Origin: an uncultured Eubacteriales bacterium
Lineage (GTDB): Bacteria; Bacillota; Clostridia; Lachnospirales; Bianqueaceae
Reading direction: 5' to 3'
Assembly: GCA_902796435.1 (NCBI GenBank)
Contig: CADBPG010000239.1
Location: forward strand, 1-32,325
Length of the DNA stretch: 32,325 nucleotides
Under the pieces are notes generated by a model, which made no database searches, was not told where the DNA came from, and saw only the letters and a program-made list of their open reading frames with translations. Positions 1 through 32,325 of the stretch are shown here, piece by piece. Position numbers and translations under genes: made by a program. Within the stretch, counting starts at the first letter, position 1. The number at the start of each line of letters is the position of its first letter.

Positions 1-1491
1 AAGAATGTCGGAAACAAGGAAGGTACGAAACTGGCAGAAGCCCTGCAGGGCGCTGTCAAGTACAACCGCACCTCCTCCGATATGAGCAACTCCTACGGTA
101 TCTCCATCTACTTCCCGTACCGCTCGGCCTCCAGTGTGGACTCTGCTGTCAACACCTACAATGCCATCGGTATGGATTCCAGTTATTCTGACGCGATCCG
201 CGAATTTGCCAGCCTGGAAGTTTGTGGACAGGCAGCCGCCGGCGGCTATGATTCCATGTTCGGAAGCCTCTTGGGCGGCCTGACCGGTGGTTCCTCCGGA
301 GCTGCTGGCCCGGATATGATCGGCAGCCTTCTGGGTGGATTCCTGGGCGGCGACTACAGTTCGCTCCTGGGCCTGGGCGGCAAGAACACTGCTTTCCTGC
401 AGGATCGTTCCCTCACAGATGACGAGATCACCGAATACATCACGGCCAACTTCTTCGATGCCACCAAACTGGTCTGGCAGAAGAACGATGCCGGCGAGAC
501 GGTCATCACCCTGACGGAGGACCAGTGGGAGCTGGTCGAAGGTCTGGAACAGGGTATGTTCTATGACGACGGTGCCGGCTACATGGATATGGGCCGGGAC
601 AATGTCTTCACCTTCAACGATGCGGGAGAACTGGTCGCCGAGACCGATTTCACCTGGGTCGCGGTCAACGGACAGCCGGTCGCCTATTATCACGACTATA
701 CCTCCGGTGACGAGATCCATGGTCACATTCCGGCGCTTCTGAACGGACAGCGGGTAGAACTGCTGACCGTTATCGATGGCAACACTGGTAAGGGTGAAGT
801 CGTCGGTGCCCGTGTGGTCTACACCGAGGACGAGACCGAGACCGTGGCGAAGAGCTACGATCCGCTGGCGGATGGCGATACCATCGATTTCATCTGCGAT
901 TATTACACCTACGAGGGCGAGTACCAGGATTCCTACTTCATCGGCGACACGATGACGGTTTCCGGCACGCCGGAGATCACCAACGTCCGCATGGGCGATG
1001 GCAATGCCCGCGTCAACTATCGTTTCACTGATATCTATCAGCAGCATTACTGGACCCCGGCGGTGGATTTTCCGCAGGCGGCGAAGGATGACGCTGCGGA
1101 CGATGCTTCGTCCGTTCCTTCCGCCGCAGAGGAAGCTGACGCAGCTTCTGTAAGCGTTGAAGAATCAGGAACCTACACTACACCGGAAGAGGTGGCGGCC
1201 TACATCCATGAATTCGGCCACCTGCCGGATAATTTCATCACCAAGCGCGAAGCCATGGAGCTGGGCTGGGATTCCAGCCTGGGCAACCTGGACGAAGTCG
1301 CGCCGGGCATGAGCATCGGAGGAGACCGCTTCGGCAATTATGAAGGCCAGCTTCCGACAAATACCCGCTACACAGAATGCGACGTGAACTATGAGGGCGG
1401 CTACCGTGGAGGAGAGCGGATCGTGTTCGGTAAGAACGGTGCGATCTACTACACGGACGACCACTATGAAACGTTCACCCAGCTGTACTGA
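1..1491 (+). CDS. Clostripain-family (C11-like) protein with C-terminal barnase-type ribonuclease domain, 5' partial
   Basis: The frame is open from base 1, so the N-terminus (signal peptide and protease catalytic residues) lies outside the window; 496 residues are visible. Residues 29-40 (SNSYGISIYFPY) and the following helical stretch look like the end of a clostripain-like peptidase domain. A Gly/Leu-rich linker (about 79-129), a beta-rich region (about 130-355) and an acidic Ala/Ser linker (about 360-391) follow. Residues 391-496 match barnase closely, including LPDNFITK, LGW, APG.SIGGD and DDHYETFT. Barnase active-site residues are all present: K27 at 415, E60 at 448, E73 at 459, R83 at 469, R87 at 473 and H102 at 488, with near-identical spacing (a two-residue loop deletion between E60 and E73). 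R59 is replaced by Tyr. The likely role is a secreted guanyl-preferring RNase toxin carried by a protease-like module. Barstar follows 24 bases later. The barnase call is strong; the clostripain call rests on the visible C-terminal part only. Confidence 0.88.
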   Translation, partial: KNVGNKEGTKLAEALQGAVKYNRTSSDMSNSYGISIYFPYRSASSVDSAVNTYNAIGMDSSYSDAIREFASLEVCGQAAAGGYDSMFGSLLGGLTGGSSGAAGPDMIGSLLGGFLGGDYSSLLGLGGKNTAFLQDRSLTDDEITEYITANFFDATKLVWQKNDAGETVITLTEDQWELVEGLEQGMFYDDGAGYMDMGRDNVFTFNDAGELVAETDFTWVAVNGQPVAYYHDYTSGDEIHGHIPALLNGQRVELLTVIDGNTGKGEVVGARVVYTEDETETVAKSYDPLADGDTIDFICDYYTYEGEYQDSYFIGDTMTVSGTPEITNVRMGDGNARVNYRFTDIYQQHYWTPAVDFPQAAKDDAADDASSVPSAAEEADAASVSVEESGTYTTPEEVAAYIHEFGHLPDNFITKREAMELGWDSSLGNLDEVAPGMSIGGDRFGNYEGQLPTNTRYTECDVNYEGGYRGGERIVFGKNGAIYYTDDHYETFTQLY

Positions 1492-1515
1492 AGGTAAGGG
1501 TAGGAGGTAAAGATC

Positions 1516-1842
1516 ATGAAAACGGCATTGATCAATGGACGCAGGATCCACACCAAAGAAGACCTGCACCAGACGCTGAAGGTGCAGTTGGATCTTCCAG
1601 AGTATTACGGCGCCAACCTGGACGCCCTGTACGACTGCCTGAGCACCGCTAACGAAGAGACCGTGATCTACTTCGAAGACGTGCAGAAGCTTCAGAAGCA
1701 TCTGGAAGGCTACTATGCACAGCTCATCACCATGCTGGAAGATGCCTGCGAAGAAAACGGAGACTTGACAGTCGTGGTCCTCAGTGACCCCGCCTACTCC
1801 CACAAACTGCAGCAGTTCCTGCGCAGAAGAGTCAGAAGATAA
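1516..1842 (+). CDS. Barstar-family ribonuclease inhibitor (immunity protein)
   Basis: A 108-residue cytoplasmic protein with no signal peptide, starting at an ATG behind a clear GGAGG. It aligns with barstar without gaps through the first 42 residues. LHQTL, LPEYYG and NLDALYDCL are shared, and the barnase-contact acids D35 and D39 of barstar correspond to D36 and D40. Tyr29 is kept as Y30, and W38 is replaced by Tyr. Barstar E76 falls in an acidic stretch (LEDACEE). In the family, the acidic helix plugs the barnase active site and protects the producer cytoplasm. Its position 24 bases after the RNase-domain gene, in the same orientation, makes it the cognate inhibitor. It is followed by a strong terminator, so the two genes end a transcription unit whose start is outside the window. 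Confidence 0.93.
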   Translation: MKTALINGRRIHTKEDLHQTLKVQLDLPEYYGANLDALYDCLSTANEETVIYFEDVQKLQKHLEGYYAQLITMLEDACEENGDLTVVVLSDPAYSHKLQQFLRRRVRR

Positions 1843-1844
1843 AC

Positions 1845-1885
1845 AAAACCGCCGTGGCCCTTTAAACAAGAGCTGCGGCGGTTTT
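1845..1885. terminator. Bidirectional intrinsic terminator between barstar and purC
   Basis: A 14-bp stem (1845-1858 pairing with 1872-1885, two G-T wobbles) has a 13-base loop and ends in a run of T on the plus strand. The left arm begins AAAACC, so the minus-strand copy also ends in T residues. It therefore serves both converging genes. Confidence 0.85.
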
Positions 1886-1905
1886 TTCTGCGAATGGGCT
1901 TTGTA

Positions 1906-2766
1906 TTACAGCGTCTCTCCGGTCAGCTTCTCATAGCCTTCCAGATAAATAGCGATGGTCTTGTCGACCACTTCCTGGGGCAGGGTCCAGTCGTCATGCG
2001 GGTTGGCTTTGAGCCAATCGCGGGCGAACTGCTTGTCGAAGGAGGGCTGGGCATGACCCGGCTCGTAGCCTTCTGCGGGCCAGAAGCGGGAGCTGTCCGG
2101 TGTGAGCATTTCATCGCCCAGGACGATATTGCCGTCCTCGTCCAGACCGAACTCGAACTTGGTGTCCGCGATGATGATGCCGCGGCTGAGTGCGTAATCC
2201 GCACACTTCTTGTACAGTGCGATAGTGTAGTCGCGCAGCTTGGAGGCATATTCCTCACCCTTGCCGGGGAAGTACTTCTCCAGATGGGCGATGCTCTGTT
2301 CGTAGGAGATGTTTTCGTCGTGCTCACCCAGGTCGGCCTTGGTGGACGGGGTGTAGATGGGCTCCGGCAGCTTGTCGGATTCCTTCAAGCCTTCCGGCAG
2401 GGTGATGCCGCAGACGGTACCGTTCTTCTGGTAGCTGGCCCAGCCGGAACCGGTGATGTAGCCGCGGACGATGCATTCCAGCGGCAGCATGTTCAACTTG
2501 CGGCACATCATGCTGTTGCCGTCGAACTCCGGTTTGCGGAAGTATTCCGGCATCTGCTGTACGTCGCAGGTGATCATGTGGTTGGGGAGGATATCTTCGG
2601 TCATGTTGAACCAGAAACGGGACATCTGCGTAAGCACGGTGCCCTTTTTGGTGACCGTATTATTCAGGATCACATCGAAACAGCTGATGCGGTCGGTAGC
2701 GACCATGATCAGGCTGTCGCCATTGTCGTAGATCTCACGGACCTTGCCTTCTTTGATAGGTTTCAT
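1906..2766 (-). CDS. purC: Phosphoribosylaminoimidazole-succinocarboxamide synthase (SAICAR synthetase)
   Basis: Catalyses ATP-dependent joining of aspartate to CAIR, giving SAICAR in de novo purine synthesis; cytosolic. The 286-residue protein opens with KEGKVREIYD and contains ATDRISCFDV, the IVRGYITGSGW segment and IADTKFEFG, all hallmarks of PurC. Its length fits the long, yeast Ade1-like form rather than the roughly 237-residue E. coli type. The ATG at 2766 is preferred over an in-frame upstream start 24 codons earlier because AAAGGAA sits seven bases before it and the family begins here. No other purine gene is adjacent, so it appears to be transcribed alone, converging on the barstar gene across a shared terminator. 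Confidence 0.96.
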   Translation of the reverse strand: MKPIKEGKVREIYDNGDSLIMVATDRISCFDVILNNTVTKKGTVLTQMSRFWFNMTEDILPNHMITCDVQQMPEYFRKPEFDGNSMMCRKLNMLPLECIVRGYITGSGWASYQKNGTVCGITLPEGLKESDKLPEPIYTPSTKADLGEHDENISYEQSIAHLEKYFPGKGEEYASKLRDYTIALYKKCADYALSRGIIIADTKFEFGLDEDGNIVLGDEMLTPDSSRFWPAEGYEPGHAQPSFDKQFARDWLKANPHDDWTLPQEVVDKTIAIYLEGYEKLTGETL

Positions 2767-2808
2767 GTCTGGATTCCTTTCTTCCGGAGCTGAACTTTTT
2801 GCACTTAT

Positions 2809-2838
2809 ACTATAACCCGAAGACGGGGAAAAATGCAA
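2809..2838 (-). promoter_or_regulatory. Putative sigma-A promoter for purC
   Basis: On the minus strand TTGCAT (2833-2838) and TATAGT (2809-2814) are 18 bases apart, about 43 bases before the purC start. No PurR box or purine riboswitch was recognised in the short leader. Confidence 0.45.
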
Positions 2839-2880
2839 CCTTCTTTTTGCACACTTTATTTGTTAGAATCGTTGAATCTA

Positions 2881-2909
2881 TTGACAAATTTGTCGTACAG
2901 GAGTATTCT
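2881..2909 (+). promoter_or_regulatory. Sigma-A promoter for the zinc-ribbon gene cluster
   Basis: A perfect -35 box TTGACA (2881-2886) and TATTCT (2904-2909) are separated by 17 bases, 40 bases before the ATG at 2950. It faces away from the purC promoter. Confidence 0.65.
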
Positions 2910-2949
2910 TGTAGTAATATTTATACAATCTTGAGGAGGAGGAAATCTC

Positions 2950-3576
2950 ATGTTTTGTCCTAAATGTGGTCAACAGGTTGAAGATGGAGCGAAATTCTGC
3001 CCTTCCTGTGGAGCAACGATCGAGCAGGCAGCGCCGCAGCAGGCACCTCAGCAGCCGCAGCAGCAGTCTTATCCGCCGTATGGTCAGCAGACTTATACGA
3101 CGTATCCCCAGCCGCCGCACAAGCCTCTGGCAGGTAATGTGACGATCGATGTCAAGGCGATCCTGTATATGGTGGCCTGCTTCTTCCAGTTGATGGTCCT
3201 GATCTTCTGGTGGATCCCCAGCCTGGGTCCGAAGGGTGACAAGTATTCGCTGTTCAAGGTCTTTACACAGATGAAGTCCACCTTCCCGGCAGTACTGATC
3301 ATCATCTTCCTGATCGTTGGTTTCGGCATCCTGCTGTATTATGCATTACTGCCCTTTATTGGCAGCGAGCCGCTGAAGAAGTTCGACAAATGCCTGAAGC
3401 TGGCCTCCATCGACATGCATATGCTGATGCTTTTCGGCACCATGACAGTCATGGGACCGATCAAGGGTTTTGCTGGTGAAGTTCCTGTCGGTTTCCCGAT
3501 CGTCTTCATCTACATCTGCCTGATCTGCGGACTTCTTGTTGAAGCTTACGCATACTTCATTACAGAGAAAAAGTAA
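2950..3576 (+). CDS. Zinc-ribbon membrane protein with Pro/Gln-rich linker
   Basis: A 208-residue protein of unknown function. The N-terminal zinc ribbon has Cys3, Cys6, Cys17 and Cys20 (CPKCG and CPSCG), followed by a Gln/Pro/Tyr-rich linker to about residue 58. Three to four hydrophobic segments follow, for example around AILYMVACFFQLMVLIFW, VLIIIFLIVGFGILLYYAL and IVFIYICLICGLL. The start has an excellent GGAGGAGG upstream. The layout (ribbon, disordered linker, helices) is shared with the next gene at 3669, so the two look like paralogues. The ribbon presumably faces the cytoplasm as a protein-docking or metal-binding head. No enzymatic motif is visible. Confidence 0.85.
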   Translation: MFCPKCGQQVEDGAKFCPSCGATIEQAAPQQAPQQPQQQSYPPYGQQTYTTYPQPPHKPLAGNVTIDVKAILYMVACFFQLMVLIFWWIPSLGPKGDKYSLFKVFTQMKSTFPAVLIIIFLIVGFGILLYYALLPFIGSEPLKKFDKCLKLASIDMHMLMLFGTMTVMGPIKGFAGEVPVGFPIVFIYICLICGLLVEAYAYFITEKK

Positions 3577-3594
3577 TCCTTGCTTTTGCATTCC

Positions 3595-3645
3595 GTGCGT
3601 GCCATAAGTCTGAAGAACTCTATGGCACGCATCTGTATATTTTAA
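3595..3645 (+). terminator. Hairpin after the first zinc-ribbon gene, weak terminator
   Basis: A 12-bp stem (3595-3606 with 3621-3632) is followed only by the interrupted T-rich stretch CTGTATATTTTA. It may be a leaky terminator or an mRNA-stabilising element between two related genes. Confidence 0.5.
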
Positions 3646-3668
3646 AGTAGTATCCGGAGGAGACAACC

Positions 3669-4916
3669 ATGTTTTGTACTCAGTGTGGCAAAAAGAACCA
3701 GGATGGAGCCCGGTTCTGCGTTAACTGTGGAGCAGCACTCCCTGTTATTGCGCCTACCGTGCAGCAGCCGGAGCCGGTCGCGCCGGAAGTTCCTGCATTC
3801 GAGGAACCCGTGATCGAAATGCCCGTACCCGAAACCCCTGTATTCGAGGAGCCGGCCGTTCCTGAACCAGTCGTAGAGATCCCCCAGGTGGAGGAACCTG
3901 TGATCGAGGAGCCCGTGGTCGAGGAGCCGGTTTTTGAAGCACCTGTATTCGAGGAGCCTGCAGTGGAAGAGACTGCGGAGCAGATCTTCGAAGAGGTCAA
4001 AGAGCCTGTCGCAGAGGCCCCTGTTGTAGAGGAAGCGCCGAAAGAAGAACCGTCCTTCTTTGCGGAGGAGCCGGTGGTGCCGGAGTATACGGCGCCGGTG
4101 CAGCAGCCTACACAGCCTGTGCCTCAGCAGCCCACGCAGCCTGTACCGCCGCAGCCGCAACAGTATCAGGCACCGCAGTATAGTCAGCAGCCTGTGCAGC
4201 AGCCTTATCCGCCGCAGTACGGCCAGCAGCCTGTGCAGCGGCCCTATCCGCCGCAGTACGGTCAGCAGCCTGCGCAGCAGCCCTATCCGCCGCAGTATGG
4301 TCAGCAGCCCCATCAGTATCAGGCACCGCAGTATGGCCAGCAGTACGGCCAGCAGCCCCAGTACGGCCAGCAGTATGGGCAGCAATACGGCCAGCAGCCC
4401 CAGCGTCCTGTAGTTCCGCCGCGTCCCGTTGCGCCGCCGCAGCATCCTGTAACACCGCAGCAAGAGGCCGAGGGCGGCACGTCCAAAGGCACCATGCAGG
4501 TCCTGTATGGCTTCGCATTGATCTTTGCCGCGGCTATGCTTGGTCTGTGGTTCATCAAGAGTTTCCCGTCCTATATGGGCAAGATCTCCTATAACGATGT
4601 ATATCGTGCGGCTGGCGCTTTTGATGATATCTATACGTATCTCAACTATGGTGCGATGGGCGTCATGGGTCTTGCGATCCTGTTCACCCTGCTGCCGACC
4701 CTGGGTGCCGGCACGAAGGCGCGCGCTCTGGCCATCATCCCGCTCCTGTGCACCCTGGCAGCGATCGCAGCCGGTGGATATATCATCTATCAGTGGCTGG
4801 ATGCGGGCAACAGCCTGCAGGATGTTCCGATCCTGGCACTGGCGTTCTTCTGCGCCGCACTGCTGGAGATCATCTTTGATTTCATCATCCTGGCCAAGGG
4901 TGGAGATGTGAGGTAA
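3669..4916 (+). CDS. Zinc-ribbon membrane protein with long Pro/Glu and YGQQ repeat linkers
   Basis: A 415-residue protein with an ATG behind GGAGGAGA. It has an N-terminal zinc ribbon (CTQCG and CVNCG, four cysteines), an acidic Pro/Val/Glu repeat region of the EEPVxExPV kind (about 30-135), a Gln/Tyr/Pro low-complexity region with repeated PYPPQYGQQP units (about 136-260) and about four hydrophobic segments in the last 140 residues. The acidic repeat should be extended and the YGQQ region disordered and possibly self-associating. The membrane part resembles that of the 2950 gene. Function is unknown. The next gene starts six bases downstream, so the two are co-transcribed. Confidence 0.85.
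   Translation: MFCTQCGKKNQDGARFCVNCGAALPVIAPTVQQPEPVAPEVPAFEEPVIEMPVPETPVFEEPAVPEPVVEIPQVEEPVIEEPVVEEPVFEAPVFEEPAVEETAEQIFEEVKEPVAEAPVVEEAPKEEPSFFAEEPVVPEYTAPVQQPTQPVPQQPTQPVPPQPQQYQAPQYSQQPVQQPYPPQYGQQPVQRPYPPQYGQQPAQQPYPPQYGQQPHQYQAPQYGQQYGQQPQYGQQYGQQYGQQPQRPVVPPRPVAPPQHPVTPQQEAEGGTSKGTMQVLYGFALIFAAAMLGLWFIKSFPSYMGKISYNDVYRAAGAFDDIYTYLNYGAMGVMGLAILFTLLPTLGAGTKARALAIIPLLCTLAAIAAGGYIIYQWLDAGNSLQDVPILALAFFCAALLEIIFDFIILAKGGDVR
4171..4410 (+). repeat. In-gene tandem repeat encoding PYPPQYGQQP / QYGQ units
   Basis: Near-identical units of about 39 bases (encoding QQPVQQPYPPQYG and variants) occur three times, then decay into shorter CAGTATGGCCAG units encoding QYGQ. Copy number is likely to vary by slippage. 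Confidence 0.75.
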
Positions 4917-4922
4917 CCTGCC

Positions 4923-5438
4923 ATGCCATTCCTGGAAGAACTGAGCAGACGCATGAACAGTTCTATGGACCTGAGCCGTCTGCAGTCTGCTGTCAATGAA
5001 GAAGAACGTGTCCGCCAGAACCTGTACTGGGCCATCGGAGAGCAGTATGCAGCGCTCCATAAGAATGATCCGGAAGAAGCTTTGGCCGGCCTGATGGCCG
5101 AGGTCCAGGCATCCTTCAAGCGTACCGAGGAATACCACGGAATGATCCGCACTATGAAGGGCTTGGTGCAATGCCCGAAATGCGGTGCTGATGTGGATCC
5201 TAATATGATGTTCTGCATGCACTGTGGATCTCCGATACCCCGTCCTGAACCGCCGAAGGTGACCGGAAAATTCTGCGTACAATGTGGAGCGGCGCTTACG
5301 GAAGGTGCGAAATTCTGCTTTAAGTGCGGCTATCCCGTACCGCAGGAAGCAGTGCAGGCGGCTCCGGCAGAACCACAGCCAGCCGAGGCACCCGCAGCGG
5401 AAGTTCCAGTGCAGGAAGCCCCGCCGGCAGAAGAATAA
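4923..5438 (+). CDS. Double zinc-ribbon protein with N-terminal helical domain
   Basis: A 171-residue soluble protein of unknown function. Residues 1-80 look helical and charged (for example SAVNEEERVRQNLYWAIGEQ). Two zinc ribbons follow: Cys84/87 with Cys98/101, and Cys118/121 with Cys132/135. The tail from about 140 is Ala/Pro/Glu-rich. No membrane segment is visible, unlike its two neighbours. It starts six bases after the previous stop and is followed by a strong terminator, so it closes the zinc-ribbon cluster. The helical part could pack on the cytoplasmic side of the neighbouring membrane proteins; that is inference. Confidence 0.85.
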   Translation: MPFLEELSRRMNSSMDLSRLQSAVNEEERVRQNLYWAIGEQYAALHKNDPEEALAGLMAEVQASFKRTEEYHGMIRTMKGLVQCPKCGADVDPNMMFCMHCGSPIPRPEPPKVTGKFCVQCGAALTEGAKFCFKCGYPVPQEAVQAAPAEPQPAEAPAAEVPVQEAPPAEE

Positions 5439-5447
5439 AAAACAAAC

Positions 5448-5486
5448 AAAACACTCCGAAACAAAGGTTTCGGGGTGTTTTTTTGT
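5448..5486 (+). terminator. Intrinsic terminator of the zinc-ribbon cluster
   Basis: A 12-bp stem (5451-5462 with 5467-5478, one wobble) has an AAAG loop and is followed by a run of eight T. Confidence 0.9.
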
Positions 5487-5548
5487 TGCCATGGCGCGGA
5501 TCATGAGTGCTGCATAGGAAAGGAATTATGGGAAGACACAAATATTTA

Positions 5549-5577
5549 TTGATATTTTTGTAAAATAGTGATAAAAT
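5549..5577 (+). promoter_or_regulatory. Sigma-A promoter for the giant surface protein
   Basis: TTGATA (5549-5554) and TAAAAT (5572-5577) with a 17-base spacer in an AT-rich region. The predicted start near 5584 leaves a leader of about 175 bases. Confidence 0.65.
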
Positions 5578-5583
5578 CATTCT

Positions 5584-5758
5584 GTTAAACATATATAAAC
5601 GAAATATTTCATGCATAATTTAAAAACAAGTAATTATTTTGCACATCATTAGATATCAAATGACTTATAGCGGCTGGGGCAGATGAGGATCATCACTTGC
5701 ATTTGGCTGCGATCCAACATTCGTATTACCGGATAACGACGGGGGTTTCTGGAAATCA
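5584..5758 (+). other. Long 5' leader of the surface protein mRNA
   Basis: About 175 bases without an ORF or a terminator. One small hairpin (GATGA GGA TCATC) is visible. No known riboswitch core was recognised. The ribosome binding site before the ATG is weak (TGGAAA), and GGGGG lies slightly further upstream. Confidence 0.4.
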
Positions 5759-8700
5759 ATGAGTAACGATCTGAAATATCAAATCAACGAGCGTAGAAGG
5801 AACAAGAACAAACGCGTGCGGCGCAGCCGTTGGACGCGCTTATTTGCGTTGCTCATAGCTGTGGCTACGCTCTATAGCCTTTCACTCCCGGCGATCACAC
5901 AGGAAAAACAGACATTTTGCGGTATGGAAGAGCATAAGCACAGCGAGGCGTGCTATGAATCCACCGATGAGGATCCGTCCGAGGACGGACATACCCATAC
6001 AGATGCGTGTTATACCGAAACAGAAAAGCTGATCTGCGGTCAGGAAGAAACGGAAGGACATACCCATACCGAGGACTGCTATCAAACGACCGAGAAATTG
6101 GTCTGTGGCCTGGAGGAAGGGGAGGATCATACCCATACGGATGCGTGCTACGAGCGATCGAAAGAACTGGTCTGCAGCCAGGAAGAGTCGGTAGGACATC
6201 AACATACCGAAGCCTGTTATGAGACAGAGCGGAAGTTGGTCTGCGGTCTGGAGGAAAGTAAGGGCGTTTCATCTCATGGGGATGTGGGTCGCAAGCTGAT
6301 CTGTGATCAGCCGGAGCATACGCATTCCTTACAGTGTTATTCAGATCCATCCGCGGATCTGGAGAAAGAAGATGACTGGAAGCAGACATTTCCTGAATTT
6401 ACCAAGGAAACGCCTGCGCAGCGCGTGGCTTTGATCGCACAGTCGCAGGTGGATTATAAAGAAAGTGCAAAAAATTATGCCGTACGTAATGATCAGGCGC
6501 ACGGTTATACACGCTATGGCGTTTGGTCCGGGGATCCCTATGTGGACTGGAATGTGGCCTTTGCCGCTTTCTGCCTGCATTATGCGGACATCGATGCGGA
6601 CGAAATGCCGGCGGCGGACGATGCTGAGAAATGGATCAAATCGCTTGAAAAGCGGGAGATGTACGTGACTGGAGAATGGCTGGCGGCTTATGAACCGGCC
6701 GATGGCGAACTGGTCTTCTTGAAAGAAAAAGAAAAAGAAGATGCTCCGGTGCGCGTTGCCATCGTGACAGATGTCGATACAGAGAAACAGCATTTGGTTG
6801 CCATTGAGGGCGATGCGAAGGATCAGGTCCGGAAGATCAAGTATGATTTTACGGATCAGGACATCCTCGGTATTGGCAGACTGCCTGAAAAAGCATATCA
6901 GAATGAAGCAGCGGAAGAGAGCCAAAAGGACCTCCCGCAATTTCCTGTGCAGCAATTCCGTGCCTCTGACGGGAAAAATTATACGATCACGGTTCGTTTT
7001 GGACCGGATGCCGGTGTGCCGGAAAACGCGCAGCTGGAAGTCAGTGAGATCCTTCCGGAGACCGATCCCGAGGCTTATGAAGCATATGCAGCAAAAGCGG
7101 TAGACGCAGTCGGATGCGATCAGGACAGTGTTGACAATATCCGTCTGTTCGATATCAAGATCGTCGATGGCGCCAATGAAAAGGTGGAACTCCAAGCACC
7201 TGTGGACGTGCAGATCCAACTGATGGAAATAAGTGGGACAGATACAGATACCCAGGTCGTCCATTTCGCGGATGAGAAAGCGGAAGGAGAATTGATCGAA
7301 CAAGTCGAGGTGAAGGAGGAAGACAAGGATGGTTCCAGCAATGCGGAACCCGTAAGGACCCTTTCTTTCGAGACAGAAGGATTTTCAGTGTACGCGATCG
7401 TGGACGCGCCGGAACCTAAAAACACGGAACTGGCGGTCAACAGCCTCAGTGAGATAGAAGCGGGACAGGAGTACCTTCTGTCAATTGTCAGAAGCGGTAC
7501 CAACTATATGACCGGGACAACGACCTTAAATGGCAGTACATATGAGCTCCTCGGAAATACCAATAAAGCATCCGCCGAAAAGTGGGCTTTCGAGTTTCCT
7601 GAAGCAGGAAAGATATATATATACAAAACTGATTCAGAAGGTGCGAAACAGTATTTGAATGTAGATGACGCCAGGAGCATCAGTTTCTCCGATACCCCGC
7701 AGGCTTTCAATATCGAAGAGACGACAAATGCGGCAGGTGCATTTTATATCTATACGGTCATAGGCAATAAGAATTATGCACTCAGCGTCAGAGGCAGCAG
7801 GAATTTCTTCTTTGAAAATAGAAATAACGGCGCTAATGCAAATGAGCGTGTAGTCCTTACGAAGAATGTAAAGGATCTATATGACCTGGATGGCAAGACC
7901 TTTGGCATCGCCTATAATGACGATTCCACTACGGCTGCTGCCATGTCTGCGGATAAAGTCAATGGTCAGAACCGTCTGGCCGGCGTCGATATGGTCATAC
8001 GTCCTGATGCGCTCAACAACAGCGGCAACCTTCTGGTCGCCGAGAACAGCGATATCCAGGAATGGACGTTCGAAGCCATTGAACTCGACAGGTACTATAT
8101 CAAAACGACTGTAGACGGAGCAGAGAAATTCCTCCGCATCAACAATGGCAGTGTGACTTTAGTGGGTGACAGGGCTTCTGCTTCACAGATCCAGGCCACA
8201 CCCGGAACCGATGCCAACAGCGGCAAATGGCATTTTACGGTAAACAATTACTCGCTCAATTATACAGGAGGCAATACGAACAATTTCAACGCGGCTAATA
8301 ACAGCAACGCGTCCACGTGGATGAATTTGGTCGAAAAATCTACTCTGTCTGATGATGATTTCGTGGAATATTCCGCCCGCAAGATCAGCGTCAGTGACGA
8401 GTCTATAGGTGCGAGTGCACCGGAAAAAGCCCAGGTCATCGTCTATACCCGTGTATGGAATGAAACGACCAAGAAATATGAGTTCTATGCCGTTGACCAT
8501 GACGGATCGCTTATACGCGTCTATGACAGCGGTGATATGATCAATTGGACCGGTAATAAGGTCAATTCGGCTCTTTGGGAGTTCACGGAATACACCAATG
8601 CTGACGGCACTCCGAACTATTACTACGAGCTGCAAAACACTGCTTATTCCGGAACATATCTGGTGCCTCAGTCCGAGAGCATCATAGCCGATCATACCGT

Positions 8701-11700
8701 CGGTATCAATATGAACGGACGCCGGGAGGGCTTTGACTTTACGACCATCGTCGCGTGGGATGATGACGCGTATGGGTATTCCGGCCTGAAAGTAGAGCGG
8801 GATGAGCATGGCGCTCTTAAGGCCGTTACTTGCCCGTTCGATGAGGCTGACGATTTCTACTTCGCAGTGATGACGCCTCCTGTTGGAGAAGCGGATGATG
8901 CTACGACAGTAGAGACGGTGGACAATGATGAATTCGGCATCAGTATCAAGATGATCGATTTCAATAACAGGATCGATAAAGATAACCGCGATAACGTGCA
9001 GAGGTCTTATTTCGGACATCATCCGTGGAATCAGGCTCAGGCGTATGAAGCTGAAACAGGATTGGTATCTACCAATCTGGTGGACGGGTATCCGACGATC
9101 ACGGCAAATACCGCTATGGAAGGTACAAGCTTGTCAGGCCTCTTTAATGACATGACGCCTGCCAATCACCTGTTCATTCAAAGCGTATATAATGAAAGCG
9201 GCTATTTCGAATACGACAGCACTCAGAACTTCGCGCATTTTAATACAAACAAATACGGCCACGAAGACCAAGAAAACCTCGGGAACTTCACGGTCTACAA
9301 TCAGCTTGGCGCGATCGGGACCAATACGGGACCTACCAGAGTACACGGCCAGTTCATGCCCTTTAACAATATCAGTGCCGAGACCGGCTACGCTCATGAT
9401 GACCAAGGGAACGTGATCACCAATCAGCGGGACATCAAAGGACAGGAGCTTCCGGATACTGACCCCCGCAAGGGTGAGCCCCTGTATTCGATCCCGCAGA
9501 ATGAAGCCGATTATTTCTACGGTATGGAGCTTTCCGCCGTATTCACGCAGCCCCCTGACGGTGCGGACGACTGGGGACATGACATCATCTTCGAATTCAC
9601 CGGAGACGACGACTTCTGGTTCTACGTTGACGGTGAGTTGGTATTGGATCTGGGCGGCGTCCACAGTGCCCTGGGTGGCACCGTGAACTTCAGGACAGGC
9701 GAAGTGAACTGCAATGGCACCGAAACGACGCTCTATGACATTTTCAAGAGTAATTACCAGGCGCGCGGAAAGGATCCCGCGGCGGTCGAAGATCTCTTCG
9801 TGACAAAGACAGTGAACGGGAAGACGGTCCATGTCTTTAACGACTATACCACGCACGAGATGAAGATGTTCTATATGGAGCGCGGAGCCGGCGCATCCAA
9901 TCTGAAGATGCGGTTTAACCTGGCTTCCGTTAAACCTGGCACAGTGGAGCTGTCCAAAAAGCTCAAGGGTGTCGATCACGCATCGAACAAACTCATCCAG
10001 TATCCGTATCAGATCTGGTATCAGACAGCTGAATATGAAAAAAATCCAGACGGCACATACGTGCTTGATGAAAACGGCAATCGCAGAATCGCGAGTTTTA
10101 ACACCCCGGTCCTTATGGAGCAGCCTGCAGCGAATGAAAGTCTGAGCGGAAAAGTATATGCATCGTATAAGGGTACGAATACTCTGATTCCTTATAAGGA
10201 CTCCATGACGATCGGAGAAAATACATATAACAATGTATTCCTGCTAAAGGCCGGAGAGACGGCAGTGGTCAACTTCCCTGAGAATACCTACAGGTATAAG
10301 ATCATCGAGTGCGGCGTGGATACTGCGGTATACGATCATGTCTACATAAATGGCGATCAGTCCGGAGATGAGATCTTTGGAAAACCGTATCATAATACTG
10401 ACGGAGGGGATACGTCGCCAACCGCAACCACAACATATGATGGAACGACCCGGTCGGATTTCGGCATCACCTATGATACGTCGCAGGACCGCCCCAGAGT
10501 AGAATACATCAATGAAGCTCCGCCGGAAGTCATGCGTACGGTATCCTTAAAGAAGGTGCTCTACGATGCGGATGGCAAGCTCCTTACGGATGAGGAGGCT
10601 GCGCAGATCAAAGATGTATTTACGTTCAGACTCTATCTGGGTAATGAGTTTGCGGATCAGGAGAACCTTCTTCCGGCCAATATGTACACATATTATGTCA
10701 AGGGACCGGATGGTAATTACTGTAAGTGGGACAAGGCGGCCAAGAGCTTTGTATCGCTCAACGTTGGAACATACGAGGCATTCAAAGCCTTGAGCGAAGC
10801 TGATCAGAATGCGGGAACATTCACCACATCTATGTACGGCTCGATCTCTAAGATCCCTGCCGGATATACCGTCGAGGTGCGCGACCTGATCGTCGGCACC
10901 AAATATAAGGTAGAAGAGTTTGACCGGGAGATCCCGAGAGGTTACACGCGCCGCGATAGTGACGGCTATGTACGTACGGATGCGGATCCCGATGTAGTCT
11001 ATTATACCGAAGAAGGTGCATATGGTCAGCATCCTGCGGCAGGCAATACGACCACGGCGGAACCCATCAGTGATACGATCGCTTCCAAGACCGAATCGCC
11101 CACGATCGAGATCCGCAACCAGCAGGGCTGGGGTCTGACCGCGAAGAAAGAATGGACGGACAAGGACTTTATCATCCATGATCCGATCTATATGGCAGTC
11201 TATCTCGATGATGGGACCGGCAACCCCGGAGAACTCATAGAAGGGTCCGTACGCAGGTTGGATTCTGACAAGACGGAGATCTACTGGTTCTTCCCGGATC
11301 TGAAGGTAAACGGCGAGCCAAAAAGATTTGACCAGTTCATCGTTCGCGAAGTGGAACTGACCGGCAGCCCTGTTGTGGGTGAGGACGGTGTCGTGACGGG
11401 TTACACCGGTATCACGCCAGTAGGTGACGGCATGCCCATTAACGTCAGCGGCAAGACGATCAGCGGCTCTCCCAGAACAGAGAATTATACTGTAAACTAT
11501 CAGCCCGGCGAATCCACCGGACAGAACCAAAAGATCCGCGTTGACACCATAACGAATTCCAGACCCGGTATCCAGATCTATAAGACAGACTGGAGCGGTG
11601 AGACTTACCTGTCCGGCGCAGAATTCACGCTGAAGGATTCCGGTGGCCATGATGTGGGATATGCGTCCTATACTTCAGGCAGTGATGGCTTGGTGACCAC

Positions 11701-12799
11701 AGCCTACCTGAACGAGGGCACCTTTACACTGGATGAGATCAGGACCCCATCTGGCTATGTGGCACTCGACCAGCCGATCACCATTACGGTGACAACAACT
11801 GAACCGGCAAGTTATGATCTGACGGTGGCAGTAGGAAATACGACGTATTATATCAAAGTGAGCGGCCCCGAAGGCTTCTTTACAACTGCTGCGGCAACGG
11901 ATAAAACGATGGCGCGCATCACTGTGAAGAACCGTACCTTGAGGGAGCTGAAAGTCGAAAAAGTAGGAGTTGACGGCAGCACGAGGACCGCGCTCAGCGG
12001 CGTTCATTTCGCCTTGTATGACCAGGTCAAAGACAGTGAAGGTAACGTGCGTCCCGCATATAATCCCAAGACCGGTTATGAAGATCTTGTAACAAATGAC
12101 GATGGCATCCTTACGGATATGACGATGAACGTCGGCCCGGGCACTTACTATCTGAGAGAGAAGGCTGCTCCCAGCGGGTACAAGAAGCTGGCGGAAGACC
12201 TGTGCATTACGATCGGTAAGAATGGCAGCGTAACGATCAATAACAGCGGTTATAAGAACTGGCTGACCAAGGATACTTCCGTCCCGGGTACTGTCTCATA
12301 TCAAATCAGCATCGAGAACACGCCCCTCGGTATAACTTTGCGAAAGGCGGATGAAAGCGGAGCGCCTTTGGCCGGAGCGAAATTCGAGCTGAAGATGAGC
12401 CACAACGGCAGCTTCGAACCTGTCAACGGATACGGACTCGGGGAAAATGGTCTGATCGATATGACAGACAAGGCGGAGATGACCTTTACCGGTATGACCA
12501 GCGGCATCTATTGGCTCTCGGAGATCGCTGCTCCTCCAGGTCACATCATTCAGAACAAGGACATCTACTTCAGTGTTTCTGACGGTGCGGTGACGATCAC
12601 CGATAAAGACGGCAATGAAACAACGTATGCCGGAGTAGAGCTTAAGGACGATAACACGACGATCATAGTGAAAAATGTATCAGGCCCTGCCTTGCCATAC
12701 ACAGGCGGTTTCGGCACGTCGCTGATCTACATCCTCGGGATCTTGCTCACAGGCATCGCCGGAGCTTGGCTGGTGATGAGGAAGAGACGGAGCGTATAA
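5759..12799 (+). CDS. Giant LPXTG-anchored surface protein with His/Cys repeats, degenerate CHAP-like domain, fibro-slime domain and SpaA/Cna-B-type domains
   Basis: A 2346-residue sortase substrate. Residues about 20-50 form a long signal peptide ending near LPAIT. Residues 59-195 hold six HxHxxxCY units with intervening LVCGLEE-type motifs. Residues about 221-376 resemble an NlpC/P60-CHAP-like domain (GDPYVDWNVAFAAFCLHYA), but the catalytic Cys position is Asn265 and the usual His position is Arg332, so it should be inactive. Beta-rich segments of unknown type fill about 560-1045. A fibro-slime domain spans about 1060-1400 (DDDFWFYVDGELVLDLGGVH near 1282). Pilin/Cna-B-like domains lie at about 1395-1910. 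Three SpaA-like domains cover about 1935-2015, 2060-2165 and 2190-2300, with Lys and Glu isopeptide-type positions (TLDEI, YYLREKAAPSGY, YWLSEIAAP). LPYTG is at 2312-2316, then a hydrophobic helix and RKRR. It is a probable adhesin or stalk. No sortase gene is in the window. Confidence 0.9.
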   Translation: MSNDLKYQINERRRNKNKRVRRSRWTRLFALLIAVATLYSLSLPAITQEKQTFCGMEEHKHSEACYESTDEDPSEDGHTHTDACYTETEKLICGQEETEGHTHTEDCYQTTEKLVCGLEEGEDHTHTDACYERSKELVCSQEESVGHQHTEACYETERKLVCGLEESKGVSSHGDVGRKLICDQPEHTHSLQCYSDPSADLEKEDDWKQTFPEFTKETPAQRVALIAQSQVDYKESAKNYAVRNDQAHGYTRYGVWSGDPYVDWNVAFAAFCLHYADIDADEMPAADDAEKWIKSLEKREMYVTGEWLAAYEPADGELVFLKEKEKEDAPVRVAIVTDVDTEKQHLVAIEGDAKDQVRKIKYDFTDQDILGIGRLPEKAYQNEAAEESQKDLPQFPVQQFRASDGKNYTITVRFGPDAGVPENAQLEVSEILPETDPEAYEAYAAKAVDAVGCDQDSVDNIRLFDIKIVDGANEKVELQAPVDVQIQLMEISGTDTDTQVVHFADEKAEGELIEQVEVKEEDKDGSSNAEPVRTLSFETEGFSVYAIVDAPEPKNTELAVNSLSEIEAGQEYLLSIVRSGTNYMTGTTTLNGSTYELLGNTNKASAEKWAFEFPEAGKIYIYKTDSEGAKQYLNVDDARSISFSDTPQAFNIEETTNAAGAFYIYTVIGNKNYALSVRGSRNFFFENRNNGANANERVVLTKNVKDLYDLDGKTFGIAYNDDSTTAAAMSADKVNGQNRLAGVDMVIRPDALNNSGNLLVAENSDIQEWTFEAIELDRYYIKTTVDGAEKFLRINNGSVTLVGDRASASQIQATPGTDANSGKWHFTVNNYSLNYTGGNTNNFNAANNSNASTWMNLVEKSTLSDDDFVEYSARKISVSDESIGASAPEKAQVIVYTRVWNETTKKYEFYAVDHDGSLIRVYDSGDMINWTGNKVNSALWEFTEYTNADGTPNYYYELQNTAYSGTYLVPQSESIIADHTVGINMNGRREGFDFTTIVAWDDDAYGYSGLKVERDEHGALKAVTCPFDEADDFYFAVMTPPVGEADDATTVETVDNDEFGISIKMIDFNNRIDKDNRDNVQRSYFGHHPWNQAQAYEAETGLVSTNLVDGYPTITANTAMEGTSLSGLFNDMTPANHLFIQSVYNESGYFEYDSTQNFAHFNTNKYGHEDQENLGNFTVYNQLGAIGTNTGPTRVHGQFMPFNNISAETGYAHDDQGNVITNQRDIKGQELPDTDPRKGEPLYSIPQNEADYFYGMELSAVFTQPPDGADDWGHDIIFEFTGDDDFWFYVDGELVLDLGGVHSALGGTVNFRTGEVNCNGTETTLYDIFKSNYQARGKDPAAVEDLFVTKTVNGKTVHVFNDYTTHEMKMFYMERGAGASNLKMRFNLASVKPGTVELSKKLKGVDHASNKLIQYPYQIWYQTAEYEKNPDGTYVLDENGNRRIASFNTPVLMEQPAANESLSGKVYASYKGTNTLIPYKDSMTIGENTYNNVFLLKAGETAVVNFPENTYRYKIIECGVDTAVYDHVYINGDQSGDEIFGKPYHNTDGGDTSPTATTTYDGTTRSDFGITYDTSQDRPRVEYINEAPPEVMRTVSLKKVLYDADGKLLTDEEAAQIKDVFTFRLYLGNEFADQENLLPANMYTYYVKGPDGNYCKWDKAAKSFVSLNVGTYEAFKALSEADQNAGTFTTSMYGSISKIPAGYTVEVRDLIVGTKYKVEEFDREIPRGYTRRDSDGYVRTDADPDVVYYTEEGAYGQHPAAGNTTTAEPISDTIASKTESPTIEIRNQQGWGLTAKKEWTDKDFIIHDPIYMAVYLDDGTGNPGELIEGSVRRLDSDKTEIYWFFPDLKVNGEPKRFDQFIVREVELTGSPVVGEDGVVTGYTGITPVGDGMPINVSGKTISGSPRTENYTVNYQPGESTGQNQKIRVDTITNSRPGIQIYKTDWSGETYLSGAEFTLKDSGGHDVGYASYTSGSDGLVTTAYLNEGTFTLDEIRTPSGYVALDQPITITVTTTEPASYDLTVAVGNTTYYIKVSGPEGFFTTAAATDKTMARITVKNRTLRELKVEKVGVDGSTRTALSGVHFALYDQVKDSEGNVRPAYNPKTGYEDLVTNDDGILTDMTMNVGPGTYYLREKAAPSGYKKLAEDLCITIGKNGSVTINNSGYKNWLTKDTSVPGTVSYQISIENTPLGITLRKADESGAPLAGAKFELKMSHNGSFEPVNGYGLGENGLIDMTDKAEMTFTGMTSGIYWLSEIAAPPGHIIQNKDIYFSVSDGAVTITDKDGNETTYAGVELKDDNTTIIVKNVSGPALPYTGGFGTSLIYILGILLTGIAGAWLVMRKRRSV
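5933..6343 (+). repeat. In-gene repeats encoding HxHxxxCY / LxCGxEE units
   Basis: Six copies of an HxHxxxCY motif. The central four (starting at residues 78, 101, 124 and 147) are spaced exactly 23 residues apart, each followed by a second Cys in L(V/I)C(G/S).EE. Regular His and Cys spacing suggests metal binding or disulfides. Confidence 0.85.
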
Positions 12800-12800
12800 G

Positions 12801-12846
12801 AAAAAAAAGAGGAAGCAGTTGCTCACTGCTTCCTCATTCTTTTTGT
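12801..12846. terminator. Bidirectional intrinsic terminator
   Basis: A perfect 11-bp stem (12809-12819 with 12825-12835) has loop TGCTC, with A8 on the left and ATTCTTTTT on the right. It ends both the surface protein gene and the converging trpB gene. Confidence 0.92.
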
Positions 12847-12856
12847 GTTTAAGATA

Positions 12857-14233
12857 TCAATCCACCTGCGGCAATCTGGCGCGGAAGGTCTCCAGTTCCT
12901 CGTCGGTCGGGATGTAATCATTCATTTCACCGTTGTGGAACTTCTCATAGGCCACCAGATCGAAGTAGCCGGTACCGGTCAGACCGAAGACGATGGTCTT
13001 CTCTTCGCCGGTCTCCTTGCACTTGAGCGCCTCGTCGATGGCAACGCGGATGGCGTGGCTGCTTTCCGGTGCGGGCAGGATGCCTTCCACGCGGGCAAAC
13101 TGTTCCGCTGCCTCGAAGACCTTGGTCTGCTCGACGCTGACCGCTTCCATATAGCCATCATCGTAGAGCTGCGACAGGACCGGGCTCATGCCATGGTAGC
13201 GCAGACCGCCGGCATGGTCCGCTGAGGGGATGAAGTCGCTGCCCAAGGTATACATCTTAGCCAACGGGCAGACCATACCCGTGTCGCAGAAGTCATACGC
13301 AAAGACGCCGCGGGTCAGGCTGGGGCAGGATGCAGGTTCGACCGCGATGATGCGATAGTCGGCTTCTCCACGCAGTTTTTCGCCCATGAACGGGGAGATC
13401 AGTCCGCCCAGGTTGGAGCCGCCGCCGGCACAACCGATGATGATGTCCGGCTTGATGCCGTATTTGTCAAGTGCGGCCTTCGTCTCCACGCCGATCACGC
13501 TCTGGTGCAGCAGGACCTGGTTCAGGACGCTGCCCAAAACATAGCGATAACCAGGATTGGATACGGCAGTCTCCACCGCTTCGCTGATGGCGCAGCCCAG
13601 GGAACCAGTGGTACCCGGATGCTCTGCCAGGATCTTGCGGCCGACTTCGGTCGTCATGGAGGGAGAGGGGGTGACGGATGCGCCGTAGACTTTCATCACT
13701 TCACGGCGGAACGGTTTTTGCTCATAGCTCACCTTGACCATGAAGACCTTGCAGTCCAGGTCAAAGTACGAGCAGGACATGGACAAGGCTGTGCCCCATT
13801 GGCCGGCACCGGTCTCTGTAGTGACGCCTTTAAGGCCTTGTTTCTTAGCGTAGTATGCCTGGGCGATCGCGGAATTCAGCTTATGGCTGCCGGAGGTGTT
13901 GTTGCCCTCGAACTTGTAGTAGATCTTTGCCGGGGTCTGCAGTTTTTCTTCCAGACAGTAGGCGCGGACCAACGGTGAAGGACGGTACATTTTGTAGAAA
14001 TCACGGATCTCCTGCGGGATCTCGATATAACGGTTGTCGTTGTCCAGTTCCTGCTGAACCAGTTCGTCACAGAAGACACCGCTCAGTTCCTCAGCGGTCA
14101 TCGGCTGATGGGTCGCAGGGTTCAGCAACGGTGCGGGCTTGTTCTTCATATCCGCCCGGACGTTGTACCAGGTCTTCGGCATCTCATCTTCGGTCAGGTA
14201 GATCTTGTAAGGGATACGGTTCTTGTCGGACAT
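12857..14233 (-). CDS. trpB: Tryptophan synthase beta-like PLP enzyme (TrpB2 type)
   Basis: A 458-residue PLP enzyme expected to join indole and serine to give tryptophan. GSHKLNSA carries the PLP lysine (near residue 117). ETGAGQWG, the Gly-rich phosphate-binding GCAGGGSNLGG (near 268) and FGLTGTGYFD are all typical. The extended N-terminus (PKTWYN, RPSPL) and the length fit the TrpB2 group, which often occurs without trpA, as here: no other trp gene is visible. The ATG at 14233 is chosen because AAAGGAG lies seven bases before it; an upstream in-frame start would fall within the terminator stem of the leader. A Trp-specific T-box precedes it, which supports a role in tryptophan supply, probably by using free indole. 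Confidence 0.93.
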   Translation of the reverse strand: MSDKNRIPYKIYLTEDEMPKTWYNVRADMKNKPAPLLNPATHQPMTAEELSGVFCDELVQQELDNDNRYIEIPQEIRDFYKMYRPSPLVRAYCLEEKLQTPAKIYYKFEGNNTSGSHKLNSAIAQAYYAKKQGLKGVTTETGAGQWGTALSMSCSYFDLDCKVFMVKVSYEQKPFRREVMKVYGASVTPSPSMTTEVGRKILAEHPGTTGSLGCAISEAVETAVSNPGYRYVLGSVLNQVLLHQSVIGVETKAALDKYGIKPDIIIGCAGGGSNLGGLISPFMGEKLRGEADYRIIAVEPASCPSLTRGVFAYDFCDTGMVCPLAKMYTLGSDFIPSADHAGGLRYHGMSPVLSQLYDDGYMEAVSVEQTKVFEAAEQFARVEGILPAPESSHAIRVAIDEALKCKETGEEKTIVFGLTGTGYFDLVAYEKFHNGEMNDYIPTDEELETFRARLPQVD

Positions 14234-14309
14234 GTTCTGTCTCCTTTCTCGTTCGGGGCTGTTTCGCCCCTTGTACTGTGATCGATCCGGGACAGGGTAG
14301 TGAATAAAT

Positions 14310-14590
14310 AAAAAACCTGTCCCATGCATTTGACTGCTGGGACAGGTGTATTAACATAACCTGCGGTGCCACCCGGCTTGATGTGCATCAGCACACCCAC
14401 TTAGCGCATACGATCATATGCCGGACTTTGATCACGGAGGTCCCGCTCCGTCTCCCATACTGCGGCTGTGCCGTTTCTGGTCGCCCTCAGAAGCCCATTT
14501 AGTAAAGGAACTTTTGCCGCGATCCCACCATCCGCGGCTCTCTGGAAAAAGAAGATCTTTACTTACTCACTCTTCCTCAACGGTTTGCAT
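14310..14590 (-). promoter_or_regulatory. T-box leader (tRNA-Trp sensing) with terminator, upstream of trpB
   Basis: Read on the minus strand, Stem I starts with GAGGAAGAGTGAGTA, continues through an AGAGAG box and GGTGGGATCGCGGC (14516-14543), and returns with CTTTACTAAATGGGC. The likely specifier codon is TGG (Trp) at 14495-14497. The T-box sequence GGGTGGCACCGCAGG lies at 14360-14374. It is followed by a 10-bp terminator stem (14315-14324 with 14338-14347) and a T run (14310-14315). Uncharged tRNA-Trp would stabilise the antiterminator and allow trpB transcription. The motifs and the product agree. Confidence 0.93.
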
Positions 14591-14591
14591 C

Positions 14592-14620
14592 AATTTACCA
14601 CAGGAAAGCTAATCTGTCAA
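14592..14620 (-). promoter_or_regulatory. Sigma-A promoter of the T-box/trpB transcript
   Basis: On the minus strand a perfect TTGACA (14615-14620) and TAAATT (14592-14597) with a 17-base spacer. The predicted start near 14585 fits the beginning of Stem I. Confidence 0.75.
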
Positions 14621-14683
14621 GCATGAAATTTGAATTGCATGAATTAACAGTATGAGAGTTCTGTAAAGCTGAAAAAAATGAAG

Positions 14684-14712
14684 TTCACTATTCTCGCCTC
14701 TTGTGCTATAGT
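14684..14712 (+). promoter_or_regulatory. Putative promoter for the sigma factor/lipoprotein unit
   Basis: TTCACT (14684-14689) and TATAGT (14707-14712) with a 17-base spacer. The leader to the first candidate start (14803) is about 85 bases. Any site recognised by the encoded sigma factor itself could not be identified. Confidence 0.45.
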
Positions 14713-14802
14713 ATATTTTAGAAAAAATTTCAGATTCTTGCAACCGTTCTTTGCTTTCGATCGTTATAAGAGTGAAAACCACGAGGAAAGAAGGGATTCC
14801 GG

Positions 14803-14943
14803 TTGATCGAGAGCTTGCTCCGGGTATGGATCAAAAATGCGATCTTGTCATTCCCAATCGATCAGGAGAAAAAATCACATTTATTGCAAAAGATCCTTAA
14901 GACATTGATGCGTGACAGAGAAAACAGGGAGACGGTTCGTTGA
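14803..14943 (+). CDS. Possible 46-residue leader protein overlapping the sigma factor start
   Basis: A TTG-initiated ORF preceded by GAGGAAAGAAGGG, about seven bases away. It encodes 46 residues, mostly amphipathic and basic at the end (starts MIESLLRVWIKNAIL). Its TGA overlaps the TTG start of the sigma gene within TTGA, the classic arrangement for translational coupling. No homology was recognised and it has no other support, so it may be chance. If real it could be a coupling device or a small modulator of the sigma factor. Confidence 0.35.
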   Translation: MIESLLRVWIKNAILSFPIDQEKKSHLLQKILKTLMRDRENRETVR

Positions 14944-16277
14944 AATACTGCGATTATTGCCATAAAGAAATACCTGATGAGGCGTTGTTCTGTCCGCATT
15001 GCGGGCGGCAGGACACCTGTGCCGGCAGCCTGATCGGCAGAGCGGAACGGGGAGACCAGGAGGCAGTCAGCCGGTTATATGAATGGTCATATGATATTGT
15101 GTACCGATCGGTCCGCCCTATGTTCAAGGATGAAGATACGGTCTTTGACATCATTCAGGACACATACATCAAAGCCTTTACACATCTGAGCGGGTTGCAC
15201 AGCGATGATGAATTTATACCTTGGATCCGAAGGATCGCACGCAATACAGCTTTAGACTGGTTGAAAAAGAAACAGCCGCTGTTGTTCAGCCAATTGTCTG
15301 CAGGAGAAGAGCAGAAAGTCCCGGTCGAAGAATTATTGGAAGACAAGTATGTCGGACATATCCCCGACCGGATCCTGGATCAGAAAGAGACACAGCGTCT
15401 GATCCGCCAGATCCTCGACGAACTACCGGAGGATCAACGAGCAGTCATCATCATGTTTTATTTTGATGACATGTCTGTCAAGGAGATCGCGGAAATGACA
15501 GGCGCTACGGAAAGCGCGGTCAAGAGCCGCCTCCTGTATGGACGTCGGAAGATCGAGAAGAAGGTACGTGAACTGGAGCAGGAGGGTACGAAACTATATG
15601 GTATGGCACCGCTCCCATTCCTGCTTTGGCTTGTGCGTGATCAATACAATTATGTATCCACAGCGCCGGATCGGGTCATACGGCAGAATCTTTTCAAGAG
15701 TCAAGCAGGGCAGCCGGTTGCATCAGCGTCCGCCAGTGGAGCCGGCGCCGTTGGCAGTGCCGCGGCATCGAAGATCGTGATCGGCGGTATCTTGGCATCG
15801 ATCATCCTTGGCGGCGGGATCTACGGGATCATCCAATCGGCACAGCCTGCATCCGATCTTTCCGAAAACCAGATCGTTTCCACCATTTTGCCAGAAAAAC
15901 AGGACGACATAAACGACTGGATCGCCCAGGAAGAAGCATCAGGCCGCGTCGTTTTGACGGGTACGATCGATACATACACCTACGATGAAGCTGTGGAATT
16001 GCAGGGAATGCCGGACTGGAATGAGCCGGATAACGAACTGCGCAGGATCATCGTGGTCGATTCGCCTAAGGTCGTACGCGGTGTGCATGTGGACGGCTAT
16101 CAGGAAAGCGAAGTAAGGCTGATCCTGGTCACGGATGCTGATTTTCCCGCTTCCTATGATGGGCAGCAAATAACTTTCAGTGTCAGCCCGGAAACTTTGA
16201 TGTGGCCCAGTGATACAAGAATTCCGGTCATGCAGCCTGGAACCAATGATATCCATATCATGGATCGATACAAGTGA
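14940..16277 (+). CDS. Zinc-ribbon ECF-like sigma-70 factor with C-terminal membrane anchor and extracytoplasmic domain
   Basis: A 445-residue fusion. Residues 1-25 are a zinc ribbon (Cys4, Cys7, Cys18, Cys21). About 30-110 is sigma region 2 (DIIQDTYIKAF, IPWIRRIARNTALDWLKK). About 150-205 is region 4 with the helix-turn-helix (MSVKEIAEMTGATESAVKSR). Residues about 276-298 form one membrane helix, leaving about 145 residues outside the cell. The start is TTG with GGGAG eight bases upstream; no in-frame ATG fits. No separate anti-sigma gene is adjacent, so the tethered C-terminal part may hold the sigma factor at the membrane and sense a signal, perhaps with release by proteolysis (inference). 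The lipoprotein gene follows 19 bases downstream. Confidence 0.88.
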   Translation: MKYCDYCHKEIPDEALFCPHCGRQDTCAGSLIGRAERGDQEAVSRLYEWSYDIVYRSVRPMFKDEDTVFDIIQDTYIKAFTHLSGLHSDDEFIPWIRRIARNTALDWLKKKQPLLFSQLSAGEEQKVPVEELLEDKYVGHIPDRILDQKETQRLIRQILDELPEDQRAVIIMFYFDDMSVKEIAEMTGATESAVKSRLLYGRRKIEKKVRELEQEGTKLYGMAPLPFLLWLVRDQYNYVSTAPDRVIRQNLFKSQAGQPVASASASGAGAVGSAAASKIVIGGILASIILGGGIYGIIQSAQPASDLSENQIVSTILPEKQDDINDWIAQEEASGRVVLTGTIDTYTYDEAVELQGMPDWNEPDNELRRIIVVDSPKVVRGVHVDGYQESEVRLILVTDADFPASYDGQQITFSVSPETLMWPSDTRIPVMQPGTNDIHIMDRYK

Positions 16278-16296
16278 TTTGAGGAGGAAGAGAAAT

Positions 16297-18402
16297 ATGA
16301 AACGCTTGATGGCAATATGCATCAGCAGTGTTTTGGTGATCTGTGCACTTTCGGCTTGCGGCAAAAAAGATGCTGGCAATGTTTTTGAAGAGTCAGAATC
16401 GCAGGCTGAGGTAGTGGAGGAATCCTCAGAGGTGCCAGAGTCCAGTGAAGAAAGTTCCGTGGAAGAATCGTCTGCAGAGGAATCTTCAGTACAAGAATCT
16501 TCAGTAGAAGAATCAGAGTCGGAAGCACCGGAAGATGATTCTTCGCGAGAAGAAGCGGCCGGCATCGGTGAGGAAGACCAAAGTGCCGAGCTGGTGCAGA
16601 CTTCTGACAACGAGTTTGAGATCTGGGACACCGAGGAAATGGAAAACGCTCCCGTGCTTGAAATGAACCGGAAATACCTGGTGCGGCATGAGGGAGGGAG
16701 CCGCTTCATCGCCTTTACCACCGGAGCCCAGAATGGTGAATCGTATACCATTACCTTAGAAAACCTGACCGAAGACAGCAAAGATGTGTATGCCATTTTG
16801 CTTGATGCAGATGGGAACGATATCAAGCCGACAGAAAAAAACAACGGACATAATCCCATTAGTGGAAAGAATATCCCCTTTTGTGTAGCTGGACCAAGAG
16901 GTCTTGTGAGCACCGGTATGTCCAATGAACTGGAGCCGAATACGACGTATTATCTGCGCCTGGATTGTGGCCCTGCATGTGATCTGGTGCTCAAGGTCGC
17001 AGCGCCTTCCATGGAAACAGCAGTTGCGGAGACAGCAGATACAGAGGCAGGTGCGTTCAATCCGTTGCTGGATAAATTGGCGATCGAGCCCGGTGCCAGT
17101 CAAAGTACGGCGATCCCGCTTCCGTTGAATACGACGGTCATGGATGCCAGTCCCTATGGACGTGTGTATTTTGCCTTTACGACGTCGGAAGAGCCGGGTA
17201 AAGAATATAAGTTCACTGTCGTCAATTGTACAGTCGGCAGCAAGGATATCTTTGGCCGTGTATGTGATGCCTTTGGTAATGCTGTCGATCCGACAGAAAG
17301 GGATAATGATTATTATAGCTACAGTATCATCACCCCGCTTTGCATTGCCGGAAGTTCCGGAACGGCCAATACGGGAATGATCAATACACTGGATCCAGGT
17401 ACGACCTATTACGTCTACTTGGATATCGAGGTGGGCACCACCTATGCCCTGCGCATTTCGACGCAAGATGAGGCAGAGGACGAGGCTTTTCCGACCAGCA
17501 GCACGTTTGCTTCAGCCAAAGCACCGTTGGAGGAGGATGACCCGTTCTATACCGGTTCCAATCAGACCGTCGCCACGATGCTACAGCCGAATATCCGCTA
17601 CTATGGCACCTGCTCAGAAAACCATGACTGGGTCGCGTTTACGACAGACGCCGCAGAAAGCCTTCCCTTCACCTTTACAGCGCAAAACCTGACAAAAGGC
17701 AGCGACTATATTCATGTGGATGTGATCGATGAATATGGCCGGGCACTGGAGCCAGCAGAGCGTGAGAATACATATTATGCGCATAGTGTCGATATTCCGT
17801 TCTGCTATCCCAGTGATGATGGTAAAGAGAATTCTGGCATCAGTGAACCATTGCATCCGAATACAACATATTATATCCGCATCAATGGAGCGGCAGGAAC
17901 GGATTTCATGCTCTTGATCGGCCCGCCGGAGAAAGAGGAACCTGTGGAAGAAGAGGAGCAGCCGGAGAACGATCTGATCTTCCAGGAAGCCTTCGAACTC
18001 AACGAGACGCAGGTCCGCTTCGTGGGTGATGAGGCGATCTTCATCGATGAGGAAGCGGCCAGAGAAGCCTTGAAGCCGGTGGCGGAGATCCTTCTGGCGC
18101 ATCCGGATCACCCAGTGCTGATTGCCGGCACCACCGCGACCGTGGGCACCCAGGAAAGCTGCGTGAATCTGTCCGACCGGCGCGCGGCCGCGGTCAAGGA
18201 TCTGCTGGTCAAGGAATACGGTGTGCCGGCTGACCAGTTGCTCACCATCGGACTGGGCTACGCGGATGATATCTTCAAACGCGGTAAAGACATCGATTCC
18301 AATGGCAGGTTCGTGGAGACGGAAGGGGCCAAGAACCGCCGCGTGTTGGTCCTGGATGCGAACGACGAGCGTGCGCAGAAGGTACTGGAGAAGAGATCAT
18401 AA
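16297..18402 (+). CDS. Lipoprotein with three repeated beta domains and C-terminal OmpA-like domain
   Basis: A 701-residue lipoprotein. The signal peptide ends in lipobox LSAC with Cys21. The start at 16297 has GGAGGAAG upstream, and 29 extra in-frame codons upstream are rejected because they lie inside the sigma gene and spoil the signal peptide. A Ser/Glu-rich spacer covers about 27-95. Three homologous units follow (about 126-233, 281-387, 427-537), each with a (V/I)AFTT-type strand, a conserved D(A/E).G motif before PTE/PAE, and a closing (N/G)TTYY strand. Residues about 555-698 form an OmpA-like domain (NLSDRRAAAVKDLLV, GVPADQLLTIGLG, AKNRRVLVLD), which in the family binds peptidoglycan. 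Probable wall-contacting partner of the membrane-tethered sigma factor encoded just upstream. Confidence 0.87.
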   Translation: MKRLMAICISSVLVICALSACGKKDAGNVFEESESQAEVVEESSEVPESSEESSVEESSAEESSVQESSVEESESEAPEDDSSREEAAGIGEEDQSAELVQTSDNEFEIWDTEEMENAPVLEMNRKYLVRHEGGSRFIAFTTGAQNGESYTITLENLTEDSKDVYAILLDADGNDIKPTEKNNGHNPISGKNIPFCVAGPRGLVSTGMSNELEPNTTYYLRLDCGPACDLVLKVAAPSMETAVAETADTEAGAFNPLLDKLAIEPGASQSTAIPLPLNTTVMDASPYGRVYFAFTTSEEPGKEYKFTVVNCTVGSKDIFGRVCDAFGNAVDPTERDNDYYSYSIITPLCIAGSSGTANTGMINTLDPGTTYYVYLDIEVGTTYALRISTQDEAEDEAFPTSSTFASAKAPLEEDDPFYTGSNQTVATMLQPNIRYYGTCSENHDWVAFTTDAAESLPFTFTAQNLTKGSDYIHVDVIDEYGRALEPAERENTYYAHSVDIPFCYPSDDGKENSGISEPLHPNTTYYIRINGAAGTDFMLLIGPPEKEEPVEEEEQPENDLIFQEAFELNETQVRFVGDEAIFIDEEAAREALKPVAEILLAHPDHPVLIAGTTATVGTQESCVNLSDRRAAAVKDLLVKEYGVPADQLLTIGLGYADDIFKRGKDIDSNGRFVETEGAKNRRVLVLDANDERAQKVLEKRS

Positions 18403-18418
18403 ACAGTTCAGGCATACA

Positions 18419-18451
18419 AAAAGAAGCCGATGCAATGCGTCGGCTTCTTTT
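18419..18451. terminator. Bidirectional intrinsic terminator
   Basis: A perfect 12-bp stem (18419-18430 with 18440-18451) begins AAAA and ends TTTT, extendable inward over a GC pair. It serves the lipoprotein gene and the converging glycosidase operon. Confidence 0.92.
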
Positions 18452-18464
18452 ACATTTCTAGCAT

Positions 18465-20075
18465 TCAGTCTACGATCACCATCGTCGTGACATCCGCCTT
18501 TCCCACGTCTTCCCACTTGGCCATGCCGAAGTAGGGGGTCCCGTCCGCCCGGAAATGTACCCGGCGGATCCCGTCGCAGCGCTTGTGCGACTCGATCGAG
18601 GTCTCACCATGATAGGCGATCATCAGCTCCCCATCCTCGTTGGTGAAGAAGGAGTTGTGGCCCGGACCGAATTCACCATCCACGGAGTAGAAGGTCAGCA
18701 CCGGGGTGATGCTCTTCGTCCAGGCGTTCAGGTCTAGCAGATCGCTCTTTGTGGAAGCGGTCAGAAGGCCTAAAGCGTACGTATACCAGGCAGCGTGGCC
18801 GCCGGAGTAGGTCACATACAGGGTCCCGTCTTTGATGAAGGCATGGGGCCCTTCATTATTGATGGTTCCGGCGACGTTCTCCCAGCCCAGCAGCGGCCGT
18901 GTCAGAAGAACAGGGTCGCTGGTCAGCTTCCAGGGTTCCTTGGGATCGATGGAGGCAATGTGCAGCATGGAGCCGGAATCCAGCGGCGTGCCGATGTTTT
19001 CCCGGTAGGACCAGATCATGTAGGACCCGGTTTCGATCTCCACATAGGTCATGTCCAGGGTGATCGCATCCTCCGTCAGAGGTTGTCCGTCCTGGCGCAC
19101 GACCCGGATGGGTTCTTCCCAACCGTCCTCATCGATGATGCGGCCGGTCTTTTTCTTTTTCATCAGGTGGCACTGGGGCCCCCACTTGGAACCACTGACC
19201 GCGAAGAGGATGTACAGTTCCCCGCCGATCACGTGGAATTCCGGCGCCCAGAAGGTCTGCTCGAAGCCCCGTTCCGGCGCGTAGGGCAGGATCAGGTGCT
19301 CTTCGATGCCCTCCGCGAAAAGCCCTTCCGCAGTATCAGCCTCCCGGACATACAGGCCGATATCGTTCAGATTATCGTAGGTGGAAATGAAGTACCACTT
19401 GCCCTCCCACGGGAAGAGCACCGGGTCTCCATAGCCCTGGGTCAGAGGGAAATCAAAGTACTGCTGACGGACCGTGCCCTCCACAGGATAGATCCCAGGC
19501 TGGGTGAAATCCACCTGACCCTGCTTCCAGTGGACCTGTTTCTGCCGGGTGGATCCGTCAGAATACAGCAATGTTGCCTGTACAGTCTCCAGGTCCTCAG
19601 CGGACTGTACATGGACCTCCTGCGGCACATACAGGCCTGTGCAGGAGATGGGGCTCCAGTAGATCAGCGCCTTCTTTGCCAGCTCTGCCTCCACCTCAAG
19701 GACCGGATTCGGGTGGAACTGCAATACCGCGGGGATGTCCACCAGACCCACCGTGTGAAAGTGGATCAGGTCCTTTGTTTCCCAAAGGTAGACCTTGCCG
19801 CTGGCCGTTTCATCCAGCGATCCATCCTCGTGGACCAGTTCGCCGCAGATCCCGATCACACCGTCCTCACGTTGGTAGAGGGCAGGATGCCGGATCCCCA
19901 AGGGAACGATCGTGTTCTCTTCAGAGATGCGGCCTTCCGGGAAAAGGATACCGTAGTTCTTGTTGTAGGGCTTAAGGGTGCCGTCGGCCATTTCCACGGC
20001 CAGATGCACACTGTGGGCCAGGCCCGCCGGATAGTTTGCGGTATCGACGGGCCTGGTATATGCATGGATCTTCAT
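18465..20075 (-). CDS. Glycoside hydrolase family 43-like enzyme
   Basis: A 536-residue cytoplasmic glycosidase, last gene of the operon. The N-terminal 190 residues are beta-rich. The GH43 five-bladed propeller motifs follow: GYGDPVLFPW (base Asp, near 215), FWAPEFH (near 278), ITLDMTYVEI (Asp, near 338), NNEGPHAF (acid Glu, near 405) and GPGHNSFF. Family members release arabinose, xylose or galactose from side chains; the exact substrate cannot be read here. No signal peptide. The ATG at 20075 is one base after the stop of the rhamnosidase gene with no good ribosome binding site, suggesting coupled translation; starts at 20096 or 20108 inside the upstream gene are possible. Confidence 0.87.
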   Translation of the reverse strand: MKIHAYTRPVDTANYPAGLAHSVHLAVEMADGTLKPYNKNYGILFPEGRISEENTIVPLGIRHPALYQREDGVIGICGELVHEDGSLDETASGKVYLWETKDLIHFHTVGLVDIPAVLQFHPNPVLEVEAELAKKALIYWSPISCTGLYVPQEVHVQSAEDLETVQATLLYSDGSTRQKQVHWKQGQVDFTQPGIYPVEGTVRQQYFDFPLTQGYGDPVLFPWEGKWYFISTYDNLNDIGLYVREADTAEGLFAEGIEEHLILPYAPERGFEQTFWAPEFHVIGGELYILFAVSGSKWGPQCHLMKKKKTGRIIDEDGWEEPIRVVRQDGQPLTEDAITLDMTYVEIETGSYMIWSYRENIGTPLDSGSMLHIASIDPKEPWKLTSDPVLLTRPLLGWENVAGTINNEGPHAFIKDGTLYVTYSGGHAAWYTYALGLLTASTKSDLLDLNAWTKSITPVLTFYSVDGEFGPGHNSFFTNEDGELMIAYHGETSIESHKRCDGIRRVHFRADGTPYFGMAKWEDVGKADVTTMVIVD

Positions 20076-20076
20076 T

Positions 20077-23000
20077 TTATTTTCGGATGATGACATGATA
20101 GGTACCACTCAGCGCTTCCGTGGTCTGGAAGCGGTCATTTTCGGGTTCGAACACAAGGCCATCGGCTTCCAGCACCGTGCCGGCGGGCAGCTTGACTGTG
20201 GCAGTGGAACCTACAGGAATGGTAAAGCAGACATCGTAGGCTGTATCTGTGATCTGCCAGCGGCTTTCGATCCGGCCGAAGATGGAATCAAAGTATCCTT
20301 CGGCATGGTCCAGACCTTCCATGTACGGCTGATACAGGAAGTGGGTGAAACCGGGTTCGGTGCGCTTGATGCCCAGTACATATCCGTAGATCCAGGCGCA
20401 GACTGCACCCAGAGAATAATGGTTGAAGGAGTTCATGGCGTTATTGCCGCCAAAACCGTTCTCTACCGTGTAGGAATTCCAGCGTTCCCAGATGGTGGTG
20501 GCGCCTTGAGTGACAGGGTAGAGCCAGGAAGGATAGACGGTCTGGGTGATCAGCTTGTAAGCCACGTCCGCGTAGCCTGCCTCGGTCAGTGCGGGATTCA
20601 GCGGACCGGTGCCGACAAAGCCGGTGGTGACCGTATAGCCGACTTCTTCTGTGATCTTACGCAGGTTTTCGCGGACCTTGGCAAGGTTCTCAGGCAGGAT
20701 CACACCGTATTCCAGCGGCAGAGCATAGGAAGCCTGCGTGTTGTTCCGGGTGCCGTCCAGCTTGCGGGTGATCAGTGTCTCCGGCTCCAGATAGGTCTCG
20801 TTCCAGACCTGGCGGATCTGGTCGCACAGCGCCTGATAGGCGGCCGCTTTCTCCGTCTCGCCGATGACAGTGGCCATCTCGGCCATGATCTTGCAGTCAT
20901 AGGCGAAGACCGCGTTCCAAAGCAGCGGACCGTCAGTGGAGAGATCACTGGCCAGCCAATCTGGCAGCGGTCCGACATTGTCCAGCTTGCCGGGCGTGCC
21001 CTGGGCTTTCAGGAATTCGATGTAGCGGTCCATCGCCACGAAGTTTTCACGAATCAGGGCAGGATCGCCATACTGCTGATAGGTCTCATAGGTCACGATG
21101 ATGCCGGCGCTGCCCCATTCGATGCCGCCGAAGCCGCCGCCGACCGGTGCGATGTCCGGATACCGGCCGTTCTCCAGCTGGCAGTCACGCAGCCACAGCA
21201 GGTATCTGCGATAGAAATTGTGGACATCCGCGTTGTAGGTAGCTGTGCGTGCGAAGACTTCCGCGTCGCCGGCCCAGCCCATACGCTCATTGCGCTGCGG
21301 GCAGTCGGTCGGGATACTGACAAAGTTGGCGAACTGCGACCAGCGTACATTCTGGAAGAAGCGGTTGACCAGAGGATCCGAACAGGTAAAGGTACCGGTC
21401 TCACGGTTGATGGAGGAGAGCACGGCAGCCTGCACTTCTGCGATCTCCGGCTTCTTGGAAACGCCGGTGATCTCTACGAAACGATACCCATGGAAGGTCT
21501 GATCCGGCATGAAATCCTCGCCCTCTGCATCGCCCCGGAAGGTGTAGCGGTCGGTCGAGATGGCATCACGATAGTTTTCCGTGAGCAGCATACCCTGCTG
21601 ATGCCCATACTGGGGCAGGTAGGGATAGAGGATCTCGCCGAAGCGGATCACTGCCTGTGTTCCGGCGGCGCCATGCAGGTGCAGTTTCGGCACACCGATC
21701 AGGTTCTGGCCCATGTCATAGATATAGACGCCGGGACGGGGCTCGCTGACAGACTGTGCAGTCAGCGTCATAATCTGGCGGACGGGCTCGCCCATGTAGC
21801 CGACCAGTTTCGGCGGATCCATCTTCGGGATCGGCCACATATGGAAACCGCCACGGGCATGTGTGCGTTCTTTCTCGAAGTCGACAGGCCCTACGATGAT
21901 CGGGGCCTTCCAGGCGGAATCATCGAAGTCCGGGCAGGAGAACTGCTCCAGCAGACTGGCTCTGCGTCCATCGAAATGCTCTCCATAGAAGAAGCCGGCA
22001 AATTCGACGGGGCCCTCTCCACAGTATTTCCAGGAGGCAGGCTCCGTGACGATCACATCCTCCGTACCATCTGCATAGGTCAGGACGATCTGGGCCAGCA
22101 GAGACTGGCGGTCGCCCCAATAGTTATAGTTGGTGGGGGAGAAGGTCTGGGATTCGTTCCACCAGCCGGAGGACAGCTGGAACCCAACGGCGGCCGGACC
22201 CTCTGCCAGTTTGTCGGTGATGTCATAAGTCTGGTACAGCAGATGAGCATCATACTGGCCGGCCCCGGGTTCGAACCAATGGTCGGACACCTTGGTGCCG
22301 TTGACATATGGCGTGTAGATGCCGCGGGCAGTCGCGTACAGGCGGGCCTTCTTCAGGCCAGGTTTGACAGTGAATGCCCGGCGCAGCATCGGTGCAGAAG
22401 TATGGGTCGCGTCGATCAGCCTGCGGCCCTGTACGACAGAACCATCCGCCGCAGCATCGTAGATCAAAGCTTCCGGAGACCGCAGATTGAAGATCTGCAG
22501 TTCAGCCAGCTCGAACCCCTGCGTGCTTTCGTAACCGAATTCGCTGAGCATGGGGTAGGGGGTGACATCGGTGCTGCCGGCCGGGTTGAGCTGCCGCGGT
22601 TTTTCGATATATACGGGAACGCCCGGCTTGGCTCCTGGCGGGGTAAAGGCCAGCTTCTGTTTGACAGCATCGCACTTGACTCCGTCGATGTACGTGTAAG
22701 CAGCATTTTCCGCCACTTCAAAGTCGATGGTATGCCAGTCCAGCGCATTCTCCTGTCCGATCAGCACCTGCTCCGGATCATCAAAAGAGACGGCAGTAAA
22801 TGACGCGATCGGCGTGTCGGCAGAATCCTCCGGACAGTATCCGATACGGTAGATGTCGATCTTTGCGGGCGTCTGGCTTATGTCCAGTGCATAGGCGATC
22901 TCATTAGGACCTTCGATATTATAGTCATTCTTGTTCTTGTCCAGCAGACGCGGGTCATTGGCGCCGAAGATGAAGCGGATCTGCGCATCCTTCTGCGTAG

Positions 23001-23424
23001 CCCGGAACTTTGCGTGATAGCGGAAGACGGATTTGACCTTGGCCATCAGCACGGTTTCATCCGGACCGATGAATTCCGCACCAGGGAAGACCTTGGTGAT
23101 CTCTTCCTCCATGAGGCCGGTCTCGAACCAGGTGTCTGCGGAAGCGGTCATGCCCGCATCATCCGTCACGGTGACAGTGACATCATAGCGTGTGCGTGGC
23201 TTGAGCGGTTCCCCTGCATAGCGTACGGAAGGGCACTGGGCTTCCGCAACGATACCGGAGTCCCAGACAAGACGAGAATCCTCCTGTACACAGATGCGGC
23301 GGGACACCTGCCGGGCACCACGTCTGTCACTCTCCAAGGTGTAGGAGATGCGTGGCAAGGCTTCGTCCAGGCCAAGGGGCGTTTCAGCAAACTCTACCTG
23401 CAGGTTTTTGATCAATAGAGACAT
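20077..23424 (-). CDS. Alpha-L-rhamnosidase, glycoside hydrolase family 78
   Basis: A 1115-residue enzyme that removes terminal alpha-L-rhamnose. The N-terminal Ig-like domain (PRISYTLESDRRGARQ, LKPRTRYDVTVTV) is followed by an inserted beta-rich module (about 130-360), the rhamnosidase N-domain (YTPYVNGTKVSDHWFEPG) and the alpha-barrel. DCPQRNERMGWAGDAE (near 711) carries the presumed acid Glu, and TTIWERWNS (near 979) the second catalytic Glu. The ATG has a perfect AAGGAGG. There is no signal peptide, so substrates must be imported. It sits between GH2 and GH43 genes in one operon. Confidence 0.94.
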   Translation of the reverse strand: MSLLIKNLQVEFAETPLGLDEALPRISYTLESDRRGARQVSRRICVQEDSRLVWDSGIVAEAQCPSVRYAGEPLKPRTRYDVTVTVTDDAGMTASADTWFETGLMEEEITKVFPGAEFIGPDETVLMAKVKSVFRYHAKFRATQKDAQIRFIFGANDPRLLDKNKNDYNIEGPNEIAYALDISQTPAKIDIYRIGYCPEDSADTPIASFTAVSFDDPEQVLIGQENALDWHTIDFEVAENAAYTYIDGVKCDAVKQKLAFTPPGAKPGVPVYIEKPRQLNPAGSTDVTPYPMLSEFGYESTQGFELAELQIFNLRSPEALIYDAAADGSVVQGRRLIDATHTSAPMLRRAFTVKPGLKKARLYATARGIYTPYVNGTKVSDHWFEPGAGQYDAHLLYQTYDITDKLAEGPAAVGFQLSSGWWNESQTFSPTNYNYWGDRQSLLAQIVLTYADGTEDVIVTEPASWKYCGEGPVEFAGFFYGEHFDGRRASLLEQFSCPDFDDSAWKAPIIVGPVDFEKERTHARGGFHMWPIPKMDPPKLVGYMGEPVRQIMTLTAQSVSEPRPGVYIYDMGQNLIGVPKLHLHGAAGTQAVIRFGEILYPYLPQYGHQQGMLLTENYRDAISTDRYTFRGDAEGEDFMPDQTFHGYRFVEITGVSKKPEIAEVQAAVLSSINRETGTFTCSDPLVNRFFQNVRWSQFANFVSIPTDCPQRNERMGWAGDAEVFARTATYNADVHNFYRRYLLWLRDCQLENGRYPDIAPVGGGFGGIEWGSAGIIVTYETYQQYGDPALIRENFVAMDRYIEFLKAQGTPGKLDNVGPLPDWLASDLSTDGPLLWNAVFAYDCKIMAEMATVIGETEKAAAYQALCDQIRQVWNETYLEPETLITRKLDGTRNNTQASYALPLEYGVILPENLAKVRENLRKITEEVGYTVTTGFVGTGPLNPALTEAGYADVAYKLITQTVYPSWLYPVTQGATTIWERWNSYTVENGFGGNNAMNSFNHYSLGAVCAWIYGYVLGIKRTEPGFTHFLYQPYMEGLDHAEGYFDSIFGRIESRWQITDTAYDVCFTIPVGSTATVKLPAGTVLEADGLVFEPENDRFQTTEALSGTYHVIIRK

Positions 23425-23471
23425 ATGGAACCTCCTTGATGATAGATTTGATGTACTGCTGCTTATATCGT

Positions 23472-25604
23472 TTAAAGCTCCAGATCTATGGCTTCGATCC
23501 GGACTCTCCGATCACTGGTTCCGATGCGCACCTGGATCTTCTCCTTGCCGGTGCGGCGGATATAGATGACCATCTGGCCATTGTATGTCTTTTTCTTACG
23601 GGAAGAGAGCGGTGTCAAGTCCGCCAGATCTCCGTTGTCCATGCTGACAAAGGCGCCATCGCCCAGGACCTGGCAGAAGATCTCCTGCTCGTCCGTGGTC
23701 CGGTGTCCTGCCGCATCCTTGACTTCCACGATCAGCTGGTACAGGTAGCCCGGACGTGTGGAAGCTTTGCGGAAGGTCTCGCCTGTAACGGCGTCCGCCT
23801 TTTTGTAAACAGAAACATCCAACCGGGCAGCCGGCGCGTTGGTCACAAGGGGCTTGCGGGTCTTACCGGTCCAAAGTTCCTGCCGCTCATAATAGGTATC
23901 CTTTTTGAAGCCTGCCGTGGTGATGAATCCGGCGCCGGAGCCGTGGATCGGCCAGCCATGGGCCTCGCCCAGATAATCGATGCCCGTCCAGATGAACTGT
24001 CCGCAGACGTAATCCAGGTCTTCGATGGCATGCCAGAAACGTGGATGGCTGCTGTTTTCCGTCCCCAGGAAGGCGCGGTCGGGGAAGCGCTTGTGGTCGG
24101 CTTCATAGAAGTGTTCCTTGTAATTATAACCGATCACATCGATTTTGTCGATGAAGCCGATGTAAGTAGAAAGCTCCGGGAAGGCGGAGGCCACAGTGAC
24201 AGGCCGTGTCATATCCTCGTCCTTTACGATCCCGACCAGTTCCTTGGCCAGCACCGCCAGACGCTCCATGTTCGGCTTGTCCGGGTTGTACTGCCGCTCG
24301 GCCGCCGGCTTGTTGGCATCATTGTTGCCGGTCATCTCGGTGAAAAGGGGATGGCAGTAGGGGTCGTTCGGATAGTCGATCTCGTTGCCGATGCTCCACA
24401 TGATGACAGAGGGATGGTTGCGGTCGCGCTGCACCATCATGCGCAGATCCTTTTCATGCCATTCAGGGAAATCCTCATAATAACCCTGATGGCGTGGCGG
24501 GTAGACATTGTGGCCGGTGGACCACTTGTTCTTGCAGCCCTCCCATTCATCGAAGGCTTCGTCCATGACCAGGAAGCCCATGGCATCGCACAGATCGTAC
24601 AGTTCCGGCGCGTGCGGGTTGTGCGCAGTGCGGATCGCATTGCAGCCCATTTCCTTCAGCGTTTCCAGACGGCGCTGCCAGACCTCGCGCGGCACGGCGG
24701 CACCCAGAGAGCCCGCGTCATGATGGATGCAGACACCCTTCATCTTCATGGGTACGTCATTCAGTAAGAAGCCCCTATTCGCGTCGAAATAGATCTTCCG
24801 GATGCCGACCATGGTCTGGTCCACAACGTAGCTTTCTTCGTCGATGGTGTAGATCGTCTGCATTTCGTACAGGTGCGGGTCATCCACAGACCAGAGCGCC
24901 GGCTGCTTAAGCACCCCATTCAGGCAGGTGTCAGCGGTCCCGTGTGCGGGGACGCATACCTTACCGGAAAGCTCCAGCACAGGCTTCTTTTTATCCAGAA
25001 AGCGGGTCAGGATCTCGACCTGCTTGTCACAGGCAGTCGTGTTCTCTACCGTATGCTGGACACTGATCTCTGCCTGCGCGGCACTGATATTGTCCGCGGA
25101 GAAAACGATCCCGTGCTCCTGCGGGTGCACGTTTTCTTCGATGACGAGGCGGACCTTGCGATAGATGCCGCTGCCGGTGAACCACCGGGAATCCGCGATG
25201 TCCGGATGGCTGACCCGCACGCTGATCTCGTTGTCCATCTTGCCAAAACGTACGAAGTCGGTGATATCAAAGGAAAACTCAGCGTAGCCATAGGGCCGTC
25301 TGCCCAGATAATAGCTGTTAAGGAAGACTTTCGCGTTCTTATATACGCCGTCGAAGACCAGGCGCACAGATTTGCCCCGGTACTTTTCCGGCAGCGAGAA
25401 GTACCCGCGGTACCAGGCGATGCCGCCGTCCAGATAGCCGGTGCCGCTGGAATTCTCCTTGCGGAACGGCCGGGTCACCGACCAGTCATGGGGCAGCGTC
25501 ACGGACTCCCAGGAACTGTCATCATAGTTTTTCTGCCAGGCAGGTTCCACATCTCCACTGAGGAACCGCCATCCATCAGTCAAAAGGATTTCTGTTCTGT
25601 TCAT
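23472..25604 (-). CDS. Glycoside hydrolase family 2 enzyme (beta-galactosidase-like)
   Basis: A 710-residue cytoplasmic enzyme, first gene of the operon. Jelly-roll N-domain (LPHDWSV, GIAWYRGYFSLP, DGVYKNAKVFLNSYYLG) and immunoglobulin-like domain precede the barrel, with GVCIHHDAG, RTAHNPHAPELYDLCD, the acid/base Glu in WSIGNEID (near 403) and the nucleophile Glu in LGTENSSH (near 514). A small beta domain closes the protein. Beta-galactosidase is the most usual activity for this layout, but beta-glucuronidase and others exist in GH2. No signal peptide. The rhamnosidase start follows 47 bases later. The ribosome binding site is modest (AAAGAG). Confidence 0.92.
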   Translation of the reverse strand: MNRTEILLTDGWRFLSGDVEPAWQKNYDDSSWESVTLPHDWSVTRPFRKENSSGTGYLDGGIAWYRGYFSLPEKYRGKSVRLVFDGVYKNAKVFLNSYYLGRRPYGYAEFSFDITDFVRFGKMDNEISVRVSHPDIADSRWFTGSGIYRKVRLVIEENVHPQEHGIVFSADNISAAQAEISVQHTVENTTACDKQVEILTRFLDKKKPVLELSGKVCVPAHGTADTCLNGVLKQPALWSVDDPHLYEMQTIYTIDEESYVVDQTMVGIRKIYFDANRGFLLNDVPMKMKGVCIHHDAGSLGAAVPREVWQRRLETLKEMGCNAIRTAHNPHAPELYDLCDAMGFLVMDEAFDEWEGCKNKWSTGHNVYPPRHQGYYEDFPEWHEKDLRMMVQRDRNHPSVIMWSIGNEIDYPNDPYCHPLFTEMTGNNDANKPAAERQYNPDKPNMERLAVLAKELVGIVKDEDMTRPVTVASAFPELSTYIGFIDKIDVIGYNYKEHFYEADHKRFPDRAFLGTENSSHPRFWHAIEDLDYVCGQFIWTGIDYLGEAHGWPIHGSGAGFITTAGFKKDTYYERQELWTGKTRKPLVTNAPAARLDVSVYKKADAVTGETFRKASTRPGYLYQLIVEVKDAAGHRTTDEQEIFCQVLGDGAFVSMDNGDLADLTPLSSRKKKTYNGQMVIYIRRTGKEKIQVRIGTSDRRVRIEAIDLEL

Positions 25605-25647
25605 AGGATCTCTTTTCTAGGTTTGAATTGAGAGTAATACTGAATTC

Positions 25648-25676
25648 ATTATCCATAGTTATATGAGTAAAGTCAA
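25648..25676 (-). promoter_or_regulatory. Sigma-A promoter of the GH2-GH78-GH43 operon
   Basis: On the minus strand TTGACT (25671-25676) and GATAAT (25648-25653), 17-base spacer. No clear operator or cre box was seen, and no regulator or transporter gene adjoins the operon. Confidence 0.7.
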
Positions 25677-25698
25677 GGTCCAGCAGATATGTTTTCTC

Positions 25699-25727
25699 TT
25701 GCAAACAAGTCGCTCCCGTGGGATAAT
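25699..25727 (+). promoter_or_regulatory. Sigma-A promoter for the YibE/F gene
   Basis: TTGCAA (25699-25704) and GATAAT (25722-25727), 17-base spacer, divergent from the glycosidase promoter. Confidence 0.65.
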
Positions 25728-25801
25728 AGATAAAACACGAGTCAATTGTTTCAAATGAATTGAATACAGAAAGTCAAATTATGTCGATTTGGAGAAACTC
25801 G

Positions 25802-27025
25802 ATGAAAGAAAAAGCTAAAAGACGTCGTCCAATGATGAAGAAGCCTAAAAGTACACCCATACCGCAGAAGAACAACTTGGCTACGATCCTCGTTCTGGTC
25901 ATATCAGCATTGCTATTCTTGGGCATGTTCCTATGGCTTCATCCGCAGGACATATTGAAAGGGAAAAATGAAATCTTCAACGTTTACAGAGACGAGATGG
26001 TCGAATTCGAAAAAGCAACAGTCAAAGCTATTCCGACAGAAGAAAAGAACGTTGATGAGTTTGCAGAGGGTGCTTATGTAGGCACGCAGGAGCTGACCTG
26101 CGTTGTTAAGAGCGGTCGTTATAAAGGTGAGATCATGACAGTATATAATTACTTCGGTCCCCTTTATGGTGTCCCAGTTGAATTGGGGGACAGTGTTGTC
26201 GTCACGATCAAGACCCATACAAATGGTGAGACCAGCGCTACGGTCTACGAATTTAACCGGATTCCGATTATTGGAGCCTTTATGCTCCTGTTTTTCATCA
26301 TCGTCATTCTCATTGGCGGCAAGACCGGTCTGAAATCACTGGTCGGATTGATCCTGACTTTTCTGTGCCTGTTCTTCATTCTGATTCCGCTGTTGCTTAA
26401 AGGTTGGCCGACCATTCCGACAACCTTCGCTATGTGTGCTTTTATTTCTCTGGTTGCCTTCACGATTCTTGGTGGAGTCCATCGTAAAACTATTAGTGCT
26501 TATCTCGGTACGCTTGCCGGTATGGTTTTCGCTATGATCTTTGGACTTGCGGTACAGAGTTTGACAAAGATCGATGGTCTGCGGCTGGAGGACGCGGAGC
26601 CATTGATGCAACTGCGCTATATTGGTGCAACGGTGAAAATCCGAGGCCTGATGGTGGCGGGTATCATCATTAGTGCGCTTGGTGCCGTCATGGATGTGGC
26701 TATGAGTATATCTTCAGCATTAGAAGAAATATATGCGGCGAATCCAACGCTTTCCAGCATTTCCTTATTCCGGTCTGGCATGAACATTGGCCGAGATATG
26801 GTCGGTACGATGACCAATACACTGATCCTGGCATTCCTCGGGAGCGAGTTCACTTTGATGATCTTTCTGTTTGCGCGTGACTTGACGTTCTACCATCTGT
26901 TTGGTACTGCTTTCATCGCGTTGGAGAGCATAAGTGGGCTGGCTGCCAGCATCGGCATGGTCCTGGCGATTCCGCTGACCACACTGATTTCCGTCATGCT
27001 GATCGTGAGAGGAAGAAAGCGCTGA
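25802..27025 (+). CDS. YibE/F family membrane protein
   Basis: A 407-residue protein. A basic N-terminus (KRRRPMMKKPK) and one helix (about 22-45) precede an extracytoplasmic part of about 90 residues, then a membrane domain with several helices. The membrane part shows the family pattern around GGKTGLKSLVGLILTF, HRKTISAYLGTLAG, GLMVAGIIISALGAVMDVAM, RSGMNIGRDMVGTMTNTLIL and the closing IPLTTLISVML. Function of the family is unresolved. ATG at 25802 is chosen because GGAG sits seven bases before it; the ORF is open for 14 codons upstream. In many Gram-positive genomes YibE/F genes come in pairs; here the second appears to be only a fragment. Confidence 0.9.
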   Translation: MKEKAKRRRPMMKKPKSTPIPQKNNLATILVLVISALLFLGMFLWLHPQDILKGKNEIFNVYRDEMVEFEKATVKAIPTEEKNVDEFAEGAYVGTQELTCVVKSGRYKGEIMTVYNYFGPLYGVPVELGDSVVVTIKTHTNGETSATVYEFNRIPIIGAFMLLFFIIVILIGGKTGLKSLVGLILTFLCLFFILIPLLLKGWPTIPTTFAMCAFISLVAFTILGGVHRKTISAYLGTLAGMVFAMIFGLAVQSLTKIDGLRLEDAEPLMQLRYIGATVKIRGLMVAGIIISALGAVMDVAMSISSALEEIYAANPTLSSISLFRSGMNIGRDMVGTMTNTLILAFLGSEFTLMIFLFARDLTFYHLFGTAFIALESISGLAASIGMVLAIPLTTLISVMLIVRGRKR

Positions 27026-27028
27026 TGG

Positions 27029-27175
27029 AGGTTAATTAGTATAGTTCCGGAATAGAGTCAGGACCTTGCCAAAAACATGATCGTATGCGATAATGAACCT
27101 GTAGTCCCGCTGACAGCATTGATTTCTGCCACTCTGCTTACGGACAAGCATCGTAAACGACGTGGTGTTAGATAG
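27029..27175 (+). pseudogene. Remnant of a second YibE/F gene
   Basis: Right after the YibE/F stop there is a GGAGG followed by ATA in place of a start, then an in-frame TAG at 27053. The frame 27056-27175 continues open, ending in VVPLTALISATLLTDKHRKR and a stop. That tail matches the end of the intact upstream protein (IPLTTLISVMLIVRGRKR). It reads as the 5' edge and last codons of a deleted partner gene. The alternative is a chance resemblance over about 20 residues. Confidence 0.5.
27066..27094 (+). promoter_or_regulatory. Putative promoter for the aldo/keto reductase gene
   Basis: TTGCCA (27066-27071) and GATAAT (27089-27094) with 17-base spacing, inside the YibE/F remnant. Confidence 0.5.
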
Positions 27176-27192
27176 AGTATGGAGGAACAACT

Positions 27193-28212
27193 ATGAAGTA
27201 CACAAGGTTAGGCGCATCTGACGTCAAAGTATCCCGGATCTGCATCGGCTGCATGGGTTTCGGTGTGCCGGTGCCCGGCGGGCATCAGTGGACGCTGGAT
27301 TATGACAGCACGAAAGAGATCATCAAGTACGCGCTGGACAATGGTATCAATTTCTTTGACACGGCCATGGCGTATTCCGGAGGCACCAGCGAGGAGTTCA
27401 TCGGCCGCGCGTTCCGCGAACTGACCACGCGGGATCAGGTGGCGATCGCGACCAAGTATACCCCCAGAAACCCAGCTATGACGCCGGAAGGGGTCAGTGG
27501 AAAGGAGTGGATCCGCCAGTGTCTGGATAACTCTCTGCGCCGCCTGGGTACGGACTACGTGGACCTGTATATCATGCACAGCTGGGATTACAACACGCCC
27601 ATCGAAGAGTCTCTGGAAGCCCTGGACGAGGCAGTCAAGGCCGGTAAGGTCCGGGCGATCGGTGTTTCCAACTGCTATGCCTGGCAGCTGGCCCAGGCCA
27701 ACGCCATCGCAGAGAAGAACGGCTGGACCAAGTTCGTTTCCATCCAGGGGCATTACAACCTGATCGCCAGAGAGGAAGAGCGTGAAATGGCGCCTTTCTG
27801 CTATGCCAACGGCATCGCCATGACGCCCTACAGTGCCTTGGCGGCCGGTCGTCTGTCCCGCAAGCCGGGCGAGACCACGAAACGTCTGGAGATGGATGCT
27901 TACGCGAAGTTCAAATATGACGCCACGGCAGAAGTCGATGGCAAGATCATCGAGCGGGTGGCGGAGCTGGCCGAGAAGCGCGGCGTCACCATGACGGAGA
28001 TCTCACTGGCCTGGCTGTTGAGCAAGGTCACAGCCCCGGTCGTCGGCGCGACGAAGCCCCATCATATCGATGGCGCGGTCGGCGCGGTCGAACTGGAACT
28101 GACGCCGGAAGAGTGCGCGTATCTGGAAGAGCCTTACATTCCCCATGCACTGGCCGGCGTGATGGCCCAGAACCGGCAGGCTCTGAAAGTCAATAACGTC
28201 TGGGAGATCTGA
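27193..28212 (+). CDS. Aldo/keto reductase
   Basis: A 339-residue NAD(P)H-dependent oxidoreductase of the AKR barrel family. Visible are the start KYTRLGASDVKVSRICIGCM, the FFDTAMAYSGG motif with catalytic Asp and Tyr, the Lys in IATKYT, the His in YIMHSWD, and the cofactor-binding end (SKVTAPVVGATKPHHIDGAV). Length is normal. The ATG is preceded by TATGGAGGAACAACT. Substrate cannot be told; the sequence is of the bacterial YajO-like type acting on small aldehydes or sugars. It stands alone, possibly from the promoter at 27066. Confidence 0.94.
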   Translation: MKYTRLGASDVKVSRICIGCMGFGVPVPGGHQWTLDYDSTKEIIKYALDNGINFFDTAMAYSGGTSEEFIGRAFRELTTRDQVAIATKYTPRNPAMTPEGVSGKEWIRQCLDNSLRRLGTDYVDLYIMHSWDYNTPIEESLEALDEAVKAGKVRAIGVSNCYAWQLAQANAIAEKNGWTKFVSIQGHYNLIAREEEREMAPFCYANGIAMTPYSALAAGRLSRKPGETTKRLEMDAYAKFKYDATAEVDGKIIERVAELAEKRGVTMTEISLAWLLSKVTAPVVGATKPHHIDGAVGAVELELTPEECAYLEEPYIPHALAGVMAQNRQALKVNNVWEI

Positions 28213-28236
28213 TCCGGAACCGAAAGCATAAAAACG

Positions 28237-28270
28237 AGAGCTGCAGAACCAAAGATGGTTTTGCAGCTCT
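28237..28270 (-). terminator. Intrinsic terminator of the flavodoxin operon
   Basis: A 14-bp stem (28237-28250 with 28257-28270, one wobble). On the minus strand it is followed by CGTTTTTA; on the plus strand the tail is T-poor, so it mainly serves the minus operon and may act weakly for the reductase gene. Confidence 0.75.
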
Positions 28271-28278
28271 TGCTGGTT

Positions 28279-28944
28279 TCAGCGCTTCTTTTGGCGGGAA
28301 ATGGCCTGCAGAAATACCGCCAAGACATCGCCCAGAAAAGTGAACCCGATCAGGATCGCCAGGCTCTCGGCGAACACAAGCACGCCGGACTTGTCGTAGT
28401 CGAAGAAGGCGAAGGCTGTGCGGAAGAACATGTACGACGGCAACTGGTTTTTGACGAACAGCCAGAAGCCGACTCCGGCGATCACAGTGCATACCACTGT
28501 CAGACACGCTTGCACATGCTTGTTCCAACGAAGCCCCGCGGTCATGGCCGGAATATGCAGCCCCAGATGCAGGCCCATCAGGACGAAGGACCAGTAGGAC
28601 ATCGCCAAGTGGAACCGTCTGGCGAAGGAGACGGGCAGCAGCCCGTACAGGAAGGGCACCGCGTGTGCGCTCATCGACATGCCGCAGACCGCGGTCAGTG
28701 CGATGGAGGCGAGCAGCAGGGTGTTCACCAGGACGGTGGCGGCGCGGTAACCATTATACCGACCCTTGAACAGGGTGGCACACCAACGGATGTTCAATAT
28801 ATGATGCAGGATCAGAAGGACTGTCATCCCGATGCCGCACCACTCATGCAGTGCCTCGCCTGTGACCTGATAGGCCATGAGGCAAAGCAGAAGCAGGGTC
28901 AATGCTGCATCGACGATCCTTTTAAAAATGTTTTTCTTTTGCAT
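28279..28944 (-). CDS. DUF4405-type membrane cytochrome (flavinylation-associated type)
   Basis: A 221-residue protein with about five to six membrane helices. Conserved-looking histidines sit in helices: His33 (ALHEWCG), His47/48 (LLILHHILN), His112 (RRFHLAMSYW) and His126/130 (GLHLGLH), the pattern expected for b-type heme binding in the DUF4405 family. The gene follows the lipoprotein flavodoxin by 15 bases. It lacks a good ribosome binding site, so translation may be coupled. Likely role: moving electrons across the membrane to or from the outer flavodoxin (inference). Confidence 0.8.
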   Translation of the reverse strand: MQKKNIFKRIVDAALTLLLLCLMAYQVTGEALHEWCGIGMTVLLILHHILNIRWCATLFKGRYNGYRAATVLVNTLLLASIALTAVCGMSMSAHAVPFLYGLLPVSFARRFHLAMSYWSFVLMGLHLGLHIPAMTAGLRWNKHVQACLTVVCTVIAGVGFWLFVKNQLPSYMFFRTAFAFFDYDKSGVLVFAESLAILIGFTFLGDVLAVFLQAISRQKKR

Positions 28945-28959
28945 GGAAGTTCAAATACG

Positions 28960-29658
28960 TTACTGCAGGCTGTTGATCCAGTCCTGAAGCTCTTCTTCGG
29001 AGACACCGCCGCTGAAGCGCTGGCCGTCCAGCCAGTTGCCGCTGCCCGCGTGCTCCGCAAGGTTCTGTCCACTACGGCCGATGCCACTGCTGCTGGAGGT
29101 GCAGAAGGGGATCATAGTGATACCGTTAAAATCATAGCTTTCCACGAAGGTGTCCATGATACGCGGCTCCTCGCCCCACCAGATCGGGAAGCCGATGTAG
29201 ATGGTCCCATAGCCTTCCAGAGAGATGGGGTCGCTGCCGATCTCGGGACGGGCATCAGGATCATTCTGCTCCTGGGTTGACCGGCTGCTGCTGTCGTTCC
29301 AGTTCAGGTCCGCGTCAGTGTATTCCTGCGCCGCCTTGATTTCATAAAGATCCGCACCGGTGAGCGCTGCGATCTTGTCCGCGACACCCTTGGTGGTGCC
29401 AGTGGCGGAGAAGACCACGACCAGGACCTTGTCAGCGACCGGGGTTTCTTCCGGTTCCTCGGCTTCAGAGGAGGACTCCTGCGGCTCCTCGGAGGATGCT
29501 TCTTCAGCGACAGAGGATTCCGGCTCTGCGACAGAGCTTGCTTCTTCCTGACTGGAGGAAGCGTTGCTTTCTTCAGCCTGGGGCTGGGCCTTGCCCGCAC
29601 AGGCGGTCAGACCGAGGGTCAATGTTACGATACACAGTAAAGCAATGATTCTTTTCAA
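28960..29658 (-). CDS. Lipoprotein with flavodoxin domain (flavodoxin_4-like)
   Basis: A 232-residue protein when started at TTG 29658, which has AGGAAA seven bases upstream and gives a clean lipoprotein signal peptide (lipobox LTAC, Cys20). An alternative GTG at 29697 overlaps the previous stop as GTGA and would add 14 residues. A Ser/Glu-rich spacer covers about 25-72, then a flavodoxin fold: VLVVVFSATGTTKGVADK (FMN phosphate loop), the YIGFPIWWGEEPRIMDTF segment and PFCTSSSSGIG. The domain is a close relative of the cytosolic flavodoxin encoded next to it. An FMN carrier tethered outside the membrane is unusual and fits with the adjacent membrane cytochrome. Confidence 0.88.
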   Translation of the reverse strand: MKRIIALLCIVTLTLGLTACAGKAQPQAEESNASSSQEEASSVAEPESSVAEEASSEEPQESSSEAEEPEETPVADKVLVVVFSATGTTKGVADKIAALTGADLYEIKAAQEYTDADLNWNDSSSRSTQEQNDPDARPEIGSDPISLEGYGTIYIGFPIWWGEEPRIMDTFVESYDFNGITMIPFCTSSSSGIGRSGQNLAEHAGSGNWLDGQRFSGGVSEEELQDWINSLQ

Positions 29659-29693
29659 AGTTGTTTCCTGCCTTTCCAATACGTCCAGATATA

Positions 29694-30173
29694 TCACAGT
29701 TCCTTGTCGAGCCAGCTGCGGATCAGTTTTGCGTCAGCACGGTTGATCTGCACGCCCTTGCCCCACTGTACATTCCCTTTGACGTTTTTCTGTAGTGCCA
29801 CGTCGCTGTGGCCGACACCGCTGCCACCGGAGGTGCAGAAGGGGAGGATCTTCTTTCCGTTGAAATCATAGCTTTCCAGGAAGGTCTCGATGATGCGCGG
29901 TGCGATGCCCCACCAGATCGGGAAGCCGATGATCACGGTGTCATAGGATGCCATATCGGCAACGGTGCCACGGATGGCGGGCCGTGCGGCAGGGTCGTTC
30001 ATTTCCACACTGCTGCGGCTCTGTTTGTTCATCCAGTTCAGATCCTCGGAAGTATACAGTTCCTGCGGTACGATCTCATAAAAATCAGCGCCGGCGGCCT
30101 CCGCGATCGCCTGACCTACGTTCTTCGTTACGCCACTGGCGGAGAAGACCGCCACTAAAACCTTTTTTGCCAT
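29694..30173 (-). CDS. Flavodoxin (flavodoxin_4-like), cytosolic
   Basis: A 159-residue FMN protein or FMN-dependent reductase. VLVAVFSASGVTKNVGQA is the phosphate loop, VIIGFPIWWGIAPRIIETF and PFCTSGGSGVG are flavin-contact segments. ATG 30173 is used because AAAGGAG is eight bases upstream; the earlier ATG at 30194 overlaps the TetR stop and has no binding site. Its core is very similar to the lipoprotein that follows, pointing to gene duplication followed by addition of an export signal. Confidence 0.9.
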   Translation of the reverse strand: MAKKVLVAVFSASGVTKNVGQAIAEAAGADFYEIVPQELYTSEDLNWMNKQSRSSVEMNDPAARPAIRGTVADMASYDTVIIGFPIWWGIAPRIIETFLESYDFNGKKILPFCTSGGSGVGHSDVALQKNVKGNVQWGKGVQINRADAKLIRSWLDKEL

Positions 30174-30194
30174 GTCATTTTCTCCTTTACTCAT

Positions 30195-30821
30195 TTATTG
30201 CACGTCCAACAGCCGGATCAGGCAGTTGTAGGTGATTTCATAAACAGACTGGTACACATAGTCCACACCGGCTTCCTGCATCGCCGCCTTCTGCTTTTCG
30301 GTCACCGCCGTATACGGGTAGATCCCGAACATGAAGGGGAAGAAGATGTAGATGAAATCCTGCACCTCCGCGACCGTCATCTCTGGACAATGCCGGTTCA
30401 AGACCATACACATGAGATGCATGGACCTGCCGTAGGAAGTCTTGAACGCGGCAAGCATCTCAGGCCTGCTGTTGGCTTCCATGTCGAAATTGTTCATGGA
30501 GAGCAGTTTCAGGAGCTGCGTGCGTCGGGCCAAAGAACTGGCGACATCCTCCGCCAGCTGTGTCCGGGACAGGATCTCCGGATTCTCCAGAATGGTGGTC
30601 AGATCCTCGTTCCAACGGTCATATTCCCGGGCAAACAGAGCCAGGAAGATCTCTTCCTTCGTCTGAAAATAGTTGTAGATCGTGGGACGGGAAAAGGGCA
30701 CCACGTTCCCGATCTCTTTCAGCGTGATCTCCTTAAAACTCATCGTCTCATACAGTTTCTCGCAGGCGTTGATGATCTCCTCACGCCGGCCGGCGATCAA
30801 TTCCGGAGTTCCCTTGATCAT
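30195..30821 (-). CDS. TetR/AcrR family regulator
   Basis: A 208-residue DNA-binding repressor. The N-terminal helix-turn-helix is clear (FKEITLKEIGNVVPFSRPTIYNYFQTKEEIF). The C-terminal ligand domain is helical and not assignable. ATG has AAGGAGG seven bases upstream. It is the first gene of the operon with two flavodoxins and the cytochrome, and its own promoter is flanked by two related palindromes, so it very likely represses itself and the redox genes. Confidence 0.94.
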   Translation of the reverse strand: MIKGTPELIAGRREEIINACEKLYETMSFKEITLKEIGNVVPFSRPTIYNYFQTKEEIFLALFAREYDRWNEDLTTILENPEILSRTQLAEDVASSLARRTQLLKLLSMNNFDMEANSRPEMLAAFKTSYGRSMHLMCMVLNRHCPEMTVAEVQDFIYIFFPFMFGIYPYTAVTEKQKAAMQEAGVDYVYQSVYEITYNCLIRLLDVQ

Positions 30822-30849
30822 GATGCTTCCTCCTTGTGCTACAGTAATG

Positions 30850-30900
30850 CTGACATTGTGTCAACAATTATATTATAGAACGATATTGACACGGTGTCAA
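30850..30900 (-). promoter_or_regulatory. Consensus promoter with two TetR operators
   Basis: On the minus strand TTGACA (30895-30900), 17-base spacer and TATAAT (30872-30877), a full consensus. A perfect 15-base palindrome TTGACACGGTGTCAA (30886-30900, plus strand) covers the -35 box. A second copy, CTGACATTGTGTCAA (30850-30864), matches at 12 of 15 positions and lies just downstream of the -10 box, centres 36 bases apart. Confidence 0.85.
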
Positions 30901-30947
30901 TAATGAAACCGGAAAAAGACGACAGGATTTTCTGTCAAGCAGGCAGT

Positions 30948-30975
30948 TTGCTTTTTGCAGTGTAGGCGGTATAAT
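30948..30975 (+). promoter_or_regulatory. Promoter of the riboswitch transcript
   Basis: TATAAT (30970-30975) with TTGCTT (30948-30953), 16-base spacer. The predicted start near 30982 is right at the 5' edge of the riboswitch aptamer. Confidence 0.65.
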
Positions 30976-30982
30976 CATATCG

Positions 30983-31076
30983 TTTTATAGGGTTCCGCAG
31001 CAGGCGCTGGTCTGGTCCAAGATAAAACGGGCCGAAAGGATTCGGCTGAACACGGAAGGACAAAAGCTTGGGAGAT
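30983..31076 (+). promoter_or_regulatory. ykkC-family riboswitch aptamer, guanidine-I-like
   Basis: The conserved blocks of the ykkC class occur in order: TAGGGTTCCG (30988-30997), CTGGTCC(A)AGA (31012-31022), a variable hairpin GCCGAA/TTCGGC (31032-31046 region), and ACACGGAAGGACAAAAGCTT (31050-31069) followed by GGGAGA. Compared with the remembered guanidine-I consensus (CACGG..GGAUAAAAGCCCGGGAGA) the changes around GCTT look compensatory within a helix. Related ykkC subtypes sense ppGpp, PRPP or nucleoside diphosphates, so the ligand is not certain. The 3' end overlaps the terminator stem, fitting an ON switch. Confidence 0.85.
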
Positions 31077-31101
31077 CATAAGCATCTCTCAGGCTATTTT
31101 T
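31065..31101 (+). terminator. Riboswitch expression-platform terminator
   Basis: AGCTTGGGAGAT (31065-31076) pairs over 12 bp, two wobbles, with ATCTCTCAGGCT (31084-31095), followed by ATTTTTG. The left arm is the conserved 3' part of the aptamer, so ligand binding and termination exclude each other. Confidence 0.87.
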
Positions 31102-31113
31102 GTGGGGAGGAGG

Positions 31114-31143
31114 CCAGGTATCAAAGAAGATACCAGGTATCTT
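31114..31143. promoter_or_regulatory. Palindromic operator, likely bound by the HxlR regulator
   Basis: A perfect 17-base palindrome, AAGATACCAGGTATCTT (31127-31143). A second half, CCAGGTATC (31114-31122), repeats 31133-31141 and forms GGTATC-N6-GATACC with the first arm. It lies directly upstream of the promoter at 31156. Confidence 0.65.
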
Positions 31144-31155
31144 TAAAAATCGTAC

Positions 31156-31184
31156 TTGTTTTCTTTTGAAAGCGGTCATATAAT
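31156..31184 (+). promoter_or_regulatory. Second promoter, immediately before hxlR-type gene
   Basis: TTGTTT (31156-31161), 17-base spacer, perfect TATAAT (31179-31184), 42 bases before the ATG. It allows transcription of the regulator independent of the riboswitch. Confidence 0.6.
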
Positions 31185-31226
31185 TGAATCAGTTCAGAAA
31201 AGTGACTGACAAAAAGGAGTGTAACC

Positions 31227-31577
31227 ATGGAAGAACAGACCTCTTTGGAAGAACGTTTTGGACTGTGCCCTTATGCCACAGCGCAGAGCCTGATCTCGGG
31301 CAAATGGGCCGTCCTGATCCTGTTTTATCTGGAAGAGGGGCCGATCCGGTTCAACGAGCTTCTGCGCAAGATGCCGAAAATGACACACGCGACGCTTTCG
31401 GTCCAGCTCAAATCGCTGGAAGAATACGGCCTTGTCCAACGAGTCCAGTATGAGTCTATCCCGCCGAAGGTAGAGTATTCTTTGACGGAGATCGGCAAAC
31501 AGTTCCATCCTGTCATCGAGGCCATGGCCACCTTCGGGAACCAGTACATCGATCATATGAAAGAAGGATCTAAATGA
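31227..31577 (+). CDS. HxlR family transcriptional regulator
   Basis: A 116-residue winged helix-turn-helix protein. It shows the family start with conserved Cys14 (CPYATAQSLISGKWAVLIL), the recognition segment (RFNELLRKMPKMTHATLSVQ), LKSLEEYGLVQR and wing VEYSLTEIGK. In several HxlR members the N-terminal Cys senses electrophiles or oxidants; that is known for the family, not shown here. ATG is preceded by AAAAGGAG. Its stop overlaps the radical SAM start (ATGA). A palindrome fitting a dimeric regulator lies 80-110 bases upstream. Confidence 0.95.
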   Translation: MEEQTSLEERFGLCPYATAQSLISGKWAVLILFYLEEGPIRFNELLRKMPKMTHATLSVQLKSLEEYGLVQRVQYESIPPKVEYSLTEIGKQFHPVIEAMATFGNQYIDHMKEGSK

Positions 31578-32325
31578 AGTACACAGGAGTCGTCTACCGG
31601 CCGCCCTTTGAAGCAAACTCCCTGCTGCTCGAAGTGACCACCGGCTGCAGTCATAACAAATGCAGTTTTTGCTACATGTATCCGGACATCCCCTTCACCG
31701 TCCGCCCGATCGAGCAGGTCGAAGAGGACCTTACTGAAGCAGCACAGAAATGGCCGGATGTGCAGCGCGTTTTCCTGGAGCATGGTGACCCCTTTGTGCT
31801 TTCAGTGGAGAAACTGATCCAGATCGCTGAGGCCATCCACAGGAAGCTTCCAAAGGTCGAAACCATCGCCATGTACGCGTCCATTCCCAACATCCGCAAC
31901 AAAACGGACGCAGAACTGCGCCGACTTAGGGACTGCGGCATCAACTGGCTGGATATCGGCGTGGAAAGCGGCCTGGATGAAGCCCTCGCGCTTATGAACA
32001 AGGGTTATACATCGGAGGAAGCGCTCCGCCAGCTGCTGCGCCTGAACAAAGCCGGTATGGACTATACCATCAACGTGATCCTGGGCTGTGGTGGAGCAGG
32101 ACTGTGGCGGGAAAACGCAGAGGCCACCGCAAAGCTTCTGAACGCGGTCCAGCCGTCTGTAGTCTTTACCGGTACGCTGCACGCTGAACCGGGCAGCACT
32201 TTGTACAACGACATGAAAACCGGCGCTTTTCAGGAGTGCACCTTTGGACAACTCCTGGATGAGCAGGAACTCTTGATTCGGCGTCTTGCCCTGCAGGACA
32301 CATATTACTTTGGATCCCATCCTTC
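31574..32325 (+). CDS. Radical SAM protein, 3' partial
   Basis: Starts with ATG overlapping the regulator stop by four bases (ATGA), so translation is coupled, and runs off the window end after about 250 residues. The cluster motif is TTGCSHNKCSFCYMYPD with spacing C-x4-C-x2-C instead of the canonical C-x3-C-x2-C, a spacing seen in Elp3-like and related radical SAM groups. Other family features are FLEHGDPF, LDIGVESGLDEALALMNKGY and a Gly-rich VILGCGGAG. The reaction cannot be told; many relatives are unassigned. It lies in a unit with the HxlR regulator, behind the ykkC-type riboswitch. Confidence 0.92.
   Translation, partial: MKYTGVVYRPPFEANSLLLEVTTGCSHNKCSFCYMYPDIPFTVRPIEQVEEDLTEAAQKWPDVQRVFLEHGDPFVLSVEKLIQIAEAIHRKLPKVETIAMYASIPNIRNKTDAELRRLRDCGINWLDIGVESGLDEALALMNKGYTSEEALRQLLRLNKAGMDYTINVILGCGGAGLWRENAEATAKLLNAVQPSVVFTGTLHAEPGSTLYNDMKTGAFQECTFGQLLDEQELLIRRLALQDTYYFGSHP

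Follow-up and report, generated by a model that had tools for sequence, protein, structure and literature searches.

A putative self-regulated envelope-signalling operon around a one-protein transmembrane ECF sigma factor in Clostridia

The window (the whole stretch of 32,325 nucleotides that was analysed, from an uncultured Eubacteriales bacterium) carries a compact operon of three genes: a small gene, the gene for an ECF sigma factor and a lipoprotein gene (Table 1). The small gene ends in a TGA stop codon that overlaps the TTG with which the sigma gene starts (14803-14943 vs 14940), and 19 bp separate the sigma gene from the lipoprotein gene. The operon has opposite-strand genes on either side. 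The immediate neighbours both encode enzymes by Pfam, PALP and GH43, and the convergent GH43 gene probably uses the same terminator. Neither an anti-sigma gene nor a site-1 protease gene was seen among the genes adjacent to the sigma gene, and no Rfam match was obtained in 14300-18600. The sigma and lipoprotein genes described in the initial annotation were recovered at their place, with their frames and domains. Position 14803, given there as the start, is the start of the short upstream gene, which went unmentioned.

Table 1. Features of the operon and its flanks, in window coordinates
Feature	Position	Strand	Basis or remark
Sigma-A-like promoter TTCACT-17-TATAGT, extended -10	14684..14712	+	consensus match only
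ECF-type promoter TTGCAACC-N14-ATCGTTATAA, predicted autoregulatory	14738..14769	+	identity across four genomes
Small gene	14803..14943	+	46 codons, TTG start
ECF sigma factor gene	14940..16277	+	445 aa, TTG start
Zinc ribbon CxxC-x10-CxxC	14940..15008	+	Pfam; absent in G003 orthologue
Sigma region 2	15090..15275	+	Pfam PF04542
Sigma region 4	15396..15554	+	Pfam PF08281
Conserved motif KLYGMAPLPFLLWLV between region 4 and membrane helix	15588..15638	+	ortholog alignment, tethered-sigma proteins read
Single transmembrane helix, predicted	15771..15833	+	hydrophobicity
Outer domain of sigma factor	15834..16274	+	conserved in lipoprotein-bearing genomes
Lipoprotein gene	16297..18402	+	701 aa, ATG start
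Signal peptide and lipobox LSAC, Cys21	16297..16359	+	sequence reading
Repeat 1, putative beta-sandwich, candidate PPC/collagen-binding-domain-like fold	16606..17010	+	alignment, model of repeat 3
Repeat 2	17074..17472	+	repeat alignment
Repeat 3, the modelled one	17530..17931	+	alignment, structure model
OmpA-like domain	18049..18291	+	Pfam PF00691
Strong intrinsic terminator hairpin	18419..18451	+	-23 kcal/mol, z -5.6

The sigma protein matches Zn_Ribbon_1 at residues 3-23 (3.6e-7; cysteines 4, 7, 18 and 21), Sigma70_r2 at residues 51-112 (2.2e-8) and Sigma70_r4_2 at residues 153-205 (5.8e-17) in Pfam, and TIGR02937 with 102.5 bits against a cut-off of 42.9. Regions 2 and 4 together with the absence of a Pfam match to region 3 place it among the ECF (group IV) sigma-70 factors. 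It has one strongly hydrophobic segment (about residues 278-298; Kyte-Doolittle 2.14, the next best being 0.88), followed by an acidic stretch of 147 residues. Judged by hydrophobicity, the protein would cross the membrane once after region 4 and end in an outer domain, which makes it a predicted transmembrane ECF factor. Pfam and Kyte-Doolittle analysis thus agree with the earlier reading that a zinc ribbon, sigma regions 2 and 4, a membrane helix and an outer domain are combined in one protein, in that order and with a single predicted helix. That reading had also noted no anti-sigma gene; given the PALP and GH43 neighbours, no canonical one is visible, and Pfam finds no anti-sigma domain within the sigma protein, linker included. 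The linker contains the conserved KLYGMAPLPFLLWLV motif (KLYxxAPLPFLLxL), whose form recurs in tethered sigmas of the order and which is a candidate inhibitory or membrane-seating element.

The outer domain is conserved in three other genomes (G001 95%, G003 60%, G009 40%). No known family or fold was found for it with Pfam, a PDB sequence profile, or Foldseek on an AlphaFold model (pLDDT 51), which returned no structural match. An OB-fold or DUF4431-like identity was considered and dropped, as no support for it was found. The orthologue in G003 lacks the zinc ribbon and keeps the outer domain, the promoter and the lipoprotein; the ribbon is therefore not essential to the system.

The small gene encodes a basic peptide, whose closest homologues share an (F/L)PID turn. 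Between the genome studied here (G000) and G001, eight of its ten substitutions fall at codon position 3, and its alignment scores against G003, G009 and a G001 paralogue exceed 1000 of 1000 shuffles. Profile matches (1e-23, 5e-19 and 4e-15) every time abut a sigma gene, and in the zinc-ribbon branch the overlap with the sigma start is constant. The gene was not found upstream of other tethered sigmas. The peptide has no similarity to known anti-sigma families in Pfam or NCBIfam, where SirC_C, MinE and chorismate mutase came up as chance-level matches only. Both the small gene and the promoter had been overlooked in the initial annotation.

The lipoprotein consists, in order, of a lipobox, a Glu/Ser stalk, three beta repeats and an OmpA domain. 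The three repeats noted earlier are real: they are about 130 residues each, have 29-32% mutual identity and 27 invariant columns, and occur in relatives as well. The best Foldseek matches of the repeat model (pLDDT 65) are the ColH/ColG CBD (E 3e-5, TM 0.61-0.68 for the best), with Tk-SP also among them. Pfam gives no PPC match for the repeats, and sequence comparison gives weak Fn3/purple-acid-phosphatase-like matches, whereas the fold search favours PPC/CBD.

The OmpA family is matched at lipoprotein residues 585-665 (2.1e-12, 47.7 bits vs a cut-off of 27.2). In A. baumannii OmpA, D271 pairs with diaminopimelate (PMC6572160). The corresponding aspartate is an alanine here (GHTD to GTTA; Ala codon 18136-18138), and the arginine of LSxxRA is retained. 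Each of the five members read carries the substitution (G000, G001, G003, G009 and G057), and HTD is retained at the eight other OmpA-domain loci of the order that were read. Because this aspartate is missing from the domain in every relative of the lipoprotein read, the peptidoglycan binding first ascribed to it is doubtful. The domain had also been called uncommon for such a cell. In themselves OmpA domains are not rare across the order, where they occur in 40 of 58 genomes, those read being mostly MotB-like; within the bacterial family, among 19 genomes, the domain is confined to exactly the four that carry this sigma factor and its lipoprotein.

The pairing of the two genes, for which the initial annotation suggested looking in related genomes, is conserved. 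In G000, G001, G003 and G009 a sigma orthologue with this outer domain is followed by the lipoprotein every time, and the frames in the three other genomes are intact at 46-95% identity. The pair-bearing genomes are few, four fragmented assemblies from two genera, with three in one genus. In G009 a contig break divides the lipoprotein, and the ends of the two contigs concerned overlap exactly over 139 bp. At the same locus in G002 the sigma gene is broken and the lipoprotein is missing.

Upstream of the operon, the 14 defined bases of TGCAACC-N14-ATCGTTA are identical in all four pair-bearing genomes, and near-matches elsewhere lie almost all inside genes. From these two observations we consider it likely that the sigma factor autoregulates through the site at 14738-14769. 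A regulon scan allowing up to two mismatches found more sites than a reversed-pattern control; nearly all of those checked are intragenic, and none recurs between genomes. The operon itself thus appears to be the main target, although the scan used one strict motif and weaker targets could escape it. A loose AAC-N-CGT-like pattern precedes only 10 of 21 tethered-sigma genes, some of them close relatives, vs 3.5 expected by chance. The sigma-A-like site further upstream is a possible basal promoter; such consensus matches number 7 against 4.5 expected, and in G003 and G009, too, such sites can be made out by eye ahead of the ECF site.

Tethered ECF sigmas are present in 18 of 295 genomes of the order at E <= 1e-22, and a membrane helix is present in all 18 proteins checked. 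Their outer domains (LRR, RCC1, SH3 (SH3_3) and F5/8C-type) are mutually unrelated, which gives them the look of swappable sensors. Tentatively, the shared core of sigma domains, KLYxxAPLPFLLxL linker and helix, with its interchangeable sensors (LRR, RCC1 propeller, SH3, F5/8C and domains of no known family), may form an undescribed Clostridia class that includes a closed-loop branch. The same tentative reading takes in the content of that branch: its main target would be its own operon, which encodes a micro-protein coupled to it in translation, the sigma factor itself and a single surface lipoprotein, whose OmpA domain would no longer bind peptidoglycan in the usual way and which would feed back on the sigma outer domain. 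Membrane-fused sigmas are already known; this branch, its partner lipoprotein and the overlapping small gene look undescribed. Literature searches turned up no publication on tethered ECFs with a zinc ribbon in Clostridia, an absence that weighs little given partial journal coverage.

We hold, with somewhat better than even confidence, that the three genes form a self-regulated envelope-signalling operon around a one-protein transmembrane ECF sigma factor. The sigma domains, conserved linker, predicted helix, outer domain, ECF-type promoter, small gene and lipoprotein can all be read from the sequence. The C-terminal half would hold the sigma factor at the membrane, inactive. A signal received by the outer domain, which may be the state of the partner lipoprotein, would cause a site-2-type protease to cut the membrane helix. 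Once free, the sigma domain would transcribe mainly its own operon, so that the level of sigma factor rises and that of the lipoprotein rises far more. With its lipid anchor, stalk, beta repeats and OmpA-like domain, the lipoprotein would decorate the surface of the cell. The overlapping small gene would serve translational coupling and may also supply a small peptide with a regulatory role. Release by proteolysis is probable by analogy with studied systems. Two proteases of the M50 (site-2) type are encoded in the genome; these proteases are near universal, and their presence is therefore weak evidence for cleavage.

The initial annotation proposed a compact envelope-sensing system in which the lipoprotein relays wall state to the sigma factor. 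The transmembrane sigma without a separate canonical anti-sigma stands, and this direction of signalling is only one of those possible. That the lipoprotein is the sensor, touching the wall or an extracellular ligand and passing its state to the outer domain, is a minority prospect; it would fit the co-occurrence of the lipoprotein with one particular outer domain and not with tethered sigmas generally. Other tethered sigmas nevertheless occur without such a partner, the OmpA domain lacks the diaminopimelate-binding aspartate, and the gene lies downstream of the predicted autoregulated promoter, in the position of a target. Because the lipoprotein shares this promoter with the sigma factor, it is at least equally likely to be the output.

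Rather improbably, the sigma factor could be active while tethered, or be switched by conformation or by metal or redox state at the zinc ribbon, with no proteolysis. The correct spacing of the four cysteines and the lack of an adjoining site-1 protease or anti-sigma gene would suit this reading, but the persistence of the system around the ribbonless G003 orthologue speaks against the ribbon as switch, and studied relatives of the same layout are released by proteolysis, shown or thought (PMC8999054). Less probable still is that the small gene is the missing regulator, a miniature anti-sigma or cofactor, with the fused C-terminal part merely an anchor. Its protein-level conservation and constant overlap in the zinc-ribbon branch are in keeping with such a role, yet translational coupling alone could account for its position, and both its absence before other tethered sigmas and its lack of anti-sigma similarity argue otherwise. 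A decaying or chance fusion without function, as the patchy distribution in the family and the broken G002 copy might suggest, is very improbable in view of the intact frames in three other genomes, the conserved promoter and a G000-G001 comparison in which most codon changes are silent (in sigma, 50 silent against 22 replacing).

If the self-regulated operon is as proposed, it would be a minimal outside-to-promoter signalling unit in Clostridia, with one protein and its own operon as predicted main target. Its natural sensor swapping could then help to identify ligands and to construct synthetic switches. Two specific oddities that lend themselves to testing are the overlapping small gene and the modified OmpA domain.

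Several known systems resemble parts of this one. The OmpA domain is like those of the matched relatives OprF, Rv0899/ArfA, Omp38 and Pal, and the lipid anchor is as in Pal; unlike these proteins, the lipoprotein has beta repeats and a stalk, has lost the aspartate, belongs to a Clostridia host and shares an operon with a sigma factor. The SigI-RsgI systems of Clostridium thermocellum are likewise clostridial, with several sensor variants and membrane-helix cleavage by RseP, but carry the sensor on a separate anti-sigma protein, RsgI (PMC6056542, PMC12203970); the sensor described here is part of the sigma protein itself. In SigV-RsiV and SigP-RsiP of Firmicutes, envelope damage frees the ECF sigma by regulated intramembrane proteolysis, and the anti-sigma gene, unlike here, is separate.

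The closest parallels are sigma factors fused to their own membrane part. IutY (ECF243) of Pseudomonas putida, activated by proteolysis of its C-terminal half by Prc and RseP (PMC8999054), also unites in one polypeptide an ECF sigma domain with a membrane part and an outer, in its case periplasmic, part. IutY is Gram-negative, with a FecR-kind anti-sigma half and an outer-membrane receptor partner; the present protein differs in its outer domain, carries a zinc ribbon and has a lipoprotein as partner, with no receptor, and its C-terminal half matches no family, FecR-like or other. SCO4117 (ECF52) has the same part order and putative autoregulation (PMC5826349), and it shares with ECF48 and ECF53 the fusion of sigma, helix and extracellular domain (PMC5826349, PMC8999054). 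In ECF52 proteins, described as exclusive to Actinobacteria, a pfam13490 zinc finger separates the sigma domain from the membrane, and there is a proline-rich stalk together with a carbohydrate-binding module (PMC5826349, PMC8999054). The present sigma protein has an N-terminal zinc ribbon of the Zn_Ribbon_1 family as its only zinc motif, Pfam finds no pfam13490 in it, and the nearest named records are Clostridiales/Clostridia MAGs. We propose, by analogy, that the system works like IutY and SCO4117 while standing outside both ECF243 and ECF52 by membership features.

The ECF sigma factor and lipoprotein genes form an isolated plus-strand pair, with both flanking genes on the other strand (Table). 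They lie in an assembly of 262 contigs (2.67 Mb), and the nearest named record to the sigma protein belongs to a Clostridiales MAG (95% identity over the sigma protein). Domain and hydrophobicity analysis bears out the initial annotation, which had read a zinc-ribbon sigma factor with regions 2 and 4, a membrane segment and an outer part, paired with an OmpA-domain lipoprotein with three repeats. The hydrophobic segment is single (aa 278-298), and the lipoprotein gene starts 19 bp past the sigma gene, preceded by AGGAGG. Farther upstream is encoded a 2346-aa surface protein that contains three SpaA domains, matches PA14 weakly and carries an LPYTGG sortase-type anchor at its C-terminus; its N-terminal tract of tandem Cys/His repeats (HTHTDACY...LICGQEE type) looks unusual.

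Table. Features of the sigma-lipoprotein locus and its surroundings (window coordinates)
Feature	Position	Strand	Description
Surface protein	5759-12799	+	
PLP-dependent enzyme	12857-14329	opposite to sigma/lipoprotein genes	upstream flank
Sigma-A-like promoter	14684-14712		just upstream of ECF-type promoter
ECF-type promoter	14738-14769		TTGCAACC-N14-ATCGTTATAA, 5' of small gene; AAC in -35, CGT in -10
Small gene	14803-14943	+	46 codons; TGA overlaps TTG sigma start (TTGA)
ECF sigma factor	14940-16277	+	N-terminal zinc ribbon, regions 2 and 4, one hydrophobic segment, C-terminal outer part
Lipoprotein	16297-18402	+	lipobox, Glu/Ser-rich stalk, three repeats, OmpA domain
Strong hairpin terminator	18419-18451		3' end of sigma-lipoprotein unit
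GH43-domain protein	18465-20108	opposite to sigma/lipoprotein genes	downstream flank

Conservation of the two-gene unit in relatives had been suggested as a check, and the unit is conserved. Sigma orthologues in three comparison genomes (G001, G003 and G009; 95, 55 and 46% identity to the source protein) share the outer domain, and in every case the lipoprotein gene comes next. The G009 lipoprotein leaves contig C25 and resumes on C3; the two ends share a perfectly matching 139-bp overlap in the correct orientation, which makes a single gene with a larger number of repeats probable but falls short of proof. A further genome, G002, has the same neighbours and no lipoprotein; its sigma copy (contig C332, 3541-4307) is broken by an in-frame stop and a frame break, and stops short of the membrane helix. 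Among the tethered sigma factors read, the lipoprotein accompanies only orthologues with this outer domain, and OmpA domains in the bacterial family (19 genomes) are confined to the four genomes bearing the pair. The conserved association of this outer domain with this lipoprotein suggests contact between the two, as sensor or as feedback. The zinc ribbon is absent from the G003 orthologue, which argues that it is accessory.

The sigma-to-membrane part has strong matches in 18 of the 295 genomes of the order searched. In all 18 proteins checked, region 4 is followed by a membrane helix and a further 146-587 aa, and a KLYxxAPLPFLLxL motif recurs between region 4 and the helix. The outer domains vary (BspA-type and other LRR, RCC1 propeller, bacterial SH3, F5/8C-type, unknowns). 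A sensor family would be expected to show this pattern, in which the core is conserved and the outer parts are exchanged. Locus L052 (G018, contig C43, 4678-9088) holds two tandem members that differ in their outer domains but have near-identical cores, a natural case of sensor swapping after duplication. Another member (G118, contig C26, 319-2295, minus strand) carries a seven-repeat RCC1-type beta propeller.

ECF promoters of Bacillus have AAC in the -35 and CGT in the -10 element, the shape found here. G001, G003 and G009 each carry the promoter at a comparable distance from the operon with no change at any of its 14 defined bases, and in G003 and G009 the sequence around it has diverged. 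The source genome has no second site within one mismatch; at two mismatches, the other sites with sequence fetched are nearly all intragenic, and none was found to recur between genomes. Together with the sigma-A-like promoter, this pattern points to basal expression with positive autoregulation of the operon, the lipoprotein probably being the main target detectable by the motif. Related tethered sigma genes of family f5 (L073, L076, L082, L083) share a different upstream motif, AACCAAAAC then CGACAACTATATA, possibly an autoregulatory promoter of their own.

Reading the upstream region also revealed the small gene. The overlap with the sigma start takes the form ATGA in G009, G015 and the G001 paralogue; the G003 frame extends 26 bases into the sigma gene. 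The peptides of G000 (the source genome), G003 and G009 share FPID then K-x-x-LL, and their mutual alignment scores exceed 1000 of 1000 shuffles, as does that of the source peptide with the G001 paralogue; the G015 peptide is weaker in pairwise comparison. A profile whose rows include these peptides scores G000 at 1e-23, G009 at 5e-19 and G015 at 4e-15 among 116 genomes, with just marginal matches beyond these frames. Between G000 and G001, 8 of 10 base changes fall at third codon positions. We take the frame to encode a real small protein, which may serve in coupling or as a regulator of the sigma factor. Among the tethered-sigma members read, it occurs in the zinc-ribbon branch only.

In sequence profiles the lipoprotein repeats give just weak Fn3-type matches. 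Modelled by AlphaFold from an alignment of six repeats, repeat 3 comes out as an all-beta sandwich (pLDDT 65), and its top Foldseek matches are bacterial collagen-binding/PPC domains (ColH, ColG, Tk-SP); a PPC-like beta-sandwich fold is likely. The OmpA domain, a type scored in 40 of the 58 genomes of the whole sample, can be aligned to OprF, ArfA and Omp38. Its description as peptidoglycan-binding is doubtful as regards the standard route, because GHTD is replaced by GTTA (Asp to Ala, Arg retained) in all five members read, and the equivalent D271 of A. baumannii OmpA, with R286, is critical for diaminopimelate binding, as tested by Ala substitutions (PMC6572160). Outside the bacterial family GHTD is kept at 8 of 9 OmpA loci read, most of the eight with a MotB-like N-terminus. 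An OmpA-domain lipoprotein in G057 (contig C10, 4761-6083, plus strand) also has the Asp-less GTTA, with neither beta repeats nor an adjoining sigma gene.

We lean slightly toward a model in which the sigma factor would serve as its own anchor and its own inhibitor. A signal would release it from the membrane, probably through a site-2 protease (the genome encodes two M50 proteins, M50 being near universal), and the freed sigma factor would transcribe its own operon, raising the lipoprotein level. Of this scheme, the arrangement of genes and domains, the conservation of the promoter and the co-occurrence are seen in the data, and tethering, inhibition, cleavage, sigma activity and contact with the lipoprotein are inferred. 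The working would be similar to that of IutY (ECF243), whose activation by proteolysis has been demonstrated (PMC8999054), and to that of SCO4117 (ECF52), which shares the order of parts and for which autoregulation is putative (PMC5826349). The protein is not a member of the actinobacterial ECF52, because the pfam13490 zinc finger that follows the sigma domain there was searched for in it and not found, and its host is not an actinobacterium; nor is it an IutY-type fusion, since no FecR-like domain was found in it. Clostridial tethered ECF sigma factors may have an earlier description, and we rate the present system as a variant beside IutY and ECF52.
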